A stretch of 49,750 nucleotides of DNA from Ignavibacteriota bacterium. Lineage in GTDB: Bacteria; Bacteroidota; Ignavibacteria; Tepidaquicellales; Tepidaquicellaceae. Under the pieces are notes generated by a model, which was given only the letters and a program-made list of their open reading frames with translations, ran no database searches and was not told where the DNA came from. Positions 1 through 49,750 of the stretch are shown in pieces. The stretch spans positions 1-49,750 of the forward strand of contig JAPLFJ010000057.1 in NCBI GenBank assembly GCA_026390735.1. The letters are read 5' to 3'. How positions within the stretch are numbered: the stretch's first letter is position 1; every line of letters starts with the position of its first letter. The position numbers were made by a program, and so were the translations under genes.

Positions 1-180
1 TGATTTTAATGATGAAAAGCTGATTTGCACTGATACAAAATACTTAGGAATGGAACGCAGATTTACACTGATTGAACTGATTTTCACGGATTTTAAAGTA
101 TTGAATAATTATAGATTTATTTTAAGTTACTTAGAAGATTAGAGAAAGAGATTTCACGCAAAGACGAAAAGAAAAGATTA

Positions 181-362
181 TTTCAGGGTTAGAGATTAAA
201 GAAGGATTGGAACGCGGATGACGCTGAAAGAACGGATGAACGCAGATAGAAGAGATTTTTCAGGGTTAGAGATTAGAGAAGGATTGGAACGCGGATGACG
301 CTGAAAGAACGGATGAACGCAGATAGAAAAGATTTTTTCAGGGTTAGAGATTAGAGAAGGAG
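181..362. repeat. Tandem repeat, ~77-78 bp unit, two full copies plus a partial third
   Basis: Copies begin with TTTCAGGGTTAGAGATT at about 181, 258 and 336. The unit contains GGAACGCGGATGACGCTGAA and GGATGAACGCAGATAGAA. The first 180 bases hold similar degenerate phrases (GGAACGCAGATTT, CACGGATTTT), so the whole stretch before the first gene looks like decayed repeat sequence. I see no gene in 1-445. Confidence 0.85.
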
Positions 363-454
363 TTGCAGGAGCAGAGGTGGGCCGGTTTGACTGGCTTATT
401 TGAAACTTCTTTTTTGAACTTCATTTGTGACGGGATTTCCTTAACTTGGGTCAG

Positions 455-772
455 ATGAAAAACATATTTAAAATATTAATGTTCTGTGCCTTCTATGCAT
501 CCTTGTTAAATGTATTTGACAACGATGCAAAACAGAATGTGTGTATTTCCTACAGCAGCGAAAGTTACTCATCGGCAAGCATGAACCATAATTATCCCGT
601 TTCCGGAGACTCAATATTTGATATAAGTTCGGACGATGAATGCTTTGATGAATACATTATAGCTGATTCACATTGTTCAGGTTATCTGAAATCAAATTTG
701 TTTTTTACATTCCTGAATAAAACACCTCAAAAAGCAAACGATAAAATCTGGCACCCTCCGCAGAATTCATAA
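455..772 (+). CDS. Small secreted or membrane-anchored protein of unknown function
   Basis: The reading frame codes for 105 residues from the ATG at 455; an in-frame TTG at 446 would add three. It begins MKNIFKILMFCAFYASLLNVF, a short positively charged start followed by a hydrophobic stretch that looks like an export signal. The rest is rich in Ser, Asp and Asn, with three Cys in the predicted mature part. I recognise no domain. It precedes the zinc-ribbon gene in the same direction by about 60 bp. It could be a small exported protein or a spurious frame; the signal-like start is the main support. Confidence 0.45.
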   Translation: MKNIFKILMFCAFYASLLNVFDNDAKQNVCISYSSESYSSASMNHNYPVSGDSIFDISSDDECFDEYIIADSHCSGYLKSNLFFTFLNKTPQKANDKIWHPPQNS

Positions 773-836
773 TTTTAATATTAAACAGATAACAAATCTG
801 AATTAACAATTACTTTTGAATTTTAATTTTAAAAAT

Positions 837-1112
837 ATGAAATGTCCGATTTGTAAAGAAATAAATTTAGTAATATCCACAAGAGATGGTGTAGAGATTG
901 ATTATTGTCCCGAATGCCGCGGAATCTGGCTTGACAGGGGTGAACTCGATAAAATTATCGAAGCTTCACAGAAGTATGAAAAGAACAATCAGCAATACCA
1001 GAAAAGTTATAGCGAGAATCATCAGGACAATAAACACAATTATAGTGACGAGAAGCAGCACGACGGCAGGTACAAGAAGAAATCGTTTTTAGGCGACATG
1101 TTCGACTTTTAA
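837..1112 (+). CDS. Zinc-ribbon protein of the zf-TFIIB family
   Basis: The first ATG (837) gives 91 residues starting MKCPIC; a TTG seven codons earlier is possible but unnecessary. Two CxxC pairs (CPIC near residue 3 and CPEC near residue 24) are followed by RGIWLDRGELDKII, the diagnostic signature of the zf-TFIIB (PF13453) family. The C-terminal half is hydrophilic, Lys/His/Asn rich and probably disordered. Family members are small cytoplasmic proteins thought to bind zinc and perhaps nucleic acid; no precise role is established. A terminator-like hairpin follows directly. Confidence 0.85.
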   Translation: MKCPICKEINLVISTRDGVEIDYCPECRGIWLDRGELDKIIEASQKYEKNNQQYQKSYSENHQDNKHNYSDEKQHDGRYKKKSFLGDMFDF

Positions 1113-1121
1113 ATTAATTTG

Positions 1122-1159
1122 TATTCCGCAGCGGTGAACAGTATATCTGCTGCGGAATA
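1122..1159 (+). terminator. Hairpin between zinc-ribbon and CDF genes
   Basis: TATTCCGCAGC (1122-1132) pairs perfectly with GCTGCGGAATA (1149-1159) around a 16-nt loop, just after the zinc-ribbon stop codon. The following sequence is AT-rich rather than a clean T-run, so termination is likely but not certain. Confidence 0.5.
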
Positions 1160-1179
1160 TTTAAATATTAAATATATAT

Positions 1180-2088
1180 ATGTCAGAGACAGCGAATCTA
1201 CCTCCGCACCCTGCAATAAAGGGTATGCGGTCTACAATATTTGGGATTATTGGAAACATACTTCTTGCGGTCATAAAAGGACTTGCAGGATTCTTTGGAA
1301 ACTCTTACGCACTTATTGCCGATGCTATCGAATCGACTTCCGATGTTTTCAGTTCACTGATAGTTTTAATAGGGCTTAAAATTTCCACTAAACCAAAAGA
1401 CAAGAATCATCCATACGGACACGGCAAAGCAGAACCTATAGTAGCAATTGTTGTATCGCTCACTTTATTGGGTGCAGCATTTACAATCGCTTATCAGAGT
1501 GTTCAGGAGATTGCGACCCCTCATCACACTCCTGCGGCATTTACATTACTGGTGCTTGTGCTGGTTGTGGCAGTTAAGGAGACACTATTCAGGTATGTGT
1601 TTAAAGTAGGAGCGGAAGTTCAGAGCACGGCTGTAAAGACCGATGCCTGGCACCACAGGAGCGATGCGATAACATCGGTGGCAGCATTTATCGGAATTTC
1701 AGTAGCATTAATATTCGGAAAGGGTTACGAATCTGCGGATGACTGGGCTGCACTATTAGCATCAGGTATAATTGCATTTAATGCTTACAATTTATTCAGG
1801 CCTGCACTTGCAGAAATAATGGATGAAGCACCGCCAGAAAATCTTGAGCAGGATATACGCATTACTGCGGAAACGGTTGAAGGAGTTATCGAGGTGGAAA
1901 AGTGTTTTATACGTAAGATGGGGTTTGATTACTTTGTAGATTTGCACGTGATTGTTGATGGGGAATTGACGGTACGGGAAGGGCATATTATTGCGCATAA
2001 TGTGAAAGATAGTTTGCTGAAATCAGAACTAAGAATAATAGATGTATTAATACATACAGAGCCGAATGATACTTCCGTTGAACAATAA
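1180..2088 (+). CDS. Cation diffusion facilitator (CDF) family metal transporter
   Basis: 302 residues, normal for the CDF/ZT family of metal-cation/proton antiporters in the cytoplasmic membrane. The N-terminal half is strongly hydrophobic with several membrane segments. SYALIADAIESTSDVFSSL in TM2 carries the metal-site pattern (D and S/D positions). HPYGHGKAEP is the conserved loop after TM3, and KTDAWHHRSDAITS carries the TM5 site (HxxxD). The C-terminal ~85 residues form the cytoplasmic ferredoxin-like domain (VEGVIEVEKCFIRKMG, DLHVIVDGELTVREGH). Zn, Fe, Mn or Cd specificity cannot be read from sequence alone. It appears to be transcribed as a single gene. Confidence 0.93.
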   Translation: MSETANLPPHPAIKGMRSTIFGIIGNILLAVIKGLAGFFGNSYALIADAIESTSDVFSSLIVLIGLKISTKPKDKNHPYGHGKAEPIVAIVVSLTLLGAAFTIAYQSVQEIATPHHTPAAFTLLVLVLVVAVKETLFRYVFKVGAEVQSTAVKTDAWHHRSDAITSVAAFIGISVALIFGKGYESADDWAALLASGIIAFNAYNLFRPALAEIMDEAPPENLEQDIRITAETVEGVIEVEKCFIRKMGFDYFVDLHVIVDGELTVREGHIIAHNVKDSLLKSELRIIDVLIHTEPNDTSVEQ

Positions 2089-2205
2089 ATAAGCGATAAA
2101 TTCTCCTCAGACTTTTCGCACGTCTCACCTGAAACTATAACTTGATAGATTTATCGGTAATGTTTATATTTTTCCACCATAAATTTATAAATGGGGCGAG
2201 TGAAA

Positions 2206-4743
2206 ATGAAAACAATAAAATCCCTGATATTTGTTATTTTGGTTTCTGTGTTTCTGATTTATGGTTTCACAGAAAATAAGCCAGACCCAATCGAACCTAA
2301 ATCAACGGGTCCCGAAGGAATGTTAAGATTCTATGAAAACCTTCACTATCCATACGGAGCATTGCTGCCGGGAAGTGTGAACGAAAGGATTCTAAAGGAT
2401 GTAATCAACATGCCTGACGAGAAAACGGTTGAAGCTAAGGCACTGACGTACTGGACTGTGAAAGGACCAAATTTTGTGAACCTACCGAATAGTCCAACTT
2501 CCAACCGGACAGGAAGAATACTTGACATCGAAGTAGAGAACGGTGCATCAATGCGCTTAGCGGCAGCATCGGGAGGCTTATGGGGATTTGCTTTGATATT
2601 CCCCGTATCACTTTCAGATAATCTCAATACACTGGTTGTTTCTTCATTCGATTCTCATCCCGGCAATGCCAATACAATACTTGTCGGTACAGGAGAGGAA
2701 AGCGTCAGAACAGGAAATGGTTTATGGAAAACAACAAACAATGGTTCAAGCTGGACAATAGTACCGTTAACGGGAATATTTTATCCTAATTTCATTTATA
2801 AAGTAAGGTATGACCCTGTGAACCCGAACATTATATACGTTGCATCCGATACAGGTTTTTTCAAGTCAACTAACAGCGGCACAAGTTTTACGAATATAGG
2901 AACAGGCAGTCCTTTTTCATTTCCAATAAAAGGTGCTTTTGATTTTGCTGTAAATCCGCAGAACAATCAGGTGATATACAGAAGCCTGAGAAATAACGGT
3001 ATATATAAGTCAACAGACGGCGGGACAAGTTGGGCTAAACTGACTGCAGCACCTTTGCCGACTACAAATGTGGGAAGGGTATCAATATCAATCGCAGCTT
3101 CATCACCTAACACTGTTTATTTTAATATAGCAAGACAGGACAACGATAATACACTCAGCATTTATAAAACTACAGATGCAGGAGTTACGTTTACGAATGT
3201 GTATTCTACAGAATTTATGAATGGGCAGGGCTCTTATAATAACACTATTTCCGTATGCCCTACAAACCCAAATTTAGTATTAGCAGGCGGAGTTACTCTG
3301 CTAAGAACTTCTAACGGCGGAACAACGTGGAATGATTTTTTAAATTCTGCGGACCCTCTATACGACCCTAACAATGTTCACCCCGACCAGCATACGATAG
3401 TATGGAATGCAGCGGGAACGACTGTGTGGTTAGGAAATGACGGCGGAGTTGCCACTTCCACCAATGCGGGATTAAACTGGACAACCAACATAAATATTTT
3501 ACCGATTACACAATACATAAACATCGATGTCGGCGGAAAAGGGACACACATAATAGGCGGAACACAGGATAACGGAGTATCGGGTACAACAAACGGCGGA
3601 TTAGACTGGTGGCAATTCCAGGGTGGTGACGGAACGGGAATAGCAATAGACCCTACAACTCCCAGTAAGTATGTAATAACCGGCGGTTTTTATTCAACAG
3701 GTAACTGGTCGTGGAGAAGGAAAATAACAACAGATAACGGTGCAACTTTTACATTTATTGACAACGGAATAGACCCTTCAACACAATGGTACACAAAAAT
3801 CAGAAACGATAAAGTGGCTCCTCCATATTTATACTGCAACTCAGGAAATTATGTTTATATATCTATTAACTACGGTGCAAACTGGTCAAGATTAAACGCA
3901 ACGGCATTTCCTGTAACGATAACAAACCTGGATGTCGGTAAATACTCAACTACGTCGGTTGTGTATGCCACTTTGAATTCAGCAACTGACGGGCAGAGAC
4001 TAATGGTGTATGACGCCAATGCCTGGTATGAACGCACGACAGGGTTTCCATCGGGAGTAAAAGTGCAGGGAGTAGCGCAGCATCCTTCGAATAACAACAT
4101 AGCTTATGCACTTATGAAAGGTCTTGGCTCATCACAAAAGGTGTTCAAGACAATAAACCGCGGAGTAAGCTGGACAAACGTCACGGGAAACCTGCCGAAT
4201 ATTCCGGTTACTGATTTAGTGCCGCACCCTTCGGACAACAACAAACTTTATCTTGGAACGGAATACGGATGTTACAAAACCACTAACGCAGGTATAACCT
4301 GGTACAAGTGGAACAGTGGTATGCCGAATGCTAATCTGATTTCAGAAATGACATACATAGACAGCCTTGCAAACAACAGCAGGTTTTACATAGTAGCAGC
4401 AACATACGGAAGAAGCATCTGGATGCGAGAGATTACAGCTGATGACCCTGTATCAGGAATAAACAGCGAAGAAAACGTAACATCATTTGAACTTATGCAA
4501 AACTATCCTAATCCGTTTAATCCGACGACGGAAATAAAGTTTGCATTACCTTTTTCGGATATCGTAACAATCAAAGTATATGACATAACGGGAAAGGAAG
4601 TGGCAACTTTGATAAACGGAAAGATGGAACAGGGAAATCATTCGGTTAAGTTTGACGGCTCAGAACTTTCATCGGCTGTGTATTTTTACAGATTCAGCTC
4701 AAGCAGATTTTCTGATGTAAAGAAAATGGTACTGATTAAATAA
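2206..4743 (+). CDS. T9SS-exported beta-propeller protein (sortilin/BNR-type repeats)
   Basis: About 845 residues from the ATG at 2206, whose product begins MKTIKSLIFVILVSVFLIYGF, a clear signal peptide; another ATG at 2191 would add five residues in front. The body is built of repeated KTTNNGSSW / KSTDGGTSWAKL / RTSNGGTTW units, the Asp-box/BNR pattern of VPS10-sortilin-like propellers. The C-terminal ~85 residues (MQNYPNPFNPTTEIKF ... KKMVLIK) are a type A T9SS sorting domain that directs export and surface attachment. No sialidase or peptidase catalytic motif is visible, so a structural or binding role is more likely than an enzymatic one. The gene at 5094-7686 is a close paralogue. Confidence 0.9.
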   Translation: MKTIKSLIFVILVSVFLIYGFTENKPDPIEPKSTGPEGMLRFYENLHYPYGALLPGSVNERILKDVINMPDEKTVEAKALTYWTVKGPNFVNLPNSPTSNRTGRILDIEVENGASMRLAAASGGLWGFALIFPVSLSDNLNTLVVSSFDSHPGNANTILVGTGEESVRTGNGLWKTTNNGSSWTIVPLTGIFYPNFIYKVRYDPVNPNIIYVASDTGFFKSTNSGTSFTNIGTGSPFSFPIKGAFDFAVNPQNNQVIYRSLRNNGIYKSTDGGTSWAKLTAAPLPTTNVGRVSISIAASSPNTVYFNIARQDNDNTLSIYKTTDAGVTFTNVYSTEFMNGQGSYNNTISVCPTNPNLVLAGGVTLLRTSNGGTTWNDFLNSADPLYDPNNVHPDQHTIVWNAAGTTVWLGNDGGVATSTNAGLNWTTNINILPITQYINIDVGGKGTHIIGGTQDNGVSGTTNGGLDWWQFQGGDGTGIAIDPTTPSKYVITGGFYSTGNWSWRRKITTDNGATFTFIDNGIDPSTQWYTKIRNDKVAPPYLYCNSGNYVYISINYGANWSRLNATAFPVTITNLDVGKYSTTSVVYATLNSATDGQRLMVYDANAWYERTTGFPSGVKVQGVAQHPSNNNIAYALMKGLGSSQKVFKTINRGVSWTNVTGNLPNIPVTDLVPHPSDNNKLYLGTEYGCYKTTNAGITWYKWNSGMPNANLISEMTYIDSLANNSRFYIVAATYGRSIWMREITADDPVSGINSEENVTSFELMQNYPNPFNPTTEIKFALPFSDIVTIKVYDITGKEVATLINGKMEQGNHSVKFDGSELSSAVYFYRFSSSRFSDVKKMVLIK

Positions 4744-4764
4744 ATTGCTGAACTTTTAAAAGAC

Positions 4765-4822
4765 AAACCGTTAAAACGGTTTACAACTTTAATACATCAA
4801 CACCCACGACTAAAGTCGTGGG
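4765..4822. repeat. Two short perfect palindromes (REP-like)
   Basis: AAACCGTTAAAACGGTTT (4765-4782) and CCCACGACTAAAGTCGTGGG (4803-4822) are perfect inverted repeats with two-base loops. Related ACGATTAAACGTTTT sequences follow at about 4848-4890. They lie between the end of the propeller gene and its apparent terminator, so they may be inserted repetitive palindromes or RNA stabilisers. Confidence 0.6.
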
Positions 4823-4919
4823 CTGAATCTTAAAGATTGCAAACGATTAAACGTTTTACCATAATGAGATATATTGTTAAACGTTTTAATGGATAAAATG
4901 GTAAATCATTTATTAAAAA

Positions 4920-4951
4920 GCGGAGGAGCGGAAGTGTTTCTTCGCTTTTTT
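4920..4951 (+). terminator. Rho-independent terminator, paralogue of the one at 7707
   Basis: GCGGAGGA pairs with TTCTTCGC (with G-U pairs) and is followed by a T-run. The core GGAAGTGTTTCTTCGCTTTT is shared with 7716-7735 after the second propeller gene, so the gene and its terminator were duplicated together. No coding gene is supported between 4744 and 5093. Confidence 0.75.
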
Positions 4952-5093
4952 ATTTATACTAATAATGGGGGTCCTTACATACGCTATTTATCACTAAACT
5001 GCCACTATTCGCGCTTAAACACTTATATCTCGCAATTCAAAAAATGGAAAAGTATTTTGTCAAATCTATTAACTTTATAAGAACGGAGTTAAA

Positions 5094-7686
5094 TTGAAAG
5101 TATTCAGACCTTTTCTTTTTTTAGTTTTAATATCAGTGTCACTGTTCTATGGTTTTAGAAATGATGACGACAAAGACCCCGCGAACAAACCAATTTCAAA
5201 GAGTGAATACAGAACAAAGTTTCTGGAAAATTTACATTACCCTTATGGCGTGATGCTTCCGCGTGAGGTATTGGACAGAATAATAAAGAGTATTGAAAGC
5301 ATGCCCGACGAAGGAGAGAAGGCATTAAACAGCTGGGTTTCGAGAGGACCGTTCGGAATAAACAGGCCGGAAAATCCGGGTTCATATTACTCAGGAAGAG
5401 TTCTTGACATAGAAGGCGAGAACGGAGTAAGCACAAGGGTTGGAACAGCAGGAGGCGGACTATGGGGATATAATTTCTTGCTGCCTGTATCACTTTCTGA
5501 TAATTTATATTCACTCGCAATTTCTTCGTTTGATTCGAAACCTGATAATGCCAGTATAATTATAATCGCTACCGGTGAAAATAACGGATTGACTGGAACG
5601 GGAATATGGAGGACTACAAACACAGGAAGTTCCTGGACTAAAATAACGCTAACTTCTGACCCTGTGTGTTTTTATAAATTAAGGTTTGACCCGGTTAACT
5701 ATAACATTGTGCATGCGGCAGGAGATAACGGTTATTACAAATCAACAGATGCAGGGCTGACGTTTACCAAATATCTTTCCGGGAGAACGACTGACATCGC
5801 GGTAAACCCCTCAAACAACCAGATAATGTATACAAGTATCTGGGGTGACGGAATTTATAAATCAATAAACGGAGGTCTTATCTGGGTAAAACTGACAACA
5901 GGGGGAATACCTTCAGTCAACGTTGGCAGAGTGGCAATTGCCCTGGCACAATCATCACCTAACACATTATACTTTAATATAACAAATAACTCGGATAACA
6001 GTACAAACGGAATTTACAAAACAATAAACGGCGGAACAAGTTACACGAATATATCATCTTTAAATATACATTCTAACCAAGGCTGGTATACAAACATGAT
6101 AGGGGTTTCACCAACAAACCCGAACCTGGTAATTGCAGGAGGGCTTATACTAATAAGAACTTCTGACGGCGGAACGACATGGAATAATTATTTTAATTCT
6201 ACTGACCCATTGTACGACCCTTACAACATTCATTCTGATCTGCAATGCATTACCTGGCATTCAAACGGAGTATATGTCTGGATTGGGCATGACGGCGGAT
6301 TAAGTTTTTCGCAAAACTCGGGACTCAACTGGAGTTCAACAACGAACAGATTACCGATTACACAATATTCAGCCATAGACATAGGGGGTAACGGGACACA
6401 CATAATCGGGGGAGCATTCGATAACGGAGCACACGGAACAACAGACGGCGGGAATACCTGGTGGCTGTGGCACTATGGTGACGGGGGCGGGGTTTCAATA
6501 GACCCAAACAATACAAGTAAGTTTTTGGTGTCGACAGGGGTAGGGTCAACTTATGCATTCTCAAGACGTCTGACAACAGATAACGGTATTACGTGGACAG
6601 CATCAGACAATGGAGTTGACCCAAATGGACACTGGTATTACAAAATAAAGAACGATAAAATGAAACTCCCCGCCGCAAGCAGCGGGGTATCTATTTATTA
6701 TATTTGTAAAAACCTTTCGCCGCAAGCGGCGGGGAATTTACCCTAAGAGATTAAATCCTATTTCGTATTATTTTAATTCAGGTAATTATGTTTATGAATT
6801 AATCAGCGGTTCATCAACCTGGACAAAACTAAATCCGGCAGCATTTCCTGCAGTAGTAGAAAATATCGGTGTCTCCAGATACACAGTGCCGAAGGCAGTT
6901 ATTTATGCATGCCTTGGCTCTTCAACAGCAGGGCAACGGCTCAGGGTTTACGACGCAGGTACCTGGTACGAAAGGTCAACAGGATTTCCGGCAGGTATAA
7001 AAGTTCAGGCGGTCGCGACGCACCAGACAAACAGTAATCTTGCCTACGCACTGATGAACGGACTTGGTTCGGCGCAAAAGATATTCAAGACGACCAACCG
7101 CGGTGTAAGCTGGAGGGATATAACAGGTAACCTGCTGAACGTACCCGTTACAAATTTAATAACACATCCAACGGATACAAGCAGGCTATATGTTGGTACA
7201 GAATTCGGATGCTATAAAACTTCGAACGGCGGAATCAGCTGGGTGAGATGGAATAACGGAATGTCCCCGGGTATTTTTATAAGTGATATGAATTACATAG
7301 ACAGTATATCCGCAAACGGGAAATTCTACGTGGTTACGGCTACTTTCGGCAGAGGAATATGGATGCGCGATATTTCAGGGGACGACCCGCTTATAGGCAT
7401 ACATAACAATACGGGAGATGTTAAGTCGTTTGAGTTAATGCAGAACTATCCAAATCCGTTCAACCCGACGACTGAAATAAAATTTGCATTACCTGTTTCG
7501 GATATCGTAACGATAAAAGTATTTGACGTAACGGGGAAAGAAGTGGCAACTTTAATAAACAGAAAGATGGAACAGGGCGTGCACACTGTTAAGTTTGACG
7601 GTTCGGAACTTTCATCGGGAATGTATTTTTACAGATTAACTTCAGGAAAGTTTACCGATGTGAAGAAAATGGCACTGATTAAATAG
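5094..7686 (+). pseudogene. T9SS beta-propeller paralogue interrupted by a 91-bp element
   Basis: The start is TTG at 5094, supported by GGAG at 5085-5088 and by homology with the upstream paralogue. The product starts MKVFRPFLFLVLISVSLFYGF, a signal peptide. The frame is open to 6746, but residues after NDKM come from an inserted palindromic element, and a stop follows. The propeller resumes in another frame at 6754 (NPISYYFNSG) and runs to the T9SS sorting domain ending KKMALIK at 7686. Deleting exactly 6660-6750 joins GAT-AAA to TTA-AAT and gives NDKLNPISYYFNSG, colinear with NDKVAPPYLYCNSG in the paralogue. Without removal of the element the product lacks its sorting domain and probably cannot be displayed. 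The rest of the gene shows no decay, so the insertion is recent or tolerated. Confidence 0.88.
6660..6750 (+). mobile_element. 91-bp GC-hairpin element, copy 1 (MITE/REP-like)
   Basis: Identical over 6659-6756 to 24807-24904. It has near-terminal inverted repeats AAACTCCCCGCCGC / GCGGCGGGGAATTT, two internal direct copies of CGCCGCAAGC(A/G)GCGGGG that each form a hairpin, and an AT-rich middle. It is much more GC-rich than its surroundings. The inferred pre-insertion target is AAA^TTAAAT, so TTAAAT flanks both copies. There is no coding capacity for mobility. Confidence 0.88.
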
Positions 7687-7706
7687 GATAAATAAATTAA
7701 TATAAG

Positions 7707-7738
7707 GCGAAGAGGCGGAAGTGTTTCTTCGCTTTTTT
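7707..7738 (+). terminator. Rho-independent terminator after the broken propeller gene
   Basis: GCGAAGA (7707-7713) pairs with TCTTCGC (7726-7732), followed by TTTTTT. It matches the terminator at 4920-4951. Confidence 0.85.
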
Positions 7739-7780
7739 ATTTGGGTTTACAAGAACCGGTAATATCTGATACAATACTAT

Positions 7781-9124
7781 TTGAAGAATACTTATAAAAT
7801 AATTCTTTTAAGAACACTGAAGAGAATGGGAACGGTTGCCGCAGTATACGTTCTTTTGGGTTATAATTTATTTGCAGGATTTCAGGCAGACGGCAGAACC
7901 GAATGCTGGACACTAAAACCAACGCCAACTACTAACAATCTTTTCTCTTGCAGTTTTACAGACAATCAGAACGGATGGGCAGTTGGAGCCTGGGGAACGG
8001 TTATACACACAACAGACGGAGGAAGCGGCTGGGTTTTACAGAACGAAGGACTTGAATATCCTTTTGTATCTGTTTGTTTTACGAACAGCAGAAAAGGCTG
8101 GATAGTCGGGAATGCAAACCTGTACTCAAATCCTGTAATTGTATCGACAACCAATGCAGGTATGAACTGGCAGTATTATAATTATCCCGACACGTTAAAA
8201 ATATTCCGCACGATTTGTTTTTCAGATTCAATAAACGGATACATAGGAACGTATAACGGTGAAATAATTAAAACCACAAACGGAGGTATGAACTGGTTTG
8301 AAATTCCGGGTGACTCAATTTTAATATCACGTTTAGGGATTAATAAATTTGCATTCTATGGGAACAAGAACGGACTTGCAGCAGGCGGGGCTATGGACAT
8401 GGCAGGAGTATTCAGAAAGACAACGAACTTCGGGTATATCTGGCAGTCTTCATCTGTAGCATCAGAACCATTAAACGACATAAGGTTCATTGATTCAAAT
8501 TACATAATCGGAGTAGGTGGAGATTTTGAGTTTGGTTCGTTCCTTTACAGGAGTACAAATTCAGGAATCAATTATACAATAGAATATTTTCCTACATTCG
8601 CTATGTCATACTCGCTGGCGCCAAGAACAAAATCAGAGTACTGGATTTCGACGGGTTTTACGAAAAAGCTGCTTCTGACGGCTGACTCAGGAAACACCTT
8701 TACGGAAATACCCGCGCCAGGTAACGCTTCAGTTTACGACATATACTTTAAGGACACATTAAACGGCTGGTGTGTCGGAACAGGGGGGATGGTTGCAAAG
8801 TACAATAATTCTTCGGTGGGAATTTCAGAAGCGGGCATTACAATACCGGACAAAGCATTTTTACTAAGCCAGAACTATCCGAATCCGTTCAACCCGTCGA
8901 CGAAAATCAGGTTCAGAATATCGGGTCAGACAGCAAACCATTTTGTCAGTTTAAAAATCTATGATGTAACAGGGCGGGAAATATCAACGCTTATTAATAG
9001 CAGATTAACATCGGGAGACCACGACTGTACATTCAGCGGAAGCGAACTAACAGGCGGAATATATTTTTACAGATTAACGATAGACGGTGTTTCAGAAACA
9101 AGAAAAATGGTTCTGATAAAATAA
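7781..9124 (+). CDS. T9SS-exported YCF48/BNR-type propeller protein
   Basis: 447 residues from a TTG at 7781; an ATG at 7826 gives a shorter form that still has a signal-like segment (MGTVAAVYVLLGYNLFAG). Repeats such as NGWAVGAWGTVIHTTDGG, KGWIVGN and IIKTTNGGMNWFEI are the photosynthesis-system-stability-factor (YCF48/BNR) propeller pattern. The C-terminal ~85 residues (SQNYPNPFNPSTKIRF ... RKMVLIK) form a T9SS type A sorting domain. It is probably a cell-surface or secreted protein of unknown ligand. A terminator hairpin follows. It is the last chromosomal gene before the tRNA-Pro attachment site. Confidence 0.88.
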   Translation: MKNTYKIILLRTLKRMGTVAAVYVLLGYNLFAGFQADGRTECWTLKPTPTTNNLFSCSFTDNQNGWAVGAWGTVIHTTDGGSGWVLQNEGLEYPFVSVCFTNSRKGWIVGNANLYSNPVIVSTTNAGMNWQYYNYPDTLKIFRTICFSDSINGYIGTYNGEIIKTTNGGMNWFEIPGDSILISRLGINKFAFYGNKNGLAAGGAMDMAGVFRKTTNFGYIWQSSSVASEPLNDIRFIDSNYIIGVGGDFEFGSFLYRSTNSGINYTIEYFPTFAMSYSLAPRTKSEYWISTGFTKKLLLTADSGNTFTEIPAPGNASVYDIYFKDTLNGWCVGTGGMVAKYNNSSVGISEAGITIPDKAFLLSQNYPNPFNPSTKIRFRISGQTANHFVSLKIYDVTGREISTLINSRLTSGDHDCTFSGSELTGGIYFYRLTIDGVSETRKMVLIK

Positions 9125-9151
9125 GGAAAAAGGGAACGACAACTTGTAAAG

Positions 9152-9188
9152 GACAAAACCCTCTTTATGAGGGTTTTTGTCGGGATGA
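9152..9188. repeat. 37-bp direct repeat A, containing a terminator hairpin
   Basis: Identical to 9487-9523. It contains AAAACCCTC (9155-9163), loop TTTAT and GAGGGTTTTT, a good bidirectional terminator, then GTCGGGATGA, the complement of the 3' end of tRNA-Pro. The two copies bracket the small GIY-YIG gene, as expected if that gene entered beside the tRNA and duplicated its flank. Confidence 0.85.
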
Positions 9189-9232
9189 TCCCGATGCCTC
9201 GGGACGACCTTCCCGACTCGTCGGGATGCGCA
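9180..9232. repeat. Cluster of short CG-rich hairpins
   Basis: Three adjacent palindromes: CGGGATGATCCCG, CCCGATGCCTCGGG and TCCCGACTCGTCGGGA. They occupy the gap between repeat A and the end of the GIY-YIG gene and look like decayed or repetitive palindromes derived around the GTCGGGATGA tRNA end. Confidence 0.55.
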
Positions 9233-9236
9233 GACT

Positions 9237-9482
9237 TTAAATGTTATCTAAATTATTCAATAAGTAATTTGTGTTTTTAATCTTCTTTAATTTCATCTCA
9301 TATATCATTGCATCAGACCTCGTTTTAAATTCTTTGGAATAAATTATTCCCCATGGTCCTTTGCCCTTTGTAGACTTACTTTGATTTGTGTTGTGTTCTT
9401 TTAACCTCTTATCAAGGTTTTCGGTATGGCCGATATATAATCTTCCATTCTTTATTGATTTTAATATGTAAGTATAATACAT
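9237..9482 (-). CDS. Small GIY-YIG nuclease domain protein (UPF0213/YhbQ-like)
   Basis: 81 residues from the ATG at 9482 (MYYTYILKS); an in-frame TTG at 9491 lies inside repeat B. The whole protein is one GIY-YIG domain. YYTYILKS and RLYIGHTENLDKRLKEHN give the GIY and YIG strands plus the Arg helix, and the Glu of YEMKLKKIKN near residue 65 is the expected metal ligand. Stand-alone GIY-YIG genes of this type are common in Bacteroidota, frequently beside tRNA genes; their role is unsettled (DNA repair, homing or selfish spread). Here it is flanked by 37-bp direct repeats that end in tRNA sequence. Confidence 0.88.
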   Translation of the reverse strand: MYYTYILKSIKNGRLYIGHTENLDKRLKEHNTNQSKSTKGKGPWGIIYSKEFKTRSDAMIYEMKLKKIKNTNYLLNNLDNI

Positions 9483-9486
9483 AAAT

Positions 9487-9523
9487 GACAAAACCCTCTT
9501 TATGAGGGTTTTTGTCGGGATGA
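9487..9523. repeat. 37-bp direct repeat B
   Basis: Identical to 9152-9188. It carries the terminator hairpin (9490-9512) that probably served the original tRNA-Pro gene, and it runs into the left attachment core. Confidence 0.85.
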
Positions 9524-9556
9524 CTGGATTCGAACCAGCGACCTCTTCGTCCCGAA
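9514..9556. other. Left attachment site: tRNA-Pro 3'-half fragment
   Basis: 43 bp identical to 49577-49619, covering discriminator, 3' acceptor strand, T arm, variable loop and 3' anticodon arm through GTCCCGAA. The 5' half of a tRNA does not follow, so this is a displaced fragment and not a gene. The adjacent terminator (9490-9512) fits the original downstream side of the tRNA. Confidence 0.9.
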
Positions 9557-9660
9557 TGATGATATAACCATTTATATGTTTTCAAGATAATATACTCATA
9601 GTGCCTGTAAAGGCTTATTAATAGTGGGTTTTCAGAGTATCCCATTTTATTTTCCACGTT

Positions 9661-9687
9661 ATTACAAAAAACAAAACAGGCTGTAAA
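9661..9687. repeat. 27-bp repeat matching the sequence beyond the right tRNA
   Basis: ATTACAAAAAACAAAACA plus a further GCTG match 49724-49750 at 25 of 27 positions. It starts exactly 147 bp after the left core start, as the right copy does after the right core start. Confidence 0.7.
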
Positions 9688-9692
9688 GCGGT

Positions 9693-9738
9693 CTGAATTG
9701 ACCTGAATTGACCTGCAACTGCAGAAAAACTGCAGAAA
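9693..9738. repeat. Short direct repeats near the left end of the island
   Basis: CTGAATTGAC occurs twice in tandem (9693-9702, 9703-9712), followed by two tandem copies of AACTGCAGAAA (9717-9727, 9728-9738). Direct repeats of one helical turn near an attachment core are typical of recombinase or excisionase arm-binding sites; that role is inferred here. Confidence 0.55.
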
Positions 9739-9778
9739 AATTATGACCCAATCCTACTAGACCAGTCCAAGTATAACT

Positions 9779-9955
9779 TCACTTCTTAATATAAGCATTC
9801 AACCCAATCACTACAGGTTTTCCATCAACGATGCATTCTGTAACTACATTCCCATGAGTAGTTGCAACGACTAAAGTTTTCCCTGATGCACTTGGGGTTG
9901 GTTCTTGTAAATCAATAACGATGGTTAACTTTCCGTTTTCTATTTTAACGTCCAT
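9779..9955 (-). CDS. Small conserved-looking protein of unknown function (58 aa)
   Basis: The frame runs from ATG at 9955 to TGA at 9779. The product begins MDVKIENGKLTIVIDLQEP and ends VIGLNAYIKK. Alternating hydrophobic residues (LTIVIDL, TLVVATT, VVTECIVDG, PVVIGLNAYI) suggest a compact all-beta fold. No signal peptide or catalytic motif is visible. The clean open frame and strand pattern suggest a real gene in the left end of the island, but I cannot name a family with confidence. Confidence 0.6.
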   Translation of the reverse strand: MDVKIENGKLTIVIDLQEPTPSASGKTLVVATTHGNVVTECIVDGKPVVIGLNAYIKK

Positions 9956-10111
9956 TGTTTTTTCTTGTTTAGTTTTGGTAAGTTGAAGGAATTGGTTAAT
10001 AAAAGCAAGTTATTATTACAATTATGGATTTTAAAGAATCGTATGATATTACTATCTCCCCTATCCTTCCCACAAAATCAACCATACGTTTTCTCGAAGG
10101 TAATTTATCAC

Positions 10112-10163
10112 AAAAAGGGGGCGTTGTCTATTCCAAAATACCATACTCGCGCGCTCCCTTTTT
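10112..10163. terminator. Long inverted repeat downstream of the 1580-aa gene
   Basis: AAAAAGGGGGCG (10112-10123) pairs with CGCTCCCTTTTT (about 10152-10163), with A- and T-runs on both sides. It lies between two leftward genes and could terminate the large gene ending at 10263. I see no supported gene in the rest of 9956-10262. Confidence 0.5.
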
Positions 10164-10262
10164 TCTGTTAATGGGTGTTATCATATCTATGAGACTTTGG
10201 GAAATGTTTTATTGTTAAATACTGGTTGTTGGTGTTGCTTCTTGATGAGTTAAAATGTATTA

Positions 10263-13200
10263 CTATTTCAGAAGCACTAACTTCTTTACAGCGATAAAGT
10301 CTTTTCCTTCGTTTACTATTATACGAGCGAAATATATACCGCTTGCTAAATATGAACCGTTAAATTCTATTAAATATTTACCAGCTGTCTTAAATTCATT
10401 GTTAACGAGTGTTTTTACTTCTCTTCCGAGTATATCATAAATAACAAGTTTCACTTTTGCATCTCTTGGAATATCATAAGCTATCTTCGTTGAAGGATTA
10501 AATGGGTTTGGATAGTTTTGATAAAGTGCATAAGTAGTCGGAATAAGATTGTTTTTTGAATCATCTTTATTACCTTTTCCGATTCCAAATACTTTCTTTA
10601 TATCACTGTTAATAATTGCAGTGTGAGTTACTACAGTATTTGGTTTTTTTAGCTTTACTAATTCTTTTATTTGTTTCATCGTAGCAAGTTCTTTTACCGC
10701 ATCATTCTTTTCTGTTTTGTTCTTTGTTGTTTCAATCGTCTTTTCAAGAGTTTTCACTTTCGCTTCCTGAAAACTCTTATCGTCCTTTGTAACGTTCTTT
10801 ATTTTCTCATAGAATGTTTTTGTGATTTGTTCTATTGATGTTTTATTTGAATTTGTGTTTTTAGTTTTATTTGTGTTTATGCTTGTATTTATATCACTCT
10901 TTGTCATTCGGCTTAGAAGTGTATCAGCAGGTGTACTTAATTCTTCCGTTTGCTGTTCTAAATCGCCTTTGTAACTACCGCCTGAACCCATTAGTAAATA
11001 AGTAGCAGCATAGTCCCAAGATGCAACAAGTCCTTCGTAGGTGTAAGGGTTTTGTGTCATAATGTATTGAAATCCATCGAGTGCTGATTGATACTGTCCG
11101 AGTTTTACTTTGCACTTCTGTATAAAGTAAAATGCACGTTTAACGAGACCGGGGTTTTGTGTATTTGTTGCAATAATGTACTCAAGAAATGTTTTAGTTA
11201 TTCCTATTTTAGTACTATCAAGGTTTAATGAAGCCATGTAAAGTTTTTGAACCATACCTATGGTTTCAAGACTATCTGGATATTGGTTTAAAAGTTGTTT
11301 TGCTTTCTCTTCTACTGTTAGATAGTTTCTCTTTCTAAGATTTATGTTAATAGTATCTTTTACACTCTTATAAATATTTTCTTCGATGTTTAATGATTTA
11401 TTGGGATTAAATCCGCCTCCTGCACCGCCTGATGTTCTGAATATTGTATCCTGATATCCACTTGTTTCAAAAAGTGCAAAATCTATGGGACGTGTAAGTT
11501 TACAACTGTAATCAGTAAAAACAAAATTAACAGGATCAGACGAACCATCCCAAACAACTGAATGTGTTGCATCGATATTTGTTATGCTGTCTTTATGGAA
11601 ACAATTCTTCACTGCATTGACATATAGCATGGGAATACCACTCTTAGTTCCTGTAAAATGTTTTGAATTATCAATGTCACTTATATCAAAATCATTCTGC
11701 CCTTTGTCTATATTGAAGGATGAATTGATTGAATAAATATTACTTGACGAAGTACCATTATTTTTAATATAATTGTAACCGCCAAGATATAAACCTGAAA
11801 TTGGACTCAGAGATATTTCACTACCAGCTGAGCATTCAATTCCTTTTGAATCATTATTACCGAGAATTATATTCCCGTATAAATCAATTACAGAACCCAT
11901 TGAATTTATTGTGGTTTCGTAATTCACAAACGTACTGTTCTTTACAGCACCTCCTGTTACTCCAATTAATCTTACTGCAAATGAGTTTTCATTCCCTGTA
12001 CTGAAGTTACACCAGTCTATTATCACAGGAAGTGAACAAGAAGCATTTGATGTTATGCTGATTGCATCATAACCGCTTGTTCCCATATTAAAATTACATT
12101 CGCTTACGTTAAAAGTAGCGGGTTCATCAGTATTCTCAGTGAATACAGCCTGAATTGCACCTGCATTAGTTCCCATGTTAAAAGTACTTCTTTTGATATT
12201 AATGTTGTTGCAGTTTGATATTAATACTGCTTTTGCAGTATCGTTAGCAGTTATTTTGCTTAAGTTTGTGTTGTATATTCCTATGGAAGCACAATTTGAA
12301 AGAACTAAACCCCTCCAGGTGTTTGCATTATTGTCTTTTCCAACAAGATTAACAGAGTTTGTATTTGCATCTGATCCGCATGTGAAGTTTCCTCCGTTCA
12401 TTTCAATACCTGCTGTATCTGTGAATGTTATTGTTGCTCCAGAGGATATTGTTAAATTATAACCATTACTGTAAATCATACCGTCACAATTGATGCTGCT
12501 GCCTATAGTTTCATCAGCAACGAGTGTTCCACCGCCAAATACAACAGGAGCTATTTTATACAATTTTCCTTCACCCGGCATATACCAGCCGAGGTCAAGA
12601 GTTGACCAAGTGCTTTTGTCAAAAGTTAAAACTGTTGAATTATCTAAAAGGTCTATTATTTTCCAGTTTTTGTAATTTGCGAACTCCGAGGAGTTTGCAT
12701 CAAACCTTATTCTTATATCTCGTCTTCCTCCGCGCTTGTCTTCTGTGGTGCTGTCTTTAAATGGCGAGCATCTTCTGTTAACAATCATAAAATATTTATC
12801 AATATCACTTGCACTTATTTGAAATGTTGAAGCCTGTATATATCTATCATCATTGCATTCGTATGTTAAACCTGCCGGCAGATTACCACCCGGGTTTTGT
12901 GATACACAAGGCGGCTCTCCAGAACCCGGTTTATAAGTTATAATATTATTAAAATAGGTTTTAGATAGAAAATCGTTTCGCTCATTTTCAAAGTTATAAA
13001 TTACAGAATTTGTATTCGCGTAATCGAATTTCAATAATAGTGGTCCCCACTTCTCACCAATTCTATTACTAATATCCTGAATCGTTTTCCATTTATACTT
13101 ATCCTGTTTGTAAAAATTCTTTTGTCTTAAGTTTAAATTAAAATCGACTATACCTGTTCCATAATCATTTCCATTTACAAATGAATTATATGAGAAATAC

Positions 13201-15005
13201 AAAAAACCTTTAGCGCCATAAGATACCGCTACGTTAGTCATCATATCCATTTCCTCGTTTGTAGGTTCACGTCTGACTTCACCTTGTCTGTACCACTGAT
13301 GTGCCTGCGGCATAAATATAAAAGGAATGTTTGCAAGTTTTGATAGAGAATCACAAAGTTTCATTTTATACCTGAAATTGCCTCTGTCCTGATATAATAT
13401 ATCGCATTTAGGGTCTTCATCGGAATAACCATTTTCCAAGTCATACGGTTTATAGTTCAGATTGTCCTGAAGCCAGGTATCATATTCTGCAGGAGATATC
13501 GCTTTTGCGAGTATACTATCGTTTCCGTCAGTAATCGGTAATGTGTTTGGTATTCTACTGTACATTTGTGTGATTGGTGTTTGACCGTAGCATGCCGTCA
13601 TTGGATAACTTTCAGCAAATACCTGTGTGAAGCCGACTTTCTGAATATAGTGCTCGTTCAAGAATTTGGCATTTTCAATCCTGGTTCTATCTTTCCATGG
13701 AACATGGACTGATATAATGTTTGTCAAATCCTGAACTAAATCAATCTGATTGCTGGAATATGCTTTTAGCTTTGAATTTACATAAGCCATACAGGGGAGA
13801 TTGTTGAACTCAACCAATTCTATGTAGTATTTCATAAACATTGGCTCGTTTACTTTTCCAATTTGTTCGACTTCGTTTTTTATCCATTGAAATTCAGGAA
13901 AGTTAGGGTCATCATAGTACCCTTTAAATAATTTATCCGCCACATCATTATCAACTCTTACGTAATCAATCCACATATCACAATTGCCATACCAGTAAAC
14001 CTGTATGTCGGCATTGTTCATCTTTGGGTCAGTGTTATCTATTCCACGGGCCAAATACTGCCAACTTGTACCCCAGTTGCCGGGGATAGTGAGATTAGTA
14101 TCTAATGGAAGATTAAATTCTTCTTTGTAGCTTCCATTATATGGATTTTGAATGTTGCCAAAATATTTTCCGGTAATTACAACATCCTTTAAAATTACAG
14201 AATTATCCTCTCCTATTACAATTACTCTGCAAACTGGGGTTTCAGGGTTTGTTATTGGGAAATTTTGAGGTATCTTTATTTTAGGTTTTATTAACCAGTT
14301 GCAATATTTATCTCCCTGCCAGGCATTACCGTCATTTTTATCAATTTCCTTGCATTGCTCTGTATTTGCACGAAGACCGCTTACTACAAAACCAGGATTA
14401 TCCTGAGTTGCATTCATCGGCATTGTTCTGCAATGCATCACATTTACACCGTTATCAGGTTCGGGAGTTCCTGTCTCGTGATTATTAAAAGCATAAAACC
14501 ATAAATCATCGCTTGGTAATATAGGTTCGCATTGATAATCGCTTCTCTGTCCGTAGCATAAATATTCTATCTTTGGCCGCATAGTAACTAATCTCATATT
14601 AGGGTGAGTACTCTGTATTGCTGCTACCCTATCGTTTACTGCACCTTTATAATCATCAACAGGTAGTAATGTTTTATCATTATCTATTGAGGGGAATCCA
14701 CAGTTTGAATCCCAAATCATTCTGGGATATGGTTTGCCGTTAACTTCATCATACGCTAAATTATACATATGCCACAGATTAAACCCGAGTGAATCTAAAT
14801 TTCTATATTGATTCTCACATCCTACTCCAGAGTGAACAGCTCCGATATAAAACCGCTCGAGCCATCTGTTAGGAGAATTTTCCTGTGGTGAAGTATTTTG
14901 CGGCGTTTCATTCTTTGCATTTGTTTTTGTATTACTTCGATTTATAACAAAACCCATTATTGCAGAAAGCATAAGTAATGTTATTATCAAAATTTTTGAT
15001 TTCAT
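10263..15005 (-). CDS. Very large T9SS-exported protein with beta-helix and TPR-like regions
   Basis: 1580 residues starting MKSKILIITLLMLSAIMGFVI, a signal peptide/anchor. Residues ~50-800 form a large globular region I cannot assign; segments such as VSYGAKGFLYFSYNSF resemble the barrel regions of glycoside-hydrolase-like proteins, but I see no certain catalytic pair. Residues ~850-1150 show short repeats (ISSGATITFTDTAGIEM, WRGLVLSNCASIGIYN, CNNINIKRSTFNMG) typical of a right-handed parallel beta-helix. Residues ~1200-1350 look TPR-like (QLLNQYPDSLETIG, GQYQSALDGFQYIM). A charged coiled region follows, then a T9SS sorting domain (YQNYPNPFNPSTKIAY ... KKLVLLK). It is island cargo, probably surface displayed. 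Confidence 0.85.
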   Translation of the reverse strand: MKSKILIITLLMLSAIMGFVINRSNTKTNAKNETPQNTSPQENSPNRWLERFYIGAVHSGVGCENQYRNLDSLGFNLWHMYNLAYDEVNGKPYPRMIWDSNCGFPSIDNDKTLLPVDDYKGAVNDRVAAIQSTHPNMRLVTMRPKIEYLCYGQRSDYQCEPILPSDDLWFYAFNNHETGTPEPDNGVNVMHCRTMPMNATQDNPGFVVSGLRANTEQCKEIDKNDGNAWQGDKYCNWLIKPKIKIPQNFPITNPETPVCRVIVIGEDNSVILKDVVITGKYFGNIQNPYNGSYKEEFNLPLDTNLTIPGNWGTSWQYLARGIDNTDPKMNNADIQVYWYGNCDMWIDYVRVDNDVADKLFKGYYDDPNFPEFQWIKNEVEQIGKVNEPMFMKYYIELVEFNNLPCMAYVNSKLKAYSSNQIDLVQDLTNIISVHVPWKDRTRIENAKFLNEHYIQKVGFTQVFAESYPMTACYGQTPITQMYSRIPNTLPITDGNDSILAKAISPAEYDTWLQDNLNYKPYDLENGYSDEDPKCDILYQDRGNFRYKMKLCDSLSKLANIPFIFMPQAHQWYRQGEVRREPTNEEMDMMTNVAVSYGAKGFLYFSYNSFVNGNDYGTGIVDFNLNLRQKNFYKQDKYKWKTIQDISNRIGEKWGPLLLKFDYANTNSVIYNFENERNDFLSKTYFNNIITYKPGSGEPPCVSQNPGGNLPAGLTYECNDDRYIQASTFQISASDIDKYFMIVNRRCSPFKDSTTEDKRGGRRDIRIRFDANSSEFANYKNWKIIDLLDNSTVLTFDKSTWSTLDLGWYMPGEGKLYKIAPVVFGGGTLVADETIGSSINCDGMIYSNGYNLTISSGATITFTDTAGIEMNGGNFTCGSDANTNSVNLVGKDNNANTWRGLVLSNCASIGIYNTNLSKITANDTAKAVLISNCNNINIKRSTFNMGTNAGAIQAVFTENTDEPATFNVSECNFNMGTSGYDAISITSNASCSLPVIIDWCNFSTGNENSFAVRLIGVTGGAVKNSTFVNYETTINSMGSVIDLYGNIILGNNDSKGIECSAGSEISLSPISGLYLGGYNYIKNNGTSSSNIYSINSSFNIDKGQNDFDISDIDNSKHFTGTKSGIPMLYVNAVKNCFHKDSITNIDATHSVVWDGSSDPVNFVFTDYSCKLTRPIDFALFETSGYQDTIFRTSGGAGGGFNPNKSLNIEENIYKSVKDTININLRKRNYLTVEEKAKQLLNQYPDSLETIGMVQKLYMASLNLDSTKIGITKTFLEYIIATNTQNPGLVKRAFYFIQKCKVKLGQYQSALDGFQYIMTQNPYTYEGLVASWDYAATYLLMGSGGSYKGDLEQQTEELSTPADTLLSRMTKSDINTSINTNKTKNTNSNKTSIEQITKTFYEKIKNVTKDDKSFQEAKVKTLEKTIETTKNKTEKNDAVKELATMKQIKELVKLKKPNTVVTHTAIINSDIKKVFGIGKGNKDDSKNNLIPTTYALYQNYPNPFNPSTKIAYDIPRDAKVKLVIYDILGREVKTLVNNEFKTAGKYLIEFNGSYLASGIYFARIIVNEGKDFIAVKKLVLLK

Positions 15006-15120
15006 TTCTTTTACTCCTCTAAATGTTTTAAAATTTTCAAAATTGTTTTAATGTATAATCAATATATAAAATAATTCTATTTAAATTTCTAAGCTTTTTC
15101 CTTCTCACTTACTTACTTTC

Positions 15121-16458
15121 TCACTTAATAAGCATTGCTTTCTTTGTATCTATAATTTTCCCGTCAACTATCAATGAATAGAAATACATCCCGCTTGGTA
15201 ATTTATTGGCTTCGAATGTAGTCTCATAAGTCCCTGGAAATATTCTTTCATTTAATAATATGGCTACTTCTTTTCCCGTAATATCAAAAACTTTAATATT
15301 TATATCCGCACTCTTTAATATATTAAATTTAATTTTTGTTATTGGATTGAACGGGTTTGGATAATTCTGATACAACTTATAGTTTTTTGGTAGTTCGGTA
15401 GCAATTTGTGTTATTGAGGAAAGAAATGTAGTATCACCGCCGGTGGTTGTGTGGATACCTCTGTTAACTGTACTATTTAGTGTATATCCCCAGCCAATGT
15501 TTTTATTAATAAATGATATATAATTATAAAGAGGAACATTAAGTGTGGTATCAGGTATCTGATAATACCAATTGTTTCCGCCATTTGTGGTTCTGTATAA
15601 AACACCTCTATACTGTAAATTAGGAAATATAACTGATGAATATCCTCCCCAAAGAGAATCTTTATTTATAACCGAGAAATTTCTCATTCCCCAAACTATC
15701 TGGTGGCCAGGGATACCAGTTGGAAGCGTTTGCTGTATCCACGTTAATCCTCCGTCAGTTGTTTTCTTTATATAATCCTTTGCCCTCCATCCCGTTAGAC
15801 TATCAATAAATTTCATATCATAAAATCCCTGACCTGAAACGACAGTAAACCAGCTATCTCCACCATCTGTAGTTTTCCGTAAATTATTTGTACCTGTGTT
15901 GTCAACTATAAACCCAATCCTTGCATTATACATATATATCTTATCAGGATTTCCACTACCCGATGGTTGCTGTGTCCAGTTTAGCCCACCGTTTGTTGTG
16001 CGGAATACGCCGCCGGTCATGGATTCAGAACTGATAATCCAAATTGTGTCTTCGTTAAGTACATACAAATTTTCGGGTGAGATTGGGGGAGCTGTTACCT
16101 GATTCCAATTGAATCCTCCATTTGTCGTTTTAAATAAATAAGCCCCAACTGCATATCCGGTGTTTATATTTATAAATTGTATTTTAACCATTGCTAAGAA
16201 ACTTCTATAAAGGATCGTCCAATTATCTCCACCGTTAGTTGTTTTTAATATATAACTTGAATCTGATGTTTGCCGTGCAACAGCCAATCCATTTAGACTA
16301 TCAAGAAATATTATATCATTAATTTGCTTTCCATTAAGATTCGGCAACGTCTGCAAATACCATCCTGACGGAGGACTATCAGTGAAGTTAAATCCGAGGA
16401 AGAAAAGAAGAACACTTAAGTAAAATAAAATATTTAAAAACGTATTTTGTATTTTCAT
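15121..16458 (-). CDS. T9SS-exported YCF48/BNR-type propeller protein
   Basis: 445 residues from ATG at 16458 (MKIQNTFLNILFYLSVLLFF, a good signal peptide); a TTG at 16482 would add eight residues. Repeats LKTTNGGDNWTILY, FKTTNGGFNWNQV, FRTTNGGLNWTQQ, RKTTDGGDSWFTV and KKTTDGGLTWIQQ mark a six- or seven-bladed propeller. The C-terminal domain (YQNYPNPFNPITKIKF ... KKAMLIK) is a T9SS sorting signal. It has the same architecture as the chromosomal propeller at 7781 but lies inside the island, 115 bp upstream of the larger cargo gene in the same direction. Confidence 0.87.
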   Translation of the reverse strand: MKIQNTFLNILFYLSVLLFFLGFNFTDSPPSGWYLQTLPNLNGKQINDIIFLDSLNGLAVARQTSDSSYILKTTNGGDNWTILYRSFLAMVKIQFININTGYAVGAYLFKTTNGGFNWNQVTAPPISPENLYVLNEDTIWIISSESMTGGVFRTTNGGLNWTQQPSGSGNPDKIYMYNARIGFIVDNTGTNNLRKTTDGGDSWFTVVSGQGFYDMKFIDSLTGWRAKDYIKKTTDGGLTWIQQTLPTGIPGHQIVWGMRNFSVINKDSLWGGYSSVIFPNLQYRGVLYRTTNGGNNWYYQIPDTTLNVPLYNYISFINKNIGWGYTLNSTVNRGIHTTTGGDTTFLSSITQIATELPKNYKLYQNYPNPFNPITKIKFNILKSADINIKVFDITGKEVAILLNERIFPGTYETTFEANKLPSGMYFYSLIVDGKIIDTKKAMLIK

Positions 16459-16482
16459 AATATATATGATTAAATTTTTCAA

Positions 16483-16796
16483 TTACTCTTATGAAAGTAA
16501 ACATTTGATTAAAAATACAGATTTATTTCTTAACTTTAAATCTAACATTCAACATAGCTTTATTACATAAGCGAAATATACTCCGTTTGTCTTTAGACAA
16601 CATTAATGAATATTTAATTCTATGGTCCGTTTATCATACCACACTCCTTATATAATTTATTAAATACACGTTTATATTTGTATTTTTATAGAATATTCTT
16701 GTAGTAATAAATAAACCTTTATCGAACGCACTTTGATTTCATTTGAACTCCATATATAATGTTTCTTACAAAACGTTTTTGCATCATGTATAATTA
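16483..16796. other. Intergenic stretch without a recognisable gene
   Basis: About 310 AT-rich bases between two leftward genes. It should contain the promoter of the propeller gene ending at 15121, but I cannot point to a convincing -33/-7 pair. No hairpin or repeat stands out. Confidence 0.4.
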
Positions 16797-17090
16797 TTAA
16801 TATATTTCAAGCTTCTCCGACACCGCTTGCCAGAACTGAGTTCTAAGTCTTGGATGCGGTATCTCACGCAACGATTTATAGATAGCGTTTGTAATTCTTT
16901 CTCTCGGGAGTTTTGGATAGAACTCCAGTATAGCCTGAATAATGTACGAGATTTCATACATCTCTTCGCACAATACAAAGTTAGAATTGAAACGCGACTT
17001 GTGCTTTTCATCTATTTTATCCCAGTACATTTTATTATCTGTTACCCTGTAGTTCGGTAACTTCTGATTTCCCGTTTGTGTTAACATCAT
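16797..17090 (-). CDS. Hypothetical protein (97 aa)
   Basis: The product starts MMLTQTGNQKLPNYRV; the second Met (17087) is an equally good start. It is hydrophilic and predicted mainly helical in its second half (YEISYIIQAILEFYPKLPRERITNAIYKSLREI). No family is recognised. It sits 37 bp downstream of another leftward hypothetical gene, and the pair probably forms a short operon transcribed away from the ubiquitin-like operon. Confidence 0.6.
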   Translation of the reverse strand: MMLTQTGNQKLPNYRVTDNKMYWDKIDEKHKSRFNSNFVLCEEMYEISYIIQAILEFYPKLPRERITNAIYKSLREIPHPRLRTQFWQAVSEKLEIY

Positions 17091-17127
17091 TTTTATTACC
17101 CCTTATATTATAATTTATATTTTATAT

Positions 17128-17517
17128 TTATTGTATTACAGCATTTTGTGAAAACCCAAATATCAGACTTTTCATCATCGGTGATATATTTAAGTTTTTC
17201 AATAATTGCTTTTCGAGCCTGTTGTCCTTATCAACGCGTACATCTTTTACATTATTGTTATTAAGTATTGCATAGCCGTCAAATACCTCTATGTTTGTAT
17301 TCGATGATATCTCCATAACACATCCACCGTAAAATCTATTTGTATCTTTATTTGTCATTATATTTGAACATGCCGGAATCGATTCATAAATCTCCATTAC
17401 CATTTTTGCTTCTTTGTCATTTAATTCTGAAACAGGGTTGCAATTCAAACTACTCAGCAAAGCTTTCACTTTCATAATTGGTTCACTGAATAAAGAATTT
17501 TTCGCTTTAGATTTCAA
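17128..17517 (-). CDS. Hypothetical protein (129 aa)
   Basis: The product begins MKSKAKNSLFSEPIMKVKAL. It contains a helical segment (NDKEAKMVMEIYESIPAC), a beta-rich middle (FYGGCVMEISSNTNIEVFDGYAI) and a hydrophilic C-terminus. No domain is recognised and there is no signal peptide. It is divergent from the ubiquitin-like operon across a 330-bp intergenic region, so the two units may share regulation. Confidence 0.6.
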   Translation of the reverse strand: MKSKAKNSLFSEPIMKVKALLSSLNCNPVSELNDKEAKMVMEIYESIPACSNIMTNKDTNRFYGGCVMEISSNTNIEVFDGYAILNNNNVKDVRVDKDNRLEKQLLKNLNISPMMKSLIFGFSQNAVIQ

Positions 17518-17782
17518 CCCTACTTAATTAAATTTAAAGAGCAAAAATAGAGATTTGTCAACTATTACACAAATTTTTATTCGGTGGAAAGTACGGTTTT
17601 AGAATCATTTGTTTTTTTATGGAGTTGGTAGTTATTGCGTTTTTGGAGTGTTTTATAGGTTTTAAGGCTGTTTTTTCGATATTCAAATGTATGAGATAAA
17701 TGATTAAAAGTTTTTTTGTAAATGGGGATTTTAATGTTACTTGGAGAAATATTTCATAACATTTGTATAATTATATGAAAAA

Positions 17783-17811
17783 ACACTAACAGTGTATATT
17801 TCTGGTATAAT
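17783..17811 (+). promoter_or_regulatory. Candidate promoter and operator of the ubiquitin-like operon
   Basis: TATAAT at 17806-17811 lies 40 bp upstream of the first gene. The inverted repeat ACACT-AAC-AGTGT (17783-17795) occupies the -35 position and no good -35 hexamer is visible, as in a regulated promoter. The first gene encodes a ribbon-helix-helix-like protein, so autorepression at this site is a reasonable inference. GGAG at 17841-17844 is the ribosome-binding site. Confidence 0.5.
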
Positions 17812-17851
17812 ATCTATGTAGACAAACAACTAATTAAAAAGGAGTTTAAAA

Positions 17852-18049
17852 ATGTATTCACCAAAGATTTCAGAAGAATTAATCTCACCGCTCTACCACC
17901 AAGCAAAGGCCCGAGGTATACCAATGACGCGTTTAGTAAACGAAATACTCTCTTCACATTTGTCACTGGAATTAGCACCCGACAAATGCGCTGAGAACAA
18001 ATCATTGGAGGTTTACTCTTCCGATGCCCAGAACAAGGAGGCGAGTTGA
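17852..18049 (+). CDS. Ribbon-helix-helix-like small regulator
   Basis: 65 residues with an AAGGAG ribosome-binding site ending eight bases before the ATG. Residues 4-37 (PKISEELISPLYHQAKARG then IPMTRLVNEILSSHL) fit the beta-helix-helix pattern of CopG/Arc-type DNA-binding proteins. The tail is acidic and polar. It is the first gene of the ubiquitin-like operon and its stop overlaps the next start (TTGA). The likely role is local transcription control through the palindrome upstream; this is inferred from fold and position. Confidence 0.7.
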   Translation: MYSPKISEELISPLYHQAKARGIPMTRLVNEILSSHLSLELAPDKCAENKSLEVYSSDAQNKEAS

Positions 18050-18345
18050 ACAAGTACTTTGTAAAAATTCCGTACAACTATTCAAGGTACGGAACATTAA
18101 GCTGCTTTGTTTATGCTGAAGATTCCGAAGAAGCTGAAGATATTGCGACGGACTACAACAATCGCCACTCAGAAGATTTTGACGATGGCGACAACGATGG
18201 AGATACTGAGTATGATTTTTCGGAAATGTCAGTTGAACTCGACGAAGAGGATGTTGATTCTCTAGATGGAAGCAACAATGAATCCTCTATTAACCTAGCA
18301 ATGCAACTACCTTGTAGATATATCAATGATTTAGTACTACTCTAA
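18046..18345 (+). CDS. Small acidic protein in the ubiquitin-like operon
   Basis: The start is TTG at 18046 with a strong AAGGAGG at 18036-18041, and it overlaps the preceding stop, implying translational coupling. 99 residues: an N-terminal strand-helix segment (YFVKIPYNYSRYGTLSCFVYA, EDSEEAEDIATDYNN), a very acidic middle (residues ~42-72, mostly Asp/Glu), and a polar C-terminus. No family is recognised. It could be a substrate, adaptor or inhibitor for the conjugation enzymes encoded downstream; only its conserved-looking position in the operon supports that. Confidence 0.65.
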   Translation: MNKYFVKIPYNYSRYGTLSCFVYAEDSEEAEDIATDYNNRHSEDFDDGDNDGDTEYDFSEMSVELDEEDVDSLDGSNNESSINLAMQLPCRYINDLVLL

Positions 18346-18389
18346 AATACATTAACCATAAACTAAACACTTAAAGGAAAGGCACCATC

Positions 18390-18641
18390 ATGGCGTGGAA
18401 CACTGAAGGACAAAATACGTCCGAACAAAAGACATTTATTAGTTGTAATGGAAACAAAACAGATGTAACAGGGCTATCAGGTCTTGGTTTAATTGAAAAA
18501 ATTAAATCAGTGGCCAGAGACAATAGCGTGAGTAAGTTTGATCTGTACGATGAGACAAACAGAAATTTAAGTCCATCGGATATTGAATCAGGAAACTTTA
18601 CCGGTTCAATCAATATCATCAGGTTTAACGCAGCGGCTTGA
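18390..18641 (+). CDS. Ubiquitin-like (beta-grasp) protein candidate
   Basis: 83 residues. After a ~12-residue polar tail comes a beta-grasp-like order: strands EQKTFISCNGNKTDVTGL, helix GLIEKIKSVARDN, strand KFDLYDETNRNL, and final strand SINIIRFNAAA. Size, order and the next three genes (E2-like, E1-like, JAB) make it the probable ubiquitin-like modifier. The C-terminus is Phe-Asn-Ala-Ala-Ala with no Gly-Gly, so activation would involve a terminal Ala, or processing, or a different chemistry. A strong terminator-like hairpin follows the gene, which would make it more abundant than the downstream enzymes. Fold assignment is by eye. Confidence 0.7.
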   Translation: MAWNTEGQNTSEQKTFISCNGNKTDVTGLSGLGLIEKIKSVARDNSVSKFDLYDETNRNLSPSDIESGNFTGSINIIRFNAAA

Positions 18642-18685
18642 TTTAGCTCTAATTCATAGTAAAGAACAAACTCCCTAAAACAATT

Positions 18686-18719
18686 GAGGATATCGAATTG
18701 AGCAGCGATATCCTCTTTT
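18686..18719 (+). terminator. Intra-operon terminator between Ubl and E2-like genes
   Basis: GAGGATATCG (18686-18695) pairs perfectly with CGATATCCTC (18706-18715), followed by TTTT. It is a strong rho-independent structure inside the operon. Partial read-through would yield excess Ubl relative to the enzymes. Confidence 0.85.
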
Positions 18720-18746
18720 ACATTTCAAAAACTTATCAATTAATAT

Positions 18747-19550
18747 ATGGAACACAAAGCACTAAACCCTCCTTTGAATCAATCATTTCTAAGGCGTTTA
18801 AATGAAGATAAAAAGGATGAATCAAAACTTACTCTTGCCGGTGATGCGCTTAAAAATGCTATTGCAAAGGAAGTTAAGTTCAAAGACTTGAATGACAGAC
18901 TTCAAGCATCCAGACAAGAGAAGGTATTGGTGAAAGAGGTCTATCTTGAATCAGAGCTTGATTTTGTAAGCTCGCTTCGGCAATTAAAAAGCGTGTTTAA
19001 GGAAGAACTGAAACAAGCCATCGAGAAAGTTAACGATTTATACCAAAACGAATTACTGAAGCTTCAGCAATTATATAGAAGCGAAGTAATAGGTGACAAG
19101 CTGTTAGAGATTGTGAAGACAATAAATGATGCGGGATGGTATTTGTTAATGAAAAACACCTCAGTTAATCTTTGTAAGTTTTATTCTCCTGCATATGAAG
19201 TAACAGAAGGTGTATCTGAGCACTCAGACATGGTAAAGGTATTTGAAGACCCTCCATGCTATCTTAAGGCTATCTACGTTAACATTCTACATACAAAGAT
19301 AACTTATGGAACGATTAATCTTTCAACTGAGGATGGGCAACATCCGAACTGTGAAAAAGCGAACTTTGGCGCGGCTTGTGCTGGTAGTTTACAGGACAGA
19401 CCTATTCCTTTGGATAATCCAGAACAATTACTTCAATTACTAAACGAAATTTCTAATACTTATCAACGGATTCATTTGGACAGTTCTTATTTTACGCCAT
19501 CCGGGACTGCAACAACAAGAAAGGACAATACATGGAAGACGGCTATGTAA
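18747..19550 (+). CDS. E2-like (UBC-fold) conjugating protein with N-terminal coiled coil
   Basis: 267 residues. Residues ~30-125 are helical and charged (RLQASRQEKVLVKEVYLESE, LKQAIEKVNDLYQNELLKL), probably a coiled coil. The C-terminal half carries a UBC-like signature: HPN at 199-201 followed ten residues later by Cys211 in NFGAACAGSL, comparable with the HPN...G-x-x-C-L active-site segment of E2 enzymes. The preceding strands (KAIYVNILHTKITYGTINLS) and a C-terminal helix (PEQLLQLLNEISNTYQ) fit the fold. It would accept the Ubl from the E1 encoded next, whose gene overlaps this one by 19 bp. The coiled coil is not part of a minimal E2 and may choose substrates. Confidence 0.7.
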   Translation: MEHKALNPPLNQSFLRRLNEDKKDESKLTLAGDALKNAIAKEVKFKDLNDRLQASRQEKVLVKEVYLESELDFVSSLRQLKSVFKEELKQAIEKVNDLYQNELLKLQQLYRSEVIGDKLLEIVKTINDAGWYLLMKNTSVNLCKFYSPAYEVTEGVSEHSDMVKVFEDPPCYLKAIYVNILHTKITYGTINLSTEDGQHPNCEKANFGAACAGSLQDRPIPLDNPEQLLQLLNEISNTYQRIHLDSSYFTPSGTATTRKDNTWKTAM

Positions 19551-20266
19551 TAACAAATGAAGATGAAATCAATCTAAGACAACAACATATCGTTTCTGAC
19601 TACTCTGAAAAGATTGCAATCGTAGTTGGTCTAGGAGGCATAGGAAGTTGGGTGGCTTTGGATTTAGCACTTATAGGAATTGGTACATTAATTCTATTCG
19701 ATGATGATAAAATCGAGTCTAGCAATTTGAACAGAACACTCTTTAAGTTATCTCAGGTAAGGGAATACAAAACCAAAGCTGTTAAACAGTTAATCTCTGA
19801 AAGACGTAAGAATATTCTCGTGATTACTAACGAAGAATTATTCCAAGCCGAAAGCCTGAAGAAATACAACGGTATAGATTACTTCTTCGATTGTTCGGAC
19901 ACCACGAGACTGAAAGATTCTCTCGCTGAGATTAAATCAAATATAGAATCTCCACTACCTGCACCAAAAGGTAAAACATCAATCGATGAAGAAGAAGTAG
20001 CTTTAAAATTTCCACTATACTGTAAATTAGGTTATGATGGATTTAACGCCACGATTTGTATGCACGACTTCACAACTGGTCAATGGGGCGAAGACTCAAG
20101 CTACACAGTAACTCCCAGCTTCTTTGGCACACCCCAAATTATTTCTGCCTTAGCAGTGATAGAACTACTGATGAAAAGGAAACATATATCAAGAACAGTT
20201 AACATGAACGTGAAGAAGATAATAAACCAGATAGAAGAATCACAAAATTTACTTAAACATAATTAA
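19532..20266 (+). CDS. E1-like ThiF-family adenylating enzyme
   Basis: 244 residues, about the size of a minimal ThiF/MoeB/E1 adenylation domain. Residues 28-39 (IAIVVGLGGIGS) form the nucleotide-binding Rossmann loop. FDDDKIESSNLNR (56-68) holds the acidic residues and the Asn-Arg pair needed for adenylation, and K80/K82 follow. DYFFDCSDTTRLKDSL is the next conserved segment. Cys residues in LYCKLGYDGFNATICM could carry the thioester. There is no CxxC zinc site and no separate Cys or Ub-fold domain. It overlaps the E2-like gene and lies five bases before the JAB gene. Predicted reaction: ATP-dependent activation of the Ubl C-terminus. Confidence 0.9.
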   Translation: MEDGYVITNEDEINLRQQHIVSDYSEKIAIVVGLGGIGSWVALDLALIGIGTLILFDDDKIESSNLNRTLFKLSQVREYKTKAVKQLISERRKNILVITNEELFQAESLKKYNGIDYFFDCSDTTRLKDSLAEIKSNIESPLPAPKGKTSIDEEEVALKFPLYCKLGYDGFNATICMHDFTTGQWGEDSSYTVTPSFFGTPQIISALAVIELLMKRKHISRTVNMNVKKIINQIEESQNLLKHN

Positions 20267-20271
20267 ATCTC

Positions 20272-21120
20272 ATGGACGACAAAAAAACAAATGGTCTTAC
20301 AAACCTAAATGACATCAAACCGGACTACAAGCCTGAGAAAACTAAGAAAGAAAAGCACGGGAAGTCTAAATCAGAAGTAATATATACAGAGAAAAGGGAA
20401 GCATGGGAAAGTGGGATAAAGGTTTTGGATAAGATGGATGTTATCATACCTGCGAAACTATTATTCGTTTTTGACAAGATTGCTGGTAAGGTTCACAATG
20501 ATGAGTTTTCTATCGTAACGAATATAAAAGAAAAGGACGATGCTACACTTATATTAAGTGAAGAGTATTACATCCCAAAACAAAAGGTAGCGAATACGTC
20601 TATCGAATACCTGCCAGATGAGTATTCATTTAATACAGTAATTCACCGACATCCGAATGGAATGAATAATTTCTCTTCTACTGATAGGAATTATATCAAT
20701 CAGAACTTTGAACTGTCTATCCTCTATACAAAGGAAGACGGATTTGTGAATGGTGTGTATAATTTAAAGCTCGACCATTACTTAGTCCAAATACCTGTAG
20801 AGATTTACATCGACTATGGACTTGAAGAGATTGATATAAGTAACATCGAACGGGAAACATTCCTATCAACATTCAACCGCGGAAAATCTGACAAGTGGCA
20901 TAACAAACGTGAAGGCAGTTTTGATATTTTCTCTGATTCACTCGACAAGTCGGAGTCTAAACTGTTTCCTGAAGAAACATTTGATTACTCAATGATGAGG
21001 GAAATGATGCTCGATGAGATTAATTCAGAGATACAGAACCTTGAGCACCGTGTTACAAATATAGAAGACAGTATGTTCCATGGAAGTTATTCTTTAGTAC
21101 CAGGTGAGAATCAATTTTGA
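20272..21120 (+). CDS. JAB/JAMM metalloprotease (deubiquitinase-like)
   Basis: 282 residues. The JAMM zinc site is complete: Glu78 in NDEFSIV, H125-x-H127-P in VIHRHPNG, and S135-x-x-D138 in NFSSTDRNY. The N-terminal ~40 residues are Lys-rich and probably disordered; the C-terminal ~100 (ESKLFPEETFDYSMMREMML, IQNLEHRVTNIEDSM) are helical and may bind partners. Family members cut isopeptide bonds or trim Ubl precursors, and in bacteria they are encoded with E1/E2/Ubl genes. Here it probably processes the Ubl or removes it from targets. Confidence 0.88.
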   Translation: MDDKKTNGLTNLNDIKPDYKPEKTKKEKHGKSKSEVIYTEKREAWESGIKVLDKMDVIIPAKLLFVFDKIAGKVHNDEFSIVTNIKEKDDATLILSEEYYIPKQKVANTSIEYLPDEYSFNTVIHRHPNGMNNFSSTDRNYINQNFELSILYTKEDGFVNGVYNLKLDHYLVQIPVEIYIDYGLEEIDISNIERETFLSTFNRGKSDKWHNKREGSFDIFSDSLDKSESKLFPEETFDYSMMREMMLDEINSEIQNLEHRVTNIEDSMFHGSYSLVPGENQF

Positions 21121-21166
21121 TTCTTACATATATATTATACCTCCAAAACTTAAACCACACACGATT

Positions 21167-21349
21167 ATGAAGAAACCAATATTTACCAAGGACAATGTTT
21201 TGATGATGTTCGAATTAGGTCTTGTTGTTTTAAAATCAATGAAAGACATTTATGAAACTAAAACAGAAGAAAGGATTTTAATAAAAGATGATAATACCCT
21301 CGAAGATAACAATCGAAGTAGCAAAGAAAATCCTGATACTCATAATTGA
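21167..21349 (+). CDS. Small hypothetical protein ending the ubiquitin-like operon
   Basis: 60 residues from the ATG at 21167 (MKKPIFTKDNVLMMFELG); an upstream in-frame start would overlap the JAB gene. It has one helical amphipathic stretch (VLMMFELGLVVLKSMKDIYE) and a charged C-terminus. No family is recognised. It lies 46 bp after the JAB gene and before a terminator, so it is probably co-transcribed. Confidence 0.5.
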   Translation: MKKPIFTKDNVLMMFELGLVVLKSMKDIYETKTEERILIKDDNTLEDNNRSSKENPDTHN

Positions 21350-21393
21350 AATTTTAATTATAGACAGGTTGAGCAAACGGAAGTAACACAAGA

Positions 21394-21424
21394 AGGCGGC
21401 ATTCATCCACAAATGCCGTCTTTG
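21394..21424 (+). terminator. Terminator of the ubiquitin-like operon
   Basis: GGCGGCATT (21395-21403) pairs with AATGCCGTC (21412-21420), followed by TTTG. It closes the operon. Confidence 0.75.
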
Positions 21425-21578
21425 TTATTTTGAGTAAAATAAACGCTCATAATAAAGATATGTTGATTTTAAGCAATTTTCGAACGGCTCCCCGGCTCCC
21501 CATAGTAATATTTCAAAACGGAGTATTTGATACAGTCCGTTTAAACTAACCACTTTATAAATTTAACAGTTAACAAAA

Positions 21579-21656
21579 ATGAAGCTATTTACGAAAGCAA
21601 TCGAGGCCAAACCAAACACCCCAGGGGGAGACGTTGAACCGTTTGACGTAGGGTAG
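21579..21656 (+). pseudogene. Short remnant resembling the start of a DUF2958-type gene
   Basis: A 25-codon frame starting MKLFTKAIEAKPN and ending VEPFDVG. The first nine residues resemble the N-terminus of DUF2958 proteins found on mobile elements, but the rest is missing. A hairpin (AAACGGA / TCCGTTT, about 21516-21542) precedes it. I see nothing else in 21350-21684. Confidence 0.35.
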
Positions 21657-21684
21657 GAAACTTTTTTAAGTCAGAGTTAGAATA

Positions 21685-23175
21685 TTACGTTGGTGTGTTG
21701 CCAAATTTTATTTCTATTTCGTTGTCGTTTACTATGTTATCAATGGTTTGGTTTAAGATTTCTTTTAGCTGTTTGGCTGTTTTATCCAACTCGTAAATTC
21801 CTGCTTGTTGGTTATATTCGTTGTCTTTGTCTAAAAAATTGTTTAATGTAAATGTGTCGGTTTTGTATTCAATTTCCACATTGTGGTAAAGTTTAGCAAT
21901 TTCGTTTTTTTTAGTTATGTCAAACTTTGGAAATGGTATAATTTCCCAATATTTCTGTGCCAAACTACCACCATTTCCACCAACTGCATAAAGGTCAATT
22001 AAACCTTTGCTTCGCAAATAATCTAAACAACATTTAACAAAAATTGCTTTGTTTACGTCATGCTCTTTTTGTTGAATTGTAATTCCGTGAATGTTTGTAA
22101 TTACCCTGTCTTGCTCTTCAATTATTACAATTGAACGACCTTTTTCAAATCCCTCAGCACCAAAAATCAAATCGCCTTTTTTTAAAGTCTTCAAATTGTT
22201 TTGATTCCCTAAATATTCTATTTTATCAACAGTACCATATTTAGATAAAAAATTTGGCATCATTAAAGTATAAAAACAAGGGTATTTCTTTATTGAGTAA
22301 ACACTTTTGCCAATATTTGAAACTTGTAAATTTTGTCCTCTTGAAAGGTCAAAACCTAAATCAGTAATTGTTAGATAACCATTTTTGTAATTTTTAATTT
22401 TAAAAACTATATTTTTAAAATGTTTTCTATAAAGATTCGTATCTAACCTTCCAACTTCACTAATTTCGCTAATCCTTGGTAGTTCAAAAGTAAAATCAAT
22501 GGGTTTTTGATTGTCTAATAATTCAGCTTCAATAGATTTCAAAATTGCTTCATGCCGTTTTTTTATTATCGCGATTTTATTCAAATATGCTCTAACTAAT
22601 ATGGTTACATAAGGTATTATTTTATCATCTTTAGGTATTGGAATTAAGATATGATTCATAGCTGCCTTATCCAATCTAGGATACATACCTCTATTTTGGA
22701 ATCCTAATATTTGCTCAATAAAGTAATTAGTTCTTAAAACGGCAAATAAATATTCTTTTGTAATTTTGCTATTCACTTCTCTAATTAATAATATCGCAGG
22801 TGAGCAACAATGATTATCATTATTATCATGGACAAATCCAACACCTCCTCTATAAGTTCTTACAGTAGAAATAAGAATATCATTTTGTTTTAATTCCTTT
22901 GGGTTTTCAGAGGGTAAGTCTAAACCATAAAAAGTTTTCGAGTTAACACTACCATCAGAAACATTTATATCTCCTATTTCAGAATAGTGATATTTCGATT
23001 TTATATTTATTTTCAGTTTTTTTATACTTACAGAACACAAGCTTGACAGTGTTTCAAAATTTATTCTTTTATTGGGTAAAAATCTTGAATATTTAGAAGG
23101 AGCAAGACAATAATCGTTTTCAATGCACTCTTGCAGTGTAATTTGATTGGGGACTTTTATGTATTGATATTCCAT
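21685..23175 (-). CDS. Type I restriction-modification specificity-like subunit (HsdS family)
   Basis: 496 residues, slightly longer than a usual HsdS. Two target-recognition-like halves are visible. The first (residues ~50-200) has QNDILISTVRTYRGGVGFV and the end FQNRGMYPRLDKAAMNHILIPIP; the second (~240-440) has LKKGDLIFGAEGFEKGRSIV and GGNGGSLAQKYWEIIPFP. Each ends in the typical I-P-I/F-P helix entry, followed by helical conserved regions. The start codon lies two bases after the methylase stop, so the two are translationally linked. It would select the DNA sequence modified by the methylase. Confidence 0.85.
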   Translation of the reverse strand: MEYQYIKVPNQITLQECIENDYCLAPSKYSRFLPNKRINFETLSSLCSVSIKKLKINIKSKYHYSEIGDINVSDGSVNSKTFYGLDLPSENPKELKQNDILISTVRTYRGGVGFVHDNNDNHCCSPAILLIREVNSKITKEYLFAVLRTNYFIEQILGFQNRGMYPRLDKAAMNHILIPIPKDDKIIPYVTILVRAYLNKIAIIKKRHEAILKSIEAELLDNQKPIDFTFELPRISEISEVGRLDTNLYRKHFKNIVFKIKNYKNGYLTITDLGFDLSRGQNLQVSNIGKSVYSIKKYPCFYTLMMPNFLSKYGTVDKIEYLGNQNNLKTLKKGDLIFGAEGFEKGRSIVIIEEQDRVITNIHGITIQQKEHDVNKAIFVKCCLDYLRSKGLIDLYAVGGNGGSLAQKYWEIIPFPKFDITKKNEIAKLYHNVEIEYKTDTFTLNNFLDKDNEYNQQAGIYELDKTAKQLKEILNQTIDNIVNDNEIEIKFGNTPT

Positions 23176-23177
23176 GA

Positions 23178-24776
23178 TTATTTTGCTTTTACAAATATTT
23201 CCTGTAATGTTTTTTCTTGCCTATTGCACCATTGTTTAAAATCAATTATGGTTTCTGTAAATTCTTCATCAAGTAAGGCACGACCATCTTTATCAATTTC
23301 TATTTCGAAGTTTGAATAATTTATTTTATAATTAGGTGAAAAGAATTTTACTTTTTTACTTGTTTTAACATCATAACCAATTTTCTGAATATCTTTTGAA
23401 AAGATTTCATAATTCTGTGCTTTTACCTGTATTAACTCTTTAACAGTTGGTTTATAGGCAACAATGATTGTAGTAGTAACACCGGTTTCAGCAAATACAT
23501 TGGCTGGTAAATCAAAAATAGCAACAATACGCATTTTATCCATTAGCCACTTTCGTGCTATTTTATGTGTGTCAATACTTGCAATTGAATTAGAAAGAAC
23601 AATGCCAATTCTTCCATTTTCTTTTAAAATTCGGTAAGCATTTTCAAGAAATACGACACCTAAATCTATTTTAGAAGGGGATTTATCTTTTCTTTTTTTC
23701 GGTTTTTCATTTTCTTCTAAATCTTCATTTTTCCCATACAAATGCCAAAGTTCATAACATTTAATCAATTCAAGGTCTTTATCGTCTTTGGGTACAAATG
23801 CCCTATCTTCTCCAAAAGGTGGATTTGTAAGAACAACATCAAACTTTTTTAATTTTATTTCATCAGGACGATTATCCCAATTTCCTTTTTGGTTCATAGA
23901 TGGTACAAGTTCTAAAACGTCACCTTTGTGATCAAATTTTGAGAGCAAAGAACCATATCCCGCTTTTGATTTAATTTTGGCATTTCCATCTCCATTCAAC
24001 AACATATTTAATGTTGCAAGCATTACCATTGTTTCATCTATATCCATTCCAAAGATATTGTTATCGTCTAATTTACTGTTTGAGTTAACATATGATACAG
24101 AAAGAAAATCAGCAATTCCAACAGTAGGGTCAACAACTGATTCACCATTTCTTGGGTTTACTATACTTACTAAAAAGTCTATTAATGGTAAAGGTGTGAC
24201 AAATTGGGCATTTTTATCTTTTGAAAAAGGTGGAGCAAATTTGTAAAATACTAATTGGTAAAGATCTGTTTTGTGTGAACGAACAAAAGAATAATCTTGA
24301 AATTGATATACAACTTCGATTAAAACTTTAATATGATTTTCATTTTTAGGATTTAAGGGATTATCTTTTAAAATTCTAAAATATTCACCAGTCGCTTCAA
24401 TTCGTAATTCTTCTATTCTTTTAATGAACCCTTGTAAACCTTTATCTGAAAGATATTTATAATTCTTCTCTTCTTCTGTTATATAAAAATCTAGAAATCT
24501 TTTTGCAATTTTTTCATTTCTTTTTTCGTCATATATTTTTAGTGAAAGAATTTGAATAAGTATTTTAAAACCTTCTTGATCTACTTTTCCAACTTTGTCC
24601 ATTGTACGTAAAATACTACTCATTGCATCATTTACCTGCGTTGAATGAATACCCGAAATAATATCTAATTCCTTAATTCCTCTTTTTGAACGGTCAACGG
24701 TTTTGGCTTCTGTCCATTCTAAAATATCATCAAAACTTGGAATATTTATGTAAGGGTCGGGCAAGTGTAAAGCCAA
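23178..24776 (-). CDS. N6-adenine DNA methylase (HsdM-like), 3' part of a split gene
   Basis: 532 residues from a TTG at 24776 (MALHLPDPYINIPSF). The catalytic domain has motif I VVDPTVGIADFLS in place of the usual DPxCGTGxFL, and motif IV LTNPPFGED (NPPF). The N-terminal helical region (residues ~1-170) matches the HsdM type. The frame remains open upstream through SKSKEL and TKGED to a 91-bp palindromic element. Removal of the element fuses it to the preceding frame (24886-25437), giving a ~722-residue protein with an HsdR_N-like N-terminal domain. The methylase domain may still be made alone from the TTG, which would leave modification active. Confidence 0.87.
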   Translation of the reverse strand: MALHLPDPYINIPSFDDILEWTEAKTVDRSKRGIKELDIISGIHSTQVNDAMSSILRTMDKVGKVDQEGFKILIQILSLKIYDEKRNEKIAKRFLDFYITEEEKNYKYLSDKGLQGFIKRIEELRIEATGEYFRILKDNPLNPKNENHIKVLIEVVYQFQDYSFVRSHKTDLYQLVFYKFAPPFSKDKNAQFVTPLPLIDFLVSIVNPRNGESVVDPTVGIADFLSVSYVNSNSKLDDNNIFGMDIDETMVMLATLNMLLNGDGNAKIKSKAGYGSLLSKFDHKGDVLELVPSMNQKGNWDNRPDEIKLKKFDVVLTNPPFGEDRAFVPKDDKDLELIKCYELWHLYGKNEDLEENEKPKKRKDKSPSKIDLGVVFLENAYRILKENGRIGIVLSNSIASIDTHKIARKWLMDKMRIVAIFDLPANVFAETGVTTTIIVAYKPTVKELIQVKAQNYEIFSKDIQKIGYDVKTSKKVKFFSPNYKINYSNFEIEIDKDGRALLDEEFTETIIDFKQWCNRQEKTLQEIFVKAK

Positions 24777-24807
24777 TTCTTTGGATTTACTGTCTTCCCC
24801 TTTTGTA

Positions 24808-24898
24808 ATGAAACTCCCCGCCGCAAGCAGCGGGGTATCTATTTATTATATTTGTAAAAACCTTTCGCCGCAAGCGGCGGGGAATTTACCCTAAGAGA
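24808..24898 (+). mobile_element. 91-bp GC-hairpin element, copy 2
   Basis: Identical to 6660-6750 (98 bp shared with flanking bases, 24807-24904), same + strand orientation, but here antisense to the gene it splits. Deleting exactly 91 bp joins GTA to TTAAAT and restores ...GAA-TTT-AAT-ACA-AAA-GGG-GAA... on the minus strand. Confidence 0.88.
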
Positions 24899-25437
24899 TT
24901 AAATTCTTCGCTGTATCGTAAAAACTTGGTGTTGTGTTTACGGAATAAATATAGCCGTTCTGTGTCGTATAAAACTGCTAAACAAAATGGTCTTCTACTT
25001 TCATTTAGATAAGCTTTGAGTTGTTTATCCCAAACATCAGAAATGTTTTTATTGTCTTCCTTTTTGAACTCTAACGAAACAATTAAATGTTCCCTTAACC
25101 ATTCTAAACTTTCGTTGTTCCCGTTTATGTGGTAATCTTTGTACTTGTCAAACCAATTAATATCATCAAAAATTGCACCGTCAAGTTTTAAAGGGGCAGC
25201 AGACTTATTTCCTTTTGGGAATTGAACTTCAGTTCCAATGTAGTCCTTTGTATAAAGACCTGATTGAATGATAGCGTATAAAAACTGCCACTTAAAATAT
25301 TGCTCATTTTTATTTCCGTTTTTCTTTTTGAAATTAGTCTTTTTGCCATATGTCAAATGTTCTTGAATGAAACAATCAAACTCAGTTACATTTTCGTATT
25401 TTCTGTCAAATTCCTGTTTTGCTTCAGTAAATGTCAT
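24886..25437 (-). pseudogene. N-terminal HsdR_N-like part of the split methylase gene
   Basis: 183 codons; the last four codons and the stop come partly from the 91-bp element. IGTEVQFPKGNKSAAPLKLDGAIFDD, LIVSLEFKKED and AVLYDTERLYLFRK show a PD-(D/E)xK-like arrangement (D of LKLDGAIF, E-x-K of LEFKKE), as in the type I HSDR_N domain that is often fused to such methylases. In the intact gene this domain would precede the methylase. As it stands it encodes a free N-terminal domain. Whether the nuclease-like core is active or only structural is unclear. Confidence 0.75.
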
Positions 25438-25501
25438 ATTTGATTCTTTATTTAGAAATCACTTTCAATAATACTCAATTAATTATCCATCCAATAATAA
25501 G

Positions 25502-26368
25502 TTATATCTTAATATCTTTTATAAAATATTCGAGGTTTACTATATTTTCTTTAACTTCATTTGCATTCAATACTTCACCTAATTTCGAATGTGCGAATTT
25601 TTGAATTTTCTTATGTGAGTTACTATATGAATGGATTTTATCTTCCGCAATTGGATCTAATGGTTCTTGGTCTTTAAACAAAAGATATCTATATTTTTGA
25701 TACCATGAAACATTATCGTGTGCTTCAGCAACAATTATATACCAAGGCTGTTTTTTTAAATCATCAACATTAGTAATATTTCTGATAAGTTTTTCAAGTA
25801 ATTCTCGGAAAATATGACATGCGTTTCTTAATCCTTCCGATGATGCCGAATAATATTGTTCCCAACAAGACTCAATTATTCCTTTGTAGTCAGATGAAAT
25901 GATTTCTAATTTAATATTTACTTCATCTCTTATGTTATCATCATTAATATACTTAGGGATACCAATTTCATAATCGTCAAATACATTAATGTGATGTTCT
26001 ACATTTATATCATACATAGAGCCAGAAATAGAAACAGTTGACAGCATAGCACTTGTTGAATCACTTATTAGGTTATCCTTAATAGATGAAGCCGACAACT
26101 TTAATTTTCCTAATTCTGATGATACTTTTATTGAGTTTTCATAAGCCCTATTTAGCCAATTAGACGCCATATCAAGTGAGGGGACTATTATAGGGAAATC
26201 AGTTGAAGCTCTAATTATCTTTGAATTATTATTCAAGAAATAATCAGTGATTTGTATACTTAGATCGATTTCCTTATTAATCCGGATACTGTCTTTTTGT
26301 GCAATATTATTACCTTCTTTTATACGAAGTAAAATCTTTTTGTATTCCTCAAGTTTGTCTATTTCCAT
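25502..26368 (-). CDS. Protein of unknown function in the defence block (288 aa)
   Basis: The product starts MEIDKLEEYKKILL and is mainly helical at both ends. The C-terminal third (SSEGLRNACHIFRELLEKLI, NVSWYQKYRYLLF, HKKIQKFAHSKLGEV) resembles the helical region of predicted pPIWI-associating or abortive-infection-type nuclease proteins, but this is a weak visual match and no catalytic motif is certain. It lies 64 bp upstream of the methylase unit in the same direction, so it may be the effector or accessory of that system, which has no restriction (HsdR) helicase subunit. Confidence 0.55.
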   Translation of the reverse strand: MEIDKLEEYKKILLRIKEGNNIAQKDSIRINKEIDLSIQITDYFLNNNSKIIRASTDFPIIVPSLDMASNWLNRAYENSIKVSSELGKLKLSASSIKDNLISDSTSAMLSTVSISGSMYDINVEHHINVFDDYEIGIPKYINDDNIRDEVNIKLEIISSDYKGIIESCWEQYYSASSEGLRNACHIFRELLEKLIRNITNVDDLKKQPWYIIVAEAHDNVSWYQKYRYLLFKDQEPLDPIAEDKIHSYSNSHKKIQKFAHSKLGEVLNANEVKENIVNLEYFIKDIKI

Positions 26369-26584
26369 ATATTAAAATTAATTTATCAATTGAAAAAATA
26401 GCACAATAAATATTAATTTAGTATCCTATAAAATTATAACTAAGAAATATATTTTTATATTAGTGCTACCTCACCCTCTCAATACTGCATCTCCTTGTAG
26501 TTTGATGCCATACCTCTTTGTCTGTGAATGAAAAATCAAGTCCACCAACTCATTATAAGTGTATATGCTTTCTAGATTACTTAT

Positions 26585-27280
26585 TTATTTCCTCAATTTA
26601 TCAATTTGTACCCATTCACCTGGTGATCTTTCATAATTCCATCTAATCCAACCATCGACTGAGTATTTAATTATATGTTTCGCCGCCGCCGATGGTGATG
26701 AAAATTTCTTCTTATCAAGAAGAATTATTCCGTCTTTATTCACCCTTGCTCTATAAGTTTTACTCCTAAAGACTAATTTTATCTTGATAGGACGAGAGAT
26801 ATATTTACCCAATATAGCTTTCCTACCAGCAACTTTCTTTCTAACAACCTTTTTAACAACTTCCTTCTTTTCGTCTTCAAATATATGATGTAACTCTTTC
26901 TTTTGTTTGAGTTGTATGATTTTCTTAAATTTTCTTTTCAGGTCTTCTGCGTGTGCAAACTTACCGGTTTGTCGATTATTTCTTGGGTTTGAAATACGTA
27001 AAGTTAATGTTTCTAATTCTCTTAACTTATCACCATCTATAGTTATATAAACACTGAAACGATTCCAGGTAGTAGCGTGTCTATCGTGTAGATGATGAGA
27101 CAATCTTGTCTTAAGGTTTGTTGCAAGACCGACATAAACTAATCTATCATTCTTATAAAGAGCATAAATGCCATGTCTCTTACGTATAAACTGCTTAATA
27201 ATATCCTGATGTTTCTCAATAGCTGAGCGAGATACTTTCTCAAGATACTGACAAACTAGTTGACTTGATGACTTTTTCAT
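26585..27280 (-). CDS. GIY-YIG nuclease with C-terminal RAMA-like domain
   Basis: 231 residues. Residues ~33-100 are a GIY-YIG nuclease (HGIYALYKNDRLVYVGLA with GIY and YVG, then LKTRLSHHLHD with the catalytic Arg and Glu90 in RELETLTLRI). A Lys-rich linker (~110-150) leads to a C-terminal domain with YRARVNKDGIILLDKKKF and SSPSAAAKHII...DGWIRWNYE, the pattern of RAMA domains, thought to read modified adenine in DNA. The combination suggests a modification-dependent restriction nuclease, next to an adenine methylase. The upstream 50-aa frame overlaps its start (ATGA). Confidence 0.8.
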   Translation of the reverse strand: MKKSSSQLVCQYLEKVSRSAIEKHQDIIKQFIRKRHGIYALYKNDRLVYVGLATNLKTRLSHHLHDRHATTWNRFSVYITIDGDKLRELETLTLRISNPRNNRQTGKFAHAEDLKRKFKKIIQLKQKKELHHIFEDEKKEVVKKVVRKKVAGRKAILGKYISRPIKIKLVFRSKTYRARVNKDGIILLDKKKFSSPSAAAKHIIKYSVDGWIRWNYERSPGEWVQIDKLRK

Positions 27281-27429
27281 AAGGTAAGTAGTTTTATGAT
27301 AGGATGAGTGTAATATTCCGTAAAGGCGTCTTTTATCGAATCAGTATTGGTAGCAATATCATCAGCGAACTTTTTCAAGTTCGGGAACAGATCAAGCGAA
27401 ATATCTTTTAGTCTATGGATTATTAGCAT
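27277..27429 (-). CDS. 50-aa protein translationally coupled to the GIY-YIG gene
   Basis: The frame runs from ATG at 27429 (MLIIHRLKDISLDLFPNL) to a TGA that overlaps the next ATG (27280) as ATGA. It is amphipathic and helical, with no domain recognised. Coupling to the nuclease gene is the best evidence that it is real; it could be an antitoxin-like or regulatory peptide, or the end of a decayed gene. Confidence 0.5.
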   Translation of the reverse strand: MLIIHRLKDISLDLFPNLKKFADDIATNTDSIKDAFTEYYTHPIIKLLTL

Positions 27430-27488
27430 TAAAAATCTTTAATTATGGTTTAATTTAGTTAATTCTTCTTAGAAAAATAATTCCTTTT

Positions 27489-29954
27489 CTAATTTGAGCT
27501 TACTTTTAAATATCTACTAATTTCAAATTTATAAAAATCATCGATTGAATTTACAAATACATCAAATTCCGAGTTTCCTCTTAAATTATTATATTCATCG
27601 AAATCAATATTGTTTAACTGTCCATCCCTTTCTAACCTTGAAATCAAACTCAAGCTTAAACCATATTTTGTTAGACTAATTTTATATTCATCTGTAGTCC
27701 CATAAATGTATAAATTATACTCTGACTTCCCAATAATATTGTAATCAAACATCATCACAATAAATTTATTTAATTTAAAACTTATAAAATCTTCTTCCAT
27801 TTTAAGTTTAACGATTGCCAAATTTACTAATTCTTCATCATTTTTAGTTGATAAATCAACATAAACTCTATTAGATGAATTTGAATAAGAACCAGATTCG
27901 TAAGTCTCCTCTCCATATGCAATCCCGAAATAAAATTTGCTGTCTTCACTATCAGCTTTATCTTTAAAATATCTAAATTGGGAGCTTATATTTTCGTTAA
28001 GAGATTTCTTCTGGTTATTGAGTATGAAATACTCATAATAATTTCTTGCTTTTTCATTATTTAAACGTTTAATCTCAAAATCAGAAACCAGATTTGTTCC
28101 AAATACAAATAAAAATTCAATTCTATCCATCATTGACATATCGTCCCAATCAACTAATTCGTTATTTCTAACAGCATTTAATCTTTTTAAAAACTCATTT
28201 AAAAATTCTTCTACATTATAATAATAGTCAATAATTCCAGATTCAATAAGATATTGCTTTGTTTTGTCCTCGTCTGATTCATAAACTGAATTTAGAAAAA
28301 TTTCATTTTCTTTTATATATTCTGTTTTACTAATATATTCTTCCTTTTTATCTTTAGCTATATTAAGTTTATCAATATTAAAGGCATCAAGTATGGGGTT
28401 TTCAACGATGTCCTCAAAATTACGACTTCTAAGAAGAGTGATTTTATTCTTCATATTACTATCAACTCTATAATGTTCCTTATTGTTGATAAAGTGTATT
28501 CTAGGTAATAATTTTCGTAAGTCGACGGCTTTATTATCGAAAATATTATTTAAACGATTTACTCTTCCAATTAAATTCATTAATTCTTTCCCATACAGTG
28601 AACGTACATTAAATATGAACAAAGTATCGATTGGTAAATTCATTCCCTCCAGGATTACTGAATTTGCTATTACAAACTTTAACTCAGGTAATGTTTTGTA
28701 CTTATATTCTAGGTATTCTTTTATTAAATCAGGTAGTTTTCCGTGCAGATAAACGAGTCCATATTTTAAATATTTAATTCCATAAAAATCTTTATGAACT
28801 TCTTTTTTTAGAATATTAACAATCTCTAAAACATTGTCTGTAATATCAACCTCGGGAAGTTGTTCACATAATTCTTTTGCTAATTGTTCAATTTTTATTG
28901 GTCTGTAATTATAAATAAAATTCTTATTGCCAGAATTATCTTTTAAATAAGTATACTTATCTATTCCATTTCTAATTTTATAAAATTCATTAACAAATCT
29001 ATTATATTTGAAAACTTCTTCATTTAATCTGTGTTCAAATATTTCTGGTTCTTTAATATTAAAATTAACTACATGAGATGCTATTTCTTGCTCTCCAAAT
29101 ATTTTTAAATTAGCAACATTCTCAATTAATGGGGAAAGATAGACAATTTTTTGTTGAGGATTTCTTAATCTATTTTTAGCTATCAATCTTGACAATAGTA
29201 TATTCCTGCCATCATTCTCTTTTAACATATTATGCGCCTCATCTATAATCATTACATCAAAATATAAATCATTTCTTCTTAACAATCTAAGTGAACGTTC
29301 TTGAGTAAAAATAGCCACAACCGTATTTTCGTTAGTATACATTTCATCATGTATAATGATTTTTCTTCTAATATCTGCTTCTCTAATCATTTTATATGTT
29401 TGCATTAAGAGAGATTTAGTTGGAACTACAATAACAATCTTTAATTTTTCTTCTAATCCTCTAATATACTCAATCATTAATGAACTTTTCCCAAAGGAAG
29501 TTGGAGCTATATAACTTTTCTCTTTTGTTATATCACTTAAAAATCTTTTACTTTGAAGATATTGCTCTTGTGTTTCAAAGTAATCATTGTAATTTTTAAA
29601 TCCTTCTAATTTTATATCAATGAAACAGTTACTTATAATATTACTTTCGGATAAATCATTATTTAATATAGCTTTTGTAATAGGATAAAAACCAAAATTC
29701 GTAGAAAAATCATAAAGGGGTAAATAATCTTTAAAGTTTAATGAGTATTTCAATATTATATAATAAGATAAATCGGCAAAACTTGTATATCTATTATCTT
29801 TTTGATAATGTTTCAGGATTAATATAGCACATGCAAGTATATATGTTTTTTCTTTAAAACTTAAATCCTCATCTAAAGTTAATTTTCTAAAGACTTCTTT
29901 AAATAAAATATCTTTATTTAAGGTTGTTAACAGCTTTATATCTTCTTTTATCAT
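27489..29954 (-). CDS. hamB: SF2 DEAD/DEAH-type helicase, HamB-like (Hachiman defence)
   Basis: 821 residues. Walker A APTSFGKSS (150-158), motif Ia VVPTKSLLMQTY (~177-188), DEAH box MIIDEAHNML (235-244), KIVYLSP as motif III, and in the C-terminal RecA domain FVIANSVILEGMNLPI and LIGRVNRL as motifs V-VI. Length and the adjacent nuclease gene (five-base gap) fit HamB of the Hachiman HamAB system, in which the helicase scans DNA and holds the nuclease in check. The C-terminal ~300 residues are not assigned. The gene is very AT-rich. The Hachiman assignment rests on gene pairing and on the partner's fold. Confidence 0.75.
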   Translation of the reverse strand: MIKEDIKLLTTLNKDILFKEVFRKLTLDEDLSFKEKTYILACAILILKHYQKDNRYTSFADLSYYIILKYSLNFKDYLPLYDFSTNFGFYPITKAILNNDLSESNIISNCFIDIKLEGFKNYNDYFETQEQYLQSKRFLSDITKEKSYIAPTSFGKSSLMIEYIRGLEEKLKIVIVVPTKSLLMQTYKMIREADIRRKIIIHDEMYTNENTVVAIFTQERSLRLLRRNDLYFDVMIIDEAHNMLKENDGRNILLSRLIAKNRLRNPQQKIVYLSPLIENVANLKIFGEQEIASHVVNFNIKEPEIFEHRLNEEVFKYNRFVNEFYKIRNGIDKYTYLKDNSGNKNFIYNYRPIKIEQLAKELCEQLPEVDITDNVLEIVNILKKEVHKDFYGIKYLKYGLVYLHGKLPDLIKEYLEYKYKTLPELKFVIANSVILEGMNLPIDTLFIFNVRSLYGKELMNLIGRVNRLNNIFDNKAVDLRKLLPRIHFINNKEHYRVDSNMKNKITLLRSRNFEDIVENPILDAFNIDKLNIAKDKKEEYISKTEYIKENEIFLNSVYESDEDKTKQYLIESGIIDYYYNVEEFLNEFLKRLNAVRNNELVDWDDMSMMDRIEFLFVFGTNLVSDFEIKRLNNEKARNYYEYFILNNQKKSLNENISSQFRYFKDKADSEDSKFYFGIAYGEETYESGSYSNSSNRVYVDLSTKNDEELVNLAIVKLKMEEDFISFKLNKFIVMMFDYNIIGKSEYNLYIYGTTDEYKISLTKYGLSLSLISRLERDGQLNNIDFDEYNNLRGNSEFDVFVNSIDDFYKFEISRYLKVSSN

Positions 29955-29959
29955 AACAT

Positions 29960-30733
29960 TTATTTGTTAAGGTAATCCCAAAATAAACTGAGAGATTTCT
30001 TGTTGACACATATAACATTTATCTTGTTAAAATTGAACTTTAAAATTAATTTATTTATTTCGATTTCTAATTCAGTGGTATTAATGCTTTCCCAATTACC
30101 CTCTAAGAATATTGTTGATCCAGGAATTATATTAAAATTATCGATATCGTGGGTTACATCATTTGTAAATTCTTCAGAGAGTATTTTAAGGTTGTTACGA
30201 ATATTAGAACTACTATCTACATCTATATGGCTTGCATGATTATATGCATTTTGCCAAGGATTATTTTTTACATCACCAGAGATTTTATCTTTTAAATCAG
30301 TATAGGCTTCTTTAATCTTGTTTTTGTGAGATATTTTATCAGTCGAGATACTACCTGACTTACTTTCAAATATCCACTCTTCATTTAAATATGAATAATA
30401 TCCATCAAAGCCTTTTTTTATTGATTCTTCTTCAAGGTTCAGAAATAAAAATTCTTGTTTAAAACCAATTTCATTTAAATAGAGGTGAGTAAAAAATTCC
30501 GCGATTGCACCAATTTCTAAATTTGTACCAATTTTTGAGGTTAAAAACTTTATTAATCGCTTTTTAATTGTATAAAGATTTATATCAGTATTTCCTTCAC
30601 AAATCTTTGCAATGCTTTCATCTATATATGTTTCCAATTTTGTGTCAATCTCTTCAATATTAATTAAGTGAAGATAATTCCCTGAACTAAGTTCTTTGTA
30701 TTCGGCATTGAAAACATTACTTGTAATAGACAT
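29960..30733 (-). CDS. hamA: PD-(D/E)xK nuclease, HamA/DUF1837-like (Hachiman defence)
   Basis: 257 residues. The nuclease core is GAIAEFFTHLYLNEIG (E79) followed by GFDGYYSY (D110) and WIFESKSG (E123-x-K125), the D...ExK arrangement of PD-(D/E)xK enzymes and close in form to the DUF1837/HamA family. In Hachiman, HamA cuts DNA when released by HamB after infection. It is the first gene of the two-gene unit. Another DExK nuclease-helicase pair type (AbpAB-like) is the main alternative. Confidence 0.68.
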   Translation of the reverse strand: MSITSNVFNAEYKELSSGNYLHLINIEEIDTKLETYIDESIAKICEGNTDINLYTIKKRLIKFLTSKIGTNLEIGAIAEFFTHLYLNEIGFKQEFLFLNLEEESIKKGFDGYYSYLNEEWIFESKSGSISTDKISHKNKIKEAYTDLKDKISGDVKNNPWQNAYNHASHIDVDSSSNIRNNLKILSEEFTNDVTHDIDNFNIIPGSTIFLEGNWESINTTELEIEINKLILKFNFNKINVICVNKKSLSLFWDYLNK

Positions 30734-30980
30734 AATAAAATAATTATTAAGTTTGTGTAACTATAATCAAACCTAGAGATTGTTCAATAGTTTTTCATCT
30801 CGGGTAAATATAAAAGCAAATTTTAACCTTCAAATTCTATACGAATAAATAATCCACGAGCAACGATTTAGACCAATAGGTGCGCGTATTAAAAATTACT
30901 ATAACTATAAATTAATTCCATAGTATTTCATATAATACCCTTTCAATATTCGTTTATATTTAGCCTTCATGGTTGTTAAG

Positions 30981-31505
30981 TTACTCTTCAATCAATAAAT
31001 AGGTTAAAATATCGGTTCCCTTCATTGAAGTAACACGTTCCCTCAAATTATTAGATTCATTAATTTTCGGGCCATTATGATTATGATAAAATGTAAAAGT
31101 TTTATATTCATCATTATTAACTTTATCAAAGATGACCTCCATATGCCATTGATCTGTACCTGATTCTAAACTTATTATTACAAGTCTTTCATTATTAAGT
31201 TCATCATCTATCTTCTCAAAAAGTTTATCAAAATAATCGACCATGAAATGATCTCCTCTGGCTTTTAAGTTAAGATCGGGTAAATGAAACTCTCTTTTAA
31301 ATACTACTCTAGAAGAGCCTTTAGATATTGACCACCCTGATTTTATCCAATTAGAATTTCCAGAATATGCCGGATTGGATTGAAGACTTGTATCGTTTAC
31401 TTTCATATAATCCAATAATATTAAAATACTTTCAACCGCCATAGGGATACAAGAGATTTCTGTTAATTGGCGGTGTGATTTTATTTTATCAAAATCTATT
31501 TCCAT
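30981..31505 (-). CDS. Papain-like (C39-like) cysteine protease domain protein
   Basis: 174 residues. SHRQLTEISCIPMAVESILILL has Gln13 and Cys19 in the spacing of C39-type peptidases, and QWHMEVIFDK (His121) followed by FYHNHNG (Asn142) completes a plausible Q-C-H-N active site. There is no signal peptide, so it would act in the cytoplasm. Its size and isolation argue against a bacteriocin-exporter leader peptidase; it may be an effector or a fold relative. It sits 250 bp upstream of the HamA-like gene in the same direction. Confidence 0.55.
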   Translation of the reverse strand: MEIDFDKIKSHRQLTEISCIPMAVESILILLDYMKVNDTSLQSNPAYSGNSNWIKSGWSISKGSSRVVFKREFHLPDLNLKARGDHFMVDYFDKLFEKIDDELNNERLVIISLESGTDQWHMEVIFDKVNNDEYKTFTFYHNHNGPKINESNNLRERVTSMKGTDILTYLLIEE

Positions 31506-31680
31506 TTTTTTACTATTAAGTAGTTAAAGAATTATTTTGTGCTTATTTAAAATAGTAAACTTACTAATGGCATCAAATATATATTTGAATGTAAACACTT
31601 TATAATTTCAATTATAATAAAGAAAAATAATAGCAATTATTACAATAATGAAAAAAAGCAGCGCTACTCGCACATTTCTT

Positions 31681-31725
31681 CTACCCCAACAATTCCATCG
31701 CCTTAGCTCGAATAATATCTTCAAT
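31681..31725 (-). pseudogene. Fragment of the 3' end of the gene at 33246-33554
   Basis: On the minus strand it reads IEDIIRAKAMELLG-stop, nearly identical to IEDTIRAKAMELLKKE at the end of the downstream-numbered gene. DNA identity is 33 of 35 over 31691-31725 versus 33262-33296. The coiled-coil gene lies between the two copies. Nothing else is seen in 31506-31763. Confidence 0.7.
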
Positions 31726-31763
31726 ATTATATTGCCAGTGTGAGTAATTATTTCTCATAAATC

Positions 31764-33101
31764 TTAACTCAGATTTCTTAAAACGGGATATTTATTAAAG
31801 AAATTGTCAATTTCTATCTTTAATGCTTTAAATTGATCCTCTTCACCCTGAAGTGAGCTTATTATGTTTTTTCTTTTATTTATATATAGATTAATATCGC
31901 TAATTAGTGCGTTTCCTTGTCTTTTAATATTTAAAATCTCGTTTTCAATTTTTGCCATTCTTTCCGTATTTGCTTTGATAATCCTCGACGGATCTTTACG
32001 TCTTAAATTAAGTATCCAGAAAAAACAAATAATTACTGAAACAATGAGTATCAACTCAAGAACTGGCAAGAACGGATAATTATCTCTATAGACTTTTTGA
32101 ATTTCTAAACCGAAAGTAATAAAAACAGATATTAGAAGTACCACAAATATAGTTTTAGGTACCTTAATGTTAATTTTGTCTTTTCCTTTGTTAGATTCAA
32201 TTATTCTTTTCAACTCCGATCCAGTTTTATAACTGGATTCAATAGAGTCTTTGAACCCTTCTATTCTACTCTCGCAGTCATTTATCTTTTGATTAATTGA
32301 TCTGTAGTTTTCCTGGATATTATTTATACTAACATTTAATAGGCTATAGGAATTTTTGTGAGACATATAAAACTTAACATCCTCTTTTTCTGCATCTGTT
32401 AATTCTTTATTGGACATATCTTCCATTTGAACAAACGAATAAAATACTTGTGAAGCAAATTGTTTATCTGGAATTTCTTCAAGATCATTAGGATTAATCT
32501 TGTTTTCGTATAGATCTTTCTTTACCAGCCCAATTAATATATGTCTCACAACTGCTTGTTCTTTCTTCTGAATATCTTTTAATACAATATCAAACGAATA
32601 AATAGTATTCTTGAGTTCTTTTTGTTTTTGTCTTAGTTTATCATTATTTATAGCAATATTTGTTTGTAATTCTTGTGTTGCAAGAGAGTTCTGTTGTACT
32701 AACAGTTGCTGTTCATTCAGAAGCACCTGCTTTTCCATAAGAAGTTTCTGCTGCCTTTGTATTTCAATAGCCATTTTTTGATTTGCTTCAATATTTAATG
32801 ATGATTGAAGCTGAGCATTCGAAACTCCCAGTTGGGATTTTGAAATATTAAGCTGGGATTTTAATGTTTCATCAATATCTTTTAATTTACCCAGAACCAC
32901 AAGCTGTTTTGCTAGTATAGAAGTTTGGAGTTCTTGTCTTTTTGTAATTTCATTATTAGCCTGAACAATCGATTTCATTGTCATTCTGTGGCCTTCGGCA
33001 TTTGCTCTGAAATTTTGATATGATATTAAAGTATTAAATACTGAAGAAGTTGCTGTTATCTTCTCAGCCGAAGAAGAAAGCGGCTTTAATGGTTCAGTCA
33101 T
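31764..33101 (-). CDS. Coiled-coil membrane protein of unknown function
   Basis: 445 residues. Residues ~40-200 are a long Gln/Leu-rich coiled coil (MEKQVLLNEQQLLVQQNS and repeated LNISKSQLGVSNAQLQ). Residues ~310-335 (KTIFVVLLISVFITFGLEI) and ~345-370 (LPVLELILIVSVIICFFWIL) are two membrane segments, followed by a second coiled region. There is no signal peptide. It could be an inner-membrane scaffold or sensor. It is bracketed by a duplicated piece of the neighbouring PHA_gran_rgn-like gene, so it was probably inserted there as a unit. Confidence 0.7.
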   Translation of the reverse strand: MTEPLKPLSSSAEKITATSSVFNTLISYQNFRANAEGHRMTMKSIVQANNEITKRQELQTSILAKQLVVLGKLKDIDETLKSQLNISKSQLGVSNAQLQSSLNIEANQKMAIEIQRQQKLLMEKQVLLNEQQLLVQQNSLATQELQTNIAINNDKLRQKQKELKNTIYSFDIVLKDIQKKEQAVVRHILIGLVKKDLYENKINPNDLEEIPDKQFASQVFYSFVQMEDMSNKELTDAEKEDVKFYMSHKNSYSLLNVSINNIQENYRSINQKINDCESRIEGFKDSIESSYKTGSELKRIIESNKGKDKINIKVPKTIFVVLLISVFITFGLEIQKVYRDNYPFLPVLELILIVSVIICFFWILNLRRKDPSRIIKANTERMAKIENEILNIKRQGNALISDINLYINKRKNIISSLQGEEDQFKALKIEIDNFFNKYPVLRNLS

Positions 33102-33245
33102 AAACGTTTGTATTTGCTTTCATTAACAGAATATTATTAACATAAAATTCACAAACAGGGAAATAATATAAAGACTCAAATAATTCTTAAACAAGAGGAA
33201 ATTAGTAAGATGAATAAATAAAACAAAGGAATAAATGGAGGCCAT

Positions 33246-33554
33246 TTATTCCTTCTTTAATAATTCCATCGCTTTAGCTCGAATAGTATCTTCAATCGTA
33301 CCTTTAAATAATAGAGCAGCAAACGGAAGCTCACCAGTTATAATAACAAAGTCTTCTCCAACCTGCAAAGTCCCGGATACTTTAAACCCTGATATATTGA
33401 ATTTAAATTCTCCCGTGTTACCATTCCAGGATTCTTCTAAATCTTTAATCTTATCGGAATGTTGTTCCTTTAGTTTGGGCAGGAAGTTTTGAATTCTGTT
33501 TAGTGCTTCTGCTTGTGATAATTCGTGTGGTATGTTTAATTCTAGTTTTGGCAT
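33246..33554 (-). CDS. PHA granule-region family small protein (PHA_gran_rgn-like)
   Basis: 102 residues. IPHELSQAEALNRIQNFLPKL, ESWNGNTGEFKFNISGFKVSGTL and VIITGELPFAALLFKGTIEDTIRAKAMELL match the layout of the putative polyhydroxyalkanoate-system family (HeLs-xxEA...W-G...GxixV...L...). These proteins have one alpha-beta domain of uncertain function. There is no PHA gene nearby. Its 3' end is duplicated at 31681-31725. Confidence 0.7.
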   Translation of the reverse strand: MPKLELNIPHELSQAEALNRIQNFLPKLKEQHSDKIKDLEESWNGNTGEFKFNISGFKVSGTLQVGEDFVIITGELPFAALLFKGTIEDTIRAKAMELLKKE

Positions 33555-33574
33555 ACGTCTTTTGTTTAATTTAA

Positions 33575-33603
33575 AAAGGAGACAGTTGATTACTGTCTCC
33601 TTT
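33575..33603. terminator. Strong bidirectional hairpin terminator
   Basis: AAAGGAGACAGT (33575-33586) pairs perfectly with ACTGTCTCCTTT (33592-33603). It separates the lipoprotein pair from the PHA_gran_rgn-like gene. Confidence 0.85.
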
Positions 33604-33757
33604 GAATATAGCTAAAATATTCGGAATCTATTTTACTATAAGAACTCAGTATTATCAGGTTAAATATTTAATCATTACTCTTTTCTGTATAAATAAAATA
33701 TCCTTACAGTAACAATTATCTGCAATCTTGTTTTAGTTTATATAGTTATTCCTTAAA

Positions 33758-34180
33758 CTATTTATACTTTATGTCACCTTCCGTTTCAATTGTTGCATTA
33801 ATAAACTTCCCACGAATTTTTACTCGTTCATTCTTCTTGTAGAGGTTATTAAATGTTCGTAGAAACTTTTCATTTATAGGTGCTTTCTTCGACACAGCAA
33901 AATTAATAAATGGATTTTTATAGCTGTCATCTAATAGATTAGAGTAAAATTCTTTGTAAACGTCATCTTTGAATTCAATTACACCTTCAAACAAAGCATC
34001 ATTACCGCTACCCAATGAACTTGTAATTTTAAAATCCACTAATTCAATAGCACCATGAGATTCGTTTAATATCTTTGACTGTAACTCTTTTTTATTTGCT
34101 TCTGATATTTTATTCTCCTTGTTCTCGCATCCAGAAAAGAATAAAACTAAGCAAATGACTAGGAAACATGTTTTTCTCAT
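33758..34180 (-). CDS. Lipoprotein of unknown function (140 aa)
   Basis: The product begins MRKTCFLVICLVLFFSGCEN, a lipoprotein signal with lipobox FSGC. The mature part has a beta-rich domain (GAIELVDFKITSSLGSGNDALFEGVIEF, KIRGKFINATIETEGDIKYK). No family is recognised. It is 36 bp downstream of another lipoprotein gene in the same direction, so the two are probably co-transcribed and anchored in the envelope. Confidence 0.72.
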   Translation of the reverse strand: MRKTCFLVICLVLFFSGCENKENKISEANKKELQSKILNESHGAIELVDFKITSSLGSGNDALFEGVIEFKDDVYKEFYSNLLDDSYKNPFINFAVSKKAPINEKFLRTFNNLYKKNERVKIRGKFINATIETEGDIKYK

Positions 34181-34216
34181 AATTGGTTAAATTTAGTTTA
34201 ATAAATTAAGTATTAA

Positions 34217-34648
34217 TTAATATACGGTTATAAGATGATCGCCATCATCAAATTCAGCAATGAGGAGATGTATGGTGAACTTACCTTCGGATTTTTCTAA
34301 CTCAAAATCTGTAGAACTAGGGCCATATGTATTGAGTTTCCTTTTCTGGTCTACTAAAACAAATCCTAAGCCTTTTATTTCATCTACAAATTTCTCAAAG
34401 TCTCTTTTGCTTTTTATCTTTCTATTCTCAAGATATTTATACTTGCTCTTAACATCGTTATACTCATTATTAGATTTATCAACGTTCTGTTTGTTGATTC
34501 GTGCATCCTCAGACGCTTTTTTATATTCATCATCAGCACTACGTTTGTTTGAACAGCTATATAAGACAGTTGAAATTAATATTATTAATAAAAGTGTATA
34601 AACTGAGGTTCTATGTTTCTTATTTTTAATGTTATTTACATAACTCAT
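34217..34648 (-). CDS. Lipoprotein of unknown function (143 aa)
   Basis: Residues ~15-33 (SVYTLLLIILISTVLYSCSN) are a signal with lipobox YSC. The mature N-terminus is charged and coiled (EYKKASEDARINKQNVDKS), and the C-terminus is beta-rich (FVLVDQKRKLNTYG, KFTIHLLIAEFDDGDHLITVY). Promoter cassette A lies ~290 bp upstream, leaving a long 5' leader with strong secondary structure. Confidence 0.7.
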   Translation of the reverse strand: MSYVNNIKNKKHRTSVYTLLLIILISTVLYSCSNKRSADDEYKKASEDARINKQNVDKSNNEYNDVKSKYKYLENRKIKSKRDFEKFVDEIKGLGFVLVDQKRKLNTYGPSSTDFELEKSEGKFTIHLLIAEFDDGDHLITVY

Positions 34649-34730
34649 TTTATTCTATCCTTTCATAATTTTAAAGTTTTATTTATCAAAGTTATTATAC
34701 CTGAAAATACCGGTATAATATTAGTGTAAT

Positions 34731-34870
34731 AAAAAACGAGCGAAACCCTATATACTCTCCCGTTAAGTACTGCCGCACTTTCAAGTCGAATAATACAGAG
34801 CCCGCTCGTGAATTGAGCGTAGCCCTATACTATGTTCGACTTGATTTTTAAAATTGGCAGTTTTAACGGG
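34731..34870 (-). promoter_or_regulatory. Large nested inverted-repeat structure in a long 5' leader
   Basis: CCCGTTAAGTACTGCC (34759-34774) pairs with GGCAGTTTTAACGGG (34856-34870). Inside it TCAAGTCGAA pairs with TTCGACTTGA. At the tip CGCTC pairs with GAGCG, and ACGAGCG near 34731 can pair alternatively with CGCTCGT. GAGCGWARCCCTATAYACT is also present twice as a direct repeat (near 34733 and 34817). It lies between promoter cassette A and the lipoprotein start. It could be a regulatory RNA leader or a non-autonomous element. Confidence 0.6.
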
Positions 34871-34933
34871 TGAACATTGTAATAGCTACTAAAATCTTAT
34901 GTAAAGAACGTAATAATCTCTTGTATTGAAATG

Positions 34934-35000
34934 GAGATTATTAATATTAATGTAAATTATTCATTTGTGTTTTTAATTCAAAGGAAGAAATATTTGAGGG
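34934..35000 (-). promoter_or_regulatory. Promoter cassette A (Bacteroidota-type)
   Basis: On the minus strand TTTG (34982-34979) is followed 19 nt later by TAATTTAC (34959-34952), fitting the Bacteroidota -33 TTTG / -7 TAnnTTTG promoter. The ~67-bp block is shared with 36062-36128 and 37311-37376. An AATCTC...GAGATT hairpin sits at the start of the transcript. Confidence 0.75.
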
Positions 35001-35117
35001 TATAATATATATGAGTGATTTAACTCCCTCATTTTTTAATATATATTGAATTGATGTTTATAGAATTATGAAACGCACACCGTCATCCAATTAATTCACG
35101 GCACATTAAAAGTTATG

Positions 35118-35969
35118 TTAATGCTTTATTTTTTTAAATTTAAATTTAACAGGTAACACTTCTACTGTTTTATCATTATACCAATCACTTTTTATTGGAT
35201 ACATATATAAGATATCTTGTTTAAATTCAAATTTATAACTATTCTCATTATAATATTTTGTGTTAATCTGATAATCTTGGGTCTCACTTTTAAACTCTTT
35301 AAAAGAAATAACATTAATACCAAAGATTGGTATACCCACAAAATCATATGCTATTTCATATTTCAAAATTTTTTCAAATCCTGCTATGAATCCATTTTTA
35401 TAAAAATGAAAATATTGACCCGAGATTATATCTTTGTATTCTCCTTCTATAACAGCACTATTTATTAATAAATCTATCTCATTATTTGCGGCATTATATT
35501 TTTCATTTTTTATATAGTACTCTTTTCCGGTTGAAAAATCGAATTCCAGTAATGTATCATTTATTAAACTCAATTTAACTCCAGATTCATTATAAGCAAC
35601 TTCCCCAGAAATAAGTAAATTTAAATTTGTGGTTATAAAAGATGAGCTTTTAGCTTCAAACAATAAATTACATCCATAACCTCCTTCATGAATATAAAAA
35701 CCTCCTAGGTAAGGTTTATCTGTTAACAAATTATCTTTTATTAGCCTAAAACCGAACCAGGTTATATGTATTTTGTCACCGATATAAGACCCAGGACTTT
35801 TTGATATCTGAATTGAATCAAGATAAGTTTTGTTCAGCCATAAACCGTCTAATCTTTCAGCTAATTCTATTTTATCCTTTTGTTTTTTATAAGTATCTGA
35901 CTGCGAATATATATTACGAACGCAAAGAAACATACATACAGATAGTATTAGAACAATATATTTTTTCAT
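35118..35969 (-). CDS. Exported protein of unknown function (283 aa)
   Basis: The product starts MKKYIVLILSVCMFLCVRNIYS, a signal peptide (the Cys residues are not in a good lipobox). The mature protein is beta-rich and aromatic (WFGFRLIKDNLL, YLGGFYIHEGGYGCNLLFEA, KFEFKQDILYMYPIKSDWY), like small lipocalin- or barrel-type envelope proteins. No family is recognised. Promoter cassette B lies ~95 bp upstream. Confidence 0.7.
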   Translation of the reverse strand: MKKYIVLILSVCMFLCVRNIYSQSDTYKKQKDKIELAERLDGLWLNKTYLDSIQISKSPGSYIGDKIHITWFGFRLIKDNLLTDKPYLGGFYIHEGGYGCNLLFEAKSSSFITTNLNLLISGEVAYNESGVKLSLINDTLLEFDFSTGKEYYIKNEKYNAANNEIDLLINSAVIEGEYKDIISGQYFHFYKNGFIAGFEKILKYEIAYDFVGIPIFGINVISFKEFKSETQDYQINTKYYNENSYKFEFKQDILYMYPIKSDWYNDKTVEVLPVKFKFKKIKH

Positions 35970-36061
35970 ACGTAAAGATTTATGTTATTCAAATAAATAT
36001 TTTAAACTTTCGTGGATACATTCGTTTTCTATTTATTAATTAAAGGTAGTTCCTTTAACCT

Positions 36062-36128
36062 GAGATTATTAATAGTAATGTAAATTATTCATTTGTGTTT
36101 TTAATTTAAAGGAATAAATATTTGAAGG
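36062..36128 (-). promoter_or_regulatory. Promoter cassette B
   Basis: Near-identical to cassettes A and C, with TAATTTAC at the -7 position. The -33 element reads TTTA instead of TTTG. It lies ~95 bp upstream of the 35118-35969 gene. Confidence 0.7.
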
Positions 36129-36213
36129 CGTAATAATATCGTGGGTGAAAAAACTATTGTTTATATTATATGATTTTCCTTCTCAGTTTTATATGATATA
36201 AAATATTTTATTG

Positions 36214-37257
36214 TTACTCAAAATACTCATAACTAATAGTTGTTTTTTTAATCGGTACGTTTGAGGCATTATAAGTAATATTTTCAATTTCGTTCCAATT
36301 GTTGTCATATTTAAATATTGAATATTCTAAAACCTCACCTTTTTCTCCGTATACTTCAGTTTTGATGGTTTCACCTTTAAACCCATAATAAGTTTTGTTA
36401 TGTTTAAAATTTTTAGAATCCTTATTTAATTCTTCTTTCTCAATCAGTCTAGTTTTTTCATCATATTTATATTTATCGCTTTCAAGCACTTCTTTCTTTT
36501 TCCCGTATTTTGTTTTACTTATAATGCTATCAAAATTATTATATAATATTTCTAAGTGTGATTGTAAGAGCATATTAAAATCATACTCATGTATATCTGT
36601 TAATCTTAATTTTTCATCATATGAATAAATTGATGATGCAAATATCATATTTAGATATGGCTGTTTAAGATAAACACTTTCTTCATTTATTATTTTATTC
36701 TTATCATTATAATGATAATTTATTTCAAAAAACGGTAATCCTTTTTCGGTTACAGATTCTTTTATTAAATTATTTTTATCTTTATAAAGAAAGGTTGACT
36801 TGGAAATACTCATAGGCTCCCACGTATTCAGTTCAACAAGATTCTCTAAAGTATCATACTTTAATGTTACTTTTTTTAAAGGTGTTTTCCCGTCTTGAAA
36901 TAATGTTCTTTCTTGAAAAACCATGTGTTCACCAGTATTATCATAATCTGTGCGATCAATAGACATAATTGTTCCATCATTCTGATAGAATATCGATTCT
37001 ATTAATTTACCTTTCGTATTAAATTTCTCAAAAAGTTTTATACCCAGACTATCGTATTTATTGTCAACGTATGTGTATTCGTAGTAGGAAAAGCTTTTCA
37101 CTTTGGATTTATGTCGTGCATAAACTTCACGCTCACGTTCATATCGAATAGTATTATCTTCCTTTTTACTAACTTCAGTTTTTGTTGCACAACTTAAAAT
37201 AAAGATATTCGAGAGAAATAGAATAATAATGCAGCTTTTGGTAAATAATGTTTTCAT
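36214..37257 (-). CDS. Lipoprotein with YD/RHS-like repeats
   Basis: 347 residues; MKTLFTKSCIIILFLSNIFILSCAT is a lipoprotein signal with lipobox LSC. The mature protein is a chain of ~20-residue beta-hairpin units with Y-D or Y-x-x-x-N turns (LKYDTLENLVELNTW, FLYKDKNNLIKESVTEKG, YHYNDKNKIINEESVY, YKYDEKTRLIEKEEL), resembling YD/RHS-type or MORN-like repeats. It is probably an outer-membrane-anchored beta-structure protein. It has its own promoter cassette C. Function is unknown. Confidence 0.75.
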   Translation of the reverse strand: MKTLFTKSCIIILFLSNIFILSCATKTEVSKKEDNTIRYEREREVYARHKSKVKSFSYYEYTYVDNKYDSLGIKLFEKFNTKGKLIESIFYQNDGTIMSIDRTDYDNTGEHMVFQERTLFQDGKTPLKKVTLKYDTLENLVELNTWEPMSISKSTFLYKDKNNLIKESVTEKGLPFFEINYHYNDKNKIINEESVYLKQPYLNMIFASSIYSYDEKLRLTDIHEYDFNMLLQSHLEILYNNFDSIISKTKYGKKKEVLESDKYKYDEKTRLIEKEELNKDSKNFKHNKTYYGFKGETIKTEVYGEKGEVLEYSIFKYDNNWNEIENITYNASNVPIKKTTISYEYFE

Positions 37258-37310
37258 GTCTGAAAATAATCGATTATAAAATGTATTCCAATCTCAACAA
37301 TCTATAAGTT

Positions 37311-37376
37311 GAGATTATTAATTCCATATAAATTATTCATTTATGTTTGTAAATCAAAGGGATAAATATTTGAGAG
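37311..37376 (-). promoter_or_regulatory. Promoter cassette C
   Basis: TTTG, 19 nt, TAATTTAT on the minus strand, ~55-120 bp upstream of the lipoprotein gene. AATCTCAAC and GTTGAGATT (37289-37317) form a perfect hairpin at the 5' end of the transcript. Confidence 0.75.
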
Positions 37377-38009
37377 TCAGGATAATTTTTGAGGGTGGAG
37401 ATACTCTTGGTTTTTTATTTAGGGGGAGGGGGAAGGTCTATTAGTTGAATCAAAAACACTCCGAATAGAAAAAATGCCAAATTATGAGCTTTTATTGATT
37501 AATTTCGGTTTTTTGACCCCCTTTATTAGAAGTGTCCAGTTATGCAGACGGAATTTTAAAGGAAAGTTTGATTTAAGGGCTATTTTGGCCGTTATTAAAT
37601 ATGTAGTGTGTTCAAACTTCTAAAATCGCTGAATTTTGGATTTTTAGTTGTTTAAGTATTAGTTATTGATTATCAGTAAATTAGTAGATGTGAATGCCCC
37701 TATAATGGCTCTATTAGCTATTTAGAAGACCGTGGCGGGCATTTAATAATCTGACCTATAGGAAGTACCCCTTTTTTTGTAAATAACTAAAAAAGCTTAA
37801 AAATAGCCTAGTTTTGAAACAAAATGAAAAATAAGTAAAAGTCTTAAAAAATAATCCGTTTCAAGCCTTTTACTTATAGTATATACTACTATTATATATA
37901 CTTATATATATCTTCTTTCTTATATCTTCCTTACTCCTTCTATCTCTAAGTATACACTTCAGCTTAATACCTCTTGCTTATCCCCATATATAGGGGAGTA
38001 ACTATAAAA
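37377..38009. other. Intergenic region downstream of the polymerase-like gene
   Basis: About 630 bases without a supported gene. It has an AT-rich alternating TATATA stretch at about 37877-37910 and a few short palindromic words. Because it borders the replication-like module it may hold regulatory or easily melted DNA, but nothing specific is demonstrated. Confidence 0.4.
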
Positions 38010-39461
38010 TCATGTGATTATAGGCTGTTTTCGCAGTCTTAGCCTGTAAAACTTCCTCATAACCTTAAAAAGCTCATCTTTATGCACTTTTTCAACTATG
38101 AACGAATCATGGATACAAAGTGCCAGGACCGGAGTCTTTTTAGTGGCAAAATACTTTAACACATCATTCGCTATTTTTGAGTCAAGATTTTGTAATTCCA
38201 TACCTTTCCTTTTGTAGAACAAATGAGATATGTGTTTGTTGTGGTTTTCAAATGCTTTTATCAAAGGTTTTAAACTTTCGTTCGTCATATCAACAAAATC
38301 ATCTTCAAGGTCATTTTTCTTTATATGTTTTCTTATAGCATGTAACGCTTTCTTTTCGCTATCGATATTAATACAAATCAAAGAAACAATTTTTAACAGG
38401 TTTCTCCATTTATCCTCTAAGCCGACTCTAACCATATATGGATCTTCAGGGGCATACTTACCAGACATATGATAAAGCATTCTCGGGTGTAATGCTTTGT
38501 AATCTAACTCTACAGTTTCGTTTCCGTTAATTGCCAGGTAAGGTCTTAATACTTTACTGATTTCACTTTCGACTCCCCAGTAGAACCTGCCCCCGTGTTC
38601 GTAATCAACATTGAATATTCTAACGAGAAATGTTTTACGAAGATTTACATTGTAAAGGCCGTTTGAATCAGGCCTTACTAAGTTTAAGTTTTCAAGTGCA
38701 TATTCCTGAATTTTCTTTTGGTATTTCTTGAATAATATCTCAGGTAAGTTTTTCAGACTTATATTAGAACTTTTTCTTACCTCATTATACTTGTTTAAGT
38801 CCTGTCTCATGGAATTCGTTTCAGGTGTATCGTCGTATTCTATTAAACATTTCTTTTTGGTGCGGACTACTTTTGATTCGGCTTCAATACCGGCTTCTAT
38901 TTCATTTTCAACAGTGAGCTTCTCTTCTTTTGGTATTTTCACACCTTTAGTTTTTACAATAGCCCCTTTGAGTTTGATTTTCTTCTTTTCCTTTACAACC
39001 TCATTAACCTTACCTCTAAGTAATATTACCTCTTTCGTCCGAAATATTACATTTTCCCGTGAATCAGTTAGTTCAATAAGGGTAAGTAGTTCTTTTGTAG
39101 GACTATAATGAGTAGCCTCGGTTTCGTTTTTATGTCCTTTGAGATGTTCAATTACGTACCTTGGTTTAAGCTTATCAATAAGGTCTTTAGTTAAGTCCTT
39201 ACTTATATTATCAAGTTTATATCGTTGAGGTATTCCGCTATAAAAGTTTTCACCTAATGGGATAGCTGTTTTGAATCCACAAATGTTGTTAGAATATAAA
39301 TTCTCTAAGATAGAAATTAATATCCTTCTTCTTTTGTCAATATGTTTCTGTTCAACCTTAAGTTCGATTATTAGAGCATCAGACAATTCAATCATTCTTG
39401 CATTATCTGAGGACATTCCGAAATCAATTAACTTAGAGCCTTCTCTTTTTCCTCTGTACAT
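38010..39461 (-). CDS. Polymerase-palm-like protein of the replication module
   Basis: 483 residues. The C-terminal half has RFYWGVESEISKVLRPYLAI, then ETVELDYKALHPRMLYHMSG, an acidic motif resembling the family A polymerase motif A (DYSxxExR), and near the end PVLALCIHDSFIVEKVHKDEL, resembling the His-Asp motif C. The middle is Lys/Glu-rich and low-complexity (residues ~150-200). Similar proteins of unknown function occur on plasmids and integrated elements. With the initiator-like genes next to it, a DNA-synthesis role in element replication is plausible but inferred. An alternative is another palm-fold or nuclease protein. Confidence 0.55.
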   Translation of the reverse strand: MYRGKREGSKLIDFGMSSDNARMIELSDALIIELKVEQKHIDKRRRILISILENLYSNNICGFKTAIPLGENFYSGIPQRYKLDNISKDLTKDLIDKLKPRYVIEHLKGHKNETEATHYSPTKELLTLIELTDSRENVIFRTKEVILLRGKVNEVVKEKKKIKLKGAIVKTKGVKIPKEEKLTVENEIEAGIEAESKVVRTKKKCLIEYDDTPETNSMRQDLNKYNEVRKSSNISLKNLPEILFKKYQKKIQEYALENLNLVRPDSNGLYNVNLRKTFLVRIFNVDYEHGGRFYWGVESEISKVLRPYLAINGNETVELDYKALHPRMLYHMSGKYAPEDPYMVRVGLEDKWRNLLKIVSLICINIDSEKKALHAIRKHIKKNDLEDDFVDMTNESLKPLIKAFENHNKHISHLFYKRKGMELQNLDSKIANDVLKYFATKKTPVLALCIHDSFIVEKVHKDELFKVMRKFYRLRLRKQPIIT

Positions 39462-39564
39462 TTAATTATTTCTTTTTGTAATATTAGCTTATTCAATATT
39501 GAAGTTAAATGAAAGAGTTTTAGTATAAACACCTTATTCAAGCTACTCCCAGAATATTAAAAAA

Positions 39565-39636
39565 CGCGCCTACGGGGATCTGTTAATATAAAGAGATTGT
39601 TTTAAACAGTTAAACAAAAGCAACGTAGGTGGCGCG
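39565..39636. repeat. 72-bp inverted repeat between replication genes
   Basis: CGCGCCTACG (39565-39574) pairs with CGTAGGTGGCGCG (39624-39636) with a small bulge, enclosing a second hairpin (TTGTTTTAA / TTAAACAA). It lies upstream of the polymerase-like gene and could be a structured RNA or a strand-specific origin. Confidence 0.55.
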
Positions 39637-39722
39637 AACACCTAAAAGCAAAGAACTAAAGAGTAAACCAAATTATCTCCTAAGCATGAAAAGAAAACAA
39701 ATGAAAAAAGAACAAAAAAACC

Positions 39723-39744
39723 ACGCTTCGAAGAAGCGTCTTTT
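39723..39744. terminator. Bidirectional hairpin terminator
   Basis: ACGCTTC-GAA-GAAGCGT is followed by TTTT on the plus strand and by a long T-run (complement of AAAAAAA) on the minus strand. Confidence 0.75.
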
Positions 39745-39858
39745 ATTATCTTATATCTATATATCTTTTAATATCTTATAGGAAAACTTCAAAGCGGCTA
39801 AAACCCTTAACAGTATTAGCTTTCAGCCGATTAAGACCTTCATATTTATATAGCTGCA

Positions 39859-39971
39859 CCCATACTATATTCAAGTAGCTCCCATACTTTAGGCATTATT
39901 ATTAAAGTAACTCCCATATCACTTTGTAGTAGGTCCCTTATACCCTCAAAATACACTAAAGCTAGTCCCAT
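39859..39971. other. Iteron-like phased repeats, candidate replication origin
   Basis: The pentamer CCCAT (one copy CCCTT) recurs at 39859, 39881, 39913, 39935 and 39967. Spacings are exactly 22, 32, 22 and 32 bp, two and three helical turns. On the minus strand the shared motif is ATGGGA(G/C)(C/T)TAC. The array sits directly after the initiator-like gene ending at 39976, in AT-rich DNA. Regular phasing next to a winged-helix initiator gene is the pattern of iteron origins. Confidence 0.65.
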
Positions 39972-39975
39972 GGTT

Positions 39976-40998
39976 TCAAGCTGCTATTATTGTATTATAA
40001 TACGATTCATTTTCAGGCTTATACTTCCCAAATATGTTAGGGTCGTAATATTTTGATGTTTTACCTTTTACTAATAAATCAGTACTTATAGTAGATTCTT
40101 CGGAGGTAGGTGAAACACCATCCCCGGTACACCAACCACCCACCGTGATTTTCTTCAATTTGTCATTGTAATAAATAACACAAATCATTTTGCCATCAAG
40201 AATTTTATTATAACCGATGAAACTTCTCGGGACCGAATCTCCAGAGTCATTTACATTCGTATCAATTATTTCTTTTGGTGATAGTTCGTTAGTAGTCATC
40301 AAAGAATCATTCTCTTCCTTCGTAAACCAGTGTTTCTCAGGGTCGTATATTTTCTTGTTCAGAGTAAATATCTTCCCAGGTTCAACTTTAATGTAACCTG
40401 TATAACTCAAAACACCAAGCAGAACCTTTAATACTTTATGGTCTATACCTAACGTTCTTTCAAGGGATGTCTGTGTTAAACTGGATTCCAAAAGTGGCTC
40501 TTTCTTGAGCAAGCAGTGTCTATTACTTACTATCAAATAGTAATAAACTATCAAACACTTAATTATCAATATCTTGTATTTACCAATCGGAAGAATCTCC
40601 CTTTTGATTAATGACAGCATATCATCAAAGGCATTTTGATAGAAAAGGATAAATTGTGTGTACTTGGTGGCTGCTTCAATATCAACTTTTTGGAACTTAG
40701 TTAAATATATACTTTCATCTACTAATTGATACTTTCTTTGCTTCTTTATTAATAGTCCTGCTGTCTCTAATTCATTTAACGCTTCATAAATGGTCGCAGG
40801 AGTAGTAACATAATAATCTGCCAAAGTCTTTACGTCCACTGTAAATGTCTTATGTGGTGCTTTTTCAAGATAGTATTTGTATTTAAATTTTAATGCCAAG
40901 TAAACCCAAGGTGTATACGCTGAGGTAAACACTTCAAATTCATCGAATAAGAATTCCGGTTTAATTTTAATGTAGTATGTGTCTTTTATCTGTTTCAT
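39976..40998 (-). CDS. Winged-helix replication-initiator-like protein
   Basis: 340 residues. The N-terminal ~110 residues form a winged-helix domain (WVYLALKFKYKYYL ... VDVKTLADYYVTTPATIYEALNELETAGLLIKK), the layout of plasmid initiators and DnaD-like proteins. A second winged-helix-like segment is at ~165-215 (SLTQTSLERTLGIDHKVLKVLLGVLSYTGYI). The C-terminal ~120 residues are less structured. The candidate iterons lie right after its stop codon, so it is the natural candidate for the protein that binds them. A transcription regulator is the alternative. Confidence 0.65.
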   Translation of the reverse strand: MKQIKDTYYIKIKPEFLFDEFEVFTSAYTPWVYLALKFKYKYYLEKAPHKTFTVDVKTLADYYVTTPATIYEALNELETAGLLIKKQRKYQLVDESIYLTKFQKVDIEAATKYTQFILFYQNAFDDMLSLIKREILPIGKYKILIIKCLIVYYYLIVSNRHCLLKKEPLLESSLTQTSLERTLGIDHKVLKVLLGVLSYTGYIKVEPGKIFTLNKKIYDPEKHWFTKEENDSLMTTNELSPKEIIDTNVNDSGDSVPRSFIGYNKILDGKMICVIYYNDKLKKITVGGWCTGDGVSPTSEESTISTDLLVKGKTSKYYDPNIFGKYKPENESYYNTIIAA

Positions 40999-41026
40999 AT
41001 ATATTAATTGTTTTTAGGTTTTAGGG

Positions 41027-41458
41027 TTATTGTAATTCTTCATCAGCGAAATTAAATGACAGTGTTTTAGTAAAAGAAACTATATGGTATTCTGAGTGAT
41101 AACTCTCAATTAAAGCATCATTATTCACCAGTACCATAAAACACGCCGAATGGCTAGGCTCTAACCAGTCTACCTTCTCTATCAACCCAACCGTAATTAA
41201 CTCCTTAATCGCCTTCCTGAAAATATTTCTACAAACCTTATACTCTTTGATTAATCGCCCAACATTAACTTCCACAGGAAGGGCTAACTTAAATCGCCCC
41301 TCGTTATTATTCCAATTCAGGTACATCAACCGTTGTTTTAAAATGAGATATAAATATTTTGAAAAATAGCATTTAAAATTAATCTCCTGTAGTTTGTCCG
41401 AATATTCCACCTCACAATTATCCATAATGTATTTCAATCTCTCAGCTTTCTTATTCAT
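41027..41458 (-). CDS. Winged-helix DNA-binding protein
   Basis: 143 residues, one domain. LYLILKQRLMYLNW and VGRLIKEYKVCRNIFRKAIKELITVGLIEKVDW give the helix-turn-helix and the end of the wing, similar to the N-terminal domain of the 340-aa initiator-like neighbour 28 bp downstream. It is probably a small replication or copy-control regulator. It overlaps the preceding gene by 8 bp, so the three genes form an operon. Confidence 0.65.
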   Translation of the reverse strand: MNKKAERLKYIMDNCEVEYSDKLQEINFKCYFSKYLYLILKQRLMYLNWNNNEGRFKLALPVEVNVGRLIKEYKVCRNIFRKAIKELITVGLIEKVDWLEPSHSACFMVLVNNDALIESYHSEYHIVSFTKTLSFNFADEELQ

Positions 41459-41639
41459 AATATTCCTCCTCTTCTCCGACGTCTTTGTTTAAGAGGTCAT
41501 AATATATCTTTAAATATTCGTAATAACGTCTTTGTTGAAGCACCTCTCCGAATTGCTTCATAATTTCCTTGATTTGATTACGTGCCATTCTGGCTTGTTC
41601 TATATCCTCGTATTCATAAATCGGTGATTGGTCTTTCAT
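41451..41639 (-). CDS. Small helical protein (62 aa), first gene of the replication operon
   Basis: MKDQSPIYEYEDIEQARMARN followed by an amphipathic helix and an acidic EEEEYYE tail. It overlaps the next gene by 8 bp. No family is recognised. The tight coupling suggests a regulatory partner of the winged-helix proteins. Confidence 0.55.
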   Translation of the reverse strand: MKDQSPIYEYEDIEQARMARNQIKEIMKQFGEVLQQRRYYEYLKIYYDLLNKDVGEEEEYYE

Positions 41640-41721
41640 TTTTATTTCTCCTTATATTTAAGTTATAAGGATAATTACTATTTGACACTATTGGAACAAA
41701 ATGGGTCAAAATGAAATAAGG

Positions 41722-41947
41722 TTAGGATTTGATAGAAGCATTAAGTTTACGGGCTTCAGTAATAATAGGCCCTAACTCGGTCTCTAAGTGTGGGTTTAAA
41801 TGAGTTGCGGATTCTAAATCAACTAGAGCTAATGAATATTTCTCGGTTTTAAAATATGCCATGCCTCTGTAATGATAAACATCTACATTATCTTTATCGA
41901 TTTTGTCGGCTTTTTAAATCTTCAATGGTCGAGCGGTTATCACCCAT
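41722..41947 (-). pseudogene. Degraded TPR-protein fragment with a frameshift
   Basis: On the minus strand one frame reads ADKIDKDNVDVYHYRGMAYF then EKYSLALVDLESATHLNP, a clear tetratricopeptide repeat. The upstream part (MGDNRSTIEDLK) is in another frame and ends soon after a run of A residues. Restoring about two bases there would join them as a second TPR helix. It is the remnant of a longer gene. Confidence 0.7.
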
Positions 41948-42059
41948 AATAACAAAACAAGTAATTGAGATTAAGATCCTTTGTTTATAATATTAAGAGT
42001 GATTAAATTAATATATTAATTATTAAAGGATTAATCTATAAATTACTAATATATTAAAA

Positions 42060-42734
42060 ATGAAATCATATTTAGTAACTATGCCAAACAAAAAAGTTAA
42101 ACCAGATAATTTAGAGAATTCTCAAGGAAAGAATATAAATTATTCTATCTTGTACCAAAAACTTAAGAAAACACATAATGAAAATGAAAAATATGATTGT
42201 CTTAAAAGGGAGTTCATTCAAGATGATAAAGATTATAGCGAGGTTTTTGAGGCAATATCTGTGAAGGCTAACTTACTAGATTCATCAGAACTTCAAGAAT
42301 TATATGAATGTACAATTACTTTAAATAGAGAAGAAGACTTCTTGTTGGCCAAATATATTAGAAAAACAACGAAAGACACTTTTTGGAGATATGTTACAGG
42401 GTTTTTTAAAGTGGCTACTTTCAAACCAGTATTTGATCACCATAATAGAACAGTGTTGGTTGTTAAAGATGAAAATGAATATTTGAAAGAATTGATGGAG
42501 AAAAAAGATAAAAAGGGAGGTCAGTATGCAGACGTATTTTACGATATATTAAAATTAACAAAAGATGGAATGAATGAAAAAGATGCTGTTATCGATGTCA
42601 CGAATAATTATGTTAATAAAGGTAAAAATAAATATTTACAAAAATTGTACATCAAAAACAATAATAACTTACAAAAGTTAGTTGATGAAATCTGGGTACG
42701 ATATCGTACCTATAAGAAAAGACATGAATGGTAA
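42060..42734 (+). CDS. Hypothetical protein (224 aa)
   Basis: The product starts MKSYLVTMPNKKVKP (an internal Met at residue 8 is another possible start). It is mainly helical and hydrophilic: a charged N-terminus, a middle with TTKDTFWRYVTGFFKVATFKPVFD, and a basic C-terminal helix ending VRYRTYKKRHEW. No family is recognised. A perfect 16-bp palindrome, GGTACGATATCGTACC, lies inside the last codons (42695-42710). It is the first rightward gene after the replication module. Confidence 0.6.
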   Translation: MKSYLVTMPNKKVKPDNLENSQGKNINYSILYQKLKKTHNENEKYDCLKREFIQDDKDYSEVFEAISVKANLLDSSELQELYECTITLNREEDFLLAKYIRKTTKDTFWRYVTGFFKVATFKPVFDHHNRTVLVVKDENEYLKELMEKKDKKGGQYADVFYDILKLTKDGMNEKDAVIDVTNNYVNKGKNKYLQKLYIKNNNNLQKLVDEIWVRYRTYKKRHEW

Positions 42735-42811
42735 TGTATCACATTGATACATAAATGTAATTTAAGGCTTATCTCATAACTCCTATTTTACTCGTAGTAG
42801 AAAACAAAACT

Positions 42812-43129
42812 ATGAGTAAAAATATACTAAATATTGATTTTACAAAGATTGCTGAATTAAGCAAGAACTATCCATCGTTCAAACAAGCATTAAATGTAGC
42901 TCGTTTCCAAAGGCTATCAGTTCTACTTACAAGTAAGTCTGGTTTTGGGAAAGAGAGCCATACTCATTGTATTCACCAGAATTCTCCAAAAGTTAAAAAA
43001 CCATTTAAGACAATAAATGCTTCTGCACTTCCTGAACACTTTCTTAAATCAGAATTATTTGGGCATATAAACTGTGCTTATACAGGAGCATTTAAGAAGC
43101 ATGGCGGATTATTTAAAGAAGCCAAATGA
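42812..43129 (+). pseudogene. Truncated sigma-54 activator AAA+ domain
   Basis: 105 codons. LSVLLTSKSGFGKES is the Walker A region (GESGTGKE altered), IHQNSPKVKKPFKTINASALP is the conserved stretch after it, and SELFGHINCAYTGAFKKHGGLF contains the GAFTGA loop as AYTGAF. The frame stops right after KEAK, before Walker B, sensor I and the DNA-binding domain. The usual family length is >400 residues. The Walker A changes and truncation suggest a dead fragment, although a stand-alone small protein cannot be excluded. Confidence 0.75.
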
Positions 43130-43419
43130 ATATATTGTGGCACAAGAATTGAATGTATTATATACAAATCGATAAAGTAGTTTTAAAGATTTTATTTGTT
43201 ATTTGACATAGTTTAGTTAGAAGAAAAAGTTAGCTGCTTTAATGTATTATAGTTTAAGCAGCGAAACAATCTTCACAGATAATTAAACAACTCGTGTAGC
43301 TTGCCCTAATGGTGATCATTATAAGGTTTAGAATAAATCGTTGGTAAGACGAATATACTTACCCCCGTCAGCATCTGGGCAAAGATGCATCTTATGAAAA
43401 CCATTTAAAAATAACAAAA
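43130..43419 (+). promoter_or_regulatory. Intergenic region preceding the GHKL ATPase operon
   Basis: It contains TTATTTGACATAG (TTGACA-like, about 43198-43210) and a hairpin GCATC...GATGC at about 43370-43388, just upstream of the first gene. It probably holds the promoter and 5' leader of the rightward operon. No gene is seen. Confidence 0.4.
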
Positions 43420-43971
43420 ATGGCAAAAGCAACAACAAACGCTAACAGTAATGTTAGCACACAGGATGAATTCATGAAGTTCGTGGATTCGCTGCCTGCC
43501 TCAGGCTCTAAGAAAGGCAGGACAGTAGAAAAGGCGACGTTAGGTGATCTACTTTCGTTGGACATCTCAAAACTTCGAGATTTGGAAGAGGCAATTTACC
43601 TTTCCGGCACTAACATCGAAATCAACCTTAAAGGCGATATCGGTGTTTTTTCGGCAGCTTTACTAAGCAGAAGATTTAAAAGAAAAGGTTTTGCAGGTCG
43701 CAACATCAATCTCGCAATTCCTGCTTCTGTTGGTGAGCAAGAAAGAGAAAAACTCACAGACCGTATTGGTCTTTGTGTGAAATCTGAATTTGCTGATGAA
43801 GTAAAATCTCTCGTTAAAAAAGGTGCTTCTATCACTATGGCCGAAGCGAAAAAATATGGTTTAATCGACCAAGAGGTTGACCTTTTAAAGCGCAGAGGCT
43901 CTAAGCCTACAACAGCAATTGCAGCCTCAGACGACAAGACTGTCGATGAGAACTCAACAGCTACAGCCTAG
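43420..43971 (+). CDS. Hypothetical protein with a ClpP/crotonase-like C-terminal motif
   Basis: 183 residues. A polar N-terminus (~45 residues) leads to TNIEINLKGDIGVFSAALLSRRF, a hydrophobic strand-turn-helix region, and later VKKGASITMAEAKKYGLIDQEV, which resembles the A-x-x-x-GLID segment of ClpP-type and crotonase-fold proteins. No catalytic Ser-His-Asp set is evident, so similarity may be only local. The tail is Thr/Ala-rich. It lies directly upstream of the GHKL ATPase and probably shares its operon. Confidence 0.5.
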   Translation: MAKATTNANSNVSTQDEFMKFVDSLPASGSKKGRTVEKATLGDLLSLDISKLRDLEEAIYLSGTNIEINLKGDIGVFSAALLSRRFKRKGFAGRNINLAIPASVGEQEREKLTDRIGLCVKSEFADEVKSLVKKGASITMAEAKKYGLIDQEVDLLKRRGSKPTTAIAASDDKTVDENSTATA

Positions 43972-44020
43972 CGATGGAAAGGAGGAAGGGGGAAGGATTG
44001 TTTTATCTTCCCCCCCTTTT

Positions 44021-45727
44021 ATGAAAATTACTTGTAAAATATCTCCACGCTTGATCATGAACATTTCATCATCTTACACTGACCCGAATCGTTCCTTCAT
44101 GGAATTTGTAGATAATTCAATTGATGCAGCTGAAAAAGGAAATATACTTATGCACACACTCAATGGCGAAGCAATCGAATATGCACACTCAGTAGATATT
44201 AAAATTAGTATTACAGGAAAAACATTCAGGGATGGTAAGGTCAAAATAAGTGATAATTGTTCAGGAATAAAAGAACTGAGAAAAGTAGTTGAAAGAATTG
44301 GAAACTCAGAAAAGAAGTCTCAGTCCTGGACTAATGGACAGTTTGGTTATGGAATCTATTCGTTTATGGCTGTTTGCCAGACAATGGAAATTAGAACTAA
44401 GCATTCCGATAATTTATACTCTGAATATATTAAAATTAGTAAGGATGACTTTATGATTGATGATTTGAACGATTTGAAATTTGATATAACTCAAGAATCC
44501 CCTCATACAACGGGTACAGGAACTGAAGTAATATTGTCTGGTTTCTCAAAGGATAGTTGGAATGATATCGACACTGATTTACTTAAAAGTGAAATTGAAG
44601 ATCACTTTGAATTATTACTAAGAGATCCATCGATTAAGATAAGAATCAGGAATTCCAATGGCACTTCTTCATTATGTGTCCCATACGATTACAATAAACA
44701 CCAAGGTGAGATTTTTGAGAAGAGTATAACCATTCCTATAAAGGGAAATAAGTATGATGATTTGTTCAAGAAGAATGAAATAAAGATTTTTCTTAAGATT
44801 ACGCCTGGAGTTTCTGTTGAAAGACCACCGGTATTAATATCGAAAAACCGAAGGGTACTGGAATTACGCCAGATTAAATTGCTCAAAACATTTAACAAAC
44901 TGAAGATTTATAGCCGTCCTATTGTGACAGGTTATGTAGATACAAAGGATTTACTTACTCCGACACTGGCAAGAAATGACTTTAAGAACGATAAAAATTT
45001 TAAGTTAGTAAGGAAAGCGATACTTGATGCAGAAGATGAAATACTCGCGAAGTTTAAAGAGGTAATCGCATCATCTACAACAAGAGATTTTTCAGAATTG
45101 GAATCGGATTTTAATTCTAATCTGGAAAGTCTGATTGATTTAACATCTGATGAGAAGATGAATATAAAACCTGGAGATGTAGTAACAATCTCAGAATCTG
45201 GTGAAAAGATACTTAGTGTACTTGTGCGGGATGTAGACGGCTCAAATGAATCGGGATTTCCTACAGGTTCAAACTCGTCAGGTGGTAAAAAAAGCAAAAA
45301 GAAAAATACTCCCTCAGAGTTAGATGACATAATTAGCATGGATCATAGCCGGGAGTTTGTAATACCACCCAGAAGTAATGAAAGAAGCCTAATAATGAAA
45401 ATTGATGATACCTCGGACCCTATAAAGGATAACGATGGAAAAGAAAAGCGGTCAGAATTATTCGGTAACACTGTGAATATATACAAGAAACATCCTGATT
45501 TTATGAAAAGAATATCTAAGAACACTCTTGAAATCGAAATCATTAATTCTGAATTGATAACATACCTGGCTAGTGAGATGCTCATTCATTATACCAACTA
45601 CAACTTTGAACAAAACAAGAAAGACAAACAATCAGACAGTAAAGAAGTACTAATGTTTTTCACTGATTGGCTTTACAGGCTTGAAGATTCGCTTAAGAAG
45701 TTAATAGGCAAACCTTTAAGTAAATAA
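44021..45727 (+). CDS. GHKL-type ATPase (Hsp90/MutL/MORC-like)
   Basis: 568 residues from the ATG at 44021; an earlier in-frame ATG at 43919 would overlap the previous gene and lacks conserved sequence. All Bergerat-fold motifs are visible: N box FMEFVDNSIDAAE (27-39), G1 ISDNCSGI (76-83), G2 NGQFGYGIYSFMA (105-117) and G3 TGTGTEVIL. A transducer-like domain follows with LTPTLARNDFKND. Residues ~380-470 are a disordered Ser/Lys linker, and the C-terminal ~100 residues are helical. Such ATPases act as nucleotide-controlled clamps on DNA or proteins. It is the only clearly identifiable protein in this operon, whose role may be defence or element maintenance. Confidence 0.85.
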   Translation: MKITCKISPRLIMNISSSYTDPNRSFMEFVDNSIDAAEKGNILMHTLNGEAIEYAHSVDIKISITGKTFRDGKVKISDNCSGIKELRKVVERIGNSEKKSQSWTNGQFGYGIYSFMAVCQTMEIRTKHSDNLYSEYIKISKDDFMIDDLNDLKFDITQESPHTTGTGTEVILSGFSKDSWNDIDTDLLKSEIEDHFELLLRDPSIKIRIRNSNGTSSLCVPYDYNKHQGEIFEKSITIPIKGNKYDDLFKKNEIKIFLKITPGVSVERPPVLISKNRRVLELRQIKLLKTFNKLKIYSRPIVTGYVDTKDLLTPTLARNDFKNDKNFKLVRKAILDAEDEILAKFKEVIASSTTRDFSELESDFNSNLESLIDLTSDEKMNIKPGDVVTISESGEKILSVLVRDVDGSNESGFPTGSNSSGGKKSKKKNTPSELDDIISMDHSREFVIPPRSNERSLIMKIDDTSDPIKDNDGKEKRSELFGNTVNIYKKHPDFMKRISKNTLEIEIINSELITYLASEMLIHYTNYNFEQNKKDKQSDSKEVLMFFTDWLYRLEDSLKKLIGKPLSK

Positions 45728-45759
45728 CAATATTTAAAATAATTTAAAATTATCTGAAA

Positions 45760-45864
45760 ATGATACTAATTGAAATAAGAAACAAAGGTGAACCTGAAGT
45801 ATCTCTATCGAGAGTTCACAAAAGAGCTTTACAAGCTCGAAGAAATACTGAAAGACCAAAGTAA
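45760..45864 (+). CDS. Small basic protein (34 aa)
   Basis: A short frame 32 bp after the ATPase gene, MILIEIRNKGEPEV...ending RNTERPK. It is basic, with one beta-like and one helical segment. Position in the operon is the only support. Confidence 0.35.
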   Translation: MILIEIRNKGEPEVSLSRVHKRALQARRNTERPK

Positions 45865-45909
45865 ATAATAATAATGTCATAAAATAATTTAAATGAAAGG
45901 ATTCATACA

Positions 45910-46611
45910 ATGACAAATAAGAAAGTAAAGACAGTAAAGAAAGAAAAGACAGTTAAGAACGTTAAGAAAGAAAAGAAAGAGGGAGTTACAAAAGAAACAC
46001 TTAAATATGCTGTGATTCCCATAAAAGATGAGTTTAAAGAATCTCACATGGTAGAAATAATTGGAGAATATAAGGCAGATCATCGCACCTTTATGATATT
46101 GTTGCTCGAAGATTTAAAGAATTCGAAAAACTTTGAGTTGATTAGAATGCTTCATGATTTTTTAGATGTTAACGATATTAATGTTGGATGTATAATTAGC
46201 GGGGAGAATCATTTCTCAGCGATTCTTATGTTATCATCAGTACGCATAAAATACAGATCTGCTACATACGATACACAATTTGTATACGACAAGGACGATT
46301 ACATTAAAAAGAACTTCGAATCAGATGATACTTATTTCACAGGAAAACTTAATAGACACTTTGGATCAGGTAATCTTTTTAATGCTGATGCTATTTTGGC
46401 AGCCTATAAGGAAGGTGATGACATTAGTGCATTTAAAGCCTACGTGTTGGGCATAATAGATAATATAATAACATTTAGTAAAGAAGATTTCGAAGACGAG
46501 ACTTATAGAATTGATATCATTAAAGATGTAATATCTGTAACCAGATTGTACATAGAAAGAATGAAAAACATTAAAGATTATTTATTCGGTTTAATTCAGA
46601 AACTGTATTAA
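45910..46611 (+). CDS. Hypothetical protein (233 aa) with Lys-rich N-terminus
   Basis: The first ~30 residues are mostly Lys/Val/Glu (MTNKKVKTVKKEKTVKNVKK), perhaps a nucleic-acid-binding or disordered tail. The remainder is an alpha/beta domain (YAVIPIKDEFKESHMVEIIGEY, INVGCIISGENHFSAILMLSSV, helical C-terminus). No family is recognised. It lies in the GHKL operon and a terminator follows. Confidence 0.6.
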   Translation: MTNKKVKTVKKEKTVKNVKKEKKEGVTKETLKYAVIPIKDEFKESHMVEIIGEYKADHRTFMILLLEDLKNSKNFELIRMLHDFLDVNDINVGCIISGENHFSAILMLSSVRIKYRSATYDTQFVYDKDDYIKKNFESDDTYFTGKLNRHFGSGNLFNADAILAAYKEGDDISAFKAYVLGIIDNIITFSKEDFEDETYRIDIIKDVISVTRLYIERMKNIKDYLFGLIQKLY

Positions 46612-46632
46612 GGTTAGTAGATAACACAAATG

Positions 46633-46661
46633 GGTGCTAAAGAAACTTTTTAGCACCTTTT
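46633..46661 (+). terminator. Rho-independent terminator
   Basis: GGTGCTAAA (46633-46641) pairs with TTTAGCACC (46649-46657), followed by TTTTAT. It ends or attenuates the GHKL operon before the next small gene. Confidence 0.85.
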
Positions 46662-46697
46662 ATAAACAACAATAATTAATAGAAAGGAAATGAAAAC

Positions 46698-47105
46698 ATG
46701 AATGCAACAAAAAAGAAGTCACCAAATACAACATGGACTGCAATGATTACCAGTAGCTTTCTCGAAACAAAAGAAGTTTTGCAGAGGTGGGCTCAAAATA
46801 TTGTTGAGACTCGGCCAGATTTATATCCGAAAATGGGTGGTCTTATGTTTACCACACCTGATGAGAATAGTTTTACTCTGACACTTCTTCTTGGTAATGA
46901 ATTAGGGCGCTTCAATATTTCAATCGACATGAAGTACGTAGACGGAAATACAGTTTTAAATTTTAGATCTTATGCAATGACAGAGAAATCTGAAAAAGAG
47001 AAATACTTGCTCCAAATCGATTTAATTTCTCTGGGAAATAAATATGAGCCAGTAGTTAATTCTTTCAGGGATTTGATAGCTGAGATTCAGGAAAATCAAG
47101 AATAA
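46698..47105 (+). CDS. Hypothetical protein (135 aa)
   Basis: An AGAAAGG-type leader precedes the ATG. Beta-rich middle (GGLMFTTPDENSFTLTLLLGN, GRFNISIDMKYVDGNTVLNF) between helices. No signal, no catalytic motif, no family recognised. The compact alpha/beta pattern suggests a single folded domain. Confidence 0.6.
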   Translation: MNATKKKSPNTTWTAMITSSFLETKEVLQRWAQNIVETRPDLYPKMGGLMFTTPDENSFTLTLLLGNELGRFNISIDMKYVDGNTVLNFRSYAMTEKSEKEKYLLQIDLISLGNKYEPVVNSFRDLIAEIQENQE

Positions 47106-47162
47106 CAAAGCATTATATCATTGTCAGACGCAATCACAAAATATAATCCCATATCACTCTCC

Positions 47163-47202
47163 CAAAGCGAGGAGGGCTTGGTGCCTCCTTACTTTGAGGA
47201 GG
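47163..47202 (+). promoter_or_regulatory. Leader hairpins with competing SD-like sequences
   Basis: CAAAG and AGGAGG (47163-47175) pair with CCTCCT and CTTTG (47184-47196). A second AGGAGG (47197-47202) can pair with the same CCTCCT instead. Two mutually exclusive hairpins expose or hide SD-like sequence ~100 bp before the next gene. A ten-codon frame starting at 47204 is just beyond. Confidence 0.45.
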
Positions 47203-47299
47203 ATGGTTTTGTATTGTACAAATGAATTTAAGTAAGAAAACATATAACAACATATTTATTAAACTAAAACTAATACAATGAAAAAAAAAAGAAAGAAAA

Positions 47300-47989
47300 A
47301 TGTTAAAAGACTGGCTAGATAAAATTGAAGTGCCGGAAGAGTTAAGAACATTTTACAAAAGGAATATTACATTTAGAAAGAATTCCCACAGTGGGAATAA
47401 GACAGTGCATTTATTCGATAAGGTTAATAAAGTTATTCCTCGTTTTTTTATGAAATCAGGTGTGTTGGCTTTCACTACCATAGGCACTATAGAGCATTGT
47501 TTTAAATTAATGTGGGAATTTCCGAAAGGAAGCTTCAGGCTGGAACTCGGAAGGGAGAATAAGTACGATGTCGCAGTAATAACATTTAAGCGCGGATTTG
47601 AAGACTCGATAGAACTCCCCATTTTTTTCAACAAGATTCATCCTGAGGACAAAACATCAGAGACCCCTTTATATCAAATTATACAAGTGCAAGGATTGCA
47701 GTTACGTATTATTGATAATGGTATTTGGGACCAAGAGAAAACATCAATTTATAGTGATGACTATAACACTATTGACACATTCCTTACAAAATATGAGAAA
47801 ATGTATCCAGGGCAAATAATAGCCTTTGGTATAAAGGATGAAGATAATGATAATTTGGTGGCGGATGATAAAACAACCCATGAATATGAAGCTTTTGCAG
47901 GATTCGATAAAGACGGTGGGATAGTATATCTGTTGATAAAAAGTTACAGTGAGAATTACAGACGCGAGAAGACAATTAACTTGAAATAG
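47300..47989 (+). CDS. Hypothetical protein (229 aa)
   Basis: Starts MLKDWLDKIEVPEELRTFYK. It is alpha/beta with several strands (GVLAFTTIGTIEHCFKLMWEF, SFRLELGRENKYDVAVITF, GQIIAFGIKDED) and an acidic loop. No signal or catalytic motif. It ends 13 bp before the excisionase-like gene. No family is recognised; general resemblance to the 135-aa neighbour (short strands plus an F-x-L pattern) hints at related folds, which is uncertain. Confidence 0.6.
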   Translation: MLKDWLDKIEVPEELRTFYKRNITFRKNSHSGNKTVHLFDKVNKVIPRFFMKSGVLAFTTIGTIEHCFKLMWEFPKGSFRLELGRENKYDVAVITFKRGFEDSIELPIFFNKIHPEDKTSETPLYQIIQVQGLQLRIIDNGIWDQEKTSIYSDDYNTIDTFLTKYEKMYPGQIIAFGIKDEDNDNLVADDKTTHEYEAFAGFDKDGGIVYLLIKSYSENYRREKTINLK

Positions 47990-48002
47990 TGGCATAATAT
48001 AC

Positions 48003-48386
48003 ATGACAGACACAACATCAAATAACACCATAAACACCCACCAGCCTCCTGCGGAAACACCTTCGCGGGAGGACTTGAGGTTGTTGTCTGTTAAACAAAA
48101 TAACTGTAAGGTGGGCTATGGCGAATTAGCCCTACTTTCAAAACGTAAAGCAAGAACCGAACTTAGAATTGGTAACGATACTTTAAATAAACTGATAGAG
48201 AATGGGCAGATTAAAACAATCTTAATAAATGATAAGGAGAAGATTCCTTACATCAGTCTTCTCGATTATATATATAAAATGAGTTTAAGGAAGGAGTCAA
48301 AAGTGGAAAAGAACTATTTTACTAGCGAAGAAAAATCGATAGCTATGGCAAATAACATTATTCAAGAAATTAATAACGGAGGTTAA
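48003..48386 (+). CDS. Excisionase-like helix-turn-helix protein
   Basis: 127 residues. Residues ~45-95 (LALLSKRKARTELRIGNDTLNKLIENGQIKTILI then KIPYISLLDYIYK) fit the HTH_17/MerR-like fold of recombination directionality factors: helix, recognition helix, short wing with a basic residue, then a helix. The N-terminus is polar and disordered. It ends three bases before the integrase gene. It would favour excision, or regulate int, at the tRNA attachment site. Confidence 0.7.
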   Translation: MTDTTSNNTINTHQPPAETPSREDLRLLSVKQNNCKVGYGELALLSKRKARTELRIGNDTLNKLIENGQIKTILINDKEKIPYISLLDYIYKMSLRKESKVEKNYFTSEEKSIAMANNIIQEINNGG

Positions 48387-48389
48387 ATT

Positions 48390-49481
48390 ATGGCATCAAT
48401 AACAAGAAAGAATGGTATGTACATTATTCAATACTGGCTTACAGGTAAAAGGAAAACAATAAATACAAAGCTGGAAGCAACGGAAGCAAACCTTGACAAA
48501 GTAACATTAATGAAAAACCGAATTCAGGACAAAGTTGAAATTAAAAAACGCGACATGAAGTACAGGGATATCCTTCATAGTGTAAGTAATATAGAAGAGA
48601 AAGATATTACTATTGCAAAAGCAGAAGAGTTGTTTAAACTTAAACTGGTACTGACATCAAAAAGTTTTCAGGATAGATTTAGAGTGGCAATGAATAACTT
48701 TAACAAAATAGTACCTAAAGAGTTTAAAGTAAGTAAAGTAACTTTTGAGCATTCTCTCATGTTCGTAAGATTGCTGATGGAACAAAAGTTAAGCAACGCA
48801 TCCATTAGAACGTATTATGAACATATCAAGATGATGTTTCAATTTCTTGTGAAGCATAAATACCTGCAAACATCCCCTCTTAACTCTGATGTATTGCCCA
48901 GAAAATCAAAGAAAGCGATTATTACTTTTGAAAAAAATATGCTTGATGATATTTTATTAGCTTCAAAAGAAATTTCTAGCCAAAGTAAGGACGAGAGCTT
49001 CTACAATATCTTAATGTTACTTTTACTTACAGGATTAAGGCCCAAAGATTTGATTGAAATAAAAGCCTCGGATATTAACTTTGCCGAAAGAAATGTTCAT
49101 ATTAATATTTCAAAAACAGACAAAGAAATACATATTCCAATGTCACAAAAACTTTTTGAATTTATATCTACTGAGATGAAGTATATTGCGGAGCTTGATA
49201 GTGACCAACTTATATTTCCAGGATACACCGTATCAAGAATAGGAAGAAGATTCAGAAGACTTAAGAGTAAACTTGGAATCAAGGAGAAATATGTATTCAC
49301 GTTAAAAACGTTCAGGAAAAGTTTTGCTACACATTACGCAAGAGGACTGGACATTCAAGATGTAGCTTACTTATTAGGCCATGATGAAGTTGCCACCACG
49401 AAAGCATATTATTCAAAAATACTAACAGAAAATGTTCGTTCTAAGATGGATAATTTTGATGAGCGGTATGACAAGAAATAA
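48390..49481 (+). CDS. Tyrosine recombinase (integrase)
   Basis: 363 residues. The N-terminal ~70 residues are an arm-binding-like domain (TRKNGMYIIQYWLTGKRKTI), ~75-165 a SAM-like core-binding domain (AEELFKLKL ... RTYYEHIKMMFQFLVKH), and the rest is the catalytic domain: R217 in LLTGLRPKDL, K242 in NISKTDKE, K306-x-x-R309 in LKTFRKSFATH (the usual His replaced by Lys), H331 in LLGHDEV and Tyr340 in TTKAYY. It ends ~95 bp from the right tRNA core, the standard place for an island integrase. It should catalyse integration and excision at the 43-bp core. Confidence 0.93.
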   Translation: MASITRKNGMYIIQYWLTGKRKTINTKLEATEANLDKVTLMKNRIQDKVEIKKRDMKYRDILHSVSNIEEKDITIAKAEELFKLKLVLTSKSFQDRFRVAMNNFNKIVPKEFKVSKVTFEHSLMFVRLLMEQKLSNASIRTYYEHIKMMFQFLVKHKYLQTSPLNSDVLPRKSKKAIITFEKNMLDDILLASKEISSQSKDESFYNILMLLLLTGLRPKDLIEIKASDINFAERNVHINISKTDKEIHIPMSQKLFEFISTEMKYIAELDSDQLIFPGYTVSRIGRRFRRLKSKLGIKEKYVFTLKTFRKSFATHYARGLDIQDVAYLLGHDEVATTKAYYSKILTENVRSKMDNFDERYDKK

Positions 49482-49536
49482 TTTACTGAAGTAAAACTGA
49501 AGTAAAATGTTATTTCCCAAATCTTGTAAGAACGAC

Positions 49537-49570
49537 AAAGCCCTGTAACTTGTATGTTTTACAGGGCTTT
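49537..49570. terminator. Bidirectional terminator between integrase and tRNA
   Basis: AAAGCCCTGTAA (49537-49548) pairs perfectly with TTACAGGGCTTT (49559-49570). It serves the integrase and the convergent tRNA. Confidence 0.88.
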
Positions 49571-49576
49571 ATGGCA

Positions 49577-49652
<76 letters not shown>

Positions 49653-49723
49653 TGTTACACAATAATGCAATATAATGCTTAAAAATCAAACTTTTTAGTC
49701 ATATTTTAATATTTTCTTTTCCC

Positions 49724-49750
49724 ATTACAAAAAACAAAACACGCTGAAAA
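49724..49750. repeat. 27-bp repeat matching 9661-9687
   Basis: 25 of 27 positions match the left-end copy, at the identical 147-bp offset from the attachment core. The window ends within it, so its full extent is unknown. Confidence 0.65.

Follow-up and report, generated by a model that had tools for sequence, protein, structure and literature searches.

Known bacterial operons for ubiquitin-like protein (Ubl) conjugation are mostly treated as host immunity. Among the closest described systems, the Bil operon encodes two Ubl domains in BilA, CEHH in BilB, and an IAD, an AAD and a Cys domain in BilD (PMC11354881), and a C-terminal Ala has been proven as the conjugation terminus of the CBASS cGAS (PMC10097602). 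Here we describe, by computation, the gene content, folds, active-site residues, conserved order, Ubl tail, hairpin and phage kinship of a cassette at positions 17852-21349 of the window, that is, the whole 49,750-nucleotide stretch analysed from an Ignavibacteria-type MAG (all features given below lie on the + strand). Genes for an RHH protein, an acidic protein, a Ubl, an E2, an E1, a JAB and a small protein are tightly packed there in one operon, with successive junction gaps of -4, +44, +105, -19, +5 and -17 nt; the ORFs, coordinates and overlaps are those that the initial annotation had listed. As is general in bacterial Ubl-conjugation operons, we found a beta-grasp Ubl, a UBC-fold E2 with its Cys, a ThiF-type E1 and a JAMM peptidase together in one operon. 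That all the parts of a small reversible Ubl-tagging system are encoded, namely the tag itself, a pair of enzymes to transfer it and one to take it off, is well supported.

The tag, P0003 (83 aa, 18390-18641), is predicted by AF2 to adopt a beta-grasp fold (beta-beta-alpha-beta-alpha-beta, pLDDT 75), and its structural neighbours by Foldseek and VIA are nearly all Ub/UBL-type domains, the bacterial Ubl 8tyx included. It ends R78-F-N-A-A-A83; the family C-terminus is R-[FY]-N-[VA]-A-A, with R78, N80, A82 and A83 invariant and no Gly-Gly, and it is kept in 12 of 12 operonic Ubls and lost in three solo Ubls without enzymes. The gap between the Ubl and E2 genes holds a terminator- or attenuator-like hairpin with a T-tract (about 18685-18720), whose perfect 10-bp stem, GAGGATATCG/CGATATCCTC, is followed by TTTT; none of 100 shuffles was as good, and an inverted repeat is present in this gap at 13 of 13 loci. 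For the E2-like enzyme, P0004 (267 aa, 18747-19550), the AF2 model gives a 59-residue coiled-coil helix (70-128) followed by a UBC-like domain (about 115-258; pLDDT about 90), with HPN (199-201) and Cys211 invariant in 15 homologues. Its best Foldseek match, UBE2S, is weak (E 0.27), and E2s account for many of the VIA rows that cover residues 112-258. The minimal E1, P0005 (244 aa, 19532-20266), is a single adenylation domain (Pfam ThiF 5.2e-22) with GLGGIGS and NLNR, and shows no invariant Cys in an alignment of 15 sequences. The JAB/JAMM isopeptidase, P0006 (282 aa, 20272-21120), taken alone reaches just 0.012 with Pfam Prok-JAB, and its JAMM residues E78, H125-x-H127-P and S135-x2-D138 include E78, H125, H127, S135 and D138 invariant in 16 homologues. 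These results bear out the initial annotation, which had claimed a compact Ubl-E2-E1-JAB operon with odd features (no Gly-Gly, a coiled-coil E2, extra small genes, an intra-operon terminator), a beta-grasp-like 83-aa protein, an E2-like protein with HPN...C, a minimal ThiF/E1 and a complete JAMM protease: AF2 predicts the beta-grasp fold and, around Cys211, the UBC fold, the ThiF and JAMM signatures are complete and do not vary across 15-16 homologues, and the stem with its TTTT is present.

The operon opens with an RHH/CopG-like protein, P0001 (65 aa, 17852-18049), which is the first gene in six loci, matches Pfam CopG_antitoxin at 0.0012, under the curated cut-off, and is probably an autoregulator. 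It is followed by the acidic protein P0002 (99 aa, TTG start, 18046-18345; pI 4.05, net charge -21), with a conserved N-terminus, MNKYxVxIPYxY, and a C-terminal motif, PxYFLxDLxxL; a Pfam search with it returned chance-level matches only. This gene is present in 14 loci and doubled in L027 and L029, and such conservation with the cassette supports a real role for its product, the candidates being substrate, adaptor and inhibitor. A third small gene, not mentioned in the initial annotation, lies 3' of the JAB gene and encodes the helical protein P0007 (21104-21349; 81 aa as annotated, while homologues start MKKP); it follows JAB in six loci. Further downstream, at about 21578-21657, is a truncated DUF2958 remnant (MKLFTKAIEAKPNTPGGDVEPFDVG, then a stop), likewise passed over in that annotation and intact in seven related loci (cluster c5), among them L023:3835-4155 (Pfam DUF2958 3.2e-16).

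We found three copies of the cassette in the source genome, and the identical gene order in about 16 loci of Ignavibacteria and Bacteroidota MAGs, these three among them. Since the order is kept at every MAG locus with complete sequence, the cassette is more than a chance assembly; the initial annotation had also named E1/JAB homologues without these neighbours as a case that would speak against its reading, and the MAG loci hold no such case. The distribution is patchy (11 of 59 relatives), and a genome may hold as many as three copies.

The window E1, JAB and Ubl have their nearest relatives among genes of uncultivated phages in IMG/VR, whose contigs are metagenome assemblies. Profile-profile comparison of the window with the phage proteins gave 99.9% for E1 (E 6e-36), 97.5% for JAB (7.6e-12) and 87% for Ubl (4e-6), and in the E1 tree the MAG and phage sequences are set apart from PRTRC and crAss-like E1 with support 99/88. 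In 32 of 32 phage contigs (reducing to 27 at 95% clamp identity and to 13 at 50%) a clamp loader, a sliding clamp and the Ubl come in succession, then E2, E1 and JAB where the contig continues, the clamp being identified by one PHROG match (4e-7; none for three other clamps) and assigned by homology at the other loci. In two further phages SbcD/SbcC adjoin the cassette. By hhalign the window E2 has no detectable sequence homology to the E2 of the T4-type phages, so the likeness between MAG and phage cassettes is in part one of position and architecture. Searches of IMG/VR for the exact MAG-type Ubl and E2 found neither, and no clamp loader or sliding clamp was recognised among the window ORFs. 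Also, tblastn of 50,697 GenBank phage records with the window JAB and the phage JAB and Ubl as queries returned no relatives, and the window JAB had no match among PLSDB plasmids. Invariant lysines of the phage clamps were considered as modification sites and set aside, K14 and K143 (in 26 of 27 clamps) not being diagnostic.

What the cassette does may be approached from its neighbours. In the window it adjoins an RM-like pair and Hachiman HamB, and 8 of the 10 MAG loci tested have a defence gene next to it (type I, III and IIG RM, Druantia, PD-Lambda-4). Together with the multiple copies and patchy distribution, and with the antiviral role described for several Ubl operons of other kinds (PMC10097602; Hor et al. 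as cited in PMC12135933), this would suit a host anti-phage system in the manner of Bil, in which Ubl placed on invading phage proteins, or on a host effector, blocks infection. However, each locus usually has a different defence system as neighbour, whereas the cassette is constant, and in many MAG loci Mu-Gam-like, OB-like, DUF932 or DUF2958 genes lie downstream of it (DUF932 in L031, L032 and L034; SSB suspected only, in cluster c7). Variable defence genes beside a persistent cassette with Gam, DUF932 and DUF2958 are as expected for cargo and core. Moreover, phages encode homologous cassettes beside their own replisome, the operon contains no effector gene, and PADLOC matched it to no family beyond generic E1 similarity (a run of the PADLOC E1-E2 models across the phylum carries no information here, as even the controls gave no match). 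We therefore consider host defence rather unlikely, and of the variant conjugation defence system proposed in the initial annotation the defence neighbours stand, while the way these vary, the linked Gam/DUF932/DUF2958 core and the phage kin beside sliding clamp, clamp loader or SbcCD suit a core part of mobile elements and phages more closely than an immune operon of the host. The same Gam-like end-protection proteins and mobile-element DUF932/DUF2958 genes, the presence in phages and an acidic partner that could mimic DNA might instead point to Ubl disarming host proteins (e.g. restriction enzymes or RecBCD-type nucleases) at DNA entry, but the invariable phage link is to sliding clamp and loader, a replisome and not an entry function, which makes such a role distinctly improbable.

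Two other explanations were weighed. A minimal E1 of ThiF type that has no conserved catalytic Cys would fit a ThiS/MoaD-like sulfur-carrier pathway, with the E2 fold and JAB as accessories. We discarded it as the main reading and hold it to be scarcely credible: the tail lacks Gly-Gly, the HPN...C of E2 and the JAMM motif are intact, and there are no biosynthetic neighbours. A thiamine/MoCo role is unlikely in particular because no E1/ThiF homologue of the source genome passes the Pfam cut-off outside its three cassettes. As for an addiction-like stabilisation module, with the RHH protein as antitoxin-like regulator alongside the acidic protein and the toxic activity supplied by the Ubl system, the CopG-antitoxin-like first gene of six loci and a similar suggestion for Ubl operons by Iyer et al. 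2006 (PMC1779556) speak for it; many loci and phages without RHH, and no recognised toxin, leave it very unlikely.

We favour, with a probability of about 0.5, a complete and reversible Ubl-conjugation module of mobile DNA such as integrative elements or islands, kin by descent to that of tailed phages and acting on replication or recombination proteins, rather than stand-alone defence; the class of targets is suggested by gene context. Going by what is known of the enzyme families, Ubl would be made in excess because the attenuator 3' of its gene would damp E2-E1-JAB. JAB would trim residues past the N-x-A-A tail, of which the window Ubl has none to lose, and E1, without a conserved catalytic Cys, would adenylate the C-terminal Ala and pass Ubl straight to Cys211 of E2. 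E2, its coiled coil serving for oligomerisation or docking, would then put Ubl on target proteins, from which JAB would remove it. The acidic protein would serve the system as its own adaptor or substrate, with autoregulation falling to the RHH protein. The likeliest targets would be the element's own replication and recombination proteins: the sliding clamp in the phage branch, and SbcCD, Gam or ssDNA-binding partners elsewhere.

A eukaryotic parallel would be the modification of PCNA by ubiquitin and SUMO. Given phage kin beside a replication clamp in every contig found, Ubl modification may serve the DNA replication of phages and mobile elements themselves; in that case the control of replication clamps by Ubl would either have arisen repeatedly or predate eukaryotes. 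More tentatively, and with odds that we place below even, tailed phages and mobile elements might possess their own Ubl pathway, with the sliding clamp or its partners as substrate, tails of Ala or Gly, and an E1 able to charge E2 without a catalytic Cys of its own, as a prokaryotic counterpart of PCNA modification. The proposal can be tested directly: the cassette comprises four genes, the tail two residues, and a single gene for a candidate substrate adjoins.

Compared with the known systems, the hallmarks tested rule out membership in PRTRC, Bil, Bub and CBASS. Type II CBASS (Cap2/Cap3) shares E1/E2 and JAB chemistry with the window and conjugates via one Gly or Ala at the C-terminus (PMC10097602), whereas the window operon has no CD-NTase among its ORFs, E1 and E2 unfused, and a beta-grasp Ubl as modifier. 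BilABCD, which is bacterial ISG15-like, is likewise a four-gene operon of Ubl, E2, E1 and JAB, and the window Ubl fold matches 8tyx, but the window has a single Ubl domain, HPN-x9-C, and one AAD without a Cys. In the bacterial ubiquitination-like Bub system, or 6e (Citrobacter BubCD/BubB, 9ea4 and 9eae), BubCD matches the window E1 profile (3e-11) and BubB the E2 fold (Z 4.6); BubCD is a single 458-aa chain in the PDB with E1 fused to JAB, unlike the separate genes here, and the coiled coil sets the window E2 apart. PRTRC (type 6d of Iyer 2006; PRTRC A/B/C/ThiF) resembles the window in encoding its Ubl, E2-like and minimal ThiF proteins by separate genes and in its mobile elements, and the cassette shares its location beside DUF932 and, as suspected, SSB. 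Six Bacteroidota loci hold PRTRC_C together with E2-like and ThiF genes, those of L080 adjoining DUF932 and an SSB-like gene, the same niche as that of the window cassette. In contrast, the NCBIfam PRTRC models match none of the window Ubl, E2 and JAB and give ThiF 17.6 bits against a cut-off of 144.75, and hhalign found no alignment with the PRTRC Ubl and E2 profiles (probability under 1%). Where the tail is GTKG in PRTRC it is NxAA here, and the invariant HPN His of the window E2 differs from PRTRC/6d E2 without the classical N-terminal His (PMC1779556). In crAss-like phages (Steigviridae cr128_1 and cr85_1) a ThiF E1, a JAB and what may be a Ubl-like N-terminal gene lie between primase and uracil-DNA glycosylase, their E1 being a distant branch from that of the window. 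As to the clamp-linked phage cassettes, which none of the papers located describes and for which no name was found, their Ubl ends DVAG versus NVAA in the MAG type, their E2 has HYHxxxxDCWG and is by sequence unrelated to the window E2, and no acidic or RHH gene was found in them. Placed after T4-type clamp loaders and the clamp, they share with the window homologous Ubl, E1 and JAB and the order Ubl-E2-E1-JAB.

The operon (window 17852-21349, forward strand) comprises seven open reading frames, and an ORF check confirmed their positions in the initial annotation. In the Pfam search, the E1 (P0005) is a ThiF-domain protein (5.2e-22), the JAB protein (P0006) alone gives a borderline Prok-JAB match (0.012) and the RHH protein (P0001) is weakly CopG-like, while no meaningful family match was found for the acidic protein (P0002), the ubiquitin-like protein or Ubl (P0003), the E2 (P0004) and the small protein (P0007). 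No PADLOC or NCBIfam family fits the operon proteins, except for generic E1 models matching far below cut-off. The JAMM residues are invariant in the alignment of JAB homologues. No Cys is among the invariant residues of the E1 (alignment n=15), and the FDC-D cysteine is replaced by Ala in L031, L032 and L034; in phage E1s, the sole invariant Cys sits in this same adenylation motif. A beta-grasp fold had been proposed for the 83-aa Ubl, and its AF2 model (12 input sequences; mean pLDDT 75) agrees, showing beta-grasp order and Ub/UBL-type neighbours by Foldseek and VIA-align (Ub, SUMO, UFM1, RBD and the bacterial Ubl 8tyx), with singly modest matches (best Z ~7). The E2 model shows a 59-residue helix followed by residues 120-258 at pLDDT near 90. 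UBE2S is its best Foldseek match (E 0.27); among the domain-wide VIA matches, E2/UEV/RWD-type chains, including Citrobacter BubB, are the most frequent (Z 4.4-5.2). Since actin-capping protein has a slightly higher Z, the predicted UBC fold around Cys211, also anticipated initially, leans on the invariant HPN and C211.

We found three copies of the cassette in the 4.02 Mb genome: C25 (the window), C7 and C30, the last two with JABs 91% and 53% identical to that of C25. The JAB occurs in 11 of the 59 relatives searched, all of the same order, and an E1 match at 1e-30 was restricted to this genome and one other of that order in a sample of 395 genomes from the phylum. Named records are MAGs of Ignavibacteria, Bacteroidetes, 'Sphingobacteriia' and Chlorobi. 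Every complete contig keeps the order [RHH]-acidic-Ubl-E2-E1-JAB-[small]. Because this order is constant and L027 only appears to lack the Ubl, its assembly having a gap within that gene, E1 or JAB homologues separated from these neighbours, which the initial annotation regarded as contrary to its proposal, were not seen in complete contigs of the window family.

All 12 operonic Ubls share the tail R-[FY]-N-[VA]-A-A, with 0, 1 or 4 residues beyond. Three solo chromosomal homologues from relatives (L130:5769-6017, L131:3202-3450 and L132:2025-2273), with no E1, E2 or JAB genes on their stretches, have lost the RFNxAA tail and end in IENLQ, IENLL or IENIL. That the tail disappears together with the enzymes is good evidence for its being the functional end of the Ubl. 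In CBASS, one C-terminal Gly or Ala is enough for conjugation (PMC10097602). PRC-barrel-like genes lie near two of the three solo homologues. We also found, in the 105-nt gap between Ubl and E2, a perfect 10-bp stem followed by TTTT, which none of 100 shuffles equalled; it was detected by script and is absent from the terminator scan, which allows loops of <=8, its loop being 10. An inverted repeat of 9-14 bp, differing in sequence, occupies this gap in 13/13 loci, and T-rich DNA comes after it in most; for about four loci (L024, L025, L033, L037) equally long repeats are common in shuffles, so that these are singly weak. The hairpin may act as an attenuator raising Ubl over the enzymes.

Neighbour clusters of the MAG loci include DUF2958 (7 loci), a Mu-Gam-like protein (6), a ~180-aa protein judged by eye to be OB-fold-like (6) and DUF932 (3). 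In the window, the DUF2958 gene downstream of the cassette is truncated (21578-21657) and is intact in the sister copy C7 (L023:3835-4155). Beyond these core neighbours, defence systems vary by locus and were seen in 8 of the 10 MAG loci tested: type III RM, type I RM (L024, L029, L033, L037), Druantia DruE, type IIG and PD-Lambda-4. Those of the window are an N6-methylase and its accompanying specificity-type subunit (21685-24776, convergent with the operon), beside which no HsdR was recognised, and a Hachiman-like pair (27489-30733) of a HamB helicase (PADLOC 1.3e-36) and, at the place of HamA, a 257-aa gene. A 183-aa gene upstream of the methylase pair might encode a nuclease. A tyrosine integrase (48390-49481) lies near a 602-aa GHKL ATPase (HATPase_c_3) protein and unknown small proteins (43420-46611). 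This arrangement is what a mobile element or island would show if its core is conserved and its defence cargo can be exchanged. A 483-aa protein (38010-39461) matching phrog_4756 (unknown function, 2e-51) and a nearby DnaD-like/replication-initiation protein (39976-40998) are a possible replication module of the element.

The JAB profile detected 13 loci in IMG/VR, with E1 upstream of JAB in all except L057, which starts at JAB, and in most of them a diverged Ubl ending IRPYDVAG. Scanning with this phage Ubl gave 33 loci, and in 32/32 with a full Ubl match (L086-L117, e.g. L086:5908-10847) the genes run clamp loader, sliding clamp, Ubl, with E2, E1 and JAB following where the sequence continues; 34-820 nt separate the clamp stop from the Ubl start. 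Clustering by clamp identity leaves 27 groups at 95%, 22 at 70% and 13 at 50%. The loader is of T4 type (phrog_168, 4.5e-62 and 2.7e-58); the L052 clamp matches phrog_223 at 4e-7, the other clamps being assigned through homology. No relative of this cassette was found among GenBank phages with JAB or Ubl as query. Between window and phage families, hhalign matched E1 (99.9%, 176 columns, 6e-36), JAB (97.5%, 7.6e-12) and Ubl (87%, 4e-6), all single-comparison E-values, and found no profile-profile match for E2; three of the four proteins are common to both families by descent. The JABs and E1s closest to the window's are on contigs L050 (102 kb) and L051 (322 kb), where SbcD/SbcC adjoin the cassette genes; both carry a 584-605-aa protein, with an HPN...C motif in L050, and a gene ending CNKAA or HNKAA plus about 14 residues. 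In the E1 tree, a branch (99/88) separates MAG, L050/L051 and T4-type sequences from PRTRC and crAss-like E1s, and the tree gives no direction of transfer. In crAss-like phages (Steigviridae; L119:1611-5663, L120:942-4657), the stretch between DNA primase and uracil-DNA glycosylase holds a ThiF E1, a JAB and two further unknown genes, of which one may be Ubl-like; these genes are annotated merely as hypothetical, metalloprotease or ThiF.

The Ubl, E2, E1 and JAB genes form a complete set that is maintained together and has a hairpin and a conserved tail without GG, and the cassette is recurrently tied to DNA replication and recombination genes. We propose that the set would conjugate the Ubl, with the E1 possibly charging the E2 directly, and that replication or recombination proteins could be its targets. 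The initial annotation proposed a variant conjugation defence system; host defence keeps some probability because defence genes accumulate in islands and Bil and CBASS employ such chemistry, but we consider it unlikely, as the phage branch speaks against host defence as the ancestral function.

Six PRTRC loci from the phylum share the niche of the window family (DUF932; an SSB-like gene in L080). However, they show no detectable common Ubl or E2 ancestry with it, and their ThiF aligns with the window-family E1 only in the Rossmann part (6.8e-8). The window lineage does not show the hallmarks of those named Ubl-operon types that were tested. The bacterial Ubl operon as a kind has been known since Iyer et al. 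2006. No description of the clamp-linked phage cassettes was found in the open-access literature searched, so we rate the window lineage as a variant of the bacterial Ubl operon rather than as categorically new.
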